In this document: positions 1 to 64,000 of the stretch, piece after piece
Position numbering within the stretch: the first letter of the stretch is position 1
How the letters are laid out: each line of letters begins with the position of its first letter
From: a virus
Reading direction: 5' to 3' (one strand)
IMG/VR virus record: IMGVR_UViG_3300042988_000374
Span: 64,001-128,000 of that record
DNA: 64,000 nucleotides
Notes under the pieces: model-generated
Seen by the model: the letters and a program-made list of their open reading frames with translations, nothing else
Databases searched by the model: none
Told to the model about the DNA's origin: nothing
Position numbers and translations under genes: made by a program

Positions 1-837
1 ATTAGCGAAGTAATTATCAATGAAACAATTCAACTGGACGAAGGTGTGGTTGATACCATCAAGCAAAAGTTAAACGGCGTATTGGCTAAAATTCGCCAAG
101 CGTATCCTAATTTTGATGCCGTACTAAATCAGGTCAAAACATATCAACAAGAAATACGGGCTATCGCCAGTCAATTACAATCTGGAACTAAGCCATCTAA
201 GGATGAGTTAATTGCCATGGTTAAACCACTTGCCACTAGAGTGGCCGGCGAGATGAAAACTATGAATGAGGGTAAGTATGACCCTGAAAATCAACCAACT
301 ACTCTCTATACCGCTGGTGATTATTCTAAAGCAAGAAAATCTACAAAAACGGTAACCACTAATAATAAAAAATCAGAAATTAGTAAAGAGACAAAGGAAT
401 TTCTAATATTAATTCTAATGCCATTATACGGTCTACTCTCGTTGATTCTATCATTACGTAATGAAAGTTTTGTACAATTTTTTGTAATGGTATTTGGTGC
501 ATTGTTGGTACTTATATTTTTGGCGGTTGGTGAATCGACAGAACGAAATAAATGGATTCAAGTCAAGAACTTCATTACTGATATTGCAAAAACTCCCGAT
601 GTGAAAAACGCATACACATTTCATAAATTAAGTCAATACCCGTACCATAAGCTATCATACAAAGATAACACACGTCTAGAATATTTACAGAGAATGGGGT
701 TTAAACGAGGTTCATACGAGAATGAATTAGAAAAAATAATGAATGCTATTGAGTCTAGATTTGGTGTATCGAAAGAAGCATTTAAACAAAGCAATTATTA
801 TAAATTCATGATAGACGCCATTGAAAAACAATTATGA
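1..837 (+). CDS. Membrane protein, 5' end cut by window edge
   Basis: The reading frame is open from base 1. The first visible residues (ISEVIINE) match the MKISEVxNE start seen on many proteins here, so the true start is probably just outside the window and a GTG at 46 is not the real one. Two adjacent hydrophobic stretches near residues 138-180 (FLILILMPLYGLLSLIL and a second after FVQFF) look like a membrane hairpin. The N-terminal part is helical and charged. The 3' end overlaps the next gene by an ATGA junction. No family was recognised. A virion-delivered membrane protein is only an inference from the N-terminus and neighbours. Confidence 0.7.
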   Translation: MSEVIINETIQLDEGVVDTIKQKLNGVLAKIRQAYPNFDAVLNQVKTYQQEIRAIASQLQSGTKPSKDELIAMVKPLATRVAGEMKTMNEGKYDPENQPTTLYTAGDYSKARKSTKTVTTNNKKSEISKETKEFLILILMPLYGLLSLILSLRNESFVQFFVMVFGALLVLIFLAVGESTERNKWIQVKNFITDIAKTPDVKNAYTFHKLSQYPYHKLSYKDNTRLEYLQRMGFKRGSYENELEKIMNAIESRFGVSKEAFKQSNYYKFMIDAIEKQL

Positions 838-2306
838 GAGCACAAGAATTTCAACCCCCAACAATCAAAGTCGGCGATGAAGTCATGCTCGGTAAGTTCA
901 AAAATCGCCGGGCAGAAGTCAAAGGCTTTGCTAAAGACAAGAATAATCAACCCGTATTGCAGACCACCAAGGGTGACACCCAACTATTCAAACCTCGTAT
1001 CAGTAAATTGAAGACTGCTACGACCGAGAGTAGACAAGAGGAACTGTCTCGTCTTGTCAAGATGATGACCACTGGGAAAATTCCATATGACCGTGGCATG
1101 CCATTGTTCCAGACTTATACTCAATCTCAACAACACTTACTGGAGTCTCTAGACCAATCAATTGTTGACTTTGTTCAGAATCTTCAGACTCATAGTCCCA
1201 CAGTTAATGACTCGTATTATGCTATTCCCGTGTGGGTAGTTGGTAATCAGGTGTTTGTTCTAGATTGTGAAGGTAATAATCCACCTACGGCACGTGCGAC
1301 CCCAATCATCGTTATAGCTAATAGCAGTGACCGTCTAAAAATCAAAACACCATCAGGTATAGAAACCACATACCCTTGCAATGACCTCAGTGATATGGGT
1401 TATAACACTGTGATTCTTTGTAAGACAGTCGCCGAATATCAAGCTATGGCCACAATGTTCCTGATGAAATTTGATGTCCATCTTCCAGAGATTGCAGAAC
1501 AAGAACTTGATGAAGGCTGGAAAGACTGGGTAGCTGGCGGAGCAATGGCGCTAGGAGCTCTTGGAGCGCACGGAGACGCAAATGCTGGGTCTAAGTATGT
1601 ACAGACGAAAACAAGCGCTGGTGCGCAGGCACCACAAGGAGTGGGCAGTGCTATCAAAGTAGACAAGAGTTACGCTGAACCAACAACTCAAAAAAGTTCA
1701 GCTAATAGTTCTAAATCACTTGCACAACCTGGCAAATTAGCGCAAAATATCAACAGTACATTTAAGAAGATGACGCCCGAGCAAAGTCGTGGTGGTTATA
1801 CACCGCAGCAGCTTAAAGATTATATTCAAGCAGCAGCTACTAGATACTTACCAGCGGATCAGGTGGCGCGATTCATGGGTGAAGTTGCACACGAGACAGC
1901 TAACTTTACTAGTATGGTTGAGCAGAACCCAGAGAAGAATTTGAAGCATTACGCTAAACGCGGTAACCCACTTGGTAATGCGGATATGAACGATGCGCAA
2001 AAGTACATTGGTCGTGGTTATCTTCAAATTACTGGCAAGTGGAACTATCAACATTTTGGTGATAAGATTCGCGTAGGTCTTGGTGATGAGTTAGTCAAAA
2101 ATCCGGATATGGCACTGCGCCCGGACGTTGCTGCTGCACTTGCAGTAGTATACTGGCGTGAGCGTGTGGCACCAAAAATGGACGCTGGTGCATCTAGCAA
2201 GTCAATTGCTACTGCTATCAATGGTAAGAAACCAAAAGGTCTAAAGAGTAGAGAAGCATATACACGTCAAGCGGCCGCTGACTTGAGAAAGAATAAACGA
2301 TCATGA
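834..2306 (+). CDS. GH19-family muramidase/chitinase-like endolysin with N-terminal extension
   Basis: The C-terminal ~180 residues carry GH19 hallmarks: the catalytic-Glu motif GEVAHETANF near residue 352 and YIGRGYLQITGKWNY near residue 390, followed by a helical end. This fold cleaves peptidoglycan or chitin. The first ~60 residues (MRAQEFQ, then GDEVMLGKFKNRRAEVKG) look like a KOW-type barrel. The middle has an ELDEGWKDW stretch followed by a Gly/Ala-rich hydrophobic segment; ELDE fits a T4-type prohead-protease site (L-x-E). It sits in an ATGA-overlapped operon with the amidoligases. A virion-associated muramidase is as likely as a soluble lysis enzyme. Family assignment is solid; the role is inferred. 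Confidence 0.85.
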   Translation: MRAQEFQPPTIKVGDEVMLGKFKNRRAEVKGFAKDKNNQPVLQTTKGDTQLFKPRISKLKTATTESRQEELSRLVKMMTTGKIPYDRGMPLFQTYTQSQQHLLESLDQSIVDFVQNLQTHSPTVNDSYYAIPVWVVGNQVFVLDCEGNNPPTARATPIIVIANSSDRLKIKTPSGIETTYPCNDLSDMGYNTVILCKTVAEYQAMATMFLMKFDVHLPEIAEQELDEGWKDWVAGGAMALGALGAHGDANAGSKYVQTKTSAGAQAPQGVGSAIKVDKSYAEPTTQKSSANSSKSLAQPGKLAQNINSTFKKMTPEQSRGGYTPQQLKDYIQAAATRYLPADQVARFMGEVAHETANFTSMVEQNPEKNLKHYAKRGNPLGNADMNDAQKYIGRGYLQITGKWNYQHFGDKIRVGLGDELVKNPDMALRPDVAAALAVVYWRERVAPKMDAGASSKSIATAINGKKPKGLKSREAYTRQAAADLRKNKRS

Positions 2307-4240
2307 GAGCAAAACAGTTTACCCGACCGTCAGAAATAGTTGATGAAGCCAAGATGAATCCTGGTGAGTTTGAGAAGGCGATTCAGTCTGGTCACGAGGC
2401 TGGTGTGCTAGTTGGTTATGAATTTGAGGTTTGTATACCATATGGTACATTTGGTGATGGTGAAGAGGGCGAAGGTGCTATTAATCGGGACTGGATGGCA
2501 GAGTTCTTTGTGAATCACAACTACTTTACTGAAATTACACTTGGTCATATTTCACCAGCAGAGCTAGATTCAGTATTCACATTCAAAGACGAAGCCAACC
2601 CACGATTCAAGACGTTTACCGATGCGACTGATGCCGTCTTACGTGAACGAATTGAAGAAGTTAAGCAAATGTTTTCCGCGTTAGCCGATGACGTGCGCGC
2701 CGAATTAGTAACTGATGCGAAGAACTATTTGAATAAGATTGACCGCTCAAATGAAGTCCGTTATACCACCAACGATGATCTCCATGAAGAATATATGTTT
2801 GCTCGTACACTTACACGCTTTGCGCAGCATCGTAATCGTGAGTTACGTGCTCCTGATATGGGCATTGAACTAGACGATGTGTTCAGAGCTATCTTTGGAA
2901 TGAATAGCGACACTATTGACTCTGACATCAATCACTTTTTTGATTATGACCCAGCTAAAGTGTTTGAAGAACTCCAGTTAGACGACTGGGCAGACAGCGA
3001 CTATGATGACAACAACTCACACTACAGAGCAGGTGCACAATTCTTAGCTGATGTATTACAACACAATTTTGGCACTGATGTCCACATCTTTGATAGCTAT
3101 CATGAGTTTAACAAGAATGCAACTGACTGGTACATCGAGCCTGATGGTAGCTTACGTTCAAATGATGATAGTGATGTAGCACTTGAGATTGTGTCGCCGC
3201 CTTTAGCTGCCAAGGACGCCATCGCAGCTATTACTAAGTTTTATAGTATAGCTCGTCGTTACAGTCTTTACACTAATGATTCAACCGGTCTCCATATTAA
3301 CGTTAGTATACCACGAACACTTGATGTGCTTAAACTAGCCTTATTCTTGGGTGACGCGCACGTGCTACAAATATTCAAACGCGAGAACAATGATTACGCA
3401 GTGTCAATCATGAATCAGTTACAAAGGCGTTTGGAACGTGGTGGCGGTGGTGTTATCAAAGCAGGAACTAAGAATGACGATGGTTCTGTAGAGCAGTCAT
3501 CAACTATTGATTTAAACATGTTGAAAAAGGTAGCAGAAGACATCTCTGGCGGACACACGGTGAGTATCAGTAACAATGGCAACTACATCTCTTTTAGACA
3601 TGCTGGTGATGACTATCTACAAAACAATAAAGACGTGATGGACGTTATCGGTCGCTTTGTTCGCTCTATGATTATCGCTAGTGATCCAGAAGCATATAAA
3701 CAAGACTACTTGAAGAAGTTGTATCAACTAACCGCAGCTTCTGGTGGACACACAAAGCAACTAATAGCATCAGGTGATATCGCACTACAATCACTACAAG
3801 ACATTCGCACAAATGGTGTGCCAACAATCACAGCGTATGTTTACTGTCCATCTGGGCGCGTAGATATTGAACGTTTGAGCAAAAGAATCGCGCAGAATTA
3901 TGCTGGTGAATTCAGCATATCAACAGTAGCAGCATCATCTAAAGCACAATCAGTTTTAGGTTCACGCTCCAAGTCAGTTGGTATCTCGCGAGTGATATCA
4001 GACGCAGCTTCAGATATGTTTTTTGAAGTAGTAATCTATCCAAACGTGTTTAATTTACCTGTGTTCCAGCAGCCACAACCAGATACGATTCAACACGTAG
4101 TTGTAGCTACTGTAGACGACTACGGTTACTATACTGTAGTAAACACACGCGCGGCAATCGATACAAATAAGAGTACACGTGGACTGGTATCAAAATTAAT
4201 ATCTACGTACAAATCTAGCAAAGGTAATAAACCACAATGA
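2303..4240 (+). CDS. Amidoligase-like protein, paralog A (GS-like COOH-NH2 ligase fold)
   Basis: 645 aa. Hallmarks of the amidoligase_2 family (glutamine-synthetase-like carboxylate-amine ligases) appear in order: GYEFEV near residue 38, DWYIEPDGSL near 275, LEIVSPPL soon after, and TGLHINVS near 327. LKLALFLGD and YISFRHAG follow. The family ligates amines to carboxylates using ATP; the substrate here is unknown. The N-terminus MRAKQFTRPSEIVDEAKM is shared with the next protein and resembles a capsid-targeting and processing peptide. It overlaps both neighbours by ATGA and belongs to a run of four paralogs with a gamma-glutamylcyclotransferase between them. The C-terminal ~180 residues are variable. 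Confidence 0.75.
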   Translation: MRAKQFTRPSEIVDEAKMNPGEFEKAIQSGHEAGVLVGYEFEVCIPYGTFGDGEEGEGAINRDWMAEFFVNHNYFTEITLGHISPAELDSVFTFKDEANPRFKTFTDATDAVLRERIEEVKQMFSALADDVRAELVTDAKNYLNKIDRSNEVRYTTNDDLHEEYMFARTLTRFAQHRNRELRAPDMGIELDDVFRAIFGMNSDTIDSDINHFFDYDPAKVFEELQLDDWADSDYDDNNSHYRAGAQFLADVLQHNFGTDVHIFDSYHEFNKNATDWYIEPDGSLRSNDDSDVALEIVSPPLAAKDAIAAITKFYSIARRYSLYTNDSTGLHINVSIPRTLDVLKLALFLGDAHVLQIFKRENNDYAVSIMNQLQRRLERGGGGVIKAGTKNDDGSVEQSSTIDLNMLKKVAEDISGGHTVSISNNGNYISFRHAGDDYLQNNKDVMDVIGRFVRSMIIASDPEAYKQDYLKKLYQLTAASGGHTKQLIASGDIALQSLQDIRTNGVPTITAYVYCPSGRVDIERLSKRIAQNYAGEFSISTVAASSKAQSVLGSRSKSVGISRVISDAASDMFFEVVIYPNVFNLPVFQQPQPDTIQHVVVATVDDYGYYTVVNTRAAIDTNKSTRGLVSKLISTYKSSKGNKPQ

Positions 4241-6237
4241 GAGCAAAACAATTTACAAGACCAGTCAAAGAAGAAGTGATTGACGAAGTTCGCATGAGCC
4301 CTAGTGCTTTTGCAAGTGCTGCTAAAGAGGGCAGTGAACTCGGTGTACTAGTTGGTTATGAATTTGAGGTTTGTGTACCATCTGATACAGTGCACGACAA
4401 CTTTAGCTCACCTGAACGCGCAGCACCAGAAGTTAGTGCCGAACGCATTGCTGAAACTATGTATGAAGAATCAACATGGGATGCCCATCCTCCTTGGGAA
4501 TTCACACCACTTCGTTTTGATCGTTACTTCAAGTTTAAAGAAGGTAAGTCTAAGTATCCAAACATGGTAGCAGTATATGATGACTGGCGCGAATCAGCAC
4601 TACAAAAAGCTCGTCATCTAATCGCTGAATTACCAGAAGACCTTCGTAATGAAATGAACGTCGAAGCAGAAAAGCTAGTCGATAGTGAACATTATGAGAG
4701 TATGCGTCAGGCGATTGATGACGATGAGTTGTTCTTGGCATTCTGTTTTGGTAAATCTCTGTATCTCAAAGGCAGTAATCGTGAACTAGAGCGCAAGGGT
4801 ATTGATATCTATACTGTTGCAAGGTCTACATACGATGACTTATTTGAAATGGCATTTAGTGAAGACCCAGGTGACGTTGTTCGACAACTCTATGTTTATT
4901 TGGACTTTGATCCAGAAACAGTCTATGACGCATTTGACTTGTCACGCTATGAGCCCGATGACGAAGAAGACGAGTATGACTTTAGTGGTTACAACTCCGG
5001 GTACAAACGCGCTGCTTTTGTTATGAAGGAACCAATTGCTGATGCATTCGGCGCTGATGTAAATATCTTCTCTAACTATCATCAATCAACTAAGAACATG
5101 CATGACTGGTATATCGAACCAGATGGCTCACTTGAACCTAATGATGACGATGAAGCGCTAGAGATAGTATCTCCTCCAATGCCAGCACAGGCCGCAGTTA
5201 AAGCTATCTCTACGTTTTATAGTATCGCTGAGCGATATCAATTATATACCAACAGAAGCACCGGTCTCCATATTAACGTTAGTATACCGAAAACACTTGA
5301 TGTACTTAAATTAGCAGTGTTCTTGGGTGATCAATATGTGTTAAAGTATTTTGGTCGTCAAGACAATAGTTATGCACGAAGCATGATGGCTGCTATGAAG
5401 AGTACGATTAGTGATCGTAGAAAAGTATCTGGCGCGTCACAACCGGCTACTGCTGCTGGTACTTCAGATGGTGAAGGCGGTACTCTAGCTACTACTCAAA
5501 TCGACTATGGCTTGCTGGCTTCAATGGCAAAGAACATCTCTAATCAACACACTATCAGTATCTCTGGTGAATCTGGTAAGTACATCTCATTTAGACACGC
5601 TGGTGGTAACTATCTCAAGGATAAACAAGGCGTAGTAAACGTAGTTGGTAGATTCATTCGCGCTATGATTATCGCTAGTGATCCAAACGCTTATCGTAAC
5701 GAGTATCTGAAGAAAGTATACCAGCTACTTGGCAATAGTATTAATCCATCTCGTAACAATCGCGCAGATGCGTTGAATTACCTACGTGAAAAAGGTGCAC
5801 CAGTTGTGAAGATTGATCTTGTAACTAAGGGCGAAGCTCCTACACCGGAGATGATTATGACTATCGCACGTAACACTGGTCTGTCAGATGGTTCCATTGC
5901 GCACGAAATTGCACCGAACCCAGGTGGCGCAGAGGCAGCTGCTGCTGCAATGATTCGCGTAGTACGTGGTGCCAATGCTCGTGCATGGGTAGACAATTCT
6001 GAAGATGCACACTGGTTCACGGTGGCTCTATATCCAACTGAACAGAATATTGATCGCTTTATTCGTTATCAACCAACTGGTGGTATTCAACGTACGGTAG
6101 CTGGCGGCAGCACTAGTAGTTACTATCTACCGGAGAAGATTCACATCAACTATCTAGACAACAAGTATACAAGAATGCTTCAAGGTCAGTTGATGAGAGC
6201 ACAACGCGCGGCGCGTACAACTGGTGGCACACAATGA
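4237..6237 (+). CDS. Amidoligase-like protein, paralog B
   Basis: 666 aa, the closest sibling of the preceding protein. Both begin MRAKQFTRP and share GYEFEV, DWYIEPDGSL, LEIVSPPM, TGLHINVSIPKTLDVLKLA and YISFRHAGGNYL. An acidic insertion (DDEEDEYDFS) precedes the catalytic half, and a Thr/Ser/Gly-rich linker near residue 400 differs from paralog A. Same predicted chemistry: ATP-dependent amide or isopeptide bond formation. VIDEVRM near residue 16 contains an I-x-E tripeptide that fits T4-type prohead protease specificity. It overlaps the cyclotransferase gene by ATGA, so the two are probably translationally coupled. Confidence 0.75.
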   Translation: MRAKQFTRPVKEEVIDEVRMSPSAFASAAKEGSELGVLVGYEFEVCVPSDTVHDNFSSPERAAPEVSAERIAETMYEESTWDAHPPWEFTPLRFDRYFKFKEGKSKYPNMVAVYDDWRESALQKARHLIAELPEDLRNEMNVEAEKLVDSEHYESMRQAIDDDELFLAFCFGKSLYLKGSNRELERKGIDIYTVARSTYDDLFEMAFSEDPGDVVRQLYVYLDFDPETVYDAFDLSRYEPDDEEDEYDFSGYNSGYKRAAFVMKEPIADAFGADVNIFSNYHQSTKNMHDWYIEPDGSLEPNDDDEALEIVSPPMPAQAAVKAISTFYSIAERYQLYTNRSTGLHINVSIPKTLDVLKLAVFLGDQYVLKYFGRQDNSYARSMMAAMKSTISDRRKVSGASQPATAAGTSDGEGGTLATTQIDYGLLASMAKNISNQHTISISGESGKYISFRHAGGNYLKDKQGVVNVVGRFIRAMIIASDPNAYRNEYLKKVYQLLGNSINPSRNNRADALNYLREKGAPVVKIDLVTKGEAPTPEMIMTIARNTGLSDGSIAHEIAPNPGGAEAAAAAMIRVVRGANARAWVDNSEDAHWFTVALYPTEQNIDRFIRYQPTGGIQRTVAGGSTSSYYLPEKIHINYLDNKYTRMLQGQLMRAQRAARTTGGTQ

Positions 6238-6758
6238 AGATAAGCGAAGTACTAAACGAAGAAGGCAGGCGCCGTAACTTGTCAATCTATTACTTTGCGT
6301 ACGGTATGCTCACAGATCCGGAGTACATGGGCAAAGTTGATGCAAGAATGGTAGGTCGTGCTACACTCGATGGCTACACGTTAGAGCTATTCTTACACGC
6401 TAACGTACACAAGGGCAGTGGCTCGGTCACTGGCACACTGTGGCAAATCGACAGCGCGATGTTAGCTGACTTAGATCGCACAGAAGGTTACCCAGATTAT
6501 TATACACGCAAAATCGTACCAGTTTACTGTGATGCCACCGACCGTGAGTACCGCGCAGTAATCTATGTAATGACACCAGATAGTCGAGAAGATTCAGCTG
6601 GCCGAGTCCCATCACCACGCTATATTCAAATGATTGCTAACGGCTATCAACACGCTGGAATCTCGTTAAATCAACTGGTAAAAGCTGTGGAATCTAACAA
6701 AAAGAACGCAACTCACACACAATCATCTCATGACGACCCAGAAAACGAATGGTTATGA
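6234..6758 (+). CDS. Gamma-glutamylcyclotransferase (GGCT/AIG2-like)
   Basis: 174 aa. YYFAYGML near residue 20 is the substrate-loop motif of the GGCT/BtrG/AIG2 fold, and DRTEGYPDYY near residue 82 contains the expected catalytic glutamate. These enzymes release 5-oxoproline from gamma-glutamyl amides or peptides. Placement inside an amidoligase array fits the known pairing of amidoligases, which make gamma-glutamyl-type bonds, with cyclotransferases, which remove them. The first ten residues, MKISEVLNEE, are a capsid-targeting-like tag rather than part of the fold. It overlaps the genes on both sides by ATGA. All key residues look intact, so activity is expected. Confidence 0.8.
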   Translation: MKISEVLNEEGRRRNLSIYYFAYGMLTDPEYMGKVDARMVGRATLDGYTLELFLHANVHKGSGSVTGTLWQIDSAMLADLDRTEGYPDYYTRKIVPVYCDATDREYRAVIYVMTPDSREDSAGRVPSPRYIQMIANGYQHAGISLNQLVKAVESNKKNATHTQSSHDDPENEWL

Positions 6759-9421
6759 AGGCTACCGAGATTAAATCTTATGAACTTAGATTCAGTCAGA
6801 CTCCTAGAACCATTCAGACGATAGCTGAACAACTCACCCAGTACTTCAGAGCTACCGGAATCCGTGGTTGGCCCACGTCATCGTCTATATTGAGTACTTA
6901 CTGTGAACGTGTTGCTACTGGTACGCTCCTAGAGAGCGAGACGATGAATGCGCTAGAGCGATTCCAGCGTAATATAGCACAGCTAGACCAGCGTAGTACT
7001 CTGAGAATAACAGTTGGTTCCAAATTATCCGTACTTCAATTTTATCCCCATACCGCACAAAACTTAATCGAAGTCGTTGGTACCATCCCTACAAAGACGA
7101 TTAAAGAGATTCACGCATATATGTATGGTGACACCATAGATAGCATCGAATTCACTGATGGTAGCACGTATCCAGACGCTCAATTCTTAGATAGAGGGCA
7201 AGGTGGTGGTCCACTTGATGGTATTACTACATTATTCTTCGGAGATGCGGCTAGTGCTGATAATGCGCTAACACTTGCATCTATGTATTGCGAGAATCCA
7301 TGGTCCATATCGTCACACAACGTAGAAGTTATCGGTGAATCAACCACGCATAAATACAAGATGAAATTCGAAGATTTTGCCCCAAAACAAACACAGCAAT
7401 TAGATGAAGTCCGTATGGGCGCATCTGACCTAGACAAATTCGCAGCGGAAACAAACGGCGTAATGGCCGGTTTCGAAGCGGAATTATGCTTTCCGGGTCT
7501 ATCAGGTACGTCAACTGAAACAGATTATGACAACCCTGAAGAAGACATGGACCAAGATACCAGACCAGATAGTATTGAAGAGATTTGTGACTTCTTCTAT
7601 GATGGCGACTACAACGGCCGTCGTGAGATTCAGTCACTACGTGAACATCTAAACGAAGTGTACAGTGAATGGCGCTATGAGAGATTATCTGGTGTATGGG
7701 AAGAAGTTAAAGAACAAAAGGTTCGCGAATATATCGAAGAGAATGATTACTCATTCGAAGACGAAGTCCGTGAGTACTTAGAAGATACCCTAGAATTAGA
7801 CAGAGAGCAAGCACAATCAATCATCGATGCCGGTGAAGACTCCGAGATACCAGAACAAGCTGCGCTATTCAAAGAAGCGGCTGACCATGCCAATAACGTG
7901 CTTAATGAATTGACCCAAGAAGCGCTAGATGATCAAAACTACAGTTATGACCGCGCCCGTGAAGAATGGGAAGATGAGTACGCTGATGACGAAGAAGCGG
8001 ATGAAGAATCATGGTTACGTGATCTTGGTGTGCGTTGGATGAGTGAAGTACCATCTGAGTTCAACAATCGTAACGTTAGTATATCATGGCCACACTGGAC
8101 ATATCCAGAATCTGAAAGTGAAGGCGGCTTCAATGAAGATGCTGCTCGTGACTTAGCTAGTGAATTAGCAGACGCACTAGGCGTTAATGTTCGTGCTGGT
8201 AGTGGTTATCATTCAATCAGTCGTCGACCTGGTCTTTGGATCATCGAAGCTGACAGTAGTTTAGAAGCTGATGATAGTGACGACATGCCAGCAGAAATTG
8301 TATCACCGCCTATGCCATTAGCAGAGTGTTTGACACAAATGCAAAAGTTCTTTGAATGGGCAGCATCTCAAGGCGCTTATTCAAATTCAAGTACTGGTCT
8401 ACACGTTGGTGTATCGCTACCTCACGTCGGTGGCAATGTTGACTATTTGAAGTTAGCACTGTTTTTAGGTGATCAACACGTATTACAAGAGTTTGGTCGC
8501 GAATCAAATTACTATGCTCGTAGTGCACTTGAAAAAGTTCAATCTCAAGTACAAAGCATGACTGAAGGTTCTCGCATCGCTGACACACTCAAGGTGCTTC
8601 AACATGGTTTAACAGAATTAGCACAGAAGACATTAAAGACAAATGCAAACGGTTATGGTAAATATACCTCCATCAATCCGAAGGGCGACTATATCGAATT
8701 TAGAAGTATGGGCAATGACTATATGGAAAAGACTGATAAAGTTCTTGAGGTCGTTAAGCGCTATGCTTATGCAATGTATATCGCTGGTCGTCCTGACCTA
8801 CACAAACAAGAGTACTCTAAGAAGCTATACAAGTTGTTGAGTTCAACTGGTGTCAAGATGCCAACTGCTATTGAATTGTTCTCTAACTTCAGTAGTGGTC
8901 AGTTAGACAAAGAATCATTGATTCGTCAAGTTCGCGCAATTCAAAGCAAGCGCCCTGGATTCGACGCAGCTGCACAACAAAAGAGTGCTGGTCTAACTGG
9001 TCCAGAACTAAGTGGTGATAGCTGGTTCGTTCGACCATACAACAACGCTGGTAGTGAAGTTCAACTTCGCGCTGATAGTGCTATTGAAGCTCTTGCTAAA
9101 GCTAAGCAAATGCGCCCAGATATCTTTGGTAACCTGCGAGACAATGAGATTGAAATTCGCGGTAGTAACGGTGACTACACACGTGCGTACACATTGACTC
9201 TTGACAATGGTAGTAGTAACAGCGGTGCTGGTAATGCTGGTAATGCTGGTCGTGAATTCATTGGTTGGAAGATTGTAGACGCAGTGCGCACTATTCACGA
9301 ATTCAGTGGCATTGGTAACAATCAAGCAGACGCTAATGCATTTGCAAGACGCTGGATCGCACAGAACGGTAACAACTTCGCTGTTGTAGGCGAATTGTCG
9401 GTAGTACCTAACTTTAGATAA
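6755..9421 (+). CDS. Two-module protein: N-terminal phage module fused to amidoligase-like paralog C
   Basis: 888 aa from the ATG that overlaps the upstream stop (ATGA). Residues ~1-200 form a separate module. Its FTDGSTYPDAQF region and following segment match the middle of the 244-aa protein at 12651-13385. Near residue 203, MKFEDFAPKQTQQLDEVRM starts, almost the same as the N-terminus of paralog D, followed by GFEAELC, LWIIEADSSLEA, AEIVSPPM and TGLHVGVSLP. So an amidoligase with its own tag appears fused behind another gene. An internal start at 7361 is possible, but no good ribosome site precedes it. The middle is extremely acidic. GS-like catalytic motifs are retained in modified form (DSSL for DGSL). 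Confidence 0.7.
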   Translation: MKATEIKSYELRFSQTPRTIQTIAEQLTQYFRATGIRGWPTSSSILSTYCERVATGTLLESETMNALERFQRNIAQLDQRSTLRITVGSKLSVLQFYPHTAQNLIEVVGTIPTKTIKEIHAYMYGDTIDSIEFTDGSTYPDAQFLDRGQGGGPLDGITTLFFGDAASADNALTLASMYCENPWSISSHNVEVIGESTTHKYKMKFEDFAPKQTQQLDEVRMGASDLDKFAAETNGVMAGFEAELCFPGLSGTSTETDYDNPEEDMDQDTRPDSIEEICDFFYDGDYNGRREIQSLREHLNEVYSEWRYERLSGVWEEVKEQKVREYIEENDYSFEDEVREYLEDTLELDREQAQSIIDAGEDSEIPEQAALFKEAADHANNVLNELTQEALDDQNYSYDRAREEWEDEYADDEEADEESWLRDLGVRWMSEVPSEFNNRNVSISWPHWTYPESESEGGFNEDAARDLASELADALGVNVRAGSGYHSISRRPGLWIIEADSSLEADDSDDMPAEIVSPPMPLAECLTQMQKFFEWAASQGAYSNSSTGLHVGVSLPHVGGNVDYLKLALFLGDQHVLQEFGRESNYYARSALEKVQSQVQSMTEGSRIADTLKVLQHGLTELAQKTLKTNANGYGKYTSINPKGDYIEFRSMGNDYMEKTDKVLEVVKRYAYAMYIAGRPDLHKQEYSKKLYKLLSSTGVKMPTAIELFSNFSSGQLDKESLIRQVRAIQSKRPGFDAAAQQKSAGLTGPELSGDSWFVRPYNNAGSEVQLRADSAIEALAKAKQMRPDIFGNLRDNEIEIRGSNGDYTRAYTLTLDNGSSNSGAGNAGNAGREFIGWKIVDAVRTIHEFSGIGNNQADANAFARRWIAQNGNNFAVVGELSVVPNFR

Positions 9422-9426
9422 TCAAC

Positions 9427-11643
9427 ATGAAATTTACTGAATTTGAACCAAAAAAAGTAGAACAGTTAGATGAAGTCCGTATGGGCCCATCAGACTTAGA
9501 TAAGTTTGTTAATAGCGAAGACGCTACTGGCATTCAGGCAGGCTTTGAAGCGGAATTATGCTTCTCAAATCGTGCTGGTGACAATGACGATGGTGAAGTA
9601 GAAGAAGATTACAGCGAAGATGAGCGCGTATCTGATATCCGAGATATTTGCCGATTCTTCTCCAATAACGACTACAACAGCCGTCGTGATGTTGAAAATC
9701 TACGTGAAGAAATGTCAGAGACCTACTACGAATGGCGTGGCGAAAAGATGAGCGATGCTTGGATGGAAGTCGAAGAGTCTGAGGTAGAGTCTTATATCGA
9801 AAACAATGACTACACATTTGAAGATGAAGTCGAAGAATACCTGAGAGACGAGTTAGATTTAAGCGCAGAAAAAATTAAAGAAGTACTAGCAGTTGGTGAC
9901 ACCGTTCGACGTGCTCATAGTATTGCTGCTCGTACTGAATTAGAAAATAATGACCCACGAGTGACAGTTTACTTAGAAGCAGCTGATCATGCCTATGATG
10001 TATTAGCTGACCTTGTCAAAGATGCTATCAATAATCACGACCATAGCTATAGATCAGCTTATGAAGACTGGGAATCAGAACACGAGGACGATAGCGACTG
10101 GGATGAAGATCACTGGTTAGACTCTATCGGTGTTCACTATATGAGTGATGTGACATCACACTTTGGACACGTTACTTGGCCATACTACACATCTAGTAGC
10201 AGCGACGAGGGCGGCTTCAATGAGCACAGCGCAAATATGCTATCTGATAGTATGGCCTCCAAGTTAGGTGTACGTTCACGTGCTAGTTCTGGTTATCATT
10301 CGGCTACCAGATCACCTGGTCTTTGGATCATTGAACCAGATAGTAGTTTAGAAGCTAGTGATCCATATGATATGCCAGCAGAAATTATCTCTCCTCCAAT
10401 GCCGCTACAAGAATGCTTAGAAAAAATGAAGAGATTCTTTGAATGGGCCAAGAGTGAAAAAGCATATTCGAATGAGAGTACCGGTCTGCACGTAGGTGTA
10501 TCGCTACCACGTGTCGGTGGTAATGTTGACTATTTGAAGTTAGCACTGTTCTTAGGTGATCAACACGTGCTAGAAACATTCGGTCGCGAGTGTAACACTT
10601 ATACTCGTTCAGCGTATGAAAAGATTGCTGACCAAGTTAAAACTAATGGTGCAGATAATCGCGTGACTGACACACTTAAAGTGCTTCAACATGGTCTCAC
10701 TGAACTAGCTCAAAAGACACTCAAAACTAATGCTAATGGTTATGGTAAATATACCTCGATTAACCCCAAGGGCGAGTATATTGAATTTAGAAGCATGGGC
10801 AACAATTACATGGAGATGACAGATCAAGTAATTGAAATTGTCAAGCGTTATGCTTATGCCATGCACATTGCCAGTCGTCCAGAATTGCACAAGCAAGAGT
10901 ACTCTAAAAAGCTATACAAGTTGTTAAGTTCAGTTGACAAGAGCGCACCAGTAGATACTATCAAACTATTCTCTGCATTTAGCTCAGGCAGCTTAAATAA
11001 GACCACGCTTGTTAGTATGCTGCGTACCATTCATGCTTCACGCAAGCCAGCCCCTCCTAGTGGCCCTGGCACGTATGAAATGTATCGTATCAGTGATGGA
11101 CGGACAATGTCGGCTGGCGGCAAGGAAGTTCAGTTTAACGCAAACAGTGAAGAAGAAGCTCAGAGTATGATTGCTCATTATGCTCAAGAATACCATTTAG
11201 GTGCACCACAATTATTTGCTGTGCGTTCTGTAGTTAAGCCATCTGGTAAAGCATATCAGATATATCGGAATGACACTGGTAATACATTGACTAGCTTTTT
11301 TGCTGGCAGTGACAGAGAGGCAATTGCTATCATGAATAATCGCGTGGCTAGAATGGCACCAGAAACGCGAGCGCTGTTCTCTATTCGCGTAGAGGGCAGC
11401 AATACTGCACTAGCACACGGCGGTGGAGGTGAAGGTGCTGGTGTACAGGACAGTGATGGTGTTATCTATCGTGTTTATGATACTCGTGATGACTCCAGAA
11501 CTACAATCGGTAGATTCCGCGCTACTCCAGCTAATGCTCAGCGTAACTTCACTGCCTATACACAGGGCGTGACACCGCAATACAGACAGCATTTAGAGTA
11601 TGAAGTTGAAACTCAGAGAGTCGATCCAAATACAGTTGACTAA
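9427..11643 (+). CDS. Amidoligase-like protein, paralog D
   Basis: 738 aa. It begins MKFTEFEPKKVEQLDEVRM, with LDE as a candidate head-protease site. The amidoligase signature follows: GFEAELCF, LWIIEPDSSLEA, AEIISPPM, TGLHVGVSLP, VDYLKLALFLGD, and YTSINPKGEYIEFRSMG. It is closest to paralog C; the two share long identical stretches such as KVLQHGLTELAQKTLKTNA. The C-terminal ~200 residues contain two or three repeats of a YxIYR/YRVYD-type module absent from A and B. Start at 9427 is 5 nt after the previous stop. It is the last gene of the array; the next gene has its own promoter inside the end of this one. Confidence 0.72.
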   Translation: MKFTEFEPKKVEQLDEVRMGPSDLDKFVNSEDATGIQAGFEAELCFSNRAGDNDDGEVEEDYSEDERVSDIRDICRFFSNNDYNSRRDVENLREEMSETYYEWRGEKMSDAWMEVEESEVESYIENNDYTFEDEVEEYLRDELDLSAEKIKEVLAVGDTVRRAHSIAARTELENNDPRVTVYLEAADHAYDVLADLVKDAINNHDHSYRSAYEDWESEHEDDSDWDEDHWLDSIGVHYMSDVTSHFGHVTWPYYTSSSSDEGGFNEHSANMLSDSMASKLGVRSRASSGYHSATRSPGLWIIEPDSSLEASDPYDMPAEIISPPMPLQECLEKMKRFFEWAKSEKAYSNESTGLHVGVSLPRVGGNVDYLKLALFLGDQHVLETFGRECNTYTRSAYEKIADQVKTNGADNRVTDTLKVLQHGLTELAQKTLKTNANGYGKYTSINPKGEYIEFRSMGNNYMEMTDQVIEIVKRYAYAMHIASRPELHKQEYSKKLYKLLSSVDKSAPVDTIKLFSAFSSGSLNKTTLVSMLRTIHASRKPAPPSGPGTYEMYRISDGRTMSAGGKEVQFNANSEEEAQSMIAHYAQEYHLGAPQLFAVRSVVKPSGKAYQIYRNDTGNTLTSFFAGSDREAIAIMNNRVARMAPETRALFSIRVEGSNTALAHGGGGEGAGVQDSDGVIYRVYDTRDDSRTTIGRFRATPANAQRNFTAYTQGVTPQYRQHLEYEVETQRVDPNTVD

Positions 11644-11664
11644 ACTCTGAACCAGTGATATACT
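11636..11664 (+). promoter_or_regulatory. Sigma70-type promoter, leaderless architecture
   Basis: TTGACT at 11636, a 17-bp spacer, TATACT at 11659, then exactly 6 nt before the ATG at 11671. Transcription should begin at or next to the start codon of the AbrB-like gene. The -35 lies in the last codons of the amidoligase gene. No Shine-Dalgarno sequence precedes the ATG. Confidence 0.75.
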
Positions 11665-11670
11665 ACACAT

Positions 11671-11844
11671 ATGTCTAAAGCACCAGAGTTTAATTTTGAA
11701 GTTGTAACCCAAGAAGATCCAGAAACCGGCGAATTAATTTTGCCGATACCGGCTGAATTGCTGCGTGAGATGGGTTGGAGCGCGGGTGATGAATTATCTT
11801 TTGATCTGGATGACAAAGGACGATGGATTATCAGCAAAAAATGA
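11671..11844 (+). CDS. AbrB/MazE-like small DNA-binding protein
   Basis: 57 aa, below common ORF cut-offs. ELILPIPAELLREMGW followed by SAGDELSF and a GRWIISKK end matches the swapped-hairpin SpoVT/AbrB fold (strand, LP..LL..LGW..GD, strand). Such proteins act as transition-state regulators or toxin-antitoxin antitoxins; no toxin-like partner is obvious. It is driven by its own sigma70 promoter with no leader. The stop overlaps the next start (ATGA). A phage transcription regulator is the most economical reading. Confidence 0.75.
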   Translation: MSKAPEFNFEVVTQEDPETGELILPIPAELLREMGWSAGDELSFDLDDKGRWIISKK

Positions 11845-12215
11845 GTTATCTCTATCATTCACCACTATCAACAAATATCACAACAAGTGTATCAAGCGCT
11901 CAAAGTTACGTAACAGTATCTGGTTCAAATGGTACCAGTACCAACAACTCTGGTATTACTTCACCAAGTATCTATGTACATGGTAAATCAAAGTTTGACG
12001 ATGATGTAACAATCAACGGCAATTTAAAATTAAATGGAATTGATTTAGCTCAGTCACTGAAGCGAATCGAAGAACGACTCCTCTTGCTCACTCCAAATCT
12101 AAGTTTGGAATCTGAATGGGATGAGTTGCGTGAACTTGGCGAACGTTATCGTCAACTGGAACAAGATATGCTGGCAAAATTGGAGCTAGTAGAAATCTTA
12201 AAAAAGAGGTATTAA
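11841..12215 (+). CDS. Putative fibre/virion protein with C-terminal coiled coil
   Basis: 124 aa from the ATG that overlaps the previous stop; an in-frame start 18 nt upstream is less likely. The N-terminal half is Ser/Thr/Asn-rich ([10 protein letters not shown]), then [16 protein letters not shown], a pattern of fibre-like beta repeats. After it comes a helical segment, [17 protein letters not shown], and a heptad-rich end with many Leu and Glu. A protein with a similar build but little identity is encoded at 27815-28207. A trimeric fibre or head-decoration role is inferred only. Confidence 0.6.
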
Positions 12216-12221
12216 CACACT

Positions 12222-12239
12222 ATGAAAGCAATCAGCTAA
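12222..12239 (+). other. Five-codon minigene overlapping the IF-1 start
   Basis: ATG at 12222 encodes MKAIS and then TAA, whose last A begins the IF-1 ATG (TAATG). The stop/start overlap could couple IF-1 translation to a tiny leader peptide. MKAIS also resembles the first residues of the capsid-targeting-like tag, so it may be the remnant of a lost gene. There is no direct proof of translation. Confidence 0.35.
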
Positions 12240-12457
12240 TGGCTAAAGAAGATATCCTGACTATTGATGGTCAAATTATCGAGGTGCTACCTAACACCAT
12301 GTTCAGAGTAAAGCTACCAGACTTTGATGCGCCATTATTGGCCACGATAAGTGGACGGATGCGCAAAAATAACATCAAAGTATTACTTGGTGATACGGTT
12401 GAGGTGGAATTGTCACCATATGACCTATCTCGTGGTAGAATCTCCAGACGCAGATAA
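12239..12457 (+). CDS. infA: Translation initiation factor IF-1
   Basis: 72 aa, the same length as E. coli IF-1. It begins MAKED and keeps [26 protein letters not shown] and [16 protein letters not shown], the OB-fold core and the basic residues that contact the 30S A site. IF-1 occludes the A site and helps IF-2/IF-3 set initiation. It lies between virion-type genes, with a TAATG junction to a minigene upstream and a late promoter just downstream. The sequence is full length with no missing motif, so it is probably functional. With leaderless genes apparent elsewhere in the window, an effect on start selection in infected cells is an attractive but untested idea. Confidence 0.92.
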
Positions 12458-12460
12458 GCT

Positions 12461-12470
12461 GATAAATACA
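12461..12470 (+). promoter_or_regulatory. T4-type late promoter box
   Basis: GATAAATACA lies 19 nt before the ATG at 12490. It matches the T4 late consensus TATAAATA, used by the gp55-type sigma. It leaves room for a short leader. Confidence 0.55.
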
Positions 12471-12489
12471 TACAATAGGATAATATTGT

Positions 12490-12654
12490 ATGAAGATCAG
12501 TGAAGTATTAAACGCTCGGGTAGAAGCCTGGGGCTACGTGTATGATAGACGCGACACACGTGTGATGTGGCGCAGGGAATTCCCATCTGAAGAGGCGGCT
12601 CATGCATGGGCAGACTCTAAGAACGCTACTATCATGGGAATTAAAGCACTATGA
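12490..12654 (+). CDS. Small protein with capsid-targeting-like N-terminus
   Basis: 54 aa: MKISEVLNARVEAWGYVYD, then an aromatic and charged body (FPSEEAAHAWADSKN). The start matches MKISEVLNE of the cyclotransferase. It has a late-type box upstream and an ATGA overlap with the next gene. No family was recognised. Confidence 0.65.
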   Translation: MKISEVLNARVEAWGYVYDRRDTRVMWRREFPSEEAAHAWADSKNATIMGIKAL

Positions 12655-13385
12655 AGATTAATGAAGTGCTCGGTGGTCTCCGCAAGTATGAGTTTAATTT
12701 AGCTCTATTTGAGAGTGAGCTAGGACCAATCAATCTCAACAATATTAGTATTACTAAAAATCAACACGTCATTCATTATCTGATGCGTAATTATCCTGGA
12801 TCAGATCCGTTTGCCATATTCAACAATGCAATCGAAAGAAAAATCCATCAGATTGACGGCAGTGCCACAATTATGGAATCAGCGACATTGACTGACGCGC
12901 TTAATGATTACTTTGACAAGTTCAATCAATTTAATACCGGTATAAAGGTTAAACCGGGCGATAAACTAGTAGTGCTCGAATTAGACGCATTTATATTGCT
13001 AGGTAAATCCAACGTGACTTTAGAAGGCTCAATGGTACCACGCACGGTATACTCAGTTAGTGCGCACAATGTTCAATTTACAGATGGTTCCTCGTACCCA
13101 ACTCGTACTGCAAAAATGCCCATGCGCTGGCAGCAAGTTATATTCTTCAAGGACACTGAGGCAGCGCGGCAGTGCGTCACTCTATTTAGATTACTGGAGC
13201 AGCAATCTGGTGTTGTCAGGTTGTCAGTGGGAGTAGACGACACTCTAGAAGAGCACATTGTCAAAGTCAAAGGCGGATACGAACTCCGCTCTAAAAAGGG
13301 CAATAAAAATCTAGGTAAATATCCCACAAGAGCTGGTGCTGAAAAGCGAGAGCGACAAGTTCAATACTTTAAACATGCCAAATAA
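12651..13385 (+). CDS. Probable virion protein with C-terminal YPTRAGAEKRERQVQYFKH motif
   Basis: 244 aa starting MKINEVLGGL, a capsid-targeting-like tag. The middle (VSAHNVQFTDGSSYP) is homologous to the N-terminal module of the 888-aa protein at 6755-9421. The last ~40 residues form a short module (GGYELRSKKGNKNLGKYPT, then RERQVQYFKH) that recurs at the C-termini of many phage proteins and seems to be a modular tail. It overlaps the gene before it by ATGA and ends at a strong terminator. Function unknown; packaging in the head is inferred. Confidence 0.65.
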   Translation: MKINEVLGGLRKYEFNLALFESELGPINLNNISITKNQHVIHYLMRNYPGSDPFAIFNNAIERKIHQIDGSATIMESATLTDALNDYFDKFNQFNTGIKVKPGDKLVVLELDAFILLGKSNVTLEGSMVPRTVYSVSAHNVQFTDGSSYPTRTAKMPMRWQQVIFFKDTEAARQCVTLFRLLEQQSGVVRLSVGVDDTLEEHIVKVKGGYELRSKKGNKNLGKYPTRAGAEKRERQVQYFKHAK

Positions 13386-13386
13386 G

Positions 13387-13413
13387 AAAAGGTCACCTAG
13401 AGTGACCTTTTTG
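13387..13413. terminator. Bidirectional intrinsic terminator
   Basis: AAAAGGTCAC and GTGACCTTTT pair around a short CTAGA loop, with T runs on both strands. It lies between the converging plus-strand cargo operon and the minus-strand gene at 13436-13858. Confidence 0.85.
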
Positions 13414-13435
13414 TTTAACTAGCTATCTGAAATGC

Positions 13436-13858
13436 TTATTCGATAGTTGATTCCTCTGCTAGTGCAATTGCCAAGAGTTGTTCTGGCGTCATTTGTTTGC
13501 GTGACTGTAGGGAGTCGATAGACAACTTTACTTTAGGAGTCTTTGGTGTACGCTTCTGTTTAGGAGTACGGACAAAGAGTGCTTCGCTGATGAGTGCTTG
13601 GTCAGCTGGCGATTGGAAGTCTGGGTGCGCTTCGAGGAATTTAAGTGCTTCGAGTTTGAGCATAGGATATGGTAATTCAACCATGTCAACACGTTTTGGT
13701 GCTAGTGATAGACCAGTCGCAGTGTGATTAATCTTCTTGGGGTTACTCAGCATCTTAATCATTCGGATTAAATCGGTACCAAATCTCACCTTTTCAACAG
13801 TGATGTCGTTAGTTGAGTGAAGAGTTAAACCAGCTACTGTAAATAGTTTAGAAGTCAT
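13436..13858 (-). CDS. Hypothetical protein
   Basis: 140 aa with an AAGGA ribosome site ahead of the ATG. The N-terminal half is mixed alpha/beta. The C-terminal half is basic and proline-containing (RTPKQKRTPKTPKVKL) and ends in an acidic helix. The last gene before the terminator on this strand. No family recognised. Confidence 0.6.
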   Translation of the reverse strand: MTSKLFTVAGLTLHSTNDITVEKVRFGTDLIRMIKMLSNPKKINHTATGLSLAPKRVDMVELPYPMLKLEALKFLEAHPDFQSPADQALISEALFVRTPKQKRTPKTPKVKLSIDSLQSRKQMTPEQLLAIALAEESTIE

Positions 13859-13928
13859 ATAGATTCCTTAAAAGTGCCCGGTGATTGATTAATAGTCGTC
13901 TAGATGCCGGGTCATCTGAACAACTAGA

Positions 13929-13958
13929 ATTGTAACACAAAATGGTTTGGTTAGTCAA
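13929..13958 (-). promoter_or_regulatory. Sigma70-type promoter
   Basis: On the minus strand TTGACT, an 18-bp spacer and TACAAT, about 70 nt upstream of the start at 13858. This one leaves a normal leader with a ribosome site. Confidence 0.55.
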
Positions 13959-13961
13959 TGC

Positions 13962-15041
13962 TTACTTAAATAAATTCGTTGGTTGTAACATGGCAGTCTT
14001 TAATCGGTCAAGGATCGCAAGACGCTCCAATTCAAATGGGATTCTTCCACTTTGAAGTGTCTCCAAATCATCCAGGATGCCGAAGGACGCGCCGATGTCA
14101 TGGATATTACAATCACTATGAATTAATGGCAAACAGTCGTGGTGAATCGATTCGATGAATCTATAGACACTAAAGCAATGTTTGTTGTATGATGGCAACA
14201 TATAAGTGAATCGACTCTCTTTAATCAGGTTCAAGTATTTGTCTGCGTCAACATGCGTATTGACATCCGTGTACTCGTTTTTAGTATATACATTTGTCTT
14301 GGCAAATTGAGAGGATAATCGGTCAATCTCACTGGGATAGTGTTCACGGCCACTCTCCTTCAATACGGTATATCCGAATGTGAAGTCGTGCTCTTTTTGT
14401 GAGTAGTCTTCTGGGAAAAGTGGATTAGTTGCGGCGTTTAACCAGCACTGTAAACTATCTAAGCGATGAGCACCATACTGTGGAATATCGTATCCGTGAT
14501 ACAAGAAGTAATTCTGATCTTTAATTGGAGCAACATCTGGATGGAATAAGTCGCAAGACATTTCATTAGGGTCGTATGCTAACTCATGAAGAGGAATTCC
14601 ATACTTGTTGTGCGCTTTGACCAGTGCTAGAATGTTTACTAAGTGTACTCCGCACGATTCAAACTTTAATTGTCCTCTGTCATGTGGGAACACGCCTACA
14701 CGGTTCTCTTTACGTCCTAAATTGCTTCGGTGTAGATCGAGTCCACCGATTATATAGAGTGCATCGTAGTCTTTTAGTGGCAGTACATTGATCGCATTGT
14801 AAACAGCCATCCAATCGCTCATCTCTTTAGCATCGTTTTTATAGAAGTTACCATAATGGTTGTGATATAAACCAATCGACAGCAATCCGTGCGTCTCGGC
14901 TCGCTTTTCTCCCTTGTCGCTATTGCTTGTGAGCATGTCCACCGTGTCATGTGTGTGCTTTAGAATAGTCAGATGCCGGCAGAGATTCTTGCCTTCGCGA
15001 CCATCAATTGCTCTTGTTGTATAGAATATACCTTTTGTCAT
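13962..15041 (-). CDS. Putative glycosyltransferase-like protein
   Basis: 359 aa. The N-terminus (MTKGIFYTTRAIDGREG) and a YDALYIIGGLD strand-loop suggest a Rossmann-like N-domain. The C-terminal region SVYRFIESIHHDCLPLIHSD matches the 'family is given, site is chosen' loop of GT-B or exostosin-like glycosyltransferases (R..E.i..gclPli). No complete donor motif can be fixed by eye. The gene stands alone behind a consensus sigma70 promoter that leaves no leader. A role in DNA or surface glycosylation is inferred. Confidence 0.5.
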   Translation of the reverse strand: MTKGIFYTTRAIDGREGKNLCRHLTILKHTHDTVDMLTSNSDKGEKRAETHGLLSIGLYHNHYGNFYKNDAKEMSDWMAVYNAINVLPLKDYDALYIIGGLDLHRSNLGRKENRVGVFPHDRGQLKFESCGVHLVNILALVKAHNKYGIPLHELAYDPNEMSCDLFHPDVAPIKDQNYFLYHGYDIPQYGAHRLDSLQCWLNAATNPLFPEDYSQKEHDFTFGYTVLKESGREHYPSEIDRLSSQFAKTNVYTKNEYTDVNTHVDADKYLNLIKESRFTYMLPSYNKHCFSVYRFIESIHHDCLPLIHSDCNIHDIGASFGILDDLETLQSGRIPFELERLAILDRLKTAMLQPTNLFK

Positions 15042-15047
15042 AGAAGA

Positions 15048-15076
15048 AGTATAACAGACTTCGTGCTGGTTGTCAA
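15048..15076 (-). promoter_or_regulatory. Consensus sigma70 promoter, leaderless architecture
   Basis: On the minus strand TTGACA, 17 bp, TATACT, then 6 nt (TCTTCT) and the ATG at 15041. The expected start of transcription is the A of the ATG. It overlaps the late box of the diverging gene at 15097. Confidence 0.8.
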
Positions 15077-15084
15077 TAGTATTT

Positions 15085-15092
15085 GATAAATA
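15085..15092 (+). promoter_or_regulatory. Late promoter box 4 nt before a start codon
   Basis: GATAAATA, then TCAT and the ATG at 15097. There is no Shine-Dalgarno sequence, so a leaderless or near-leaderless late mRNA is predicted. Confidence 0.55.
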
Positions 15093-15096
15093 TCAT

Positions 15097-16401
15097 ATGC
15101 GAATATACGAAATTTTAGGCGAAGGTCAACAAAGTTTATGGCAAGATGAAGTTTGGCCATCCGAAATTGGGCCAAGAAAAAAGTCCTACGATAAGCTCAA
15201 TGCGTTTAGAAAGTTCAAGAGTGGTCCAGATCAAGTGCCAGCGAGAGACTTCGGCGACGATGAAGTTCATATAGATAATGCGTCACCAAATAATCACATT
15301 CAATTTCAGAAACAGAATGCTCCTAGAACAGCAGCGACAACTACTAAGATACCAGACATCGCTATAAAAGGTAATGGAATGTTGAGGAAGACTCCTGAGG
15401 AGCAACAACAGCATTTGGACAGAGTTAGACAACTTTACAGCATCATTGGTACACAGGCGATTGAACACAACAAGCAACCTCTATATGCTTATTACGGTGA
15501 TGATACTTTTGGATGCTCAGTCAAAACTGATAACGGCATCAAAATAGGTACTGGGCCATTAAAGGGACCCACTGGCCAATTGGGCTATTTTTTCGACAAT
15601 ATACCAGAAGACGGCTTTGATGTCATTAAAGAAATGATGGTAGACGCCGGATATACCTTTTCAGCGTCGGCCCAAACAAAACTAAGATTCATACCACCGA
15701 CGCAAGATTTAACTAGTATAGCAGATGACTTCTGGAGCATTATTAATAGAGTTGAAGAGTTAGGTGCTGATTTTAAATCTAAGATTACGCCTGCTGGTGC
15801 ATCTTCTGGTGTCGGTAATGGAGCAGGCTCACTTATCACTGGTAAACAGGCACCGTATCAATACTACAAATGGTTAGCATCAAATATATACGAATCCGTC
15901 AAAAACAACACATCATGGGGATTTTCGCGCGGCGGTAGTGACAGTGGCGGCGCATACGATAGATACGATCATCACATCATCATTGGTATTACCAAGGGTG
16001 GATTAGAACAAAAAGCAGCAGGAAGAGAGCCATATCGAGAGCACATTGTACCGTGCGATTTAATTAATCGTATGGCCATTGATATATGTAAACGTAGTCC
16101 TAAGGGCAATGCCCATCGTAATCAAGTGATCATGGAAGTGGCAAAGATGATTCATCGCAATCTCGCAATCGTACTATGCTCATCTAACCCAGAATCTGGA
16201 CCAGACAGAGATAGAGCTAACGACGGTGACCGCGAAAAGATTGATTTTGATAATGGCTTAAAGACAACCATGCCACCTGGGTGGAAGGATGGGGACAGTA
16301 TACTGGCACGTTTTAGTTACTGTGACATACCAGTATACCGAAACATAAAGAATCACCCATCTAATGGTAAACGGTTAACTGAGACTGGTGATTGGGAATA
16401 A
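15097..16401 (+). CDS. Virion-type protein with MRIYEILGEG tag and possible HNH-like segment
   Basis: 434 aa from the ATG at 15097. An upstream in-frame TTG at 15070 would place the late box inside the coding region. The tag MRIYEILGE includes I-x-E and L-x-E type sites. The middle is rich in Gly/Ser linkers (GVGNGAGSLITG). EPYREHIVPCDLINRMAIDIC near residue 320 is reminiscent of a His-metal-finger nuclease loop, but a full HNH motif cannot be proved. It converges with the next gene with only one base between the two stop codons. Function unknown. Confidence 0.6.
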   Translation: MRIYEILGEGQQSLWQDEVWPSEIGPRKKSYDKLNAFRKFKSGPDQVPARDFGDDEVHIDNASPNNHIQFQKQNAPRTAATTTKIPDIAIKGNGMLRKTPEEQQQHLDRVRQLYSIIGTQAIEHNKQPLYAYYGDDTFGCSVKTDNGIKIGTGPLKGPTGQLGYFFDNIPEDGFDVIKEMMVDAGYTFSASAQTKLRFIPPTQDLTSIADDFWSIINRVEELGADFKSKITPAGASSGVGNGAGSLITGKQAPYQYYKWLASNIYESVKNNTSWGFSRGGSDSGGAYDRYDHHIIIGITKGGLEQKAAGREPYREHIVPCDLINRMAIDICKRSPKGNAHRNQVIMEVAKMIHRNLAIVLCSSNPESGPDRDRANDGDREKIDFDNGLKTTMPPGWKDGDSILARFSYCDIPVYRNIKNHPSNGKRLTETGDWE

Positions 16402-16402
16402 A

Positions 16403-17092
16403 TTACTTCCCGCTCAACTGCTTGATGCGCTGAAGTTCACCTTCACCAGATTGCTCCAATTCCTTTTTAACTTCACTCTTAGTAGCCGGATCTTTGATAC
16501 ATGTTAGGATGAATGGATATAAACTGGCAGCTGTGACATATCGTTGAATAGTTCGCATGTCGTGTGGCAATTTTAACAAAGAGGAAGGATTCTTGTCAAT
16601 CATTGCGTCAATCTCCTCATCACTCATGCGTCGGTATTGCTCCGTTGCAGCCTCTTCTTTTTCCTTGGTGCGAGAGTCTTCTTCAGCATCGCGCTGACGC
16701 TGAAGCTCCTCTTGACGAGTATATTCTTCCCTCTCGCTACGAACACGCGCACGAATGTCATCAAAGTGTTGCTTGATCTCTTTCTCTGGAATTCCAGAGG
16801 CGCTCGATGGCACACTCCATTTATCCACAAATCTCATGTATCCCAAGACGCTACCATCCTTCGCTTGTTGAGTTTCAAACTCTATAAAGTCGATTGGACT
16901 CACCGAATTACTAGTAGCATAAGTGATCGCCGCAGTCGGCGAATTGAATTCACTCATCCACATTCTTGTTCTTCCATCGTCGTGCATTTCTGAATCTACC
17001 GCCCAAGATTTAACTTGAGGATAGTTCTCACGTGCAAACTTTATGATCTTTGGAGGAGTGATTCTTTTATATGGTAGATAAGATTTGTTCAT
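16403..17092 (-). CDS. Hypothetical protein with long charged coiled coil
   Basis: 229 aa. An N-terminal globular part (VKSWAVDSEMHDDGRTRMWM) is followed from about residue 115 by a highly charged helix rich in Glu, Arg and Gln, typical of a coiled coil, then a smaller helical C-domain. It has a late box 3 nt upstream of the ATG and no ribosome site. Function unknown; the late class suggests a virion or assembly role. Confidence 0.6.
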   Translation of the reverse strand: MNKSYLPYKRITPPKIIKFARENYPQVKSWAVDSEMHDDGRTRMWMSEFNSPTAAITYATSNSVSPIDFIEFETQQAKDGSVLGYMRFVDKWSVPSSASGIPEKEIKQHFDDIRARVRSEREEYTRQEELQRQRDAEEDSRTKEKEEAATEQYRRMSDEEIDAMIDKNPSSLLKLPHDMRTIQRYVTAASLYPFILTCIKDPATKSEVKKELEQSGEGELQRIKQLSGK

Positions 17093-17095
17093 TAA

Positions 17096-17104
17096 CTATT
17101 TATA
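17096..17104 (-). promoter_or_regulatory. Late promoter box next to start codon
   Basis: Minus strand TATAAATAG, then TTA and ATG at 17092. It matches the T4 late consensus exactly over TATAAATA. A leaderless or near-leaderless mRNA is predicted. Confidence 0.65.
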
Positions 17105-17293
17105 TCAACCACGCACAATCTGGCGTGAACCAGACCACGCTGGCACTTTAACTGCGCCAAAAGCAGTGAAGTCAAACTTTAATACTGGACTAGCAGATAC
17201 CCATGCGTTAGTAGTGAATCGCTTAGTGTCACCAGTGTGAATCAAACCAGTCTTAGTAGTTTTGATGGTGCCGCCAGTAGAAGATTTAGTCAT
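17105..17293 (-). CDS. Small hypothetical protein
   Basis: 62 aa from the ATG preceded by TTTGGAG (good spacing). A longer in-frame start would run into the promoter. It is rich in Thr, Gly, Ser and Lys with little helix propensity. Expressed from a consensus sigma70 promoter, so probably early. No family recognised. Confidence 0.6.
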   Translation of the reverse strand: MTKSSTGGTIKTTKTGLIHTGDTKRFTTNAWVSASPVLKFDFTAFGAVKVPAWSGSRQIVRG

Positions 17294-17321
17294 GATATAC
17301 TCCAAAATTGTTGAAGTCTGG

Positions 17322-17350
17322 AGTATATCACAACCAGCACACGCTGTCAA
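17322..17350 (-). promoter_or_regulatory. Consensus sigma70 promoter
   Basis: Minus strand TTGACA, 17 bp, TATACT. It drives the 62-aa gene with a ~25-nt leader containing GGAG. Confidence 0.8.
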
Positions 17351-17351
17351 A

Positions 17352-17870
17352 TTAATGAAGGGTAGGCGGGGTCTTCATACGACTGATATCAAAAGCAGCG
17401 CGTACACTATCACCATCTTCACCAGTACCTTCGTCAAATTGCAAGCCGATTGCTGAGTCATCATGCTCAGTGCCTAGAGGAAAGAGACCAGTAGTGTCGT
17501 CATCTTCATCTTCGTCGTAAATGTCGTCGTGATACTGCATCCAGCAGATTTCCGCAACTTCTTGAAACTGCTCGTTGTAGAGAGTGCCATGAGCGTCGAT
17601 GTAAATACCATCAAACAAACCAGACATCACCACTAAGTCGATGCGTTCGAACAACTCACGCAGAGTTGGTGCACACAATTGAGATAGAAGCGTCAGACCA
17701 GTATTCTGTTCGTCTTCTTTTTGAGCAACGTTCTGATACAAGTTAAATTGAGCAGTGTACTCACCAGTGTGCCAGCGAGTAGCATCAATGATTAGCATTT
17801 CAAATTCAGCTAATTCTGCTACTGGCCATTTTTTAAATGTTTTGTCTTTTGATTTGTCTCGTTTTGACAT
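17352..17870 (-). CDS. Hypothetical acidic protein
   Basis: 172 aa. It has a basic N-terminus (MSKRDKSKDKTFKKW), a globular middle (LCAPTLRELFERIDLVVMSG) and a run of acidic residues (DEDEDDD) before the C-terminal tail. AAGGA ribosome site and an early-type promoter. No family recognised. Confidence 0.6.
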   Translation of the reverse strand: MSKRDKSKDKTFKKWPVAELAEFEMLIIDATRWHTGEYTAQFNLYQNVAQKEDEQNTGLTLLSQLCAPTLRELFERIDLVVMSGLFDGIYIDAHGTLYNEQFQEVAEICWMQYHDDIYDEDEDDDTTGLFPLGTEHDDSAIGLQFDEGTGEDGDSVRAAFDISRMKTPPTLH

Positions 17871-17898
17871 CTGGATTCCTTAAGATTGATAAGCAGTC

Positions 17899-17927
17899 AT
17901 TGTAACAGAATCTAATGATAATGTCAA
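17899..17927 (-). promoter_or_regulatory. Sigma70 promoter
   Basis: Minus strand TTGACA, 17 bp, TACAAT upstream of the gene starting at 17870. Confidence 0.75.
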
Positions 17928-17931
17928 GTGG

Positions 17932-18222
17932 TTACTGTAACCACATTTTAATGAGTGCGATTGTGTCAATAGTGACTAATAGAGCATAGTTAGCTACCAT
18001 GCCAGTAGAATTGCGTGTCTTAGCGGCCCATGCAAAGATGGCACATTGCGCAATAAAGATTGGATATAAGATCAGGAATGGCGGTGTTGGTACTGTGAGC
18101 ATCATAGTGATACTACAACCGATTGACATGAACCATGCTGCAATCTCCAGAGCACAACGCACACGATTAGAGCGCCAGTCTTCTTTGATCCACTCAATGA
18201 TGTTGAATAATAGTTCGTTCAT
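17932..18222 (-). CDS. Small integral membrane protein
   Basis: 96 aa. A cytoplasmic helix (EWIKEDWRSNRVRCALE) is followed by about three hydrophobic segments: AAWFMSIGCSITMML, FLILYPIFIAQCAIFAWAA and MVANYALLVTIDTIALI. This layout is common in T4-like cyanophages as a conserved short membrane protein of unknown role. GGAG ribosome site. Confidence 0.65.
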   Translation of the reverse strand: MNELLFNIIEWIKEDWRSNRVRCALEIAAWFMSIGCSITMMLTVPTPPFLILYPIFIAQCAIFAWAAKTRNSTGMVANYALLVTIDTIALIKMWLQ

Positions 18223-18240
18223 GTTGTCTCCATTAAATAA

Positions 18241-18279
18241 CCTCTGTATAGACAGTCTAAGACTGACCAGTGACAGAGG
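18241..18279. other. Nested inverted repeat between genes
   Basis: CCTCTGT/ACAGAGG encloses CAGTC-TTA-GACTG. On the minus strand it lies just upstream of the membrane-protein gene at 18222 and downstream of the 90-aa gene. It may be a processing hairpin, attenuator or operator; there is no T run. Confidence 0.5.
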
Positions 18280-18295
18280 TTTGATTTAGAAGTGA

Positions 18296-18568
18296 TTACT
18301 TCTGGGTTGAACCTTGGTTCACGAATGCGTATAATTTCTCAGCAGTCTCAAGCACTTTGTCAATGCCTGGGAATTCTGGCATTGCTACAGTAGTAACGAT
18401 TTGATTAGTCTTTTCGTCACGTGTAGCAGTCATTTCCCAACCTGCGAATTTTACTTGATAATCTTGCATTACCACGTCTTTTGCCATATTAAGTACGTCA
18501 GCACGAATTTCGTAGCCGTTTTTATTTACTGTCATTGATGGCATTTTTGGTGTGTTAAATTTTGACAT
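18296..18568 (-). CDS. Hypothetical protein
   Basis: 90 aa. GYEIRADVLNMAKDVV and a KLYAFVNQG end give an alpha/beta appearance. The start is set by CAGGAGATAAAAATG. Its leader of ~35 nt is nearly the same as that of the gene at 19372-19596, suggesting shared control. No family recognised. Confidence 0.6.
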   Translation of the reverse strand: MSKFNTPKMPSMTVNKNGYEIRADVLNMAKDVVMQDYQVKFAGWEMTATRDEKTNQIVTTVAMPEFPGIDKVLETAEKLYAFVNQGSTQK

Positions 18569-18605
18569 TTTTATCTCCTGTGTGTATGTCTGTGTTTATA
18601 GTAGC
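18562..18605 (-). promoter_or_regulatory. Leader repeated in front of two genes, copy 1
   Basis: The minus-strand leader ending ACACAGGAGATAAAAATG, preceded by CTACTAT, recurs almost unchanged in front of the gene at 19596. Shared transcription or translation control is inferred. Confidence 0.45.
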
Positions 18606-18647
18606 CTATCTACTATGCTTTTATTCTACAACGTAGAATTCTTTTAC

Positions 18648-19220
18648 TCAACTCTTTTGGACAAACGGATTCCATAAATTGGCTAATCGTTGTCTTAAAG
18701 TTGCAATCTCTGCGACTATCTCAGCGCCTTCTTTTAAGTTGTGTGCGTTAGTTTCAAACAAAGTGGGCTCCGGTACCTCGATAGCTGAAGTACGTTCACC
18801 ATCACCGCGATAAATTGGTTTCAAGTTGTTCTTAGTTGCTAGATGCTGAATTGCACGATTGTCCTCGATGCAATTCATCCATACTTCGTGAATCTCAGTG
18901 AACTTAGCCCAGTCTAGCATCTCGTTAATGAGTGAATTACCATAACCTCTTCTCTGATATTCTCTAGACACTGACACTGCTAATTCCCACTTATCACCAT
19001 AACGCGCCATGTGACCCCAGCCAACAGATACACCATCAACAGTTGCGATCCATAATTCATGGTCATCTGGATGATATATCATGCTGAGTATCAATGAGTC
19101 GATATTGTAGTCCGTGGCGCTATAACCAAAACGCGAGTACTTGTCATCTGAATGTAAACTCTTCAAGTGCGCGGCGTACTCACCAAGATGATAGATATCA
19201 GTGTGAGTTACGTTAATCAT
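18648..19220 (-). CDS. GNAT-family N-acetyltransferase
   Basis: 190 aa. The acetyl-CoA-binding motif is clear: LAVSVSREYQRRGYGNSLI near residue 95 (R-R-G-Y-G-x-x-L), then EVWMNCIEDNRAIQHLATK (motif B). The substrate is unknown: the host N-terminus, an amine or an antitoxin-type target are all possible. The C-terminal ~40 residues add a helix. The ATG overlaps the upstream stop (TAATG), so it is coupled to the 50-aa membrane peptide. Confidence 0.8.
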   Translation of the reverse strand: MINVTHTDIYHLGEYAAHLKSLHSDDKYSRFGYSATDYNIDSLILSMIYHPDDHELWIATVDGVSVGWGHMARYGDKWELAVSVSREYQRRGYGNSLINEMLDWAKFTEIHEVWMNCIEDNRAIQHLATKNNLKPIYRGDGERTSAIEVPEPTLFETNAHNLKEGAEIVAEIATLRQRLANLWNPFVQKS

Positions 19221-19372
19221 TACGAGCCTTTGATTCGATTGGTAGCTTTATAAGCCTTGATTTCTTTAATTGCTTCAATGATGTCTGCGCCGCAGCTTCT
19301 TAGCAGTGCCAATAGCGCACCAGCTAGATATACCACAGCGAAGATTGTGAAGCCAGCGAAGACTGCAACCAT
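19220..19372 (-). CDS. Small single-span membrane peptide
   Basis: 50 aa: FAGFTIFAVVYLAGALLALL is one transmembrane helix, followed by a polar helix ending in NRIKGS. Both ends overlap neighbours (TGATG upstream, TAATG downstream), which strongly supports that it is translated. Function unknown. Confidence 0.6.
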   Translation of the reverse strand: MVAVFAGFTIFAVVYLAGALLALLRSCGADIIEAIKEIKAYKATNRIKGS

Positions 19373-19596
19373 CACTTTGCTCCGAATTTAAAGTTTTTTG
19401 GGTCAGTAGCCACTTTAGCAATAGACACTGCGATACCAGTGAAGTTGTCAACTGCTTGCTTTGTATACTCAGTTTGCGTGTCTACAAACTTGTTAAGGTC
19501 AGCCGCGATATCTTTGTTCAAGACTGTGAGCTTAACCGCCTCTTTTTTGAATGATTGAACGGCATCGATTGTGCCATGTGCGAATAAATTAAACAT
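19372..19596 (-). CDS. Small phasin-like helical protein
   Basis: 74 aa from the ATG behind GGAGATAAAA; a longer upstream in-frame start lies in the leader. DTQTEYTKQAVDNFTGIA and AKVATDPKNFKF recall the helical repeats of phasins (granule-coat proteins), but similarity is short. The leader is a near-copy of that at 18568. Function unknown. Confidence 0.55.
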   Translation of the reverse strand: MFNLFAHGTIDAVQSFKKEAVKLTVLNKDIAADLNKFVDTQTEYTKQAVDNFTGIAVSIAKVATDPKNFKFGAK

Positions 19597-19633
19597 TTTT
19601 ATCTCCTGTGTGACTGTTTGTGTAATAGTAGTT
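19590..19633 (-). promoter_or_regulatory. Leader repeated in front of two genes, copy 2
   Basis: CTACTAT followed by a C/A-rich stretch and CACAGGAGATAAAAATG, matching the leader at 18562-18605. A CTAAATACT late-like box lies just upstream (19651-19659). Confidence 0.45.
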
Positions 19634-19663
19634 TTAAACTGACTACCAACAGTATTTAGCACA

Positions 19664-19852
19664 TTAACTGTGCAAATTTCTATATTTTTCTAGAGCTTTG
19701 GCTCTAGCAATCGCCAGTCTAATACTGACATAATCTGATAGCTCATCACCATCAGTGTCAGGAATAATGCGTGGTCTGCGATAGGCAGTTGCTAATTCTT
19801 CGTCATTGATATCGGTAGGATCATCACCATCAATGACTATTAGTGTTTTGTG
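19664..19852 (-). CDS. Possible short acidic protein without a clear start
   Basis: A minus-strand frame reads KTLIVIDGDDPTDINDEELA and continues to LEKYRNLHS before TAA. LSDYVSIRLAIARAKALEKY resembles a C-terminal motif seen in small phage proteins. No ATG, GTG or TTG is in frame near its beginning, and the frame runs into the 3' end of the Lys-rich gene. Either it uses a rare start (ATT), depends on frameshifting, or is a remnant. Confidence 0.3.
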   Translation of the reverse strand, partial: HKTLIVIDGDDPTDINDEELATAYRRPRIIPDTDGDELSDYVSIRLAIARAKALEKYRNLHS

Positions 19853-19859
19853 TAGCGGG

Positions 19860-20030
19860 TTACTTCTTAGTAACTTTAGCTTTCGAACTTTTTGTACTCG
19901 ACTTGGTGGTCGACTCCTTCTTTGCTTTTTTCTTTGCTAGTTTGATAGCTGGTTTAGCTGGTGGAGTGGTATCAGCAGCATGGGCAGTTACTGCAAAAGC
20001 AGCTAACAATGCGATTAGTAGTTTTTTCAT
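19860..20030 (-). CDS. Secreted lysine-rich peptide
   Basis: 56 aa from the ATG after AGAGGAAAT. The N-terminus MKKLLIALLAAFAVTAHA-AD is a textbook Sec signal peptide with an AHA signal-peptidase site. The mature ~38 residues are almost only Lys, Ala, Thr, Ser and Pro (KLAKKKAKKE, TKSSTKSSKAK), histone-H1-like in composition. It would reach the periplasm. Possible roles: binding LPS, nucleic acid or peptidoglycan. No family recognised. Confidence 0.65.
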   Translation of the reverse strand: MKKLLIALLAAFAVTAHAADTTPPAKPAIKLAKKKAKKESTTKSSTKSSKAKVTKK

Positions 20031-20058
20031 ATTTTTATTTCCTCTTATATACAACGAT

Positions 20059-20451
20059 TTAGCCACGCGATTCGTTGACATCATCTGCGTTTTTTACGTA
20101 ATCCTGCACAGAACCATACAGTAATATCAAGGTAGATACACTGTCATCGTAAATGCGAACTATCATATCACCGGGTCTAAATGACACGTGGTACGGTGAT
20201 GCCATTTTTTTATCTAGCATCAACATGTATTTAGAGTCTTTATACCAAGACTCTTTATCATCCTCAAACTGACAGAATTCAATATCAGCTGTCCTGAATG
20301 CCAGATCGCCTTCGTCTGTTAAGCGTAAACCACCAGATAATCGTGGATTCTTCCACCATCTGTATAGTGCAATTTGAACTTGAGCTTCAGTGTAGTCAGG
20401 CTTCTCTATCGCCAAGATAGCACGAGTGATAGCTAACTTGTCAACTACCAT
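20059..20451 (-). CDS. Conserved phage hypothetical protein
   Basis: 130 aa from the ATG at 20451 (MVVDKLAIT); an alternative start at 20472 overlaps the upstream gene by 32 nt. LRLTDEGDLAF near the middle and a SVSTLILLYGSVQDYVKNA end match a family seen in cyanophage-like genomes. Function unknown. Confidence 0.6.
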   Translation of the reverse strand: MVVDKLAITRAILAIEKPDYTEAQVQIALYRWWKNPRLSGGLRLTDEGDLAFRTADIEFCQFEDDKESWYKDSKYMLMLDKKMASPYHVSFRPGDMIVRIYDDSVSTLILLYGSVQDYVKNADDVNESRG

Positions 20452-20737
20452 CCGGATATACAGTAGTACCATGTGACAGGAATACTACGCTGAATTTGTC
20501 AGTTTTAAATTGTTTATTTAATTTCCTGCACAAATTTCTGGCATGTCCAGGATTACTAAAGCTGGTCTTTTTATACTTTGGAACACTGTTACTGTCTAAG
20601 TAGTGCTGATTCTTTAAGTTGATAGCTGCTCCTTCATAGAACACTGCCCAGATACCGCTTGCTTCAATAATTTGATCAACGCGATAAGTCTTTTTATCAA
20701 CCATCTCCAAGAGTACTTTACTAGCATTTCTACTCAT
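20441..20737 (-). CDS. Hypothetical protein
   Basis: 98 aa, basic, with HARNLCRKLNKQFKTDKFSV near the C-terminus. It overlaps genes on both sides, typical of this packed operon. No family recognised. Confidence 0.55.
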   Translation of the reverse strand: MSRNASKVLLEMVDKKTYRVDQIIEASGIWAVFYEGAAINLKNQHYLDSNSVPKYKKTSFSNPGHARNLCRKLNKQFKTDKFSVVFLSHGTTVYPDGS

Positions 20738-20934
20738 TTGAATGTGCCTCCAGAGATTACTACACTAGTTGCCTGTGTATAATTGCTCATTTTTGCAGCA
20801 TCAAGTTTATCTACCAGCAGTTTGGCCAAGTCATCCCGTAGATTCTTAGCTTCATTTGCTGATAAGATTAAGTCTTTGCCAGGTCTGGCATCAAGTGCTG
20901 CGACTTTATCAATAAACTGTTTAATTGAACTCAT
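20734..20934 (-). CDS. Small helical hypothetical protein
   Basis: 66 aa, with a helical EAKNLRDDLAKLLVDKLDAA core. The ATG overlaps the upstream stop (ATGA). The bases before the ATG read TAAATACAGT, the same order and spacing as the late box before 43981, although here they are also coding. Confidence 0.55.
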   Translation of the reverse strand: MSSIKQFIDKVAALDARPGKDLILSANEAKNLRDDLAKLLVDKLDAAKMSNYTQATSVVISGGTFK

Positions 20935-21395
20935 ACTGTATTTAGCGCGTCCAACGCTTCACTTAGTGTCCTATAAGGACCATCATACACATAGCGCTGA
21001 ATGTAAAGATACTTTGGTGACAACATAGTTTGCTTCACGTTTTCAACAACAATGTTGAAGTAACCAGCGGCATGGTAACATTTACTGGTAGGAGTCTTTG
21101 TATAAACATGCATCTTTCTGCGCACATCATATACGTTATTGAATGTCTCACTATCGGTGGGCCAGTGTGCGAATGGAATCTCGGCATCTTTATCACTGGT
21201 GACAGGATTCTCAAACACAAGTCGAACATCTTTTTCAATACTTTTAGTAGTGCTGAATGTATGCACCAATCCACCAATAGTCACATTGTAACCAGTGTGA
21301 CTGCTGTTTGCCTCGATATTTCCAATCTTCTTAACGCCATCAGTGATGACCCATAGTTGATTTTTAATAATTGGTTTAGCTATTAAGTTGCTCAT
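20931..21395 (-). CDS. Hypothetical protein
   Basis: 154 aa, mostly beta, starting MSNLIAKPIIKNQLWVITDG. The C-terminal YVYDGPYRTLSEALDALNTV looks like a small alpha/beta end. It overlaps both neighbouring genes. No family recognised. Confidence 0.55.
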   Translation of the reverse strand: MSNLIAKPIIKNQLWVITDGVKKIGNIEANSSHTGYNVTIGGLVHTFSTTKSIEKDVRLVFENPVTSDKDAEIPFAHWPTDSETFNNVYDVRRKMHVYTKTPTSKCYHAAGYFNIVVENVKQTMLSPKYLYIQRYVYDGPYRTLSEALDALNTV

Positions 21396-21912
21396 TTTGT
21401 TCTTTCTTATGCGCGGTAATCGCCTCTGCTAATGCTAGATTAACAAAGTCATTGAACGTCATGTTACGCTCATGCGCCATCTTCATGTATTTTAACAGTT
21501 CCGCGTCATCGAAGTCAATAGCGATTAGTACACCAGTATCGTAATCTTTACCAGCAAAGATTGCCTCAGCTTTTTCAATGTAATCAGCATCTACTTCCAA
21601 GTCGATATAATCAACGTCATCCCATGCCTGATTGCCATTTACTCCGCGCACAATCGCTTCAGCTGTATACAATCGGTGAATCTCGTCACTCGCAAACATA
21701 CGATATGCGCGGTCATTACGCATATCATGGACTTGGACTTCGTATACTTCTTGAGTCTTTGTGTCAAATGTGATAGTAGCAGAATGACCATCGTGATCAC
21801 CATTCCAGTAATCAAGTGAGTATACGTTGCCGCCCCAGCATGTCCAGTGATAATCACTGCCCTCGGTGATCTTATAATCTACCAGCTGTAACCATTGTTG
21901 TAATGTAATCAT
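21376..21912 (-). CDS. Conserved phage protein with C-terminal RHH-like segment
   Basis: 178 aa from the ATG 2 nt after the upstream stop (TAACATG), with GGAAAT as ribosome site; a TTG 12 nt upstream is less likely. The C-terminus (MAHERNMTFNDFVNLALAEA) resembles the ribbon-helix-helix-like tail found on several T4-type phage proteins. The N-terminal half is aromatic-rich. Function unknown. Confidence 0.6.
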   Translation of the reverse strand: MITLQQWLQLVDYKITEGSDYHWTCWGGNVYSLDYWNGDHDGHSATITFDTKTQEVYEVQVHDMRNDRAYRMFASDEIHRLYTAEAIVRGVNGNQAWDDVDYIDLEVDADYIEKAEAIFAGKDYDTGVLIAIDFDDAELLKYMKMAHERNMTFNDFVNLALAEAITAHKKEQNEQLNS

Positions 21913-21913
21913 G

Positions 21914-22150
21914 TTAATTTCCAATCTTCAGTAAGTAAAGTGTTGCCATGTTAGGGTCAAGTTTGACCACATCAGTAGGATATTTGTGTTTCCCACCGGA
22001 TGATCTGCTACCTACGAATTGTACAGTTACCATCTTAGTGTTTAACTTTTTGATAATTGCAATCCGTAGTGAGTTTCTCTCTGATGTCGCCACAACATCA
22101 CCAACCTCTAGAGGTTGTCCCATAATATCATTTTTAATTTCGTCTGTCAT
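21914..22150 (-). CDS. Small KOW-like conserved phage protein
   Basis: 78 aa. GQPLEVGDVVATSERNSL and KMVTVQFVGSRSS give an SH3/KOW-like beta barrel pattern (D..G.p..vGD.V). Such short proteins are common in T4-like phages without known function. Confidence 0.6.
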   Translation of the reverse strand: MTDEIKNDIMGQPLEVGDVVATSERNSLRIAIIKKLNTKMVTVQFVGSRSSGGKHKYPTDVVKLDPNMATLYLLKIGN

Positions 22151-22158
22151 ATAATCCT

Positions 22159-22470
22159 TTATCTTCCACGACTCATTGAATACGTGTCCGCATATCGTCC
22201 AGAGCCGTTAACTGGTGTTCGCGTCTTCAAGTAGAGTTCTTCAATCTTGCGATACTTCGCCCGCACAGGTACTGGTGCATGACTAGCAAGATAATGAATC
22301 TGACTAAACACGCGAATTTGGTGAACTCGATGCACATCACAGTCACGCAAATATCTCGAACGACTCATCCAATTGAACTCTGCCAGTGAACCACCAGTCT
22401 TGCGTCGATACTGCATAGCTGCTAGTTTATCGAACCCGTGTGGTCTAAATGCCTTATTTTTAATGTTCAT
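22159..22470 (-). CDS. Basic hypothetical protein
   Basis: 103 aa from ATG at 22470, overlapping the upstream stop by 11 nt; a TTG at 22476 is also possible. Rich in Arg, His and Tyr (YRRKTGGSLAEFNWMSRSRY), so possibly nucleic-acid binding. No family recognised. Confidence 0.55.
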   Translation of the reverse strand: MNIKNKAFRPHGFDKLAAMQYRRKTGGSLAEFNWMSRSRYLRDCDVHRVHQIRVFSQIHYLASHAPVPVRAKYRKIEELYLKTRTPVNGSGRYADTYSMSRGR

Positions 22471-23086
22471 TACCAATTACCTTATTTGATATTACTATTC
22501 GTCTAGCTTCGTAGTTTTTTGAATCACCCCATGGCGCATCTGGTGATCTGATCAACAGATTGTGGAGAGCTAATTTATCAGACAACAACTCAATGTGGTT
22601 CTTTACTCCGCCAGTCGATTCAAAGAAGTTTACCATATACACGTTCAAATTCCTATCAAACGCTTCATCAATTGTTCTGAGCCAGAACCTCTGACCATCC
22701 GCAGTGTGTCGATGGTCAGTCATTACTGCACCATGTATGGGTAATAGCAGGTCAAAGAATACGTGTGATGTTAAATTTCTACTTTCAAATACTCCACGGT
22801 CTCTCCATTGTATCATTTCTTTAACTACTGTGGTGCCTAATAAATTGTAGTACTCTTCTTTCCATTTCATATAGTACAGAACTGTTACTCTATGTGGGTC
22901 CACCATAATGAATCGATTACCATGTTTATATAATTGATTCCCGAGCTGAGTGGTCTCCAGCAACGTACCATTCCTGAGTACGGCAGCGGCTAATTCTTTG
23001 TTATTCTTAGACACGCCAAATCCCATGTCCGGATCTACCGTAACAATGTTCCTTGGCATCTCAGTCATAACAAACTTTTTAGTCAT
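22460..23086 (-). CDS. Hypothetical protein
   Basis: 208 aa. FWLRTIDEAFDRNLNVYMVN and KWKEEYYNLLG are the most conserved-looking parts. The mixed alpha/beta pattern recalls a GNAT-type fold, but no acetyl-CoA motif is clear. Part of the early minus-strand operon downstream of RNase H. Confidence 0.5.
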   Translation of the reverse strand: MTKKFVMTEMPRNIVTVDPDMGFGVSKNNKELAAAVLRNGTLLETTQLGNQLYKHGNRFIMVDPHRVTVLYYMKWKEEYYNLLGTTVVKEMIQWRDRGVFESRNLTSHVFFDLLLPIHGAVMTDHRHTADGQRFWLRTIDEAFDRNLNVYMVNFFESTGGVKNHIELLSDKLALHNLLIRSPDAPWGDSKNYEARRIVISNKVIGNEH

Positions 23087-23088
23087 GA

Positions 23089-23289
23089 TTACCAGTTCTC
23101 TTCATCAGTGACCACAATCTTAACAGTGGCTTCGCGTCCGTTTAATTCAGTCACATACTCTAAGTCGAGTGAGTATCCAATACCACTGCTGTTCTCAAAG
23201 TTAATCCAGAAGTTCTGTCTAATATCATTCTCTTTGATAATCTGCGCAATGACGGCAATGTCGGCAGCGTTCATCATAATTCTACTCAT
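23089..23289 (-). CDS. Small hypothetical protein
   Basis: 66 aa from the ATG that overlaps the RNase H stop (ATGA). ADIAVIAQIIKENDIRQNFW followed by beta strands (ATVKIVVTDEENW). No family recognised. Confidence 0.55.
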   Translation of the reverse strand: MSRIMMNAADIAVIAQIIKENDIRQNFWINFENSSGIGYSLDLEYVTELNGREATVKIVVTDEENW

Positions 23290-24296
23290 TTTAATTCTCC
23301 AGTATATGCGCTGTTTAGCCATTTGCCGAAGTGAGTTGCTTGTTCACCAATTTTTGCCAAGTTGTGTTTACCAGCAAATTTTAAGAAGTGGAACCCGACA
23401 TTCTGCACAGGCTCAGTTTTTAGACCTTCACGTATACTAGCATCAACTGCGGCTTTAACATCGTCTGGTTGGGCTTTTAAATCGATTAGGGTGACGTTTC
23501 TGTTGTAGTCGTCTAGTACACGGTGTTCAACGCCATTGTGATCAGTCCAACGATTCATCATCATTGAGTTCCAGTTGAATCCCTTTTCGAATCGATCGGC
23601 AAACGCATCTAACAAACCAATAGTCTTTTTGGTAGCCTTGGTGCGAACACCAGGGTACGCACTAAACACGTTGTCAGATGAATCACCTCTAATGCATTTT
23701 TCAAACAGAATCCATGCTGGGTCACCAAGAGTCTTTGGCTCTTTAGTCTTGCTGTCTTTAATGGGACGATCACGACTGTCAAAGTAACCCTCTAGTGTAA
23801 TGAACTGGTCATTGACGCCGTTGAATTGTTTAACATTTGGTGCAATAAGTTGTAGGAAGTCGGTATCACTGCTGATAATGTAGTGTTCGTCTTCTGGGTG
23901 TAGGTGAATGAATCGTGCGATCAAGTCGTCTGCTTCAGCCGTAGGACAGCGTAGGACAGATACGTTTGTTTTTTCACGTAGATATGTGATCAACTCTTCG
24001 TAAGTTTCCCAGAAGAGAGCATCAAGTGCCAATTCCTCGTCAGTTAAACTAGCACGATTAACTGCGCGATTGGCTTTGTATGGTGTGTAGAAGTCTTTGC
24101 GCCATGAGCGGCCTTCAGTACAAAACACGATGTGACATTCATCACTACCACCAAAGCGACGAATCACGCTTTGAATTGAACTGAAGGTAAGGTGTAAGCT
24201 CATGCCAAGCTTTTCCTCGTCAGTGGACATGCGTGATGCCACGTAACGACTTTTGAAGTACAGGTTAGCCGTATCAATAAGAATATATTTTTTCAT
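23286..24296 (-). CDS. rnh: RNase H / 5'-3' flap exonuclease (FEN-like)
   Basis: 336 aa, slightly longer than T4 RNase H (305). Metal-binding acidic motifs of the FEN family are present: IDTANLYF near the N-terminus, AEADDLIARF, ISSDTDFLQL and RGDSSDN. T4 RNase H removes RNA primers and adjacent DNA from Okazaki fragments with help from gp32 and the clamp. It leads a minus-strand operon. The promoter leaves no 5' leader and overlaps a perfect 9-bp inverted repeat. Assignment is firm. Confidence 0.9.
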   Translation of the reverse strand: MKKYILIDTANLYFKSRYVASRMSTDEEKLGMSLHLTFSSIQSVIRRFGGSDECHIVFCTEGRSWRKDFYTPYKANRAVNRASLTDEELALDALFWETYEELITYLREKTNVSVLRCPTAEADDLIARFIHLHPEDEHYIISSDTDFLQLIAPNVKQFNGVNDQFITLEGYFDSRDRPIKDSKTKEPKTLGDPAWILFEKCIRGDSSDNVFSAYPGVRTKATKKTIGLLDAFADRFEKGFNWNSMMMNRWTDHNGVEHRVLDDYNRNVTLIDLKAQPDDVKAAVDASIREGLKTEPVQNVGFHFLKFAGKHNLAKIGEQATHFGKWLNSAYTGELK

Positions 24297-24323
24297 ACGC
24301 CAAGTGTAACATATCTTGGCGTA
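24296..24323. promoter_or_regulatory. Inverted repeat over -10 box of RNase H promoter
   Basis: TACGCCAAG and CTTGGCGTA are perfect 9-bp arms separated by 10 bp. They cover the spacer, the -10 box and the start codon. A repressor operator is likely; an RNA hairpin is unlikely because transcription should start inside the repeat. Confidence 0.55.
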
Positions 24324-24331
24324 TTTGTCAA
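24303..24331 (-). promoter_or_regulatory. Consensus sigma70 promoter of RNase H, leaderless
   Basis: Minus strand TTGACA, 17 bp, TACACT, then 6 nt and ATG at 24296. No Shine-Dalgarno sequence. Confidence 0.78.
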
Positions 24332-24337
24332 CAGTTT

Positions 24338-24775
24338 TTAACTGATTTCGGATCTACCGCCACCAAGTGGCTTTCTATTAAGAGGTGGGCGAATATCGTC
24401 ATCACTTCGATTAGCTGGGTCAGCTATCTTTTGCTCATAGACTTCAAGGGCAACATTCCGACATACACTTTGGAACCATCGATCAATCACCACGTCATCA
24501 GTGTCATTTTCATTCTGATGATATCCGGCACGAATCAGCTTGCGTAGGAATGCCGCATTCCAATCCAATTCGAACGCACCGCTATTAATATTTTCAGGGT
24601 CGATATCAACTGAGATAATGGACACCCATGGCTCGTCCTTGGCAGTAGCGGCTTCTTTAGCTGCTTGGCGCGCTTTAGCTTCCAAGTCTTCTTTTGGCTT
24701 GCTAACGCGAGTCTTTTTCTGCTTTTGCGCAACGGCTGGCTTTGGGGCGAATAGGTTTTTTAATTTATTAAACAT
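24338..24775 (-). CDS. Conserved T4-like phage protein
   Basis: 145 aa. A basic, Ala/Lys-rich N-terminal linker is followed by GAFELDWNAAFLRKLIRAGY and DRWFQSVCRNVALEVYE, a pattern conserved among T4-superfamily phages as a protein of unknown role near replication genes. An intercistronic UUCG hairpin precedes it. Confidence 0.6.
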   Translation of the reverse strand: MFNKLKNLFAPKPAVAQKQKKTRVSKPKEDLEAKARQAAKEAATAKDEPWVSIISVDIDPENINSGAFELDWNAAFLRKLIRAGYHQNENDTDDVVIDRWFQSVCRNVALEVYEQKIADPANRSDDDIRPPLNRKPLGGGRSEIS

Positions 24776-24794
24776 AGTGGTCTTTCAGTGCAGA

Positions 24795-24812
24795 AGGGAC
24801 CCGAAGGTCCCT
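24795..24812 (-). other. Intercistronic C(UUCG)G hairpin
   Basis: On the minus strand AGGGACC-TTCG-GGTCCCT forms a 7-bp stem with the extra-stable UUCG tetraloop. T4 uses the same loop between genes to limit transcription or protect mRNA ends. Confidence 0.7.
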
Positions 24813-24815
24813 ATA

Positions 24816-25403
24816 TCAGAATTCAAACAAATCTGGGTCGTCTGTAATTTCTTTTAACGGACGTGGTAATTTATATACTTTTGTCTTTGTAGGGTCACGC
24901 TTATTTAGCAATGGTAACAAGCCCTTAAAGTCATTTTTGTGTTGTTGGCACAATTCACCTTCAATCCATTCTGCTTGTTCTTCTAGTGTAGCTTCTACTA
25001 GACACTTTCTAAAGTTAGGATTAACAGTCCAGATGCCTACAACGTAGTTGTTACGATTGAGTGCGTCTTCTGGTAATACACCAGCAGCAACTAAACGACG
25101 AACACCTTTAATAAAGTCGGTACCATGATCACTTGCCATGAACTCTGACCAACCTTCTAAGTTTGATACTTGACGAACAATACGCTCACATTGTTGCAAT
25201 TGGTTGATTCGATCATCACTTGGTGCGGTCATGCCTGCTTTGAGGAAGACCATGCGCATTTGATCTCGTGGAACAAAACAAATACCATAAGCGCAGGCTT
25301 TGGTGTTCATCTTCTTTACGATGCTGTAGATTTCATTAGCTTTCTTTAGTTCATTCAAGCGAATTAACTTGTCTGGTTTATATAAATTAATGTTGTTAAA
25401 CAT
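24816..25403 (-). CDS. Hypothetical protein with clamp-binding-like C-terminus
   Basis: 195 aa, mostly helical (KANEIYSIVKKMNTKACAYG, RIVRQVSNLEGWSEFM). It ends in DDPDLFEF, similar to the acidic/aromatic tail DDLFSFE of the polymerase here and to the C-terminal clamp-binding peptides of T4 gp43, gp55 and gp33. It may dock on the sliding clamp. No sigma-factor motif is evident. Promoter and AAGGA ribosome site are normal. Confidence 0.55.
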   Translation of the reverse strand: MFNNINLYKPDKLIRLNELKKANEIYSIVKKMNTKACAYGICFVPRDQMRMVFLKAGMTAPSDDRINQLQQCERIVRQVSNLEGWSEFMASDHGTDFIKGVRRLVAAGVLPEDALNRNNYVVGIWTVNPNFRKCLVEATLEEQAEWIEGELCQQHKNDFKGLLPLLNKRDPTKTKVYKLPRPLKEITDDPDLFEF

Positions 25404-25432
25404 AGGTTTCCTTCTTTGTTAGTGAGCTGGTA

Positions 25433-25461
25433 ATGTTAGCTCGGTTGGTAAATCTTGTCAA
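25433..25461 (-). promoter_or_regulatory. Sigma70 promoter
   Basis: Minus strand TTGACA, 17 bp, TAACAT, ~30 nt before the start at 25403. Confidence 0.7.
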
Positions 25462-25482
25462 GAGTGGAGACTTCCAATCTCT

Positions 25483-26490
25483 TTATTTTGTCCACTCATC
25501 ATAGAGTTTAAATGACGCTAAGTTTTTTGCTTTGGATTCCACCATGCAATCTGCCCATGACCAATGTGCACGTGCTAAGTCGTTACTAGCTTTGTTCCAC
25601 ATGAAGTCAGAGTGTGCGCGGAGCTTTTGTTTTTTGTGACCAGATTCCATTAGTGCAGCCATTTGGGGCAATACATGGCAGTCATGCCCAACCAAGACAT
25701 CTTCTCTAGACAGGGAGTAATGCATTGTAGGACGAATAGACTTCCAGCTGTCAATGATCCGTGTAATTCTGGCATCTTGAGGATCCATGTAAGACCCTTC
25801 TCGAACCCAATAATGGTGCAGGTCAAGAACAGTAGGTATAATATCGCTAAGACTGAGACAATCATCTAACCCCCATGTGTTTTCTTCATTCTCCACTGTG
25901 ATTACATTCCGTGCTTCTGGTGAGAGTCGTGCGTATGCTTCGCGCATACCTACTGGACCGCGTTTACCAGACACGTGAATGTTGCATTTTGCATCCTGGA
26001 ATGTTTTACCATAACCCATGTACCGCAAAACATCAACGTGATACTCGAATTCAGCAATTGAATTGTTTACGATGTTTGGGTTGTCAGAAGCCAGCACGAC
26101 GAATTGCCCCGGATGCATTGATAAGCGAACATCACGTTCACGAGCAATACTACCAACATCTGCCAAGTGGCGCTCAAGATATTGACGAACATCTGGTAAC
26201 TGCCAATAGTGGCTCCAAGCGTCATGAGTATATGCCGGAAGTACATCGCTTCCGATACGCACCATACGGAGACCTTCATCTAATTCTCCTACTCGCGTTA
26301 CTAGATTTTTGATAGCGGCGATATTAGCTACCATCAAGTCCCATAGTTTCTCTTCAGCTACCGAGCGTGTCTGTCGATTGAGCCATGATATGGTAGTAGT
26401 ACCGATTCTAGTTTCTGGAATCGACACGATGCCTTTTGTTGGATGTGACTCCGACAAGATACAGGCAAAACCAACACGTTTAATGGTCAT
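25483..26490 (-). CDS. uvsE: UV damage endonuclease UvsE/UvdE
   Basis: 335 aa from the ATG behind TTTGGAGTTTACT; an upstream in-frame start at 26502 lies in the ribosome site. TIM-barrel UVDE motifs: GFACILSE at the N-terminus, RLSMHPGQFVVLASDNP, VTVENEENTWGLDDC and LDLHHYW, which hold the metal-binding His, Glu and Asp residues. The enzyme nicks DNA 5' to pyrimidine dimers. It likely repairs phage DNA damaged by sunlight. It is transcribed singly from a consensus promoter. Confidence 0.92.
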   Translation of the reverse strand: MTIKRVGFACILSESHPTKGIVSIPETRIGTTTISWLNRQTRSVAEEKLWDLMVANIAAIKNLVTRVGELDEGLRMVRIGSDVLPAYTHDAWSHYWQLPDVRQYLERHLADVGSIARERDVRLSMHPGQFVVLASDNPNIVNNSIAEFEYHVDVLRYMGYGKTFQDAKCNIHVSGKRGPVGMREAYARLSPEARNVITVENEENTWGLDDCLSLSDIIPTVLDLHHYWVREGSYMDPQDARITRIIDSWKSIRPTMHYSLSREDVLVGHDCHVLPQMAALMESGHKKQKLRAHSDFMWNKASNDLARAHWSWADCMVESKAKNLASFKLYDEWTK

Positions 26491-26513
26491 AGTAAACTCC
26501 AAATAAAAGGGAT

Positions 26514-26542
26514 AGTATACTGTATCCCTTTGTAGTTGTCAA
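26514..26542 (-). promoter_or_regulatory. Consensus sigma70 promoter of uvsE
   Basis: Minus strand TTGACA, 17 bp, TATACT. The -35 overlaps the last codons of the upstream nucleotidyltransferase gene. Confidence 0.8.
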
Positions 26543-27009
26543 TTCTTTTTTGTATTTTCAGCTTCTGCCACACGCTTGCGTAGAGAGGATGAACTGAATG
26601 AATGGTCACGACTGTTGAAGACACATTTGATTCCGCGATCACTGCCTTCCTTGCGACCGGTAAAGTCTTGGTTCTGGTATTCTACACCAAGGATTCGCAC
26701 ATCAAGTGGCAAGATTAGCATTAAGTCGCGCAGGTCTTGTTCAGTTTGGTATACTACAATTTCATCTACGAATCTACAGGCGCTCAGTTGAATCTGGCGC
26801 TCAACAATACTCTGAATTGGTTTGTTCTTGGTGTCTGGTCGATCAATTGTTGGATCTGTTTGTAAGCCAGCAATTAGGTAATCACAGTGATTCTTTGCTT
26901 CGGCTAACATTGCCATGTGTCCAGCGTGTGGTCCTAAATCAAAGGTACTGAAGGTAATACCGATGACTTTGCCTTCATCTTTTAATTGTTTAATTTTATT
27001 AAATATCAT
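26539..27009 (-). CDS. Cytidylyltransferase-like nucleotidyltransferase (TagD/RfaE family)
   Basis: 156 aa. GITFSTFDLGPHAGHMAMLA carries the HxGH active-site motif of the nucleotidylyltransferase superfamily. GLQTDPTIDRPDTKNKPIQS and SSSLRKRV (the ISS/SSS-R motif) complete it. The family couples CTP or ATP to glycerol-3-phosphate, ADP-heptose precursors or similar. Similar genes occur in many marine T4-like phages. The actual substrate is unknown; surface-sugar or lipid metabolism is inferred. It overlaps the upstream 76-aa gene by ATGA. Confidence 0.82.
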   Translation of the reverse strand: MIFNKIKQLKDEGKVIGITFSTFDLGPHAGHMAMLAEAKNHCDYLIAGLQTDPTIDRPDTKNKPIQSIVERQIQLSACRFVDEIVVYQTEQDLRDLMLILPLDVRILGVEYQNQDFTGRKEGSDRGIKCVFNSRDHSFSSSSLRKRVAEAENTKKN

Positions 27010-27236
27010 TTTGTGAATTTATTTGGATACTCCAAGTGGAACACTTCTACGTGATTCCCTTTAAGGAGTTGAACTGTTTGCTCATTTTGCGCATCAGTTT
27101 CTGTTAAGTACACACCGGTTCCAAGAATAAGCCCATTGACAGTTGCGCCTGTTCCCACAAGACTGAATGAACCAGTACTGCTTTGTTGAACTACGATGTA
27201 CAAATCATGGTGATTTGGTCTGGCAATGGGCTTCAT
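27006..27236 (-). CDS. Small hypothetical protein
   Basis: 76 aa, beta-rich (DLYIVVQQSSTGSFSLVGTG, GTGVYLTETDAQ). AAGG ribosome site, ATGA overlap with the nucleotidyltransferase. No family recognised. Confidence 0.55.
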   Translation of the reverse strand: MKPIARPNHHDLYIVVQQSSTGSFSLVGTGATVNGLILGTGVYLTETDAQNEQTVQLLKGNHVEVFHLEYPNKFTK

Positions 27237-27246
27237 TTAGATCACC

Positions 27247-27468
27247 TTATAGCAAGATGCCAAATTTGTAAGCGTCAGCGCCCCATTGGTCTTTCGAGTT
27301 CTTACCAGACATATACTTTGTGAATTGCTGGAACACATAGTTCCGCATATCATAAAGAGTAGCCTCATCATATTTGAAGCCTGAATCCACACAGAATTCT
27401 TTATATAGTTCCAAATCGTTAAAGATTTGACGAACTTTAGGGTTTGGTGCGAATGTAGTTTTTGCCAT
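27247..27468 (-). CDS. Conserved small phage protein
   Basis: 73 aa. RQIFNDLELYKEFCVDSGFK and YDMRNYVFQQFTKYMSGKN match a small protein conserved in T4-like cyanophages. Role unknown. AAGGA ribosome site. Confidence 0.6.
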   Translation of the reverse strand: MAKTTFAPNPKVRQIFNDLELYKEFCVDSGFKYDEATLYDMRNYVFQQFTKYMSGKNSKDQWGADAYKFGILL

Positions 27469-27479
27469 TTTATTTCCTT

Positions 27480-27818
27480 TTAAATAGCGGTTGATAGGTT
27501 AGGTTTGTGAGTATGGTACTCTTTAGTAAATGCGACACCGGAGTTGTTGTTGATAACTTGAACTTCGATATCACGCTCTGAATAAAGTTTGATGACTTCA
27601 CGGTAAATGCCGTCAGCTACTTCTTCAAAGTTCTTTGCGGACTGATCAACGGTACTGGCATATGCATTAACTGCCGCCAATACTTCTTCAAAGTTGATTT
27701 CAGTACCCGATTTATTCTCAATAGTGATTTGACTATCGATACTGTTGCCCATGTCTAGACGTAGTGTGTATAGACTACGCGCGGCAGCAATAATTCTGTC
27801 TTGTGTTGTTTGTGTCAT
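27480..27818 (-). CDS. Hypothetical protein
   Basis: 112 aa from the ATG that overlaps the upstream stop (ATGA). MTQTTQDRIIAAARSLYTLR starts a helical body, with beta strands at the end (IEVQVINNNSGVAFTKEYH). No family recognised. Confidence 0.55.
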   Translation of the reverse strand: MTQTTQDRIIAAARSLYTLRLDMGNSIDSQITIENKSGTEINFEEVLAAVNAYASTVDQSAKNFEEVADGIYREVIKLYSERDIEVQVINNNSGVAFTKEYHTHKPNLSTAI

Positions 27819-28207
27819 AGTAGGCCATCTGGTAAATTTTGGTTGTACTGCTGGCATAATAATACCAGCAGTTCGAATTTCTCTTCCTCACTCTTTAGAG
27901 CATCGTGCGCTTCTTTGAGATTGGGATGCTCAGCTATTAGTTTAGCACGAAGTTGTTCTTCTGTGCGCTTCTGGCGAGTCCATTCAAGGAGAGATTTAGC
28001 ATCATACGATAAATCAACACTGGCAAATGAGCCACCAATAGCTACCCATTGAGAGCCATCGTAGATTTTAAAGTCTTGTGAGTCAAAGTCATATCTAATT
28101 TGGCCCTGCATATGGGCAGACGATGAGTGATTTTTGCTAATGTGGGGGAAGGTATTACCTCCCGTCACTTCAACGTATCCACTACCGGTGTTGATTCCTC
28201 TAATCAT
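27815..28207 (-). CDS. Putative structural protein with beta N-terminus and helical C-terminus
   Basis: 130 aa. GINTGSGYVEVTGGNTFPHI, then QGQIRYDFDSQDFKIYDGSQ, a strand-turn pattern seen in short fibre or decoration proteins. The C-terminal ~50 residues are helical and Leu/Glu-rich, like those of the 11841-12215 product. It lies directly downstream of the sliding clamp gene. Confidence 0.5.
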   Translation of the reverse strand: MIRGINTGSGYVEVTGGNTFPHISKNHSSSAHMQGQIRYDFDSQDFKIYDGSQWVAIGGSFASVDLSYDAKSLLEWTRQKRTEEQLRAKLIAEHPNLKEAHDALKSEEEKFELLVLLCQQYNQNLPDGLL

Positions 28208-28208
28208 A

Positions 28209-28940
28209 TTAACGTGATTGTGCTGGGATTAAGTATTCGTAGTCTGCCATGCCAGAGTCTACGGTGATCTTCATAGCACCAGCATCACTGATGTATACTT
28301 TCTTGTCGCCTTGAAGATCCATGATTGCCAAGAATTGCTTTACTGGCCAGCTCCATGCTTTGCTCAATGTGCCAGTAACGCCGCCTTCAAACACGAAGTT
28401 ACCAGAGTGACTAGACACGTCACCAAAGAAGATTTTTAAATCGCCACCGTCTGTCTTAGTAACGAACGTGGTTTCTTCGCTATTAGCAGAGGCTTGTTTC
28501 TTCATACGAGCAACGTTTGCGACTTTTGGTTCAAACTCAACGTTCCAAGTAGCACCAGCAAATTTAACTGGTTTAATCTTTTCTTCAACAATGGTTTGCG
28601 ACATCAAGCGATAGTTGTTGATGAAGTCACCAGTTGATGTTTCAAAGTGAATGGAAGCTGGTACGTTCTCACCATCTTTGTCTTGGTGAGTCATCTTCAC
28701 TGTAGCAGTGGCATCATACTCTTCAAAAGATAAGATAGTGCGAAGTTTGCCCAAATTAGGCATACCGAATGTGCCAGCAAATTGATCATTAGGAGTTTTA
28801 AATTTACCACTGATGATAACTGTACGATCTTCTGCGATACTAGCTAACGCGGTTTCTTTGTCAGTACCTGATACTTTGATCAAGTCGATAAAGCCAAGTT
28901 GGGCTGTGTGTGCGATTACGTCTTGTAAATGATTTTTCAT
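28209..28940 (-). CDS. 45: DNA polymerase sliding clamp (gp45)
   Basis: 243 aa (T4 gp45 is 228). Matches the phage clamp fold: SGKFKTPNDQFAGTFGMPNL, DGENVPASIHFET, a central KPVKFAGATWNVEFEPKV connector, and an end YEYLIPAQSR. It forms a trimeric ring that tethers polymerase and, in T4, also activates late transcription with gp33/gp55. The upstream promoter (TTGACT-17-TATCAT) and AAGGA site give independent early expression, next to the polymerase. Confidence 0.9.
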   Translation of the reverse strand: MKNHLQDVIAHTAQLGFIDLIKVSGTDKETALASIAEDRTVIISGKFKTPNDQFAGTFGMPNLGKLRTILSFEEYDATATVKMTHQDKDGENVPASIHFETSTGDFINNYRLMSQTIVEEKIKPVKFAGATWNVEFEPKVANVARMKKQASANSEETTFVTKTDGGDLKIFFGDVSSHSGNFVFEGGVTGTLSKAWSWPVKQFLAIMDLQGDKKVYISDAGAMKITVDSGMADYEYLIPAQSR

Positions 28941-28965
28941 TGTTAATGTTTCCTTCTATTTGTTA

Positions 28966-28994
28966 ATGATATCAATTAGTGCCAACAGAGTCAA
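28966..28994 (-). promoter_or_regulatory. Sigma70 promoter of clamp gene
   Basis: Minus strand TTGACT, 17 bp, TATCAT, followed by AAGGA. Confidence 0.65.
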
Positions 28995-29020
28995 CACTAA
29001 TTGGATTACTAGTGTCCAAT

Positions 29021-30133
29021 TTATTCAAAACTGAACAAGTCGTCGAATGTCGAATTGACATCTGTATTTTCACGGAGATCCCAATTCAGTACTGATAGCA
29101 TATTCTCAACTTTTTCGTCGAGTAGCACACGCTCCATCTCAAGTTCATCAAATGGTAATTCAATGAACCATTGTGGTAAGCGCAATTGATCTACTGGATA
29201 AGCAATTGAGGTAATACCAAGTGGATTGTCTCGTAATTTGCAAACAACAATCTTCATGCCATCTACGATAGATTGACTGTAGTTGTCACCATTCATCTTC
29301 TTTAGGTAGTTCCAGTTAATGGAGGCACGCACATGTCCTGGCATATTTACCTTGCCGTTGCCTTTGCCTGAATTTGCCTTCTCCAACTGGGTGGCATAAT
29401 CATTCAATCGCTTAACGCCTTTTGGTGAGCCCTTGGTCCATGCATCCATCTCGCGTAACTTTTTCTTAAATTCACGAATCTTACCAATGATGACTTCTTT
29501 ATCATCACCGTTCAGCACGTTATCAAGAATTTCTGCCAAGAATACTTGAACATACTTTGGCGTATCACTACGCTTCAAATCAAGACCCATAGCTTTGATA
29601 TCACCACGTTTGCCGTCTTTATCTTTGCGTTTGCCTTCTTTGTCGTAGATATTTACCGCGTACTTTTTCTTTTTAATGAACAGTCCACGGTCAGCTACAA
29701 TCTCTCGACCAGCTTTAATAATCTCACCATTTTTACGAGGACAATGGAATGAACGTTCCATCATTTCTGGGAATGATTGGTTAGTTTGCTCAGCCAGCTC
29801 ATCGTAGATTTGAACCGCAGTCTCTTTGTTCCAGTTCTCCATAAGGGCAGGGTTCTGCTTCAACATAGGTATCGCTGTGAAGTAACAGGAATTATGAACA
29901 AGGATATCGTTGCCAAAGAACCAGGGTTCGTTTTCATTACGCATACCGATGTCATATACGTATTGTTCTCCAGCATCTTCTAGCTTTCTAATACTCTTCA
30001 CTGGCGCTCTGCTCAGTGCGATTACGTGCCCTGACACAATCTCTTTAGCAGATGCATCATAGGTATCCACCTCCTCGTTTAGCAATTCAGTTAGTGTTTG
30101 TTTTAATTCTGCTGGTGTTATTTTAGTAGCCAT
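29021..30133 (-). CDS. 43: Split intein C-half + C-terminal part of DNA polymerase
   Basis: 370 aa. Residues 1-81 are the intein C-half: VYDIGMRNENEPWFFGND (block F) and DILVHN (block G), ending in the catalytic His-Asn. The polymerase resumes at Ser82 (SCYFTAIPML), the residue after DTD of motif C. KKKYAV (the conserved KKxY) and the thumb follow. The last residues DDLFSFE resemble the T4 gp43 clamp-binding tail. The intein half is longer than the usual ~40 residues: an extra helical segment (KQTLTELLNEEVD) may aid docking to the N-half. It overlaps the endonuclease gene by 16 nt. It needs trans-splicing to make active polymerase. Confidence 0.9.
   Translation of the reverse strand: MATKITPAELKQTLTELLNEEVDTYDASAKEIVSGHVIALSRAPVKSIRKLEDAGEQYVYDIGMRNENEPWFFGNDILVHNSCYFTAIPMLKQNPALMENWNKETAVQIYDELAEQTNQSFPEMMERSFHCPRKNGEIIKAGREIVADRGLFIKKKKYAVNIYDKEGKRKDKDGKRGDIKAMGLDLKRSDTPKYVQVFLAEILDNVLNGDDKEVIIGKIREFKKKLREMDAWTKGSPKGVKRLNDYATQLEKANSGKGNGKVNMPGHVRASINWNYLKKMNGDNYSQSIVDGMKIVVCKLRDNPLGITSIAYPVDQLRLPQWFIELPFDELEMERVLLDEKVENMLSVLNWDLRENTDVNSTFDDLFSFE
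29891..30133 (-). other. Split intein, C-terminal half
   Basis: 81 codons from the ATG to the terminal Asn, with blocks F and G intact. The +1 extein residue is Ser. Confidence 0.88.
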
Positions 30134-31206
30134 TCTTTTACTTCCGTTATTGTTTGTATTGGGTTAGCCAAATAATCAGCTTCCCATACAGTCTTTACCT
30201 CGAAGCCCCTGTCATTGGCAGTTTTGGTCTTCATCTCGTCTCTTAGCCAAATATCAGCAGCTGTCTTATTTGTAACAGTATTAACAAATGTCGCATCGTA
30301 TTTCTTAGGATTACAGTGCCAGTAATCACCATTAAATTCAACTATTTTATTCCTAGTCGTGTCAGTTGCATCAAAGAATACTGGTGCGTCTAATAAGTTA
30401 CTCCACATAGCGAACTGTCTAGTCTTGGCAGTATACTTAATCTGCTCACCTAAAGCAACCTCAAGGTTATCCAAAAACTCTAATTCCAACTTACTAGATG
30501 AGTTTATTGGTCTTCTTTTGGATATAATCTCTTCAGCTTCAGCTTGAGTGACGCCATATTTTTCTTGAATATAATCTATGCGATTAGAATTTCCCTTTTG
30601 ATAGTTATACTCTTCCCACAATCGTTTACCATCATCGCCGTACTTCTCTTCATAGTACTCAAGTGTGTTTGTATATCGCTGCAACTCCAGATAGTTATTC
30701 CACATCTCGTTTCCTAGCTCATCACCATGACGCTCTATACATTTCTCCAGCGTCACTGCTCTTGATTTATTGAAGTCATCAAAGTCTTCGCGGGTGTATC
30801 CAAATTTCTTCTCTTTATATTCAAATGTATTGGTTTCGGATTGTAGTGATACGTATCGAGCCCATTTTTCTTTACCAATCGCTTCGCCGTACTTCAGAAT
30901 CATACCATTTTCGGTAATACCAGTAGACTGTTTACAAGCATCTGATACTATTGGAGCATCTGGGAAGGCTTCAATATATTCTGATAACGTTCTAGGGACA
31001 TTGCACCCATGCATAACATGTGATGATGTTATCCTATTGAACTTTTTGTGACATTCAGCACATTCAATCTTAGGCGCGCTATCAGAAACAGAACGTCTTG
31101 TAGACGCCCGTTCCCGTTCTCTTAATATGCGCTCAAATTCAATTTTGCCACGCTCTTCGCCATACTGCTCAATGCACTTGGCCAAGCTCTTCTTAATACC
31201 TGCCAT
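30118..31206 (-). CDS. Vsr-like (EDxHD-type) homing endonuclease between intein halves
   Basis: 362 aa. The N-terminal half has repeats of the type KYGEAIGKEKWARYVSLQS and RHGDELGNEMWNNYLELQ, which look like tandem DNA-recognition modules, plus a CAEC...H...C zinc-like motif near residue 49. The C-terminal ~110 residues (NKIVEFNGDYWHCNPKKY, LRDEMKTKTANDRGFEVKTV) match the Vsr-fold nuclease of free-standing homing endonucleases found within fractured, split-intein genes. It would cut intein-free polymerase genes and spread the whole insertion. It begins 3 nt after the stop of the N-half. Confidence 0.8.
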   Translation of the reverse strand: MAGIKKSLAKCIEQYGEERGKIEFERILRERERASTRRSVSDSAPKIECAECHKKFNRITSSHVMHGCNVPRTLSEYIEAFPDAPIVSDACKQSTGITENGMILKYGEAIGKEKWARYVSLQSETNTFEYKEKKFGYTREDFDDFNKSRAVTLEKCIERHGDELGNEMWNNYLELQRYTNTLEYYEEKYGDDGKRLWEEYNYQKGNSNRIDYIQEKYGVTQAEAEEIISKRRPINSSSKLELEFLDNLEVALGEQIKYTAKTRQFAMWSNLLDAPVFFDATDTTRNKIVEFNGDYWHCNPKKYDATFVNTVTNKTAADIWLRDEMKTKTANDRGFEVKTVWEADYLANPIQTITEVKEWLLK

Positions 31207-31209
31207 ATA

Positions 31210-31572
31210 TTACGAATTCAACTTATGTCTTAATGATATCAGGATATCAGTAGGATTAATATCGGTTGGTTTAACCTCAATTAAATTACCATCACGCTCA
31301 ACCATAATCGAGTGATCTTCTGTGACAGTTATGGTATTGCCATTAGCATCTTCAATCTCATAGAGGCTTTTAGACACTTGATGGCGATAGATATATTCAA
31401 CGTGTCCGAAGTATGGTTCTTGCCGTTCAGAATGATAGCTCATCACCAGCAATCCGTCATCACCGGCATACTGCTTTGTTCCATCTTCCCAGAACTCAGA
31501 ACATGAATCAAACAATTCGCCGATCTGAACATCGCCTTTGTTAGTTCTGATAATCGTCGAACCAACCACCGA
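31210..31572 (-). other. Split intein, N-terminal half
   Basis: 120 residues beginning with Ser (not the commoner Cys) after YGDTD. Block A (STIIRTNKG) and block B (TEDHSIMV) are intact. It ends with KLNS and a stop. Confidence 0.88.
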
Positions 31573-32211
31573 GTCAGTATCCCCGTAAATTATTGCGTCA
31601 CCAGTGTGATCATATTCACCACAGATAGCTTCGTTTAAATGAGCAGACATATGTTTCACAATCTGTCTACCTGATAGCGTGGTAGATTGACCAATACGCT
31701 TATCGTAGAATCTACAATGTTGATTTAATAATGCTCCGTCTCGATGTTCAGATATGTTAGCAAAACAAATCCCGTATGTCATCGACATACTGCTAATGCT
31801 TTCACATTAGAACAGACTATATCACAATCTGCAACTTAGTTACAGATTCCCGCCGTTTCGGCAATCATACGCTTATTGCCTACGTCCATATGGACTAGTC
31901 GTTGAACCTTCGATATCAAATATCGCTTGGCTGCTGATTGTCTTTGCCATTACGCAGTAAGAGTTCCCAGCAATTAGACGGGTTTTCAATACACATTACT
32001 GTGTAAGGGCGCTACACATTAACGCACTGTTGAGCAAAATCTTTCTTACCAATTGCCGAGAGTCAAAGTATTCTCGCGCATCTTCAATAATCTGCTTAGT
32101 AGCGACTATCTTATTGTCTACCATTGTTAATGAATGAACCTTCATATAACTGGCCAATGTTTTTAAATCATTTGATTTTATTAAACTTCGTATGTGTTCA
32201 ATGTCTATCAT
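31210..32211 (-). CDS. 43: DNA polymerase middle part + split intein N-half (two exons)
   Basis: Joined exons 32211-32022 and 31739-31210. Exon 1 starts at an ATG behind AAGGAGTAAC and reads to YFDSRQLVRKILLNSA plus one base; exon 2 adds AC then GGAGCA. Joining gives NSAYGALLNQHCRFYDKRIG, an intact motif B. The chain continues to motif C, IIYGDTD, then Ser1 of the intein (SVVGSTIIRTNKG, block A; VTEDHSIMV, block B) and stops at 31210. Without splicing, exon 1 runs only nine codons past the splice site to a stop. The first ~30 residues (MIDIEHIRSLIKSNDLKTLA) are not clearly polymerase. Exon borders are inferred from motif B and P1 pairing. Confidence 0.85.
31740..32021 (-). mobile_element. Group I intron inside polymerase motif B
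   Basis: 282 nt. The 5' exon ends in GCGT, which pairs with intron GCGC to form P1 with the expected U-G wobble at the splice site. Conserved core elements occur in order on the minus strand: AATTGCTGGGAAC (P/Q), GTTCAACGACTAGTCC (R) and GATATAGTC (S). The intron ends in G before ACGGAGC. It has no ORF. Splicing restores the Tyr codon of the NSxYG motif. The core and borders agree, so splicing is very likely. Confidence 0.9.
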
Positions 32212-32212
32212 G

Positions 32213-32398
32213 TTACTCCTTTAATTTATTCATAGTGAATCCTAATTCCCTAAATGTTTTACCAGTATATAATTTGCAAAAGGCGTGGCATTCAGGAGTC
32301 TGATTGAAGTGTGGATTAGGTACCACAAACTCTAATAAACTATCATCTCTTGGACCGCCATAGAATGGAAGTTCAGGAACACTATCCTCCACGTCTTG
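32213..32398 (-). other. In-frame continuation of the HNH gene after an amber stop
   Basis: After TAG at 32399-32401 the same frame stays open for 61 codons: VPELPFYGGPRDDSLLEFVV, then TPECHAFCKLYTGKTFREL, to TAA. The TGKTFRELGFTM motif looks like an endonuclease DNA-binding end. It ends with KLKE in AAGGAGTAA, one base before the polymerase middle ATG. It may be read through, started at the GTG at 32392, or be a recently broken gene end. Confidence 0.5.
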
Positions 32399-33379
32399 CT
32401 AACTATAATATAAGTTGTTTTTATATCCTATCACATAAATTTTATCGATACTAGCGCCGTGTTTTATATATCTGGGATCTGGTAACTTTTCTTCTTCGAT
32501 CATAACGTAGCATTTATCTACGATGTCCAATCGTTTTACTAGGTTTGAATGATTCAACTTAATATATCCCGCATTGACATAATTTGGTCCTCTGCCCAAG
32601 ACATATCCTTCTGGTATATCTTCAAGTTTACATCTTACGTTTTTGCCTGTCAATGGATCATGTGTCCATTTATACTCTTTAAGGGCGTCTGACCCATTGT
32701 TGAACCACGGTGGCGCACCCTTAGTGAACCCTTCCTGTATTTCGTGTTCGAATAATACTTCTTTGGTCTCCTCGTTATATTGCCATATTCTTCCACGATT
32801 TGAATCTCCTACTTTAGCACGGGAATCAACACTACGTTCTCTGCCCGTCTGGAATGGTTCCCACCCAGCAGGCTGCTCGTCAACTTTATAGCGTTTAAGT
32901 TCACCGGTAGATTGGTTACGGTAAATGTTCGTTCCGGAATGAACCCGAGATAGGTTCTCACGCTGAGTATCTGACCTCTTTTGACCAGTATTCAGCTTAC
33001 TAAATTCGATTGCTACTGCAATTCGAACTTGTTCGTAATATCTAGTGCTGAAGAAGCCGTTGTCAGTCGGCACTCGACCACACATCATATTAAATGCGAA
33101 TACACATGCGGAATGATCTATGGATTTGAACAGTAAATAGTGCGCAATCAAATGTGCTTTAACTGGTAGTTTAACCTTATTCCAGTATTCCTTACCGTAT
33201 TCTGGCCAAATTGCCTCTGGTAGAATATGATGTGACTCTACTGCACCTGGAGCATCTTTGGACTTTTTCAGAGCCATACCCTTATAGGTCATCATTAATT
33301 TCAAGTAGCGTTCAAAGTGATGTGTGTTTTTTATTAACCCAGCAGCTTCAAAACATTTGCGGAACTCATCTATGTTCAT
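32399..33379 (-). CDS. HNH-type homing endonuclease splitting the polymerase gene
   Basis: 326 aa. GAVESHHILPEAIWPEYG near residue 47 and LPVKAHLIAHYLLFKS form the His-metal-finger (HNH) core. The rest is a DNA-binding body (RSDTQRENLSRVHSGTNIYR) with repeat-like segments (TGRERSVDSRAKVGDSNRGR). It starts 4 nt after the stop of the polymerase N-part. The frame has a TAG stop followed by 61 more sense codons. No group I core was seen around it, so it seems to divide the polymerase into two proteins, as reported for some T4-related Aeromonas phages. Confidence 0.8.
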   Translation of the reverse strand: MNIDEFRKCFEAAGLIKNTHHFERYLKLMMTYKGMALKKSKDAPGAVESHHILPEAIWPEYGKEYWNKVKLPVKAHLIAHYLLFKSIDHSACVFAFNMMCGRVPTDNGFFSTRYYEQVRIAVAIEFSKLNTGQKRSDTQRENLSRVHSGTNIYRNQSTGELKRYKVDEQPAGWEPFQTGRERSVDSRAKVGDSNRGRIWQYNEETKEVLFEHEIQEGFTKGAPPWFNNGSDALKEYKWTHDPLTGKNVRCKLEDIPEGYVLGRGPNYVNAGYIKLNHSNLVKRLDIVDKCYVMIEEEKLPDPRYIKHGASIDKIYVIGYKNNLYYS

Positions 33380-33383
33380 GACT

Positions 33384-35075
33384 TTAATTATCTAAATATT
33401 TCTTCAATTCATCAGCAACACTTTTATCTAGCGTGATGCCAGTCTCAAGGTCACTGACCATTTTAAGTTGTTTCTGAATACTCTTTCGTTCACTGTACCA
33501 CTTTGTTAATAGACCAGGAATAATTCCCTCATACTCGTAGGTAAAGATAGTGCCATTAGCGCTCAGCATCCATGGTTGATTACTATCAAAGATCATCTTC
33601 CAGACTTGCGCAGCCGATGCTTCGTCGCTGCCACCAGTTTCCCAGTCGATAGTCAACATGGTACCTCGCTCTTGGTTCATCACTGCGGCATATTCAAGTG
33701 AACCGAACAAGCCTTCCCATAAGATAGCACCAGTAACGCCATCAACTTCACCATCAACAAATTTGTTCTTCTTCTTTTCTTTTGCTAAACGTTGACCTTT
33801 TTCATGCATATACTGGTCAGTAAGCGTGGGACGGAGTTGGCCGATGATCGTCTCAGGTGCCATGTTAAGTGCACGGATGACTGATGGGTAGAGTGAGTTA
33901 ATGTCAACTGCTCCGATCCATTCGTGAATACCTGTTTTGGGCGTAGCAACATAGGCACCTGCCGCTTGTGATTCGTCATCTGAATTACCTCTCTTTTTAT
34001 CTGGGACAATTAAATCTCTTGAATGTGCTTCATTAATAACAGCTTGCTCTACCATGGCAACAGTACCCATTACTGTTTGTAGTAGTACTGTGTTTTGATG
34101 AGCCAGTTGATTCGCCAAGTCTAAGAATTTACGCTTAGCATGAATCTTATATACCAGCATAGTATCTTGACGGTTGTACTCTAGGAATTTCTTCCAGTCT
34201 TTATTATACAACTGATCAAGGGTGCCTTCGTATTGTGTTTTATTTTCACCAACTTCTAGTTCACCAATCACGTCTAGTTTATAAGAGTGACGTGGTTCAA
34301 ACATATACTTGCGATATAGGTCAAGATAGTCAAAGTGAACACGACCAATCAGGTCATAAGTCTCTTGCTCGATGCCATACATCTCGTACTTGCGAGTCTT
34401 TGGTAATTGATTTAACAAACAGAATCGGCGAGTATCATCACGACTCATGATTCGCGTAACACGATTTACCATGTACGGAATGTCATAGCCTGATGAGTTC
34501 CAACCAGTTAAGATGTCTGCGTCTTCAATCAAGTCAAAGAATGTGGTAAACATCTCTGCTTCATCATAGAAGATGAATGTATTTTCAAATCCATCAGCAA
34601 TCTCGGTCGCTGTTTCTTTTGACATGTGTGTTGGTGGAATACAAAGGGTGACCAGCGTATCGCTCCAATCTAAGTACAGCGAGATTGCTGTTACTTTGTT
34701 GAATGGATCTGTGGTGGGACTAAAGCCCTTTTCAGGGTCAAAATCCACTTCAATGTCAAAGAAGCATGTTTGTAACTTAGGCGCAGCTTTGCCTAGGTAG
34801 TTGTCAGCGAGACATCGCACTACTGGTGATACATCACTCTCAAAGATTCCCTTGTTCGAATGCAGTCTGACTTCTTTTTGGAATTCAGAGTACTTTCTTG
34901 TGGTAAATTTTGACAGGGATTCACCAGTAATACTGCGATACTTGCCTTTTTTATCGCCGAAGTAGAATGTGTAATTTGCTGGGTATGTCATGTACTGACG
35001 TTTACCAGCAGCGTCACGTTCTACGACGACGATTTCATCTCGCTCTTTGTTGTGTAAGGCATCAATGTAACTCAT
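33384..35075 (-). CDS. 43: DNA polymerase N-terminal part (exonuclease and palm motif A)
   Basis: 563 aa of a family B polymerase. Exo I CFFDIEVDF near residue 107, Exo II TGWNSSGYDIPYMVNR, Exo III YNRQDTMLVY and polymerase motif A VDINSLYPSVIRAL are all present. The chain stops at DELKKYLDN, before motifs B and C, which lie on two further polypeptides. It provides proofreading and half of the active site; replication needs assembly with the middle and C-terminal parts. The start has no clear ribosome site; it follows the 97-aa gene by 12 nt. Confidence 0.93.
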   Translation of the reverse strand: MSYIDALHNKERDEIVVVERDAAGKRQYMTYPANYTFYFGDKKGKYRSITGESLSKFTTRKYSEFQKEVRLHSNKGIFESDVSPVVRCLADNYLGKAAPKLQTCFFDIEVDFDPEKGFSPTTDPFNKVTAISLYLDWSDTLVTLCIPPTHMSKETATEIADGFENTFIFYDEAEMFTTFFDLIEDADILTGWNSSGYDIPYMVNRVTRIMSRDDTRRFCLLNQLPKTRKYEMYGIEQETYDLIGRVHFDYLDLYRKYMFEPRHSYKLDVIGELEVGENKTQYEGTLDQLYNKDWKKFLEYNRQDTMLVYKIHAKRKFLDLANQLAHQNTVLLQTVMGTVAMVEQAVINEAHSRDLIVPDKKRGNSDDESQAAGAYVATPKTGIHEWIGAVDINSLYPSVIRALNMAPETIIGQLRPTLTDQYMHEKGQRLAKEKKKNKFVDGEVDGVTGAILWEGLFGSLEYAAVMNQERGTMLTIDWETGGSDEASAAQVWKMIFDSNQPWMLSANGTIFTYEYEGIIPGLLTKWYSERKSIQKQLKMVSDLETGITLDKSVADELKKYLDN

Positions 35076-35087
35076 CGTGCGTCACAA

Positions 35088-35381
35088 TCAGAGTGTATTA
35101 CCAGTAGATTCCAAGATGGTAGTTAGGAGATCATGGTCCCGTTGTGCCTGGCCGAACTCTGCCTTATGGGCAATTTTTACTGCCTTCTTAAGGATAGATG
35201 GTTTGATATTGAGGTCAGTCGCAATAGCTTTAATAGTCTCGTTTAGACCTTCGTTTAGTGTGTCGATTTCACGAAGTACGCTGCCGCCTTCGTTAATGAT
35301 TTGAATAAGTTTTTTCTTCTGGTCACCGCTGAAGATTACGTTTTCTTCTTGGTAATTGCCTTGTACGTCCATTGCATCCAT
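35088..35381 (-). CDS. DsbA-like small DNA-binding protein (late transcription helper)
   Basis: 97 aa. LNETIKAIATDLNIKPSILK and KAVKIAHKAEFG follow the pattern of T4 DsbA, a dsDNA-binding protein that binds late promoter regions. Similar proteins lie next to replication genes in T4-like phages. AAGGAG ribosome site and its own promoter. Assignment is by pattern only. Confidence 0.55.
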   Translation of the reverse strand: MDAMDVQGNYQEENVIFSGDQKKKLIQIINEGGSVLREIDTLNEGLNETIKAIATDLNIKPSILKKAVKIAHKAEFGQAQRDHDLLTTILESTGNTL

Positions 35382-35405
35382 TGTGATTCTCCTTGTGTTA
35401 ATAGA

Positions 35406-35438
35406 TAGTATCTATTTTACTAGGTGAATAGCGGAAGT
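35406..35438 (-). promoter_or_regulatory. Probable sigma70 promoter
   Basis: Minus strand TTGACT, 16 bp, TAAAAT upstream of the gene at 35381. Confidence 0.5.
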
Positions 35439-35824
35439 CAACAGGTTTTGGAGTGACTCTTTTCAATCGAATAACCATGGCATGTCAGCACCTGATAGAC
35501 TGATTCCACTAGCCCTATTCCTTGGTGATTGGGATGAGTGTATTCCGTTAATGATAGTAGTTTGGTCGCTGTTGGCTTGAAGCCTACCTCACAGCATACT
35601 AACTGTCGTTCTTTATCTACACTGGAATTAGGTCGATTCGCAATCGTTGTAACTTTGACTCTACTCGTACCATGTGTGGCCCAGAAGTTATACACTGCGT
35701 CTCCGATGGTCATCGTCCTAAGATGATTAAACTCTCGGATTAATCCTTCGGTTGATGGATACGAATGACTTGTCATATCCGTCTCTGGTGTGGTGCACGG
35801 TCTAACAGGAATCATATCAATCAT
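35438..35824 (-). CDS. Hypothetical late protein
   Basis: 128 aa from the ATG at 35824, five bases after a perfect TATAAATA late box; a longer in-frame start at 35848 would lie upstream of the promoter. YTHPNHQGIGLVESVYQVL near residue 95 is GNAT-like (QGIG), but the rest of a GNAT fold is not evident. Function unknown. Confidence 0.5.
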   Translation of the reverse strand: MIDMIPVRPCTTPETDMTSHSYPSTEGLIREFNHLRTMTIGDAVYNFWATHGTSRVKVTTIANRPNSSVDKERQLVCCEVGFKPTATKLLSLTEYTHPNHQGIGLVESVYQVLTCHGYSIEKSHSKTC

Positions 35825-35828
35825 GGAT

Positions 35829-35837
35829 GTATTTATA
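35829..35837 (-). promoter_or_regulatory. Late promoter box next to start codon
   Basis: Minus strand TATAAATAC, then ATCC and ATG at 35824. No ribosome site. Confidence 0.65.
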
Positions 35838-35862
35838 GAGATGCTCACTTTAGTAAACGCCT

Positions 35863-35934
35863 GGCGTAGCGTGTCACTCAGGCAGCAGCCGCCTGTCTGA
35901 CGCCGAGCTTGCGCTCTAACCGTTACGTCAACGG
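35863..35934 (-). ncRNA. Compact multi-hairpin RNA element
   Basis: Three stems in 72 nt on the minus strand. CCGTT-GACGT-AACGG comes first. GAGC-GCAA-GCTC follows, with a GNRA-type tetraloop only on this strand. A long stem closes it, with GTCA/TGAC and CAGGC/GCCTG around a 7-nt loop and GGCGT/ACGCC outside. It is not a tRNA cloverleaf. It lies between two minus-strand genes. Possible terminator, RNA stabiliser or small RNA. Confidence 0.45.
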
Positions 35935-35952
35935 AACCTAAGGTAGGTGTTC

Positions 35953-36561
35953 TTATAATAAATTGTCTAGCTCTTTGGATTGGTGTGCCTGTTTTTGTGC
36001 GGCGATTGCTTTTGCTTGTACTGTTGGATGTTGAGTATTACCTGTCATTTTCTGAAACCATCCTCGGCGGTCGACTAACTCATCAGCATTGTAAGAAGCA
36101 TAGTATTGCGTTGGTCGCATCCAAATTTCATGTTCTTTTTGATACTGAGCATTAGTAAGACCTAGACCTTTACACATGGCAGCAAAGTCTAATAAGAAAT
36201 CTTGTGGACTAAATTGCTTTTGTATCACATGAAAGTTTTTGTTGTTTTTACTTTGATTTCTGAAGTAGTATTCTGCGCCAGCTAGATTTGTGGCATATGC
36301 TACTGCTACTCTGTTTCTGGCAGTATTTGTCTTATTGATGTCACCAATCGTGCGATAGATTGTTGTTATTCCCTTAGGAGGTATTCTGTATGGCTGAGAA
36401 GCAGGGTCTTTGAGGATAGTAACCGCTGCTTGCTCGACTGATGCTAAGTCGCTAGTGTTTGATTGCCAGGCGTGAAAAGCATCAATAAACGTCTGATTGA
36501 GTTTAGGTTTCTGTTGTCCAAATCCTAAGAACCCCTCATTAATAATTTCACTAATCTTCAT
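35953..36561 (-). CDS. Virion-type protein with MKISEIINEG tag
   Basis: 202 aa. The N-terminus MKISEIINEGFLGFGQQKP has I-x-E sites and the common tag. The body is alpha/beta, with YRIPPKGITTIYRTIGDIN and VAYATNLAGAEYYFRNQSK; the latter could be an ADP-ribosyltransferase-like or peptidase-like stretch, but no motif is decisive. GAGAG ribosome site; it follows the Dps gene within a late operon. Confidence 0.6.
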   Translation of the reverse strand: MKISEIINEGFLGFGQQKPKLNQTFIDAFHAWQSNTSDLASVEQAAVTILKDPASQPYRIPPKGITTIYRTIGDINKTNTARNRVAVAYATNLAGAEYYFRNQSKNNKNFHVIQKQFSPQDFLLDFAAMCKGLGLTNAQYQKEHEIWMRPTQYYASYNADELVDRRGWFQKMTGNTQHPTVQAKAIAAQKQAHQSKELDNLL

Positions 36562-36562
36562 A

Positions 36563-37003
36563 TTACTCTCGTTCGGTTTTTAGGATACTACGGAGGAACC
36601 AGCCGTGTTTACCATGTGCGTCTAAGCGCTCTGCCAAGAAGTTGGCAATGCCTTGTTGATTCTCGTTTGTTGCTGCCATGAATGCGCCATTGAGGCATTC
36701 AATCATCATCCCATTATCACGGTACAATTCAGCAATCATTAACTCAGCCCGTGGAATGCGAGGTTGATCTTCGATGACTGATAGTTCACGGTATCTGATT
36801 AGGGATGCTGGAGCATAAGCATCTAAGGTTCTGATAAATTCTGCGCAACGGTCAAGGGAACCATATACTTCGGTATAAATTTCATCAAAGAGTTTATGGT
36901 ATTGAGGGAAGTTACTGCCTTCGCAATTCCAATGAAAGCTCTGCGTCTTCAACGCAAAGACTGCGGTGGATGCTTGAACTACTTTTAGATTTTCTGCTAA
37001 CAT
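36563..37003 (-). CDS. dps: Dps/ferritin-like DNA-protection protein
   Basis: 146 aa. Ferroxidase-site residues are in place: SFHWNCEGSNFPQYHKLFDE and SLDRCAEFIRTL (His, His, Asp, Glu pattern of Dps). Family members form a 12-mer shell that oxidises and stores iron and can bind DNA. There is no long Lys-rich tail, so DNA binding may be weak. ATG directly follows the previous stop (TAAATG). It sits among virion genes, so it could protect phage DNA or sequester iron late in infection. Confidence 0.85.
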   Translation of the reverse strand: MLAENLKVVQASTAVFALKTQSFHWNCEGSNFPQYHKLFDEIYTEVYGSLDRCAEFIRTLDAYAPASLIRYRELSVIEDQPRIPRAELMIAELYRDNGMMIECLNGAFMAATNENQQGIANFLAERLDAHGKHGWFLRSILKTERE

Positions 37004-37801
37004 TTATTTCTTTGCTTTCTTCTTGGGGATACAATTAGGAACTGGTTTACCATTTTCACCATCTTTCATACCGATTTGAGTGAAGTTCTTCCAGCAGTCT
37101 TCTTTAGCAATGATGTCTTTATCGGCGGGCTTCTTACTTAGTTCAGTATCTTTCTTCTGTCCTTTTTTGAAGACATCTAAGTCGCGCTTCAAGCGTTGAG
37201 CAATCATTTCCTCTGATAGTTCACTCTCATCAACTTTATGCTTCTTGGTATCGTTGTCGAACTCTCGCTTAGTAGCCTTGACGATGCCCCGGAAGCGCTT
37301 GTTACCACGTTCGTAGTCTTTGTCCTTGTCAGCAGTGGATGCATCGGCGCCTGCTGCTTTTTTATAATCAGCTAATGTTTGAGGGCTTAGCTCATTGAGT
37401 TGACTTTCGTTAGTTTGGGGCTGCCACCAGCGGCCTTGACCAAACTCTCTGTCAGCACCTTGCTTTTGCATATCAAATGATCTGCCTGAGGTGGTATACT
37501 TTGCTTTAGCCCATTTACCGGACTTTGTTTGTTTGACGCCGTATTGAGCGGCAGTATCTTCTTGTCCAGCTGGTACATTGTAGAAATACATACCGACTAA
37601 TACTGGACGGTCAGACGGCGCTTGGTATGGGCGCTGTGGTTCTTGACTGTGGCCTTCGTCATTGGCTCCACCGTCTTGACGATACGCTTCTGAATCATGC
37701 TTGCGCATACCATAAGTTGATGCGTACTGATCTCTACCGTAGGCCGCGCGGTTACCTGGCGAGCGATAGTGACCTTCTTTGATAAATTCATATGTTTTCA
37801 T
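37004..37801 (-). CDS. Probable internal virion protein, CTS-like start and VPNC motif
   Basis: 265 aa. MKTYEFIKEG is strikingly close to the T4 capsid-targeting sequence MKTYQEFIAE. The protein is hydrophilic, Lys/Asp/Gln-rich, with repeats of polar segments. LNELSPQTLADYKKAAG contains an L-x-E site and a motif common in phage virion proteins. The end carries GENGKPVPNCIPKKK, the 'VPNCVP' motif of many head-associated proteins. It is late-expressed from a box close to the ATG. A cargo or scaffold-type head protein is likely. Confidence 0.7.
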   Translation of the reverse strand: MKTYEFIKEGHYRSPGNRAAYGRDQYASTYGMRKHDSEAYRQDGGANDEGHSQEPQRPYQAPSDRPVLVGMYFYNVPAGQEDTAAQYGVKQTKSGKWAKAKYTTSGRSFDMQKQGADREFGQGRWWQPQTNESQLNELSPQTLADYKKAAGADASTADKDKDYERGNKRFRGIVKATKREFDNDTKKHKVDESELSEEMIAQRLKRDLDVFKKGQKKDTELSKKPADKDIIAKEDCWKNFTQIGMKDGENGKPVPNCIPKKKAKK

Positions 37802-37805
37802 ATAT

Positions 37806-37814
37806 GTATTTATG
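37806..37814 (-). promoter_or_regulatory. Late promoter box next to start codon
   Basis: Minus strand CATAAATAC, then ATAT and ATG at 37801. No ribosome site. Confidence 0.6.
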
Positions 37815-37836
37815 CTGAGTGTATCGTGAGATCAAG

Positions 37837-37863
37837 AAGAGCCACTTGATTAGAGTGGCTCTT
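37837..37863 (-). terminator. Terminator hairpin after fibre gene
   Basis: AAGAGCCACT and AGTGGCTCTT pair around a 7-nt loop, just past the stop of the 1430-aa gene. The T-rich tail is short. Confidence 0.65.
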
Positions 37864-37886
37864 GTGTGCTCTGGACTAGAAGGTGA

Positions 37887-40800
37887 TTAGACCCAAGCGC
37901 TGCCGTTAGTAGCGGCAGCAGGGAATCGTACCCAACTGTTAGTAGCAACACATACAAACAAGTTGGCGTTAGCGAATACGAATGTACCGGCAGTGCCTGT
38001 CGAGTCAGTATTTGCCGGTACAGTATTGCCGATACTAATAGTTCCCGCTAATGTAGCATTGGCAACAGTGCCAGTTACACTAGAGCCCTGAATGTTACCG
38101 ATAAAGTTCTCGGCAGTAATATTACCGCCCACGATACTGTTACTGATATTAGCGCTAGACACAGTGATATCGCCGCCAGCAACAGCTAAGCTACCCAATG
38201 TACCAACTGTAGTCAAACTAGATGTCACTACCGCTGAGTTCAGAGTTGTGCCGCCTAATGTATTAGCGTCGATTGCTACTACTGTAGTAGATGCCGTGCC
38301 GTTAGCTACAGCTTTAATAGCACCAGTACTACTGATCGTAGCACCATCAAATTGGCCGTTGCCCTGTAATGTACCAATAACGATGCCGCCGCTACCATCG
38401 CTTCGAATAGCAGTGTCGCCCAAGCGAATAGTACTGTTGCTCAACCAGATGTCTTTGAATCGATTTGTAGATGAACCGATGTCTTTAGTAACGTTACCGG
38501 ATGGCAAGATGTTGCCACCAACTGTTACGTCACCAGTGACATTTAATGTGCCAGTGATGTTAGCGCCAGTTTGAGTAATAGTTGTTACTGATGTGCTATT
38601 ACCGTCGCTAGCAGTCATAGTAATGTTGCCATTAGCAGTAACGATGACGTTACTATTGCCATTAGTTAAGTTTACTGCTGAGTTAGCATTAGCTACGATA
38701 CCAACAACGTTAATCGCAGTTAGATTAGTCAAGCCACTGCCATTGCCACTGAACACGCCGTTGGCATCAGCTAGAGTGATGTTACCAGCAGTAATGTTAC
38801 CAGTGACCGCTAGTGATGTTAAGTTACCAACACTAGTGATGTTCGGTTGAGCATTAGTTGTTAGTGCGCCAGCAACAAAGTTAGCAGATACTAAGTTAGC
38901 ACCAGTCAATTGTGAACCGGCGTTGCTCATAGTGATATTACCATTAGCAGCGATGGTCAATCCTGTTAGTGTGCCAACTGTAGTTAGATTACTTGTTACC
39001 ACTGTTGCCGCTAGAGCAGTGCCAGATAGAGCATTCGCGTCAGCGACGACTGAGTTACCAGATGCCGTGCCACCTAGTGATACACTAGTGGTGTTAGCAA
39101 CGTTACCGTCAGCAGTAGTAGCAGTAACGGTCAACGCACCATTACTAGCAACACCAAGACGAGTATTACCCAAGTGAATTGTACTAGTACTCAACCAGAT
39201 ATCTTTGAAGCGATTAGTTGAGCTACCTAAGTCATATGTGATGTTAGCTGCCGGTACAATATTGCCGATGACTGTTGTAGTGGCGCCGTTAGCATTACCA
39301 TTACTTGTAATAGAGATGATGTTAGCTAGTCCGTTTGAACTTAGATTGATGTCGCCATTTTTTGTGATTAAGATATTACTATTGCCAGCATTCAACGACA
39401 AACTTGTACCGTTACCATTGATAGTACCAACATCTAAGTTGCCACCAATTACTGTCGCGCCTGTGACGTTTGCTGTACCAGTGATATTAGCACCAGTTTG
39501 TGTAACAGTTAGTGCTGATGTGCCATTTGAAGAGTTACCATCGTATGCTTTGATAACAATGTTGCCGTCAGTAGCAATCGCAACATTAGAGTTACCGTTA
39601 GCCAAAGTGCCGACGAAGTTAGCACCAGTTACGTTACCAGTAGCGGTCACGGCATTAGCTGATAGTAATGGTGAATTCACTGCGGTGGTACCCAGGGTGC
39701 CACCAATATTGATATTTGTAGTACCAAGAGTTGAGCCAGTACCCAAATTGACGGTCTTTGTGTTACCATTAGCAGTCACACCTGTTGCGACATTTATTGT
39801 CTGATCAACTGTACTAGTAGCGGCGATGTTGATGTTAGCCGTAGCAATGATGTCGCGACCGAGTGTAATGTCATTAGTTACGTTCAGACCATTCGATACT
39901 GATAGATTGTTACTGAATGTTGCTGCCGTATTAGAGATTGCGAGTGTTGATGTGACGGTGTCACCGCCGCCACCAGTCAATGTTACGTTACCACTTGTAG
40001 CGACATTCACACTACTGTTACCAGCTACTAAGTTACCAGCAACTGCGCCGGTGATTCCTGCTGCGGTGATCGTGCCGGTGATGACTACGTTGTTAGCAAT
40101 CGTAGTTGTTGCTGTTGTACCGTTACTAGTGACAGTGATGATATTGCCATGAGCGTTAGCGCCGATTGATACTGTGTTGTTAGCAGCAGTCAGGAATAGA
40201 TTACCAGTTGAACTAACATTGCCAGCTAATGTGCCAACAACAGTAGCAGTGGTCACCGTGTCTTTAGTGATTGTTGTATTACCAGCACTATTGCCAACCA
40301 ACACTTGAGTTGTAGTATTAACATTGTTAGCAGATATATTAGCAGTTACTGCTAAATTCGCGCCAACTGTAGTATCACCCGAGATGTTTGCTGTACCGGC
40401 GATGTGGGTGTTGGTAGTGCCAAATGTAGCTACTGCCGCATTGTTCACTGATAGTACAACGCTGCTATTAGGGGCATTGGCGGTCACATCATTAAACACA
40501 ACACTGCTGTTGATAGTACTGTCAGTACCAAATAAATTGCCACGATGTGTACCAGTTACATTACCACGTAATGTTTTAACACGTAGATTACCTAGATTGG
40601 CCAGTTTATCAGTATTGATGTCATCTAGGTCGGCGGTGGCAGCATCTGCTCCAAAAAAGAAGTTTCCACTGTTACTAGTTTCAACGCCTTTAGCTACCAT
40701 AACGAATTCACCAGCAGAGTTGTCCCAGCCCATGAATGAATCTAAAGCAGCATTAGCAGTAGTATCAAAGCGATGTAGCATCAAACCTCGATCTTTACCG

Positions 40801-42179
40801 TCGTTAGTTGTTAATGGATTGCCGCCGACGTTACCGGCATTGGCATTGCCATCAGCACCAAGACCAAGCTCAATGATTGGGTCAGTAATAGATGTGCGAG
40901 TAGAATCAATATAAGTGATAGTGCCATCAACTTCTAAACTACCAGTAACTGTTAAGTCGCCGGCAATCCAGGCACTAGCAGTCACTAAACTAGCAACGTT
41001 GGCATTGCCAGCAATTAGATTACTAGTTACATTTAAGTTGCCACTACCGAATGTTACGTTGCTAGTGCCGTTACCAACAAAAAGATTACTGGTGATAGTG
41101 GCAGCATTGGCGCTCACGTTGTTAGTCACATTCACGTTATTGGCAGTCAAATTAGCAGTTACTGTAGCATTAGCGGCAACGTTCAATGTGGTAGCACCAA
41201 CTACACTAGCTGTCACGGTTGTAGGGCTGATAGTTGTATTTGCGTTGCCTGTACCGGCTACACCAACAATAACATTGCCTGGTACTGTTAAATTACCACC
41301 AGCGAAGATGTACTCACTACTACTGCCACTACCGACGCCGGTCAATAGATGGGTGTCGCCAGTCGAGGTCACTGTTGATTTTGAACTCACAACAGGCAAC
41401 TTCAAGTTACCAGCGGTGTCTAGTGTTAAATTAAATGATGCACTATTACCAGAAGATTGCAGAGACACCGCGGTATTATTAGTACTACCAGCAATAGTGA
41501 CAGAGTTAGCAACGTTACCAATAATCTTGGCAGCACCAACAGTTAATACGTTTGCCACACTAGCGATGTTAGGTTGTGTCGCAGTTGCCAATGTACCAGT
41601 AAACAAACTAGCAGATACATTACCAGCAGATACATTACCAGAGATAATAGCCGTAGTAGCGTTCACATTAGCAGCAGTCACATCGGCAGTAGCAACTAAG
41701 TTACCAGCAGTTACGTTACCACTAGCAATAACATTACTAACATTAGTATAGCCACTAACAGTCAAGGTATTACCAGATAGCGCGCCAGTAGCCGTAACGG
41801 TACTACCAGTTAGATTACCATTAATAGTAGTAGCATTCAGATTGCCTTCCAACGTCAATTGTGGCGAACCATTAGGCTGTTCGAATCTAAACTGATAACT
41901 GGCAGCAAAGTCGAGATTAGCATCGGTAAACTGAACCAAACCAGCGCTATAGCCAGCAGGCTTGTTAGTAATGGTACTGATATTTTGAGTAACGTTACTG
42001 TACTCGGTAATCGCACGTTGATTTAATACCTGCTGATTAAATTCAGTAACATACAATTCTTTGTCTGTTTGATATACTGCGATACCACCGTTAGCTGTTG
42101 CCAGAGCAATTGATTTTGCGTCTTCTGACGGTGTTCCAGCTAAGTTTACTACTGTTGAGCTATTGATTGCGTTTGCCAT
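37887..42179 (-). CDS. Large repetitive fibre-like structural protein
   Basis: 1430 aa made mainly of short repeats of the type GNVTAGNLVA / GNITA / ATVVGTLAGN, rich in Asn, Thr, Val, Gly and Ala, typical of beta-solenoid or triple-helix phage fibres. Near residue 420 a non-repeat block (WIAGDLTVTGSLEVDGTI, DRGLMLHRFDTTANAALDSF) matches the head-like domain of marine-phage tail-fibre proteins. The C-terminus (FVCVATNSWVRFPAAA) resembles the end of the second fibre protein at 60003-62498. AAGGA ribosome site. Host recognition or baseplate fibre is inferred. Confidence 0.75.
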   Translation of the reverse strand: MANAINSSTVVNLAGTPSEDAKSIALATANGGIAVYQTDKELYVTEFNQQVLNQRAITEYSNVTQNISTITNKPAGYSAGLVQFTDANLDFAASYQFRFEQPNGSPQLTLEGNLNATTINGNLTGSTVTATGALSGNTLTVSGYTNVSNVIASGNVTAGNLVATADVTAANVNATTAIISGNVSAGNVSASLFTGTLATATQPNIASVANVLTVGAAKIIGNVANSVTIAGSTNNTAVSLQSSGNSASFNLTLDTAGNLKLPVVSSKSTVTSTGDTHLLTGVGSGSSSEYIFAGGNLTVPGNVIVGVAGTGNANTTISPTTVTASVVGATTLNVAANATVTANLTANNVNVTNNVSANAATITSNLFVGNGTSNVTFGSGNLNVTSNLIAGNANVASLVTASAWIAGDLTVTGSLEVDGTITYIDSTRTSITDPIIELGLGADGNANAGNVGGNPLTTNDGKDRGLMLHRFDTTANAALDSFMGWDNSAGEFVMVAKGVETSNSGNFFFGADAATADLDDINTDKLANLGNLRVKTLRGNVTGTHRGNLFGTDSTINSSVVFNDVTANAPNSSVVLSVNNAAVATFGTTNTHIAGTANISGDTTVGANLAVTANISANNVNTTTQVLVGNSAGNTTITKDTVTTATVVGTLAGNVSSTGNLFLTAANNTVSIGANAHGNIITVTSNGTTATTTIANNVVITGTITAAGITGAVAGNLVAGNSSVNVATSGNVTLTGGGGDTVTSTLAISNTAATFSNNLSVSNGLNVTNDITLGRDIIATANINIAATSTVDQTINVATGVTANGNTKTVNLGTGSTLGTTNINIGGTLGTTAVNSPLLSANAVTATGNVTGANFVGTLANGNSNVAIATDGNIVIKAYDGNSSNGTSALTVTQTGANITGTANVTGATVIGGNLDVGTINGNGTSLSLNAGNSNILITKNGDINLSSNGLANIISITSNGNANGATTTVIGNIVPAANITYDLGSSTNRFKDIWLSTSTIHLGNTRLGVASNGALTVTATTADGNVANTTSVSLGGTASGNSVVADANALSGTALAATVVTSNLTTVGTLTGLTIAANGNITMSNAGSQLTGANLVSANFVAGALTTNAQPNITSVGNLTSLAVTGNITAGNITLADANGVFSGNGSGLTNLTAINVVGIVANANSAVNLTNGNSNVIVTANGNITMTASDGNSTSVTTITQTGANITGTLNVTGDVTVGGNILPSGNVTKDIGSSTNRFKDIWLSNSTIRLGDTAIRSDGSGGIVIGTLQGNGQFDGATISSTGAIKAVANGTASTTVVAIDANTLGGTTLNSAVVTSSLTTVGTLGSLAVAGGDITVSSANISNSIVGGNITAENFIGNIQGSSVTGTVANATLAGTISIGNTVPANTDSTGTAGTFVFANANLFVCVATNSWVRFPAAATNGSAWV

Positions 42180-42181
42180 TT

Positions 42182-42385
42182 TTATTCCTTATTCTTTGAT
42201 TTCTTTACGCCAGCTAATGATGGGTTCTTCCAGTCACCCCAATTGCGAGGTGTATCAACCTTTGGAGCCGCTTCTGGAGACTCTTTAACACGTTTTTGGG
42301 TATCGCCAATAGGCATTGCGACGGATGCGACACAACCTGCCGTCATTTCGTCTAGTTTTTGCATTAGTTTTTTTATATCGGACAT
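42182..42385 (-). CDS. Small late protein, probable virion-associated
   Basis: 67 aa. MSDIKKLMQKLDEMTAGCVA, then SVAMPIGDTQKR; the Lys-rich C-terminus is disordered. Small proteins of this type (L-D-E near the start, then 'vAmPiG') recur beside virion genes in T4-like phages. It has a late box 24 nt upstream and an AAGG site. Confidence 0.55.
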   Translation of the reverse strand: MSDIKKLMQKLDEMTAGCVASVAMPIGDTQKRVKESPEAAPKVDTPRNWGDWKNPSLAGVKKSKNKE

Positions 42386-42408
42386 TACTGGTACCTTGAT
42401 AGATACTA

Positions 42409-42417
42409 GTATTTATC
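42409..42417 (-). promoter_or_regulatory. Late promoter box
   Basis: Minus strand GATAAATAC 24 nt before the ATG at 42385; leadered, with AAGG as ribosome site. It overlaps the stop codon of the upstream gene. Confidence 0.65.
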
Positions 42418-43981
42418 ACTTCCTGAATTTACCGTCAGTCCTGCTCACTTGGGGGCGACCATCACGAGCGATATTGCCAAGGCCCAGCGCAATTGCCGAC
42501 TTTTTCATGGTATCTGGACGCACATCTACCGATAGGGCACGTTCCCATCGTGGATCAGACTTCTCCGACTCACTTGGGATGTAGCCAGAGCATTCGGCCA
42601 GTTGACTTTCATTGAACCGGCGACTAAAGCGCGTAGCAAAACTTTCACCGGGGAAGTCGATTGTCCACCCATCATAAGTGTGATTACCCTTAGCATCATC
42701 AACACACTTCAACATGATATAAGTTAAACCCTCAGAGGCTACTCCGGGCTCCGTTACAAGTTTAAGAATAACTTTTTGGGACTCATACTGGGTGTTGTAA
42801 ATTTCACCAGCAGTTGACATAAACATGGCATGGCCGTCCTTTGTATGTCGAACTTCAGCTATTTCAATTGATTCAATCAGATTGATACCAGCAAGATGAA
42901 CCGCCCTCTGCTGTACCTCTACTATGTCAACAGTCATACCAGCTTTGATCTCTGCTGCAGGTAGCCCTTCACCAAATGCAGCCTCCAGTAATTCATTAAG
43001 CGTGTTTACCTCAGCAGACTCACAAAACTCGAACTTCCTTTTCCAGATGTTTTCATACAATTCTGCGTACAATGGTCCGGACGACATCTCAAGATCCCAG
43101 CAGTGACGCAGAATCTTCTGCCCGTAATCGTGCTGTATTTGTTGGTTATTGTGGTAATCGTCGTAACTAGGCACATCACTGAAGTCAAATTCAGTTTTTT
43201 TTAGATAGCGCTCAAAACTTTCAAAGATGTCACTCACATCCGGTGACACCAGGGGTGCAGTTCCACTCTCTTCATCAATACTGAGTGATTTACCACGTAA
43301 ACGGTCTCGCTTGCGGTATAACTGGTCAACTAGTCCACTTGAACGCAAGGATTTATAAGAAATATTCTCGCTGCTGAATTCACCACCTTTTTCAAGACCA
43401 GCAGCACGATATCGCTTAACCGTATCAATCACCGAGTTAATAGCCTCGAGATTATTGCTTCGTAGAGCCAATCTAGCCACCGCCGCCAGCTTTTCAAACT
43501 TTTGAGCGACATCTGGAGTATCAATTTTAGCAGTCCGCTTTACTGGGAATTTAATCCACTTATCGTCTTTGACACTGTACTCACCAAGGCTGCGAACCAC
43601 ATCGGAGGCATCCTGAATATACAATTCTACGTCTAGACCGCGTACGGTAATCTTGTGCTGCATATTGTAAATTGTCTTTTTGCTGGTAAATAACTCTCTA
43701 TAAACATCACTGTCAGAGATAGCGCTCATGTCCACTAATAAGTGTAGGTCAATGTCACTGTGTGACGTGTAAGTATAGGCAGCATTCGAACCATAAAGTC
43801 TGACATCAACTACTTTAAGGTGACTTAATCCCATGAATTCTTCAAAGTCGGCCGCAATCTCCATCAACTGTGAACGAACGTCCGCCTGTAGTTTGGAGTC
43901 TTTAAACAAGGCCCCATTCAGTTCATCATGGAACTGGACAGCGCTGTCTAGATTGTAGGATTCAATGTCTGATATCTTCAT
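42416..43981 (-). CDS. Pol-beta-type nucleotidyltransferase with virion tag
   Basis: 521 aa. RLYGSNAAYTYTSHSDIDLH near residue 63 is the GS...DxD active-site motif of the pol-beta-like nucleotidyltransferases (as in aminoglycoside nucleotidyltransferases and MNT). A third Asp follows in GLDVELYI. The C-terminal third has SGYIPSESEKSDPRWERALS and DTMKKSAIALGLG, modular ends found on phage virion proteins. The N-terminus MKISDIES is a CTS-like tag. It could be packaged and modify a host protein or RNA on entry; the target is unknown. It has a late box 3 nt before ATG. Confidence 0.72.
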   Translation of the reverse strand: MKISDIESYNLDSAVQFHDELNGALFKDSKLQADVRSQLMEIAADFEEFMGLSHLKVVDVRLYGSNAAYTYTSHSDIDLHLLVDMSAISDSDVYRELFTSKKTIYNMQHKITVRGLDVELYIQDASDVVRSLGEYSVKDDKWIKFPVKRTAKIDTPDVAQKFEKLAAVARLALRSNNLEAINSVIDTVKRYRAAGLEKGGEFSSENISYKSLRSSGLVDQLYRKRDRLRGKSLSIDEESGTAPLVSPDVSDIFESFERYLKKTEFDFSDVPSYDDYHNNQQIQHDYGQKILRHCWDLEMSSGPLYAELYENIWKRKFEFCESAEVNTLNELLEAAFGEGLPAAEIKAGMTVDIVEVQQRAVHLAGINLIESIEIAEVRHTKDGHAMFMSTAGEIYNTQYESQKVILKLVTEPGVASEGLTYIMLKCVDDAKGNHTYDGWTIDFPGESFATRFSRRFNESQLAECSGYIPSESEKSDPRWERALSVDVRPDTMKKSAIALGLGNIARDGRPQVSRTDGKFRK

Positions 43982-43984
43982 ACT

Positions 43985-43992
43985 GTATTTAA
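43985..43992 (-). promoter_or_regulatory. Late-like box next to start codon
   Basis: Minus strand TTAAATAC, then AGT and ATG at 43981. One mismatch to TATAAATA; same spacing as other leaderless-type starts. Confidence 0.5.
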
Positions 43993-44849
43993 CCCATCAC
44001 ATCCTTAACGACCCAAAAGTCTCCTGACATAGCACCATTTTGGATAACTCTGTAGTCCATATAGAAGTAACCTCGATCACCCCAGGAGGCACCCCAACTA
44101 TTCTTAACAATGAATCTTCTTGTGGCATCGTCGTATCCAACCAGACAAACAGCGTGACCACCTAGCGGTCTCTCTTTAGCTCCAGGATATGGCATTACAC
44201 CAGTCTTGGCTACCGAGGCACTCAAAAAACTAGGATAGACAAGGAAGCCTACCACAACTGGGAATCCAGCTGATAGCGCAGCTTTTACTGCGTCAAAGTT
44301 AGTGCAGCGCTCATAGCGAGTAATTTTACGTGTTAGGGCGTCGGCATAAGCGGCAGGAGTCGGTTTAACTGACCAGAAGCGTGTGTTGTATGCCCAGAGT
44401 TTTTCCTGCGGTGTCCCCCACTGGTAGCATGCCTTGATGCCATCTCTGATATAAGCACCTGCATCGATTGATACGGTGCCTTCCAGTAGTCGTTCTTGGT
44501 AATAAACAAAAAGTCTACTTAGTTCTGTAGACGCGCCTCGACGTTTTAATAAGACTTCAATCGCACTAGTGATGGCGTGACCAGTGCAGCTGCCGATGTT
44601 GCCCTGATTCTCTACCGGTGTGCAGTATGGACGTAGGTCAATAGAAGCTGGCTTTGGTGCCAGCAGCGGAACACTATAGAGATAGTCTCGGTGATCAGTT
44701 TTATCTGGTGTCCAGTTTAATGAGTAATCGTCTTCCGTGGTATCTGACTCTACCTTAACACGGATGGTCGGAAGCGTCCTAACATTAACTTGAGTTAAAG
44801 CTGGGTCTGAGTGGAGGTCGATGATTTGTTCTGGACGGATGCTCGGCAT
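43989..44849 (-). CDS. Papain-like (C1A) cysteine protease
   Basis: 286 aa. The catalytic Cys lies in VENQGNIGSCTGHA (residue 88), the oxyanion Gln just before it, the His in LGGHAVCLVGYDD and the Asn in VKNSWGASWGDRGYFYM: a complete C1A triad. A propeptide-like first ~65 residues (ending HRDYLYS) precedes the mature domain. There is no signal peptide. C1A proteases are uncommon in phages. Its late box and setting point to a virion or assembly role, such as cutting host or head proteins. Confidence 0.88.
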   Translation of the reverse strand: MPSIRPEQIIDLHSDPALTQVNVRTLPTIRVKVESDTTEDDYSLNWTPDKTDHRDYLYSVPLLAPKPASIDLRPYCTPVENQGNIGSCTGHAITSAIEVLLKRRGASTELSRLFVYYQERLLEGTVSIDAGAYIRDGIKACYQWGTPQEKLWAYNTRFWSVKPTPAAYADALTRKITRYERCTNFDAVKAALSAGFPVVVGFLVYPSFLSASVAKTGVMPYPGAKERPLGGHAVCLVGYDDATRRFIVKNSWGASWGDRGYFYMDYRVIQNGAMSGDFWVVKDVMG

Positions 44850-44852
44850 CTA

Positions 44853-44861
44853 GTATTTATC
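44853..44861 (-). promoter_or_regulatory. Late promoter box next to start codon
   Basis: Minus strand GATAAATAC, then TAG and ATG at 44849. No ribosome site. Confidence 0.65.
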
Positions 44862-44875
44862 GATCCAAAAAGCAA

Positions 44876-44900
44876 AAAAGAGAGCACGAAGCTCTCTTTT
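44876..44900. terminator. Intrinsic terminator
   Basis: AAAAGAGAGC-ACGAA-GCTCTCTTTT with T-rich ends on both strands. It ends the HNH gene at 44933-45637 and shields the protease promoter. Confidence 0.82.
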
Positions 44901-44932
44901 ATAGTCAACTATAGTCGAATATAGTCATTTGA

Positions 44933-45637
44933 CTAGACGCCAGCCTTTGTCTTATGTTTACATCTGTCACCATGCCATCTGCCATAATTTCCAGTACCAA
45001 TTCCAATAGCCCCACAATGTTCACACGTCCATTGTTGATGCGATGGGTGAGTGCCATTAGCTAGCTGTCTCTTTACTGATTGAGTAAAGACATGCGTTCC
45101 GGCGACTGATCTAGCAAGTTGATAATTTCGCTGAATACCTCCATCTAATAAATGATGTGTGCCATCATCTATTTTCGCTTGCTGAACAGATCGTTGATAT
45201 GAACCATCACCGACCCAAAGATGCTCACCGCTTTTGACTAATCGAGTTTGTGTCTCTGATTGTAATTGGCCGCCAACCCATGGATGTCTACCCTCATCGA
45301 GCAATCTTTGACTTCCTTTTTTGCCGTTTCTACTCTGAACGTCTTTGTTCTGCCAAGGGTGGGTTCCCGCCGCCAGATGTTTTGCTGCTGAAGCTTTGGC
45401 CAGCCTAGACTTCTCTTCTGGACTAATAGCCATTCGCACTGACATAACTAAGCAAGCATCGAAGTCTCCTTGACTATGATGGATATCGTAATGTTGCTGG
45501 ATTGATACTGCCATCAAATTGGATGGGTCATTGTTTGAATGGTCACCATCAATATGATGGATTTCGTATGTCCGGCCATCTTCATCTTTGGGAATAAGGC
45601 CATAGTGTTGTTCATAAATTTTTCTGTAATTTGCCAT
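44933..45637 (-). CDS. HNH homing endonuclease, free-standing (paralog 1)
   Basis: 234 aa. YEIHHIDGDHSNNDPSNLMA near residue 25 is the HNH core. The middle has tandem GxH repeats (AAGTHPWQN, DEGRHPWVGG, KSGEHLWVG, DDGTHHLL) that probably read DNA. The end has CEHCGAIGIG and WHGDRCKH, a zinc-binding knuckle. Closely related to the product of 51757-52344. It is bounded by terminators and has its own consensus promoter, so it is a self-contained mobile gene. Confidence 0.85.
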   Translation of the reverse strand: MANYRKIYEQHYGLIPKDEDGRTYEIHHIDGDHSNNDPSNLMAVSIQQHYDIHHSQGDFDACLVMSVRMAISPEEKSRLAKASAAKHLAAGTHPWQNKDVQSRNGKKGSQRLLDEGRHPWVGGQLQSETQTRLVKSGEHLWVGDGSYQRSVQQAKIDDGTHHLLDGGIQRNYQLARSVAGTHVFTQSVKRQLANGTHPSHQQWTCEHCGAIGIGTGNYGRWHGDRCKHKTKAGV

Positions 45638-45677
45638 ATTCCTGACGATATTCCTTAATTTCCCTGTAACTATTCAT

Positions 45678-45706
45678 ATTATACACCAAAACAAAAGGGA
45701 AGTCAA
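45678..45706 (-). promoter_or_regulatory. Consensus sigma70 promoter of HNH gene
   Basis: Minus strand TTGACT, 17 bp, TATAAT, with a TG before the -10. The -35 lies inside the terminator hairpin of the upstream gene. Confidence 0.8.
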
Positions 45707-45727
45707 ATAATATTTGACTTCCCTTTT
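45693..45727. terminator. Intrinsic terminator with long stem
   Basis: AAAAGGGAAGTCAAATA and its complement form a long hairpin with T-run ends, just past the stop of the glycosyltransferase gene. Confidence 0.82.
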
Positions 45728-45750
45728 TACTCATTCAATTTACTTGATGA

Positions 45751-46695
45751 TTAAACGATTACTTTTCCGTTCTCATCTAGCATCTGAATCTTTCCTTGTG
45801 CTTTCATTTGCTCCAAGTACATTGGACCGAATGAGTTCAACAAGTGATCGTGAGATTCTTGTGCGAAGTTGAAATGTCCAGCGTGGCGGAGGAGGACCCG
45901 ACGGTCTACCCAAATTCTGCCTCCCAAGTCGCGCCAATTAGAACACATCGTCCAATCTTCACTCAGATAGCGGTTCTCGCGTACGGCAGTGTCGAAGTAG
46001 GTAGCTAGATACTGATCGTAGATCGGGTCCAGTCCAATGTCATTTTTATATGGCTTAACAGCTGGATGACTACGCATTTTCTCAAATACATGTCTCTTTA
46101 CCAACAAAAAGCCAGTACCTGCTTTGGATACTTCCTGTAGACCATTCTCACCTTGTTCTGCGCCTTCAAAGCCGTTGACTACCCACTTTAGTGGCATAGT
46201 CTTCATTGGGTACAAGCCAGCGATAACGTCTTTATCGTGATTTAACAGCGCCAAAACCTGCCAGGGTTCCCATCCAATATCGGCGTCCACCTGCATTAAG
46301 TGGGTACTTTCTTTCTGGTGCAAGAATTTAGCTGTTAATGTGTTACGAGCGCGGGAAATGAGTGATTCATTTACCATGGTCTCCAAGGTCCAATCAACGC
46401 CGAGTTGACGGGCTTGATTTGCAAATTTGATGTATGACATGAATGTAGATTCTGTCAACATACCGCCATAACATGGCATCGCAAAGTGCGCTTTAGTGGT
46501 ACGTAGATAGTCCACATTTACTTGAATCTGATTTGGATTTGGCGCTTCTTCAGCTTTAACTTCAGTTTCGCCTTCTGTTGCGATTACACCAGTCTCTGCT
46601 GCTTCACTGGTACCGCCAATTGATGCAGCCTGTGCTGCTTTGTCTGCTAATTCTTGAACTGCGTCAACTGGGATTAATTTATCTTTTTTTGCCAT
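45751..46695 (-). CDS. GT-A fold glycosyltransferase-like protein
   Basis: 314 aa. The first ~55 residues are a disordered, Ala/Glu-rich linker. Then AHFAMPCYGGMLTESTFMSY, LISRARNTLTAKFL and LMQVDADIGWEPWQVLALL; the last holds a DxD motif used for nucleotide-sugar and metal binding. VAGLYP-type and WVDRRVLLRHAGHF segments match phage GT-A proteins. It may glycosylate virion proteins or DNA. It is monocistronic between a promoter and a strong terminator. Confidence 0.75.
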   Translation of the reverse strand: MAKKDKLIPVDAVQELADKAAQAASIGGTSEAAETGVIATEGETEVKAEEAPNPNQIQVNVDYLRTTKAHFAMPCYGGMLTESTFMSYIKFANQARQLGVDWTLETMVNESLISRARNTLTAKFLHQKESTHLMQVDADIGWEPWQVLALLNHDKDVIAGLYPMKTMPLKWVVNGFEGAEQGENGLQEVSKAGTGFLLVKRHVFEKMRSHPAVKPYKNDIGLDPIYDQYLATYFDTAVRENRYLSEDWTMCSNWRDLGGRIWVDRRVLLRHAGHFNFAQESHDHLLNSFGPMYLEQMKAQGKIQMLDENGKVIV

Positions 46696-46769
46696 TTAAG
46701 TGCTTCCTTGTTAATGATGACAATATTTAGAGTAAATGTACTCACTCAAAATATTTTTCATCTACCACT

Positions 46770-46797
46770 AGTGTATCATGATGCGGCGATTTGTCAA
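46770..46797 (-). promoter_or_regulatory. Sigma70 promoter
   Basis: Minus strand TTGACA, 16 bp, TACACT, ~75 nt upstream of 46695. Confidence 0.6.
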
Positions 46798-46798
46798 T

Positions 46799-46824
46799 AA
46801 AAAAGCGCTAGGATTAGTAGCGCC
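46799..46824 (-). terminator. Intrinsic terminator
   Basis: Minus strand GGCGCTA-CTAATCC-TAGCGC then TTTTTT. It ends the three-gene operon 46912-47764. The T run abuts the -35 of the next promoter. Confidence 0.85.
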
Positions 46825-46911
46825 TTAGGAGTCAGTATGTCCAATTTGTCGGTGGTCTATCTATCCTTGGACTGATACTCTAGATTAGTATCGTCACGAG
46901 TGTCGATAACT

Positions 46912-47235
46912 TTAGCTGACTGAGATTGAGTTGATAGTGCCGCCTGTCCACCCAGTGATGTTGACTCGTACCCACGTGTAGTTGCCGTGTAATGTAGCGT
47001 TACCGTGTTGAGCAGTAACTGGTTGAGAAGATACCGGAGCATAGATGCCGATAACATAGATATCACTCCAGTCACTAGCAGTTGGCGTAGCAGCATGAGT
47101 TGCTTGGATCTTTACGGTTGCCTGAATACCTTGACCGAAGTCCCAACTGACTTGATTGAGTGTACCAGTAGGAGCAACTGCCGCACCAATGAGAATGGGC
47201 TGGTGTTCGGTAGATGATAGTAGAGTAACAGACAT
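46912..47235 (-). CDS. Small beta-rich virion-type protein, paralog 2
   Basis: 107 aa from ATG at 47235, which overlaps the previous stop (TAATG). GNYTWVRVNITGWTGGTINS closely matches the C-terminus of the next protein, so the two are tandem duplicates. Beta-strand-rich, no Cys, in a late operon: a decoration or tail protein is likely. Confidence 0.65.
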   Translation of the reverse strand: MSVTLLSSTEHQPILIGAAVAPTGTLNQVSWDFGQGIQATVKIQATHAATPTASDWSDIYVIGIYAPVSSQPVTAQHGNATLHGNYTWVRVNITGWTGGTINSISVS

Positions 47236-47594
47236 TAGTAACTCGCTGCGATTTGGGCGATTGAACCAGCAGTCCAGCCAGTGATGTTCACACGTAGCCA
47301 GACATAGTTGCCCTGTAAGTTGTAGTAGCCGCTTTGTGCTGGGCCAACGTTTGATGGTGTAGCAGTGATTGTGTACACATCGAACCAGTCCAGTACACCT
47401 GGCACGGTAGCTAGACTTGCTTGAATCTTGACACGGGCATTGAACGAGTTCTGCATGCTCCATGTGATTGTATTTGTATCACGGCCAGCGATATAGTAGC
47501 CAGCAGCCTGAACTTTGTCGCCGACTTTAGATACAGCGGCTGCTCCAGGTGCCCCCGTTGATGGCATGAGAATGACTGTAGTAGTCTGTGCCAT
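47235..47594 (-). CDS. Small beta-rich virion-type protein, paralog 1
   Basis: 119 aa. MAQTTTVILMPSTGAPGAAA, NARVKIQASLATVPGVLDWF and GNYVWLRVNITGWTAGSIAQ. Tandem paralog of the product of 46912-47235. Such proteins sit next to baseplate or head genes in T4-like cyanophages. Function unknown. Confidence 0.68.
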   Translation of the reverse strand: MAQTTTVILMPSTGAPGAAAVSKVGDKVQAAGYYIAGRDTNTITWSMQNSFNARVKIQASLATVPGVLDWFDVYTITATPSNVGPAQSGYYNLQGNYVWLRVNITGWTAGSIAQIAASY

Positions 47595-47596
47595 GA

Positions 47597-47764
47597 TTAC
47601 GCTCTTGTCACTTCAACAATTACACCAGAACCTGCTAGTTCTGCCGCTACCTGCTCTAAGGCATCACATACATCATTACTGGCAATTACACCAGTGATGT
47701 CTTCTGACTCTTTAACCAATTTACTGAGTTTGATTACTACTACTTCTTCTACGATTTTTGCCAT
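47597..47764 (-). CDS. Small protein, first gene of the late three-gene operon
   Basis: 55 aa: MAKIVEEVVVIKLSKLVKES, then ITGVIASNDVCDALEQVAAE. It is short but has a TTGGAG ribosome site and a late box upstream, and is followed by TAATCATG. Helical with beta edges. No family recognised. Confidence 0.65.
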   Translation of the reverse strand: MAKIVEEVVVIKLSKLVKESEDITGVIASNDVCDALEQVAAELAGSGVIVEVTRA

Positions 47765-47781
47765 GATTGTTCTCCAATATA

Positions 47782-47790
47782 GTATTTATG
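47782..47790 (-). promoter_or_regulatory. Late promoter box
   Basis: Minus strand CATAAATAC, 17 nt before the ATG at 47764, with a normal GGAG leader. Confidence 0.65.
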
Positions 47791-47802
47791 CCCTCTTATT
47801 GA

Positions 47803-48012
47803 GCAAAAGATATTAATCCTGCGATGAACATTCTGTACTGGGGGCAGCACAAACCGATTCGTCTCTATTTGAGAATCAAATTAGTACCGACGGAGCGTCG
47901 GGAATTAACGCCTGTGGAGATAGAAGTACTCGACGTACCGACTCGCTTGAGTCAGTATTAGAGCTATCGGTGAAGCAGGAAGCCGCGTGGTCTTTAGATT
48001 GGCGGTAGTTCA
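47803..48012 (+). mobile_element. IS200/IS605 remnant: tnpB 3' end and right end
   Basis: A plus-strand frame reads AKDINPAMNILYWGQHKP and ends RRELTPVEIEVLDVPTRLSQ then Y-stop at 47959-47961. D-x-N-x-A-x-NIL is the C-terminal TnpB motif and ELTPVEI is a known TnpB tail. GAAGCAGGAAGCCGC, a small CCGC/GCGG hairpin and GTAGTTCA at 48005-48012 match IS605-type right ends, the region that yields the omega/reRNA scaffold. Everything upstream of the last ~50 codons is missing, and AIGEAGS is now in another frame. The last bases (TTCA) supply the stop codon of the gene on the other strand. Confidence 0.65.
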
Positions 48013-48717
48013 TGCTCGTTTTTGCAATCGATAATGCTTCCTGATATAGGAATCACCAAGATACAAGATGAGCAGCGTAAACATCTCTTCACTATCAAAG
48101 TCGATAAAGTGGTTATTGTGAGACCTGACATAATACCAACCGGTACTGTTGCTGTTTGTCCACAATTTTAAGGCAGCGCAAGGATAGTAATCAGGGTACT
48201 GGGCAAAGAATGACTTTAGGCTAGCTTTAAACTCAGGAGGAGACGACTTATCTTTGAGATACACTCTGTACTGGTGCGCCGGAGTATTTTTGAACTCCAT
48301 GACATCTGGTGTATTTGGTGCAAAGGCTTCCGCTGCTTCAAAGTCCGTGAACTCCATCTTAGCGGCGCGACCTATAAACTTCTCATCATTGGTATAAACT
48401 CTGACTTTTGAGCCAGCATACCAACCATTGTAGGAGATCGAGTGTTCCTTCTTTAGATACTTGTTCTTTAGGTCAATGAGTTTTTTAACTTCACTGTAGT
48501 CTATAGCCAGTAGCGATTCGATATAAGGAGTCGAGCCCTTGTTGTAGAAGTACTGCTGATTAAGCGCCTCTTGAACTCGCAGAACGTATTCGTCTATGGT
48601 GGCTGACTCCCTAATTAGATGCGCGCCTGACATTTCAAACGACACACGGTACTTGTACTTGTTATAGTACAAGGACTGTCGGTGCTCAGATTTTAATTCA
48701 TAAACTGATGATGCCAT
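48010..48717 (-). CDS. Hypothetical protein downstream of ClpA
   Basis: 235 aa, aromatic-rich and basic (HRQSLYYNKYKYRVSFEMSG, TNSNSTGWYYVRSHNNHFI). It overlaps the clpA stop by 20 nt. Its stop codon lies in the terminal bases of the IS605 remnant, so the original C-terminus may have been longer. Function unknown. Confidence 0.55.
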   Translation of the reverse strand: MASSVYELKSEHRQSLYYNKYKYRVSFEMSGAHLIRESATIDEYVLRVQEALNQQYFYNKGSTPYIESLLAIDYSEVKKLIDLKNKYLKKEHSISYNGWYAGSKVRVYTNDEKFIGRAAKMEFTDFEAAEAFAPNTPDVMEFKNTPAHQYRVYLKDKSSPPEFKASLKSFFAQYPDYYPCAALKLWTNSNSTGWYYVRSHNNHFIDFDSEEMFTLLILYLGDSYIRKHYRLQKRA

Positions 48718-50959
48718 CTTCGCCTACCTTCTTTTTACGGACAGTAGACTTTACTGTAAATTCAATTTGATTATCGACCAACTTTGTGTTGATGGTTGCT
48801 GATTGCAGGCGTTCAAATAAGATGCGCTTAGACAGTGGCACACGAATTAATTCATCGATTTTACGTGCTAGTGGTCTGGCGCCCATCTTGTCATCGTAGC
48901 CTTCTTTTGCTAGATGTTCAATCACATCTTCGCTTAAATTAAGAACGAGATTGTGCTTTGTTTTGAGACTGTCTTTGAGTTCATTGGTGAACTTGAGGAC
49001 TACCTTTTTGATGGCAATAGTGTCTAGCTTATTAAACTTGACAATCTGGTCAATACGGTTACGCAACTCAGGCTTGAAAAACTCTTTGAGTGCTCGGTCA
49101 TCTTCACCGTCTTTTGATTGCTTGCCGAATCCAATGTTGTTGCGTTCACCATCAGCACTGCCTAAGTTAGAGGTCATGATAATGATGGTGTTCTTGGCAT
49201 TCACAGACTTGCCGTTAGTGCCAGTGATTTTGCCTTCATCTAGTAACTGTAGGAACAAGTTGTAAACATCAGGGTGAGCTTTTTCAACTTCGTCAAACAA
49301 CATGATGGCATATGGGTTCTTAGAGAGGTCGTTGATGATTTTGCCACCGCCTAAGTTACCATCTTCATAGCCTACATAGCCAGGAGGCGCACCAATGAGT
49401 GCGGCAACGGAGTGCTTCTCTTGGTACTCGGACATATCGTAGCGTAATAGAGGCATATCTAGATACTCTGACAGTGCTTTTGCACACTCTGTTTTACCAG
49501 TACCTGTTGGACCAGTGAACAAGAATGAAGCAATTGGTTTGTTCTCGTTACCAATGCCCGCTTGACTCACATAGATTCGATCTAGTACAGTATCTACTGC
49601 ACTGTCTTGACCATACAAGCGAGACTTAACGTTGGCTTCAAGGTCGATCATGCGTGACGAATTGTCAGTGCTCATCTTATCAACTGGAATACCAGTAGTC
49701 TTGCATACTTGTTCATTGACAAGAGCTTCGGTGATATGCACACCAGAATTACCAGCTACTCGTTGAACTGCACAAGCACCGTCTAGCAAGTCGATTGATT
49801 TATCAGGATTCTTACGTTCATGTAAGTAACGTGAACTCAATTCAACCGCAGCTTTAATTGCGTCTGCGTCAATAGTAACGTTGTGGAACTCATTCAAACG
49901 TGGAGCTAAGCCAGTTAAGATTTTAACAGTGGTCTCGTCATCTGGTTCATTGATATCAACACGGTAGAAGCGGCGCATTAACGCACGGTCCTTCTCAAAT
50001 GACTCGTAGTACTCTTCCCATGTAGTAGATGCGATAATCTTTAGATTGCCCTTAGTAATAGCAGGCTTGATCATATTGGCAAAGTCCATTGATGAGTTAG
50101 TGCCGCTACCAGCACCGCGCATAGTGTGTGCTTCGTCGATAAAGAGGATTGCTTTTTCTTTAGCGGCAAGGGCAGCAAATACGTCTTTTACTTTTTCTTC
50201 AAAGTCGCCACGATATTTACTACCAGCAAGTAGAGAGCCAATCTCCAAGGAATATACTTCATGGCCTTTTAGGAATTCTGGAGCAGTGCCATCAAAGATG
50301 CGTTGTGCAATGCCCTCAGCAATTTGGGTTTTGCCGACGCCCGCATCGCCCACCATTAAAACGTTGGCTTTAAACTTCTTAGCAAGAATGGTAACAATCT
50401 TGTTTACTTCATCGTCGCGGCCAATCATAGGCTCTAACTTCTTCTGTTGAGCACGTTCAGTTAGATTAATCGTGTGTTCTGCAAGGAGCTCCGATGCACG
50501 ACCAGCTGACATTTTACCAGAAGTGGTACCTGACTTGGCACCAAATACAAATTCCTTCTTTGTAACACCCCACTTTAATAAGAAGTAACTGGCGTGTGAA
50601 TTGGTCTCACTCATGATACTGATATACAAGTCTTCAATATCCATTTGAGTTCTACCAGTAAAGATAACTCGTGCTAGCGCTGTGTTGATTACTCGCTCTA
50701 AGGTAGCAGTGCGCTTTGGATTTACTGGCTTGCCTGGTTGTGGTTCAACAACAATGTGAGTTAATGTTTGCACGTAATTGTCTACATCAGCTGCTAGTGC
50801 AGGGACATCAATGTTGAGATTGTTTAAACGTGATTTAAATGTCTCGTTTGCCAACATACCAAATAAGATATGCTCTAGTGTGACGTACCCATGATTGTAG
50901 CGCTGGGCATACACAATAGATGAATCTACGATTTGTTGAATGTCAGGATTGTTAGTCAT
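48698..50959 (-). CDS. clpA: ClpA-like AAA+ unfoldase
   Basis: 753 aa, close to E. coli ClpA (758). An N-domain (IVDSSIVYAQRYNHGYVTLE) is followed by D1 with Walker A GDAGVGKTQIAEG and Walker B AILFIDEAHTM. D2 has GPTGTGKTECAKAL and IMLFDEVEKAHPDVYN. In D2 the loop NNIGFGKQ has IGF at the place of ClpA's IGL, the tripeptide that docks on ClpP. So it probably feeds substrates to host ClpP. No phage ClpP is in view. It lies directly downstream of dnaJ. Confidence 0.92.
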   Translation of the reverse strand: MTNNPDIQQIVDSSIVYAQRYNHGYVTLEHILFGMLANETFKSRLNNLNIDVPALAADVDNYVQTLTHIVVEPQPGKPVNPKRTATLERVINTALARVIFTGRTQMDIEDLYISIMSETNSHASYFLLKWGVTKKEFVFGAKSGTTSGKMSAGRASELLAEHTINLTERAQQKKLEPMIGRDDEVNKIVTILAKKFKANVLMVGDAGVGKTQIAEGIAQRIFDGTAPEFLKGHEVYSLEIGSLLAGSKYRGDFEEKVKDVFAALAAKEKAILFIDEAHTMRGAGSGTNSSMDFANMIKPAITKGNLKIIASTTWEEYYESFEKDRALMRRFYRVDINEPDDETTVKILTGLAPRLNEFHNVTIDADAIKAAVELSSRYLHERKNPDKSIDLLDGACAVQRVAGNSGVHITEALVNEQVCKTTGIPVDKMSTDNSSRMIDLEANVKSRLYGQDSAVDTVLDRIYVSQAGIGNENKPIASFLFTGPTGTGKTECAKALSEYLDMPLLRYDMSEYQEKHSVAALIGAPPGYVGYEDGNLGGGKIINDLSKNPYAIMLFDEVEKAHPDVYNLFLQLLDEGKITGTNGKSVNAKNTIIIMTSNLGSADGERNNIGFGKQSKDGEDDRALKEFFKPELRNRIDQIVKFNKLDTIAIKKVVLKFTNELKDSLKTKHNLVLNLSEDVIEHLAKEGYDDKMGARPLARKIDELIRVPLSKRILFERLQSATINTKLVDNQIEFTVKSTVRKKKVGEDGIISL

Positions 50960-50962
50960 TTA

Positions 50963-51760
50963 TTAAATTCCCTTTGATTTATTAACTTCTACTTTGATTG
51001 CTTCAAGTAGCTCGTCGCTGATTGTATCAGGTGCTACTCCCTGTAACAAAACAAATTGGTTACCTTTGAAGCCATTTGCTTCTAAGCCGCGGCCTGCTAA
51101 TCTTAGGGAAGCGCCACTGTTTGTCCTTGGCGGCACTGTTGCTTCTAGTTCGTCACCCCAGATTGTGGTAACTTTGATGGTAGTACCAAGGAGGAGTTCA
51201 AACACCGATAGCTTGCGAGTGCAGTATAAGTCTAGTCCACGGCGTTCTAATTCTGGATGTGGACGCACTCTGAATTCAACTTGCAAGATGCCATCTGGCA
51301 TAATACCATCGTAGCGAACATTCTGTCCAGTCTCTACGTTCTTTGGTACATTGATTTGAATTGTTTTTGGTCCTGTTGGGCCTTGAATCTGAACAGTAAC
51401 CGAATCACCAGTTGCAACTTGTTTGAGTGTGACTTCTACCGCAACAGTATAGATCCGTTGGCGCTGCTGGTTGAATTGCCGGAAGATATCATCGAATGGA
51501 TTGCCGCCACCAAAATTGAAATGAAAGTCCCCAAATGGATTTTGACCACCTTGACCGAATGGGCTCGGGTTATCATGTTGTTGCTTTAATTGTGGGTCGC
51601 TTAGATTGCGATATGCTTCCTCAACCTCTTGGAACTTGGCGGTATCTCCTCCTTCGCGATCAGGGTGATACTTAGCTGCCATCTTGCGATATGCTTTTTT
51701 GATTTCTTCTGGAGTGGCGTTGCGCTCTACTCCTAGTGTTTTGTAATAGTCCATAGTCAT
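50963..51760 (-). CDS. dnaJ: DnaJ/CbpA-type co-chaperone
   Basis: 265 aa. J-domain at residues 1-65 with KYHPDREGG (HPD). A Gly/Phe-rich linker (GQGGQNPFGDFHFNFGGGNP) follows, then two beta-sandwich client domains with no CxxCxGxG zinc repeats: the CbpA-like (type II) form. It would stimulate host DnaK and so act before ClpA/ClpP, whose gene follows 3 nt later. Start overlaps the HNH stop (ATGA). Confidence 0.9.
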   Translation of the reverse strand: MTMDYYKTLGVERNATPEEIKKAYRKMAAKYHPDREGGDTAKFQEVEEAYRNLSDPQLKQQHDNPSPFGQGGQNPFGDFHFNFGGGNPFDDIFRQFNQQRQRIYTVAVEVTLKQVATGDSVTVQIQGPTGPKTIQINVPKNVETGQNVRYDGIMPDGILQVEFRVRPHPELERRGLDLYCTRKLSVFELLLGTTIKVTTIWGDELEATVPPRTNSGASLRLAGRGLEANGFKGNQFVLLQGVAPDTISDELLEAIKVEVNKSKGI

Positions 51761-52344
51761 TCTTGTTTGTGTTTACAGTATTTACGGTGATGCTGAACTT
51801 CATTGCTCACGCCGATACCCTCTTTGCCACAATCAACACACTTCCATTTGCGCTGATTCATGTGGGTCCCTGCCTCTAACTGTGCTTGTTGAACGTCTTT
51901 AGACATTGACGTGCCGTCGTCACGCTTGAGGAAGTTATGTTTACCAGCGACCACTGTATCACTCGATACTGAGGTACCGTCTGGTCGTTTTAATAAATGG
52001 TGTGTCTTATTAGCAAGTCGGCGCTGATTACTTGCGGATTGTATCTTGCCTCCAACGAGATTAGCAGTCCCTGCTTCCACTCTCTTATTGTGAGCCAGTT
52101 TTGCTAAGCGTCTTATCTCTTCTGGTGATTTACCCATTCGTTGAGCCATGATAAGACAAGCTCTCACATCACCCTGAGATTCGTGTATGGCGTAGTGTTC
52201 AGCCAATGGTACTGCTTTTAGATTCGAAGGTTCATTATTCGAATGATTGCCATCGATATGATGGACATCATAAGTCCTACCGTTCTCTTCTCTCGGTATT
52301 GGTCCATAATGTTGTTCGTAGATTTGTCTATGTTTAGCACCCAT
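51757..52344 (-). CDS. HNH homing endonuclease, free-standing (paralog 2)
   Basis: 195 aa. YDVHHIDGNHSNNEPSNLKA is the HNH core, nearly the same as in the 44933-45637 product; both start with RQ/RKIYEQHYG. GxH repeats (EAGTANLVGG, VAGKHNFLKR, EAGTHMN) and a zinc knuckle (CVDCGKEGIG, HHRKYCKH) follow. It sits between the holin-like and dnaJ genes with its own promoter. Confidence 0.85.
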   Translation of the reverse strand: MGAKHRQIYEQHYGPIPREENGRTYDVHHIDGNHSNNEPSNLKAVPLAEHYAIHESQGDVRACLIMAQRMGKSPEEIRRLAKLAHNKRVEAGTANLVGGKIQSASNQRRLANKTHHLLKRPDGTSVSSDTVVAGKHNFLKRDDGTSMSKDVQQAQLEAGTHMNQRKWKCVDCGKEGIGVSNEVQHHRKYCKHKQE

Positions 52345-52351
52345 ATTCTCA

Positions 52352-52381
52352 AGTGTATCATAGTTTGACTCTAACAGTCAA
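52352..52381 (-). promoter_or_regulatory. Sigma70 promoter, near-leaderless
   Basis: Minus strand TTGACT, 18 bp, TACACT, then 7 nt and the ATG at 52344. Confidence 0.55.
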
Positions 52382-52396
52382 CATAAATGGATGAGC

Positions 52397-52885
52397 TTAT
52401 GCTTTCTCAGCGATCTTCTCTTGTGTTCTGCCGTATGCTGCGATACCTAGAACTGCTCCACATGCAATGTGGAATAATCCTCCACCTTGAATCGTAAGTG
52501 GTTGCCACTGTGAACTGATCTGACCATGAGTTAATGCTTGGAGTATACTCCAGAGTACAGGGAATACGACGAAGTCGCAACTACACGCAACTAGATACAT
52601 CATAGCAAATAATGGTCTCCACCTCTTATTGATGAAATCTCCAAACCAATCATCTGCTTTGATCAATGATTGTGCGCCCTCGTGCATTGCTCCACCACTA
52701 CTCTTGATTATGTCTGCCTGAACTTCAGCTTGGAGCATACCGCGCTGTACTGCTGGTGCAGCACCAAAAGATGCGCCTGCTGGAATAGCATCAACTGTTT
52801 TGTCGGCTGCTAATTGACCCCATGCAGTATCAGTAGTTGCGACTGGAGATAGTGAATCAGATTTTTGTGGTAGTAATGTTGCCAT
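52397..52885 (-). CDS. Putative holin-like membrane protein
   Basis: 162 aa. A polar Ala-rich N-terminal half, an amphipathic DDWFGDFINKRWRPLFAMMY, two hydrophobic segments (MYLVACSCDFVVFPVLWSIL and LFHIACGAVLGIAAYG) and a short RTQEKIAEKA tail. This resembles the GTA/phage 3TM holin family (W-RP, DFV..P.LW, GRT.EK). It is late-expressed. Holin function is inferred from topology and family resemblance. Confidence 0.6.
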   Translation of the reverse strand: MATLLPQKSDSLSPVATTDTAWGQLAADKTVDAIPAGASFGAAPAVQRGMLQAEVQADIIKSSGGAMHEGAQSLIKADDWFGDFINKRWRPLFAMMYLVACSCDFVVFPVLWSILQALTHGQISSQWQPLTIQGGGLFHIACGAVLGIAAYGRTQEKIAEKA

Positions 52886-52906
52886 TTTAGTTCCTTAAAT
52901 AGTCTA

Positions 52907-52915
52907 GTATTTATC
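52907..52915 (-). promoter_or_regulatory. Late promoter box
   Basis: Minus strand GATAAATAC, 21 nt before the ATG at 52885; AAGGA ribosome site in the leader. Confidence 0.7.
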
Positions 52916-52927
52916 AAAATGGAACGG

Positions 52928-53485
52928 TTAGAGTAGACCAGCTTGGCGCTTTAGAGCCTTGATATCTGGTGAATCATTACACTGAGTTGTAGTCATTGCT
53001 ACACCAGCAATCTCACGCCACTCATTCAATTGTGCGTTAGGATCATTTGGATAAGCCTCGCGGTATTTCTTAGGACTTAGTTCAACACGAGCACGAATGT
53101 ATTCCGCGGTGTTCTCGATCACTTCATCATCAAGACGGATCTCCCAGTCTCGTAGATTTAGTTCAGTGAGTGGTTCTAAGTCGGAGATCATCTCAATGAT
53201 GTTCTCTGGTGAATTACTACGGCGTTTAATCTCGACGAACACCAAGAATTTATCCTTGGTAACTTCACCTGGTGACGTAGATGCGTCCATGACACATTCA
53301 TATCCGCGCTCGAACCAACCTGCCAAGTCAAGAGCAGCTTCTTTGGACTTTACGGAAAAGTCAAGGGTAATACTGGCATCATCTGGGCCAATGTTGGAAG
53401 CATATCGGTCGATGCCAACGATTGGATAAATTTGACGCTTTAGGTCACCTGCTCGGAAGCCTTCGTTTAATAGTTTCTTTGTCAT
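52928..53485 (-). CDS. Probable structural protein
   Basis: 185 aa from the ATG behind GGAAGACACT; a start 12 nt upstream (TAATG overlap) is also possible. MTKKLLNEGFRAGDLKRQIY, IDRYASNIG and NEWREIAGVAMT are seen in conserved T4-like phage proteins linked to head or tail genes. It follows the Gly/Met-tailed protein in the same late transcript. Role unknown. Confidence 0.58.
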   Translation of the reverse strand: MTKKLLNEGFRAGDLKRQIYPIVGIDRYASNIGPDDASITLDFSVKSKEAALDLAGWFERGYECVMDASTSPGEVTKDKFLVFVEIKRRSNSPENIIEMISDLEPLTELNLRDWEIRLDDEVIENTAEYIRARVELSPKKYREAYPNDPNAQLNEWREIAGVAMTTTQCNDSPDIKALKRQAGLL

Positions 53486-53496
53486 AGTGTCTTCCA

Positions 53497-54129
53497 TTAG
53501 AGTGGTGGTAAGCCGCCCATAGCGCCGTTCATGCCGCCTCCCATGCCTCCCATTGGGTCAGCGCCCATGCCTCCCATGGCATCTGCTGTGTCTGAGGTGT
53601 CTTCAGTACCAGATGCGTCGGCATCATCATAGTCTTTTTCATAGGCAGAATCTAAGTCTTCTAGTTCGATAGACTTATCAGCAAGGTCAACGGTACCTTC
53701 TCTAATATCATTCAACAAGGTCTTTGGCACAGTGATGTTGACTAACCAAACATCTCGGTCAATCATCTTTGGGTACTTAGTACCAGCTAGGAAGTCATCT
53801 GGTGTTTTAATTTGAATTGGTGATTTAACTGTGGTCTTTTTAAACTCAACTGTGCAGCCAAGAGTAACTAGGCGTTTGCCACCACGTGGGTCTGGCATAA
53901 GAGACTTTGGCCACATAAACGTAGCTGATACGTCATAGCGATTGACTTCTGGGCCATGAACTAGTTCGCCTAGTCCCCAGTTTTTAAACGTATATAGATC
54001 CGCCTCGTCTAGTACGCGCTCCACGTCAAACAAGACAGCCATAATGCCATCACTAATCATGACGTTATCGATGTTTTTAACGATGTCTAGCCAACCTGGC
54101 GCATCTAATGCAGTGTATTTTTTGCTCAT
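53497..54129 (-). CDS. Probable structural protein with Gly/Met-rich tail
   Basis: 210 aa. MSKKYTALDAPGWLDIVKNI begins a globular ~150-residue body (MPDPRGGKRLVTLGCTVEF). An acidic linker and a low-complexity tail (MGGMGADPMGGMGGGMNGAM) follow. Flexible tails of this kind occur in late head-completion or scaffold-like proteins. Two late boxes precede it, one only 4 nt from the ATG. Confidence 0.6.
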   Translation of the reverse strand: MSKKYTALDAPGWLDIVKNIDNVMISDGIMAVLFDVERVLDEADLYTFKNWGLGELVHGPEVNRYDVSATFMWPKSLMPDPRGGKRLVTLGCTVEFKKTTVKSPIQIKTPDDFLAGTKYPKMIDRDVWLVNITVPKTLLNDIREGTVDLADKSIELEDLDSAYEKDYDDADASGTEDTSDTADAMGGMGADPMGGMGGGMNGAMGGLPPL

Positions 54130-54132
54130 GTA

Positions 54133-54141
54133 GTATTTATC
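54133..54141 (-). promoter_or_regulatory. Late promoter box next to start codon
   Basis: Minus strand GATAAATAC, then TAC and ATG at 54129. No ribosome site. Confidence 0.65.
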
Positions 54142-54189
54142 TAGGATTAATAGAGTACACGAATATGTGTTTGTTCCCAGTGGAGCTCA

Positions 54190-54198
54190 GTATTTATC
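54190..54198 (-). promoter_or_regulatory. Second late promoter box
   Basis: Minus strand GATAAATAC about 60 nt upstream of the 54129 gene, giving a possible leadered transcript in addition to the proximal box. Confidence 0.5.
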
Positions 54199-54276
54199 AC
54201 TTTTTTACACTCCATTAGTAGCATTGTTTAGCTCTCTCCACCTCTTTAAATAGTTTGAGTTCACCAGGAGGTCTGA

Positions 54277-55071
54277 ATGAACGATACAACTAACATCAGG
54301 GAGTTAAAGTTGAGTAGAAAAACAAGTAGCGCTAAGCGCAAAGAGCAAGAGTATTACCCATCACGCAGTCAACGATCAAAGTATGCCGAGCACGAATCAA
54401 ACACGATCAACTTCAATCCACAGAAGCAACGTAAGGCAGTCACCCTGGTACCAAAAACAATCAATCAAGAAGACTATATCATGGCCCTTCAGGACCGGTC
54501 AGTTGATGTGGTAATTGCTGGCGGCCCAGCTGGTACTGGCAAGACATATTTGGCTACTCTAGCAGCTATTCAAGCCTATCGTAATAAAGAGGTAAGTCGC
54601 ATTGTGATTCTTCGACCAGCTGTCTCTATTGAAGGTGAAGAGCATGGCTTCCTACCAGGTGATTTAACTGCTAAGTTAGCTCCTTGGTGCCGCCCAGTAC
54701 TCGATGTCCTACGCGAGTTTTACAACATCAAAGAGATTGAACATATGCTCTCAGAGGAGATTATCGAGTTCGCATCTCTTGGTATGGTTCGGGGAAGGAC
54801 TTTTAAGAATACATGGCTCCTACTTGATGAGTCCCAGAATTCATCACCAACACAGTTAAAGTCTCTCTTAACACGTATTGGTGAAGGCAGTAAGTTTGTA
54901 TTGAATGGTGATATTGACCAGTCAGACAGAATCGACCGTGAGTGCGGACTAGCTGATTTACTAGAGCGAATGGACGAAGCTAACATAAGAGGCGTACAGG
55001 TGTGCCACTTTGATAATCGTGATATTCAGCGTCATAGACTAGTTGGTGAATTCATCAAACTGTATAAATGA
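54277..55071 (+). CDS. phoH: PhoH-like ATPase
   Basis: 264 aa. A basic ~60-residue N-terminus is followed by the PhoH domain: Walker A GGPAGTGKTYLATL near residue 86, RPAVSIEGEEHGFLPGD and Walker B LLLDESQNSS. PhoH-like proteins are common in marine phages, with a proposed role in RNA handling or phosphate stress. It is the only plus-strand gene between 16.4 and 64 kb, with a strong AGGAGG ribosome site and a TTTAAATAG box ~25 nt upstream. Confidence 0.92.
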   Translation: MNDTTNIRELKLSRKTSSAKRKEQEYYPSRSQRSKYAEHESNTINFNPQKQRKAVTLVPKTINQEDYIMALQDRSVDVVIAGGPAGTGKTYLATLAAIQAYRNKEVSRIVILRPAVSIEGEEHGFLPGDLTAKLAPWCRPVLDVLREFYNIKEIEHMLSEEIIEFASLGMVRGRTFKNTWLLLDESQNSSPTQLKSLLTRIGEGSKFVLNGDIDQSDRIDRECGLADLLERMDEANIRGVQVCHFDNRDIQRHRLVGEFIKLYK

Positions 55072-55073
55072 CA

Positions 55074-55093
55074 AAAGGGGCACCTGCCCCTTT
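55074..55093. terminator. Bidirectional intrinsic terminator
   Basis: AAAGGGGCA-CC-TGCCCCTTT between phoH and the converging minus-strand gene. Confidence 0.82.
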
Positions 55094-55556
55094 ATTGTCC
55101 ACTGTGATATACCATCATCTGCGCAATTTCTGCTGGATCAATTTTAAACAGTGGCGCAACTGCGTCTTGTTTAATATCAATTATCAGCATTTTGTTGCCA
55201 GCACGTGTGATAATCTCACGGTATTTAAACGTCTTTGGGTCTACCACGTATACCCAACCTTGATCCGGATTAATGAATCGCGCATGTGGACTTGGTAGCG
55301 ACACGAAGTAAAGCACGTCAACGTTTCTACACTTGTTGATTTGATTGGCGCGTATGGTAAACCCATTCTCCAAGATATATGGAGTTTGAGTTTTAACTTC
55401 TACAGTAGCGCCGTCGATTATCAGATCCTTCTTACTATCATACGGGTCAATAGCATGAGTAACTACACTGCCATTCATGCTGGCCCAGTTACCCACACAT
55501 ATCTCACCCATTTTACCAAGGCGGAGCTTCTTTTCTTCTGAATCGAGTACTCTCAT
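55092..55556 (-). CDS. PD-(D/E)xK nuclease-like protein
   Basis: 154 aa. The start LGKMGEICVGNWASMNG and then DPYDSKKDLIIDGATVEVKT give the E...D...ExK pattern of the restriction-endonuclease fold. Small proteins of this kind in phages may be Holliday-junction or DNA-end nucleases. All catalytic residues appear present. It ends at the phoH terminator. Start overlaps the HAD gene (ATGA). Confidence 0.62.
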   Translation of the reverse strand: MRVLDSEEKKLRLGKMGEICVGNWASMNGSVVTHAIDPYDSKKDLIIDGATVEVKTQTPYILENGFTIRANQINKCRNVDVLYFVSLPSPHARFINPDQGWVYVVDPKTFKYREIITRAGNKMLIIDIKQDAVAPLFKIDPAEIAQMMVYHSGQ

Positions 55557-56137
55557 ACGCCAACAATCATTTCATAAATTTGCTTCCAGTTTTTAACAAC
55601 TGGGATGCTGCCATCGTAGTCGAGATTGTGGCCGTGCTCCATGATCACTGATGTTAATCCGAGATTTTTACCAGTAACCGCATTGTCAACTAGATCCTCT
55701 AGCCAGAATAGACCACTGTCTTTATATTGAGCCAGCGCTGAATCTTTTGGTGCACCAGTATCCAAGAATACAATCTCTTCAAATACAGTTTCACCAAACA
55801 ACTTCTCTAAGTTCATTTTACGAAGACGCTGAGCGTTTTTATTTTTACTCAGTGACGTGATTGCATGGAAGACATAGCCGTGCTCCTCGTGTAAACGACG
55901 AACATAGTGAATGGCATCCCGTAATGGTGGCAAGAAGGCAATGGCAGAACTCTCATTAAATGTCTTAATGAGCTTTAAGCCTTCTTCTTTGCTAATGTCG
56001 TATTGTTTATCGATGCCGTATTTGAATTGGGCGCCTTCTTTACGGACGTGACCTTGTTCTTCCATCCAGCAGTGGAATGGGTAGTCCCACTGAAGCAAGA
56101 TTCCGTCAACGTCTGTAAGAATGATGTTACTGTCCAT
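55553..56137 (-). CDS. HAD-family phosphatase (5'-nucleotidase-like)
   Basis: 194 aa from the ATG preceded by GAGAG; a start 12 nt upstream is also possible. ILTDVDGILLQWDYPFHCWM holds the DxDG HAD nucleophile motif, ITSLSKNKNAQR the second motif and FWLEDLVDNAVTG the third (acidic). The cap resembles deoxyribonucleotidase-like NT5C. It may dephosphorylate host or phage nucleotides. Confidence 0.75.
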   Translation of the reverse strand: MDSNIILTDVDGILLQWDYPFHCWMEEQGHVRKEGAQFKYGIDKQYDISKEEGLKLIKTFNESSAIAFLPPLRDAIHYVRRLHEEHGYVFHAITSLSKNKNAQRLRKMNLEKLFGETVFEEIVFLDTGAPKDSALAQYKDSGLFWLEDLVDNAVTGKNLGLTSVIMEHGHNLDYDGSIPVVKNWKQIYEMIVGV

Positions 56138-56420
56138 CTGAACTCTCATTTAAGTTAGTTGCTGGTGATTCACTCTCTTGAACTTTTTCTAGTTGCTCAA
56201 TTAAGCTAGGGTAAACTTCTTTGTAATACTCATTGAGTGATTCAAAAGTAGTTGGTACGACTTTGCCCTCGATAACACACTTGTTTACTTTGCGTGTTTT
56301 GTAGTCAATGATTACGTTGACCGATTGCAAGTCGCGTGGCTTAAGGCTCTTGGTAAAGCCAACTTGCTCGGTGATTTCTCCGCCAGGTTGACGGAGATAG
56401 GTGATGAGCAAAAATCTCAT
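56127..56420 (-). CDS. Conserved small phage protein
   Basis: 97 aa from the ATG (MRFLLITYLRQPGGEITEQV) behind GGAG; ATGA overlap upstream. RDLQSVNVIIDYKTRKVNKC follows. A compact alpha/beta protein common in T4-like cyanophages; role unknown. Confidence 0.6.
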   Translation of the reverse strand: MRFLLITYLRQPGGEITEQVGFTKSLKPRDLQSVNVIIDYKTRKVNKCVIEGKVVPTTFESLNEYYKEVYPSLIEQLEKVQESESPATNLNESSDGQ

Positions 56421-56635
56421 TTGCAATTCTCCAAATATTGATCAAATTTTGTACAGGCTTCATCAAAAGAGATAGCCCATACTTTAGCGCACATTACGCC
56501 GCCGTCGATAGTCATATCAAACGGAACTAGGCCATTGAATCTGAAGTCCTCCGGCACAGGCGTAGTTACCAAGAACTCATTAAGCATCTTGGCACGATTG
56601 ATAAAGTGGTCACAGATTTCTTTGGCCGTTTCCAT
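56417..56635 (-). CDS. Small hypothetical protein
   Basis: 72 aa (METAKEICDHFINRAKMLNE, then SFDEACTKFDQYLENCK). ATGA overlap with the next gene. No family recognised. Confidence 0.55.
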   Translation of the reverse strand: METAKEICDHFINRAKMLNEFLVTTPVPEDFRFNGLVPFDMTIDGGVMCAKVWAISFDEACTKFDQYLENCK

Positions 56636-56637
56636 GA

Positions 56638-56835
56638 TTAGGCTGCCTTCTTAGCTTCAGCGCGGGCTGCTTTTTCTACTGTGATTTCAGTGCGTCGAGC
56701 TTTGATCGCTTTAGCCATTTCACCAAGTGCCTTACGAGCGCGAGTGCCAGCAGCCGCATTGCCCTTTTCGAACTTCTCGTGCTCTGCTAAGTATGCTTCT
56801 AAATGTGTGTTGATTTCAGTGTGTGCTTGTGACAT
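56638..56835 (-). CDS. Histone-H1-like small phage protein
   Basis: 65 aa from the ATG behind GGAGAACACT; a longer frame starts upstream without a ribosome site. EKFEKGNAAAGTRARKALGE and KAIKARRTEI match the phage histone-like family with its KGN-AAGTRARKAL core. Basic and helical, likely DNA binding. Confidence 0.72.
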   Translation of the reverse strand: MSQAHTEINTHLEAYLAEHEKFEKGNAAAGTRARKALGEMAKAIKARRTEITVEKAARAEAKKAA

Positions 56836-56845
56836 AGTGTTCTCC

Positions 56846-57040
56846 TTAATTGTCAATTTCCATAGTGTTCCATTCTTTGATGATTGCAATAACATCATCT
56901 TCAGTTGGACACATTACCTTAGATGTCTTCCAATCGCTTTCACGATCTCGGCCACCTACCTCCACCATCCAACCATTGTCATAACGGTTTATGGTGATAG
57001 ATTCATTTACTTTTGCAAGTTTTGTTAATTTTTTAACCAT
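56846..57040 (-). CDS. Small conserved phage protein
   Basis: 64 aa: VNESITINRYDNGWMVEVGG, then DRESDWKTSKVM and a helix (DVIAIIKEW). Widely seen in T4-like phages without known function. GGAG site. Confidence 0.58.
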   Translation of the reverse strand: MVKKLTKLAKVNESITINRYDNGWMVEVGGRDRESDWKTSKVMCPTEDDVIAIIKEWNTMEIDN

Positions 57041-57051
57041 AATAGTCTCCT

Positions 57052-57981
57052 TTATTGATTAAGCTCAATGAGAGTAGCGGCAAGCGCAATCTCTGGTATA
57101 CCTACTAATGGTAGGTTAGCTAGTCCATTGCGAATAGTCACAATAGCAGCGTCTTTTTGTTCTTGAGTTTTACCCCACAGGTCTAAGTTATTGTAACACC
57201 ATGTGTAGATGTTGTCTAGCTGACCTGGATTCATACTCAAGTATTGTAATAAGATTTTACGACCTTCTAATACTTTGCCAGATTTGAATAGTGTGGTTGC
57301 TTCTACCAAGGTCGAATCTTCATCTGATGTGCCAGATTGAACTGATAAGAGAGTACCAGTAGAGCTATTGTTTTGGACCTGATTTAAACATTTACGCAAG
57401 TCAGGATAAGTAGCGCCAACGTAGCTGTCTAGGGTATCAAGATCAAATTCGATGTTCTCAGTGACCAAGACTGTTGCTACACGAGCAGTGAATTCAGTGC
57501 GCTCTGGTTTGCTGATGGTAAATGTCTCACAGCGTGATTTAAGTGCAGGAATAATCTTGTGTGGGTAGTTACAAGTAATCATAAAGCGGGCAACGTTAGC
57601 ATATTGTTCAATCATGCCACGCAGAATTGCCTGCCCTGGTTGGCTCACGTAGTCACCTTCGTCTAGCAACACTACTTTGAATTTACCAAATGGCATTGTT
57701 TGACAGAATGCTTCTACACGTTCGCGAATAAAGTCTACCCCGTTGTCCCTGGACGCATTGATCTCTAATACGTCATATTCTTCGATGCCTAATTCATTGA
57801 CGAGCACTTTAGCTAAGGTTGTTTTACCAGTACCTGGTGCACCAGCAAAGATTACATTAGGACAACTGCCTTCATCGACCCAGCCTTGAACTTGTTTTTG
57901 CTGTCGCTCATCTACGAACACATAGTCCGCGACTAGACGTGGCCGATATTTTTCAGTCCATAATTTATTTTTAAAGCTCAT
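57052..57981 (-). CDS. 44: Clamp loader large subunit (gp44, RFC-like AAA+)
   Basis: 309 aa (T4 gp44 is 319). LWTEKYRPRLVADYVF, Walker A FAGAPGTGKTTLAKVL, Walker B VVLLDEGDYVS and the SRC motif LKSRCETF are present. Four copies plus a gp62-type subunit load the gp45 clamp in T4. No gp62-like gene was recognised in this window. It overlaps the 125-aa gene by ATGA. Confidence 0.93.
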   Translation of the reverse strand: MSFKNKLWTEKYRPRLVADYVFVDERQQKQVQGWVDEGSCPNVIFAGAPGTGKTTLAKVLVNELGIEEYDVLEINASRDNGVDFIRERVEAFCQTMPFGKFKVVLLDEGDYVSQPGQAILRGMIEQYANVARFMITCNYPHKIIPALKSRCETFTISKPERTEFTARVATVLVTENIEFDLDTLDSYVGATYPDLRKCLNQVQNNSSTGTLLSVQSGTSDEDSTLVEATTLFKSGKVLEGRKILLQYLSMNPGQLDNIYTWCYNNLDLWGKTQEQKDAAIVTIRNGLANLPLVGIPEIALAATLIELNQ

Positions 57982-58355
57982 TTACGTAACAACTCCAAAG
58001 TTAAGATTTTTGAGATAGCTTCGCCCATGTTATCACTGTCATTAATGATGTGTAGGCGTTGAGTATAACGGTCAGTATTTTGGTCATAGTGATTGTATTC
58101 CAAGATGTAACCGCCTTCTGCTGGGTGCAGAGTAAAGTTAAGCGAACTTTCTCTGTTGAAGTCAGCACGTTGTGATTTACTAATACCGAGTTGACCTGGT
58201 GAATTGAATTTAATACCGGCCTGTTGTGATAAGCTAAATGCGGATTGGCCCATTGCTACCATAGTTTTTTCTTCCTGTTCTTTATATTGACGATGCTCAG
58301 TTCTGAGTCGAGCTGGATACGAGTATTTTACGATTAAGTCATCAAGCCATTTCAT
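57978..58355 (-). CDS. Conserved phage protein upstream of gp44
   Basis: 125 aa. SSLNFTLHPAEGGYILEYNH, then YTQRLHIINDSDNMGEAI. The pattern (LnFtlhpA-GG, Y-R--LyvI) recurs in T4-superfamily phages as a protein of unknown role. It is not an obvious gp62. The start overlaps the 39-aa gene. Confidence 0.6.
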   Translation of the reverse strand: MKWLDDLIVKYSYPARLRTEHRQYKEQEEKTMVAMGQSAFSLSQQAGIKFNSPGQLGISKSQRADFNRESSLNFTLHPAEGGYILEYNHYDQNTDRYTQRLHIINDSDNMGEAISKILTLELLRK

Positions 58356-58461
58356 GGTGTACTGCCTTATATTGTGAGTGTGGATATTGTTCTTGGAGCC
58401 AGGCTAATAGTTCTGGCTCATATGGTAATTTAACTGAGTGATATTTGTTGGTGATGTACAT
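58342..58461 (-). CDS. Very small protein between groES and gp44 operon genes
   Basis: 39 aa: MYITNKYHSVKLPYEPELLA, then WLQEQYPHSQYKA. Its ATG overlaps the GroES-like stop (TAATG) and its end overlaps the next gene by 14 nt, so translation is likely. No family recognised. Confidence 0.55.
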   Translation of the reverse strand: MYITNKYHSVKLPYEPELLAWLQEQYPHSQYKAVHHEMA

Positions 58462-58829
58462 TAGCCACTCACCTTGTCTGAGATAGTCTCATCTTGTGGT
58501 AAATGATCAGAGACCATCATGAGACCAGCTGGATCTACACGACGAAGCATATGTCGACCAGTCTCGTCTTCTACTTCGAGTCCGCGGGTCCAACGTCCAT
58601 GCTCGACCAGAACATAGTCGTCTACTCGAATGTGGTGTTGGTCAGGACCTACGGCATATACTTGTGCCCAGCGTGGGCGAATGCCAGATGATTTGCCGTC
58701 ATCGTTCGGCAAGATGATGTTACCAACAATGCGCTCTCTGAAGTTCATGTCCGCGACGATAACATGGTCACGTAATGGCTTTAACTGCGCTTTGTTGATA
58801 CGATGTGGTTCAAAAGCTAATTTAATCAT
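58461..58829 (-). CDS. GroES/gp31-like co-chaperonin
   Basis: 122 aa. QLKPLRDHVIVADM and GNIILPND start the GroES beta barrel. DDGKSSGIRPRW probably covers the mobile loop that docks on GroEL, and VGPDQHHIRVDDYVLVEHGR the roof. T4 gp31 serves to fold the capsid protein with host GroEL. The promoter has no leader and lies between arms of an 11-bp inverted repeat. Confidence 0.85.
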   Translation of the reverse strand: MIKLAFEPHRINKAQLKPLRDHVIVADMNFRERIVGNIILPNDDGKSSGIRPRWAQVYAVGPDQHHIRVDDYVLVEHGRWTRGLEVEDETGRHMLRRVDPAGLMMVSDHLPQDETISDKVSG

Positions 58830-58832
58830 AGT

Positions 58833-58868
58833 GCTATTGTATCGTGTGGTAGCCGGTGATACAATAGC
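58833..58868. promoter_or_regulatory. 11-bp inverted repeat over co-chaperonin promoter
   Basis: GCTATTGTATC and GATACAATAGC, a perfect repeat with 14 bp between. One arm covers the -10 box, the other the -35. It looks like an operator. Confidence 0.6.
58836..58864 (-). promoter_or_regulatory. Sigma70-like promoter of co-chaperonin, leaderless
   Basis: Minus strand TTGTAT, 17 bp, TACAAT, then 6 nt (AGCACT) and the ATG at 58829. Confidence 0.65.
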
Positions 58869-58883
58869 ATTTGGATAAACTGC

Positions 58884-59192
58884 TTATTTTTTGCCTACTG
58901 GCTCTTCGCTGTCGAATTCACTCAGTGCTTCTAATTCAGAATTGGATACGTCTGGTTGAATGGTAGGTGCACCGCGATTAGGACGGGATACTGCACCAGG
59001 ATTAACTGTGGTGCGACCATAGGCTTCATTTACACGGCGAGTACTGTCTTGTACTACACGATTCTCTGAATCTAGGGTATTACCAGCAGCATCTACGTTC
59101 ATGTTACCAACTGCGCGAACATGTTTGTTCTTTGCCAAGAGTGCTGCCATGTCTACTGATTGACCCATTGCTGTTCTGTGATGTGTGCTCAT
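58884..59192 (-). CDS. Conserved small phage protein
   Basis: 102 aa. VDMAALLAKNKHVRAVGNMN, then VDAAGNTLDSENRVVQDST. Common in T4-like phages ('KN-kVRAVGNM-vNA-G') with unknown function; polar and probably partly disordered. AAGGA site. Confidence 0.6.
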   Translation of the reverse strand: MSTHHRTAMGQSVDMAALLAKNKHVRAVGNMNVDAAGNTLDSENRVVQDSTRRVNEAYGRTTVNPGAVSRPNRGAPTIQPDVSNSELEALSEFDSEEPVGKK

Positions 59193-59208
59193 TTTAATTT
59201 CCTTTAAG

Positions 59209-59718
59209 TTAACGGAGGAAGTCTCGGATATCTAAGTCATAATAAAGACTGTCGATTTTGTGGACTCCGATGAGGAACAAGACATAGGAAGCAACTGAGC
59301 TACCACGTCCTACACCCCATACTATGTTATTTACTCTGGCAGTATCAACAAAGAATTTTAAATACTGAAGTAATGGCAGGAGGTCTCTATCTACATAAAG
59401 GAGGAGCTCTTCGCCAACGCGCTGGAGCTGTGCTTCTGTCGTACATTGTTCTAGTAAGAATTGGACAATGTCTAGATTTTTATATTCTTCTGGCATCCAG
59501 ATAGCTGCTTGGTTTTTGTTGTCAAATTCTTCGATGGTCTCTGGTAAATTGAGAGATTCGTAGTGGACGAATTCTGCTGTTGACTCTAGCTCTAAGTGGG
59601 GGTCTACGGTGATTGGAATTTCGGTGACTACTGGTGCGACAAACTCGCGCCCGGACAGCAGAACATCGGTGATGTCTGCTTCACTATAAATGTGGTGTCC
59701 GAATTTGTCTATTTGCAT
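59209..59718 (-). CDS. Short DNA polymerase III alpha (DnaE)-like protein
   Basis: 169 aa. The end NIVWGVGRGSSVASYVLFLI, then GVHKIDSLYYDLDIRDFL, matches the GRGSSxGSLV...yLLGIT-vDPl region of family C polymerases, the loop at the start of the palm. The rest of a polymerase (PHP, fingers, DxD) is missing. So a family B phage carries a truncated DnaE-like piece, seen in some other T4-type phages. It may bind DNA or interfere with host Pol III. Promoter without leader. Confidence 0.72.
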   Translation of the reverse strand: MQIDKFGHHIYSEADITDVLLSGREFVAPVVTEIPITVDPHLELESTAEFVHYESLNLPETIEEFDNKNQAAIWMPEEYKNLDIVQFLLEQCTTEAQLQRVGEELLLYVDRDLLPLLQYLKFFVDTARVNNIVWGVGRGSSVASYVLFLIGVHKIDSLYYDLDIRDFLR

Positions 59719-59724
59719 CGTGCT

Positions 59725-59753
59725 ATTCTATCAGGGCGGGTGGTAGGATGCAA
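59725..59753 (-). promoter_or_regulatory. Sigma70-like promoter, leaderless
   Basis: Minus strand TTGCAT, 17 bp, TAGAAT, then AGCACG and ATG at 59718. The block GATAxAATAGCACxATG is shared with the co-chaperonin promoter. Confidence 0.65.
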
Positions 59754-59764
59754 CGTATTTTGGA

Positions 59765-59998
59765 TTAAGAGATGTCGATTTTGCCTTGAATCATATCAGA
59801 AGAGCTTCTGAACATTTCTTCTTGCTTTTTGCCTAATTCTGTACGGTAAGATTGGAGGACCATTTGAATTTGATTTGCCATGGCGTAACGGCCTGTTGAA
59901 CTGGCAAACGCTAGCTTCTTTGTGAGGGAAGCTATGGTATCTGCTAGTTCATCTACGGATTTATCGGCGAGTGAGCCTACTAGTGGGTGGTTGATCAT
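59765..59998 (-). CDS. Conserved small phage protein
   Basis: 77 aa. LADKSVDELADTIASLTKKL, then AMANQIQMVLQSYRTELGKK. Helical, widespread in T4-like marine phages next to structural genes; role unknown. It starts 4 nt after the fibre gene stop. Confidence 0.62.
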   Translation of the reverse strand: MINHPLVGSLADKSVDELADTIASLTKKLAFASSTGRYAMANQIQMVLQSYRTELGKKQEEMFRSSSDMIQGKIDIS

Positions 59999-60002
59999 AG
60001 TA

Positions 60003-62498
60003 TTACCAGCTAGCTAATGATGAGCGTTTCCATGTATTTGTAGCAACGCATACGTAGACATAGTTAGTGTCATATGCGATTTGTCCTGCTACACCCGTTG
60101 AGGTCGCGGTTGGAGGCACTGTGCTGGTTGTGATTAGCTTACCAGTAACATATGTTCCGGTTGCTGTAATATTACCATAGGTGGTAATTACACCGTTCGC
60201 GATAGTCACATTTGATGTACTATTACCTGAGAATAGATTAGCAACACTCATGTTGCCAGTTGCGGTAATGTTACCAGTGACTACGATACTGTTAGCATTC
60301 ACCAAATTAGCAGTAGCTGTGCCCTTTGCGAAGATTTTAGCAGTGGCTGACGATGATATAGTAGTATTAGCCGAAGTTGTAGTACCATTAACAAACGTGA
60401 TGAAGCTAGACCCGCACGTGGCAATGGTCTTGATACCGTCAGCAATTCCAGGTATACCATTTATATTCACGATGTCGTTGATGTTGAATGGCGCATAACC
60501 GATATCAGTAAAGTTAATTGTATATGTGCCAGATGTTGCAAACCAACTAGTAGGAACAATACTTGTACCGATATCAATATTACCACCAATATGCACGTTG
60601 CCGCGCTGAGTTTTTATATTAGCATTACCAGAAGCGATCACATTCGCCGCACTAGTGATATTGGCAGACGTAATAGTAACGTTTGTGGTGGCATTGCCAA
60701 TCATCAGGGATGTGCTAACTGTTGCACTAGGCGAAGACAACAGAGTTGATGCAGTTATGTTTTTACCACTTATGTCTCCACTCGCAACTACTGTAGTGGC
60801 ATTTAATGCTGCCATAGTGGCAGTGCCTACTAAGTTGGTGGTACCATTAACTTTGAAGTTAGTTTTAACTTCTACATCACCGGTAGCAGTTATGTTCTTC
60901 GCACTGATGTTGCCAGTTGACAACGTGATGTTACCATTAGTCAGAGTAATATTGCCATTAGTCGATGTAATATTACCATTCACATCAAATGTACTAGTTC
61001 CAGATGTCCATGTTAGCCCAGAAGCGCTACCCACAGTGGTGCCGGCAGTGTATACAGCGAGTGCGGCCACAGTTCCGGAAGCAACTGTTCCGCTGCCGCC
61101 ACTTCCATTAGTGACTGTTGCCCAGGTGAGCGTGCCGTTGCCATTAGTTTGTAAATATTGCCCCGATGTACCACCATCGATATGCACCGTGGACACCGCT
61201 AATTGAACATTTGCGTTTTTGAGATCGGCTTTACCACTAGCGACAACATCTGCAATTGATAGGGTATTTACAATTTTAATATTATCCGCAGTAATGTTAC
61301 CAGATACACTAAGACCGTTACTTGTCCACGACATCTCGGTTAATCCAGATACCGACGCACCAGTGTTAGAGTAATAGGCTATCTTTCCAATGCCCGCAGA
61401 TACAACAGTTCCGCTACCTGTGCTACCATTACCTGGCGCGTCTGCCCATGTTAGATTACCAGTACCATCAGTTCGTAGATACTGACCTGAATTGCCCCCC
61501 GGTATACTGATGTTACTGACTGAACCAAGTGACATTTTACCAGTAACTGTCAATGCCCCAGAAGCATTAATGTTACCAGTAATATTCGCAACGCCTGTTA
61601 TTGATGCTTTGCCAGATACAATAATATTACCACCGACAGTGATATTTGTGTTGGCGATGATATTCTCGGCGGTAACATCTCTAATAGTTGCAATAGGATA
61701 ATCATACTTGTTAAACATCGATACGATTTCTGGCGCAGTGATGCCGTATGCTTCAGGAGTAGTTTGCCAAATATTTGCAGAACCATCAACATATGATGTA
61801 TGGCATACCCAGATGTTGCCGCCATAATACGCAACGTCACCTTCCATGTCACCAGATTCACCATGTAACACATTGGCGTTAGCAATAACGTCAAATGTTC
61901 GCGCGGCAACCTGCGTAGATTGTCTTGGGCGATTCAATACTGATACCGTAATGTTAGTACCGCAATCACTAGTAATGAACACGAAGTGCAAGTCAGATAC
62001 ACCATATGGTACCAGCACGGCATGGTTAACACTGTCATAACCCTCTAGCGTATCAATACCAATCTTCACGTTAGATGGCAAATAGATTTTTTGACCTTTA
62101 CTAACTTGTAGCTTAACATCAACTTGCTGTTGCTCTGTAGTTGCCCATTTTGTGAACATTAGAGAGATGTTACTCACGACAATACCATGATGAACTTCGC
62201 CTAAGCTAACGTCAATACCAACAGTCCCGCTTAAATTACTTCCCAAGCTGTATGTTAGGCGTCTGGTACCAGTTTGAAGAACATTACTGATAATCCCACC
62301 GTTCATGTCATTGGCCATTGTAGTGCCAGATAGCGCGCCTTTTACCAGCACATTCTTTTGCAAGTCTGCTAATTCAGTTTTTGCAATCTCAATATTGTTT
62401 TTGATACCGGCGAAGTTATCTCTGAAGCCCTGACTCGAATTGTTGACGCCAGGCGATGGATAACTCACGTCGATACTGTTAGTGTTGATACTACTCAT
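60003..62498 (-). CDS. Second fibre-like structural protein
   Basis: 831 aa. The N-terminal ~270 residues form a non-repeat head (SYPSPGVNNSSQGFRDNFAG, typical of T4-like fibre-attachment domains; WQTTPEAYGITAPEIVSMFN). The rest is GNITA/GNVxA-type beta repeats with glycine linkers (DAPGNGSTGSGTV). The C-terminus YVYVCVATNTWKRSSLASW matches the end of the 1430-aa protein, so both seem to share a trimer cap. AGGA ribosome site and a late promoter. Confidence 0.78.
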   Translation of the reverse strand: MSSINTNSIDVSYPSPGVNNSSQGFRDNFAGIKNNIEIAKTELADLQKNVLVKGALSGTTMANDMNGGIISNVLQTGTRRLTYSLGSNLSGTVGIDVSLGEVHHGIVVSNISLMFTKWATTEQQQVDVKLQVSKGQKIYLPSNVKIGIDTLEGYDSVNHAVLVPYGVSDLHFVFITSDCGTNITVSVLNRPRQSTQVAARTFDVIANANVLHGESGDMEGDVAYYGGNIWVCHTSYVDGSANIWQTTPEAYGITAPEIVSMFNKYDYPIATIRDVTAENIIANTNITVGGNIIVSGKASITGVANITGNINASGALTVTGKMSLGSVSNISIPGGNSGQYLRTDGTGNLTWADAPGNGSTGSGTVVSAGIGKIAYYSNTGASVSGLTEMSWTSNGLSVSGNITADNIKIVNTLSIADVVASGKADLKNANVQLAVSTVHIDGGTSGQYLQTNGNGTLTWATVTNGSGGSGTVASGTVAALAVYTAGTTVGSASGLTWTSGTSTFDVNGNITSTNGNITLTNGNITLSTGNISAKNITATGDVEVKTNFKVNGTTNLVGTATMAALNATTVVASGDISGKNITASTLLSSPSATVSTSLMIGNATTNVTITSANITSAANVIASGNANIKTQRGNVHIGGNIDIGTSIVPTSWFATSGTYTINFTDIGYAPFNINDIVNINGIPGIADGIKTIATCGSSFITFVNGTTTSANTTISSSATAKIFAKGTATANLVNANSIVVTGNITATGNMSVANLFSGNSTSNVTIANGVITTYGNITATGTYVTGKLITTSTVPPTATSTGVAGQIAYDTNYVYVCVATNTWKRSSLASW

Positions 62499-62517
62499 TG
62501 TTGTGTTCCTATATCTA

Positions 62518-62526
62518 GTATTTATA
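62518..62526 (-). promoter_or_regulatory. Late promoter box
   Basis: Minus strand TATAAATAC about 20 nt before the ATG at 62498. It overlaps the stop codon of the upstream gene. Confidence 0.72.
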
Positions 62527-64000
62527 CGGTCGTATTAGCAGTGCCATCAATGTTTTTACCAAACATATCTTTGTAGAAGTAAACATAGCTGTCTCTGCTG
62601 GTATCACTCAATGACGTGCTGATACTAGATGTAATTAGATTGGCAGTGCCATTAGCCGTAGCAACTGTTGCGACATTACCAACGACCATAGTACCATACT
62701 CAACACCATAGAGATTCTGAGTACTGTTACCAGTTAATGTTAGGCGATGCGGGTCTTTAGGTGGTGGAGTTGTCGATGAATCTATATCGTTCACACGCAA
62801 GACAGTGCCAATATAGACATTACTACTATTAACAATGTCTACACCAGCGTATAGCTGTGTGTGGAATGCAGTATTGACACCAGTTATTTGGTCACTGATA
62901 ACGTTAGCGGATATGGTACCGTCTAACTTCTTATAAGTATCCGGAGCAAGTTTAATACCAGAAGATGTACCATTGACTAGTCTAGGTGACATCTCGATAA
63001 TAGTGTATGGAGTATCCGTTTTGAAGGCTCCTACATCCGCATCTAATTTAACACGTTGACCAATGTACAGTCCGTCTGTGCTGTTGATACCAATAGCATC
63101 ACTAGCAGGCGTGAATGACGCAACGTACTTAACCCAAGAATCCGATTGCGCTTGAATGACACCATAAGCGCTGCTCAAACTGCGATCAACCACTAGTCTG
63201 TCCATGGTAAAGTTGATTGAATTTAATTCCAGTGATGAAGCTGCGTTTATCTTCTCTAAGATTGCAGCAGCAGTACCAGGTTTAAGATAGCAAACTACCC
63301 AAGCAGCAGTGTAACCAAGGACTTCACCAGATGCTTGTTGAGATACCATCCAACGTGGCAAGATGTCACTGTTGTCAGCGATTACGCCAAATGCATCTTT
63401 GAATCTGTCACGCATATTTTGAAGAGCGTTTGGATAAACAATACCATCGCTACTAAGTACAGTTTTGTTAATACTATCACCAGCACTATTCACATACGAG
63501 TCAATCACCGGTGAGTAAATTACATCATAGATGTGAGAACCAGAGGTATCGCGACCGATTGCCCATGTGAGTTCACCAAGGGTTAATTGTTTACCATAGT
63601 GATTCTGTGCTAGGGCAGCAACATAAGCGTCATAGAAGGTGTTGGCATATGCCGACTTTACCTTAACACCATAGAGATGCGCGTAACTAATGTGCTTAGA
63701 GATTCCAAAGAATCGATCACGCGGACGATAGACGTTCGTACCAGCTGCTGTGGCTACCGAGTCTAGGAACGTTTTAATCGTGGCTCTTTGTGCCAGTGAT
63801 GGCAACGCTTCAACATATAGATTATCATAGATTGATGTATAGGCAGAGTCTGCTGTAGGCGCAGTGACATATCGCTGATAGGTTGTTAATGTACAAACTC
63901 GTCTTGTGCGTAATTCAGCATACTTATTGTCGTACTGCTCAATGGTAAAGCTCCACTTTTTATATTCACCATCAGCGAGTGCTTGTTCTGAACTTTGGAA
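62522..64000 (-). CDS. Large structural protein, 5' part outside window
   Basis: The minus-strand frame has no stop from 62522 to the window end, so the TTG at 63805 is not the real start. The visible 492 codons include LTTYQRYVTAPTADSAYTSI, LTLGELTWAIGRDTSGSHIY, DAFGVIADNSDILPRWMVS and beta-rich segments at the end. Similar large proteins sit next to fibre or baseplate genes in T4-like phages. Exact role unknown. Confidence 0.65.
   Translation of the reverse strand, partial: FQSSEQALADGEYKKWSFTIEQYDNKYAELRTRRVCTLTTYQRYVTAPTADSAYTSIYDNLYVEALPSLAQRATIKTFLDSVATAAGTNVYRPRDRFFGISKHISYAHLYGVKVKSAYANTFYDAYVAALAQNHYGKQLTLGELTWAIGRDTSGSHIYDVIYSPVIDSYVNSAGDSINKTVLSSDGIVYPNALQNMRDRFKDAFGVIADNSDILPRWMVSQQASGEVLGYTAAWVVCYLKPGTAAAILEKINAASSLELNSINFTMDRLVVDRSLSSAYGVIQAQSDSWVKYVASFTPASDAIGINSTDGLYIGQRVKLDADVGAFKTDTPYTIIEMSPRLVNGTSSGIKLAPDTYKKLDGTISANVISDQITGVNTAFHTQLYAGVDIVNSSNVYIGTVLRVNDIDSSTTPPPKDPHRLTLTGNSTQNLYGVEYGTMVVGNVATVATANGTANLITSSISTSLSDTSRDSYVYFYKDMFGKNIDGTANTTV

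What the first reader, a model, noticed from the sequence alone, without database searches (positions are those of the whole stretch)
2303..11643. Tandem array of four amidoligase-like paralogs with a gamma-glutamylcyclotransferase
All four proteins keep G-x-E-x-E, (I/E)xDGSL or DSSL, EIVSPP and TGLHxxVS motifs of the glutamine-synthetase-like amidoligases, and a GGCT with an intact catalytic Glu lies between B and C. Known: amidoligases and GGCT/AIG2 proteins are linked in neighbourhoods that make and remove gamma-glutamyl or peptide tags. Four divergent copies in one phage operon, each with a virion-type tag, look like an undescribed modification system acting on a host or virion target.
Basis: partly seen in the sequence, partly recalled or inferred. 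Interest (0 to 1): 0.9.

Follow-up and report, generated by a model that had tools for sequence, protein, structure and literature searches.

The report
Head-packaged phage amidoligase–cyclotransferase cassette
A large T4-related phage carries four enzymes predicted to build amide bonds and one predicted to break gamma-glutamyl bonds, nearly all beginning with a signal like the one phage T4 uses to pack proteins into its head and inject them, so it probably delivers a protein- or metabolite-modifying kit into the bacterium together with its DNA.

Summary
Window 2303-11643 encodes four glutamine-synthetase-like amidoligases (A-D) in a tightly packed operon, with a gamma-glutamylcyclotransferase (GGCT) between B and C. 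Pfam Amidoligase_2 passes cut-off for A, C and D; B belongs by alignment. Catalytic motifs are intact in all four and near-invariant in 44 relatives; Foldseek places A with phage amidoligases and, weakly, glutamine synthetases.

(1) The 'virion tag' is a capsid-targeting sequence of the phage T4 internal-protein type, followed by an LxE prohead-protease site. This genome has 18 such starts among 195 ORFs (8-fold over background); the site is present in all 49 amidoligase domains checked, including those fused behind other domains. (2) The GGCT link is real: one GGCT class (YGML) is tagged and sits beside or is fused to amidoligases (14/29 loci; four fusions); a second class (YGMN) never is (0/37).

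Best reading: an Alt-like, head-packaged, injected effector set that forms amides and trims gamma-glutamyl groups. Packaging is strongly inferred; substrate and target are unknown. The enzymes are known kinds; amidoligases as capsid-targeted effectors appear undescribed in the papers I could read. New variant of a known kind.

The parts
2303..4240 (+). Amidoligase A (clade I), 645 aa
   Evidence: PF12224 27.9 bits, cut-off 22; active-site columns intact; AlphaFold pLDDT 86; Foldseek to phage amidoligases E 4e-19
2303..2347 (+). Predicted capsid-targeting tag of A, cut predicted after E15 (EIVDE|AKM)
   Evidence: disordered in the model
4237..6237 (+). Amidoligase B (clade I), 666 aa
   Evidence: PHROG 2443 5e-4; 38% identical to A; sister of A, support 99/96
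4237..4287 (+). Predicted capsid-targeting tag of B, cut predicted after E17 (EVIDE|VRM)
6234..6758 (+). Tagged gamma-glutamylcyclotransferase, YGML class, 174 aa
   Evidence: PF06094 1.7e-16; YGML loop and catalytic Glu conserved; class linked to amidoligases
6749..9421 (+). Amidoligase C (clade II), 890 aa, with extra N-terminal domain and a C-terminal repeat module
   Evidence: PF12224 33.6 bits
6749..7360 (+). N-terminal domain of C (residues 1-204), related to the tagged ORF at 12651-13385
   Evidence: BLASTP E 7e-8 for the single comparison
7361..7408 (+). Internal tag-like stretch of C with predicted cut after E220 (TQQLDE|VRM)
9427..11643 (+). Amidoligase D (clade II), 738 aa
   Evidence: PF12224 26.9 bits; sister of C, 99/96; AlphaFold pLDDT 76
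9427..9474 (+). Predicted capsid-targeting tag of D, cut predicted after E16 (EQLDE|VRM)
834..2306 (+). Tagged GH19/endolysin-type protein directly upstream in the same operon
   Evidence: PF00182 9.6e-7, PHROG 181 endolysin 6e-29; MRAQEF start; relatives tagged 15/18
46..837 (+). Tagged protein of unknown function; the full ORF starts just outside the window at genome 63995 (MKISEVIINETIQLDE|G)
12651..13385 (+). Tagged protein related to the N-terminal domain of C
42416..43981 (-). Tag-like nucleotidyltransferase-domain protein whose relatives are fused to amidoligases (L019, L025, L032, L034, L038, L039)
   Evidence: Homology; PF01909 in relatives, sub-threshold here

Best explanation
The operon encodes a set of enzymes that the phage packs into its head and injects with its DNA. 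Each precursor is drawn into the prohead core by a 9-20 residue capsid-targeting sequence, which the prohead protease removes after an LxE site; copy C and fused relatives are cut at the same site between domains. After ejection the amidoligases use ATP and metal to join a carboxylate to an amine, most likely on host proteins or peptides. The co-packaged GGCT, which is tied to clade I amidoligases (A and B), removes gamma-glutamyl groups as 5-oxoproline and so trims or reverses that linkage or a competing host one. Shown here: fold family, intact active sites, tag and site, GGCT link. Inferred: packaging and ejection. Guessed from family chemistry: substrate and target.
For: Pfam, alignment and fold evidence for the amidoligases; near-invariant active-site columns in 44 relatives; tag pattern in 18/195 ORFs against 1.1% background, p 1.5e-11; LxE site enriched only at residues 8-25 of tagged proteins, p 1e-12; same layout in T4 IPI-III, whose tag is known to direct packaging, gp21 processing and delivery (PMC9026906); the site kept in all 49 amidoligase domains, 15 of them not at the annotated N-terminus; related records have gp21-type proteases and capsid proteins with an LxE propeptide site; Atu_ph07 homologue lies two genes from portal, inside a cluster rich in proteins found in virions by mass spectrometry; YGML GGCT class tagged 25/29 and near amidoligase 14/29 against 0/37 and 0/37 for the other class; four GGCT-amidoligase fusions.
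Against: No proteomics was available; whether Atu_ph07 gp196 was detected could not be checked. The prohead protease and capsid protein are not on this 150 kb record. PDB fold matches are weak (best E 0.04). Only 10 of 27 records have any GGCT, and the YGML class also occurs without an amidoligase nearby and fused to GH19 endolysin. The conserved xE-x-x-M stretch could have a structural role.
Confidence: 0.58

Rival explanations
1. The enzymes are packaged but act inside the prohead or virion: they amidate, cross-link or glutamylate capsid or core proteins and peptides during head maturation, and the GGCT edits or recycles the product.
For: Same packaging evidence; the Atu_ph07 homologue is beside portal and prohead genes.
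Against: ATP would have to be available inside the prohead; the tagged company in relatives (endolysins, cell-wall hydrolase, GNAT acetyltransferases) looks like entry and host-directed enzymes; copy number and clade vary between related phages, unlike a conserved assembly step.
Confidence: 0.15
2. The amidoligase-GGCT pair acts on small molecules after injection or late in infection, for example making and cleaving gamma-glutamyl-amines such as gamma-glutamyl-polyamines, not proteins.
For: Glutamine-synthetase-like enzymes and GGACT-type cyclotransferases include small-molecule enzymes (family knowledge); GGACT Pfam match; direct fusions.
Against: Packaging a few dozen enzyme molecules per virion is a poor way to change metabolite pools; large variable extra regions and C-terminal repeat modules suggest macromolecular recognition.
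Confidence: 0.13
3. The amidoligases take part in hypermodification of phage DNA.
For: [quoted passage not shown]
Against: No amidotransferase or ATP-grasp gene was seen in the operon; the genes sit with tagged endolysin and GGCT; tags predict head packaging, too late for modification of replicating DNA.
Confidence: 0.04
4. The tag is coincidental or has another role, and the proteins are ordinary unpackaged enzymes made during infection.
For: The motif is short, and protease and capsid genes are not on this record.
Against: Eight-fold enrichment of the tag, position-specific enrichment of the protease site and conservation of the site at inter-domain junctions are hard to explain otherwise.
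Confidence: 0.08

Closest known systems
Phage T4 internal head proteins IPI-III and the injected ADP-ribosyltransferase Alt (capsid-targeting sequence, gp21 LxE processing)
   Same: Same N-terminal layout and LxE processing site; Alt is likewise a packaged protein-modifying enzyme
   Different: The cargo is an amide-forming or gamma-glutamyl-cleaving enzyme, in several paralogues; no proven packaging
Glutamine-synthetase-like amidoligases with AIG2/GGCT neighbours (PF12224; Iyer et al. 2009, not readable here)
   Same: Fold family, motifs and GGCT association
   Different: Capsid tags, protease sites at domain junctions, extra domains, two clades side by side, direct GGCT fusions
Agrobacterium phage Atu_ph07 gp196 (AUZ94978)
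   Same: Homologue at 28% identity over half of A, LTE|LKMNS site, beside portal and prohead genes
   Different: One copy, no GGCT in that genome
Polyvalent proteins (Iyer et al. 2017, PMC5512222)
   Same: Relatives combine nucleotidyltransferase, putative metallopeptidase, amidoligase, GGCT and endolysin domains in long proteins likely to be injected
   Different: That paper's text does not mention amidoligases; here most are single-enzyme proteins with a T4-type tag
LUZ24-like phage amidoligases (PMC3890496)
   Same: PF12224 enzyme in a phage
   Different: Early gene with amidotransferase and ATP-grasp neighbours, short protein, no reported capsid tag

Membership tests
Amidoligase_2 (PF12224), glutamine-synthetase-like | Profile match above the curated cut-off | tested here: met
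   A, C and D above 22 bits; B not matched by Pfam, placed by PHROG 2443 and alignment
Amidoligase_2 (PF12224), glutamine-synthetase-like | Conserved catalytic residues (GxExE, ExDxS, E..SPP, TGxH, FR) | tested here: met
   Present in all four and near-invariant in 44 relatives; clade I has S for the E before FR
Amidoligase_2 (PF12224), glutamine-synthetase-like | Glutamine-synthetase-like fold | tested here: inconclusive
   Strong match to predicted phage amidoligases; solved glutamine synthetases head the PDB list but only at E 0.04 and low TM-score
Amidoligase_2 (PF12224), glutamine-synthetase-like | ATP-dependent amide bond formation | not testable with these tools
   Needs biochemistry
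GGCT/GGACT (PF06094, AIG2-like) | Profile match, YGxx loop and catalytic Glu | tested here: met
   1.7e-16, YGML loop, E84
T4-type capsid-targeted internal head proteins | Short N-terminal targeting propeptide ending in an LxE cleavage site | tested here: met
T4-type capsid-targeted internal head proteins | Encoded with a gp21-type prohead protease of matching specificity | tested here: inconclusive
   Not on this incomplete record; present in five related records over the cut-off, with capsid proteins carrying an LxE site
T4-type capsid-targeted internal head proteins | Found cleaved inside virions and ejected into the host | not testable with these tools
   Needs virion proteomics; the Atu_ph07 supplementary table could not be opened
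Polyvalent proteins | Several disparate catalytic domains in one polypeptide | tested here: not met
   Window proteins are single-enzyme; only relatives are multi-domain

The most novel reading that the evidence does not exclude
T4-related large phages inject a previously unrecognised post-translational modification system: up to four head-packaged amidoligases conjugate a gamma-glutamyl, amino-acid or amine group to host proteins in the first minutes of infection, and a co-injected GGCT edits the conjugates.
Probability: 0.3. Interest if true: 0.88.

Novelty: new variant of a known kind. Interest (0 to 1): 0.64.

Why it matters
If right, phages deliver amide-bond-forming enzymes at the moment of entry, adding a new chemistry to the short list of head-packaged host modifiers, of which Alt is the classic. 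It gives the orphan phage Amidoligase_2/GGCT pairing a testable setting, and the tag plus LxE rule offers a simple way to list the likely injected proteome of this phage group from sequence alone.

Tried and rejected
Single-sequence searches of viral contigs with copies B and D found nothing; the four-copy alignment was needed. A scan of genome contigs found no relative, so no bacterial source was identified. A profile search of PDB sequences with the amidoligase alignment gave only chance-level matches. The 2009 amidoligase paper is not held. A lysis or entry role for the whole cassette was considered because of the neighbouring endolysin and the GGCT-GH19 fusions, but the amidoligases have no cell-wall domain. 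I considered that GGCT adjacency merely reflects that many phages carry GGCTs; the second, untagged GGCT class, never near an amidoligase, argues against that. Iterated search for the C-terminal repeat found it only in clade II/III amidoligases and gave no function.

Full report
What is there. The window is bases 64001-128000 of a 149,889-base IMG/VR record, probably a fragment: searches for prohead protease gp21 and capsid protein gp23 found neither. On the + strand a compact run of genes includes an endolysin (834-2306), amidoligase A (2303-4240), B (4237-6237), a GGCT (6234-6758), amidoligase C (6749-9421) and D (9427-11643); neighbours overlap by a few bases or are 5 bases apart. The run starts at genome 63145 with two related, tagged genes.

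Enzyme identity. A, C and D pass the Pfam cut-off for Amidoligase_2; B is recognised by PHROGs and by 38% identity to A. In 44 aligned sequences, mostly 20-40% identical to A, the residues expected of a glutamine-synthetase-like active site are invariant or nearly so. AlphaFold gives A a confident model (pLDDT 86) in which residues 5-14, within the tag, have very low confidence. Foldseek matches predicted phage amidoligases at E 4e-19; in the PDB, glutamine synthetases head the list but only weakly. None of the four copies looks dead. Clade I (A, B and most of their relatives) has YISFRH where clades II and III have YIEFR. By analogy with glutamine synthetase this would replace a metal ligand and may supply a histidine in exchange; that is inference.

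Relatives and history. A profile search found 29 viral loci, and Agrobacterium jumbo phage Atu_ph07 has one homologue. The tree shows three well-supported clades, I (17 rows), II (17) and III (7), plus a two-row branch and the long Atu_ph07 row. A+B and C+D are sister pairs (99/96 each). So the 'four copies' are two lineage-specific duplications on top of an old I/II split. Other phages keep similar mixtures, for example I with III in L015, L018, L020, L026 and L040, or I with II in L024 and L025.

The tag. The proteins begin with M[KR], a few residues, an acidic or Gln residue and a hydrophobic residue; 9-21 residues from the start comes [LVI]xE followed by a small or hydrophobic residue. In this genome 18 of 195 ORFs of at least 80 aa begin with the tag pattern, against 1.1% of internal methionines (p 1.5e-11). 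Among proteins that are not amidoligases, 48 of 101 tagged ones have the LxE site at residues 8-25 against 72 of 511 untagged ones (p 1e-12), with no excess at residues 40-57 or 70-87. T4 internal proteins IPI-III, read from the T4 record, start with the same layout. In T4 the 10-19 residue propeptide is enough to send a protein into the head, is cut off by gp21, and the cargo is delivered to the next host (PMC9026906). Major capsid proteins of five related records carry an LxE before the mature-type N-terminus, and gp21-type proteases over the cut-off are found in five records. The site lies 18-22 residues before the GxExE motif in the 49 amidoligase domains examined, 34 times at the N-terminus and 15 times after another stretch or domain (nucleotidyltransferase, GGCT or others; a few of the 15 may only reflect a start codon called too far upstream). 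In one of the 49, L019:3940, the scan picked a nearby match and the homologous site, LFE|VAM, was read by eye. Conservation at a domain junction is what a processed precursor would need, although a structural reason for the segment cannot be excluded.

Tagged company. Tagged neighbours in relatives include endolysins (15 of 18 in one cluster), a cell-wall hydrolase, a LysM/lysozyme protein and tandem GNAT acetyltransferases. This resembles the repertoire described for polyvalent, injected proteins (PMC5512222), whose text does not mention amidoligases.

The GGCT link. A reverse search gave 80 viral GGCT loci, which fall into two classes. Of 29 non-redundant YGML-class GGCTs, 25 have a tag-like start and 14 have an amidoligase within 6 kb; of 37 YGMN-class GGCTs none has either (p 2e-14 and 1e-6). 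Four proteins fuse a YGML GGCT to a clade I amidoligase, one with GGCT first (L022) and three with it last (L026, L093, L101). The pairing is not exclusive: the same GGCT class is fused to GH19 endolysin in L072 and L081. GGCT and amidoligase therefore look like modules of one packaged cocktail with a preferred partnership.

Mechanism. Well supported: enzyme families, intact active sites, tag and site, GGCT partnership. Strongly inferred: head packaging and tag removal. Inferred: ejection into the host. Guessed from family chemistry: amide formation on host proteins or peptides, with gamma-glutamyl removal by the GGCT. The rivals (action within the virion, small-molecule chemistry, DNA modification, a meaningless tag) are scored separately.

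Novelty. Phage amidoligases, amidoligase/AIG2 neighbourhoods, T4 capsid-targeting sequences and injected modifying enzymes are each known. I found no paper in the held library that describes capsid-targeted amidoligases or GGCTs; that library lacks most subscription journals, and the 2009 amidoligase paper could not be read. I therefore rate it a new variant of a known kind.

Noticed in passing
window 12239-12457: A phage-encoded translation initiation factor IF-1 (PF01176 3e-21) lies just downstream of the cassette, and also near the amidoligases in L024 and L029.
   Followed up: partly
window 48698-50959, 50963-51760, 58461-58829 (-); genome 26964-28175, 28172-28915, 29015-30901, 31375-31671: The phage encodes a ClpA/ClpB-type ATPase, DnaJ and GroES (Pfam) and ORFs that by eye look like ClpX, methionine aminopeptidase, DnaK and ClpS: a near-complete chaperone and N-degron protease-adaptor set.
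   Followed up: partly
L019:17024-17668, L040:15688-16362, L081:5986-7929: Tagged GH19-type endolysins have a twin-arginine-like stretch (IDRRGFL...) right after or near a predicted cleavage site, weakly matched by TAT_signal in L081; after injection they could be exported by the host.
   Followed up: no
L033:8377-9270, L029:11845-12723, L018:7460-8341: A tagged family next to amidoligases (starts such as MRALQFIAE|GATPVLYHKT) that by eye resembles ADP-ribosyltransferases; the one member tested has no Pfam match.
   Followed up: partly
window 29021-30133, 30118-31206, 33384-35075 (-): The DNA polymerase gene seems split: a C-terminal part (PHROG 1918), an intervening ORF and an ORF that by eye looks like a polymerase N-terminus.
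   Followed up: no
window copy C residues 834-889; L014, L015, L016, L019, L024, L030, L033: A small C-terminal repeat module (about 55 aa, one or two copies found) occurs only in clade II/III amidoligases and may be a recognition domain.
   Followed up: partly
genome 283-1302 and 4409-5887: ORFs that by eye resemble NMN adenylyltransferase and nicotinamide phosphoribosyltransferase suggest NAD salvage.
   Followed up: no
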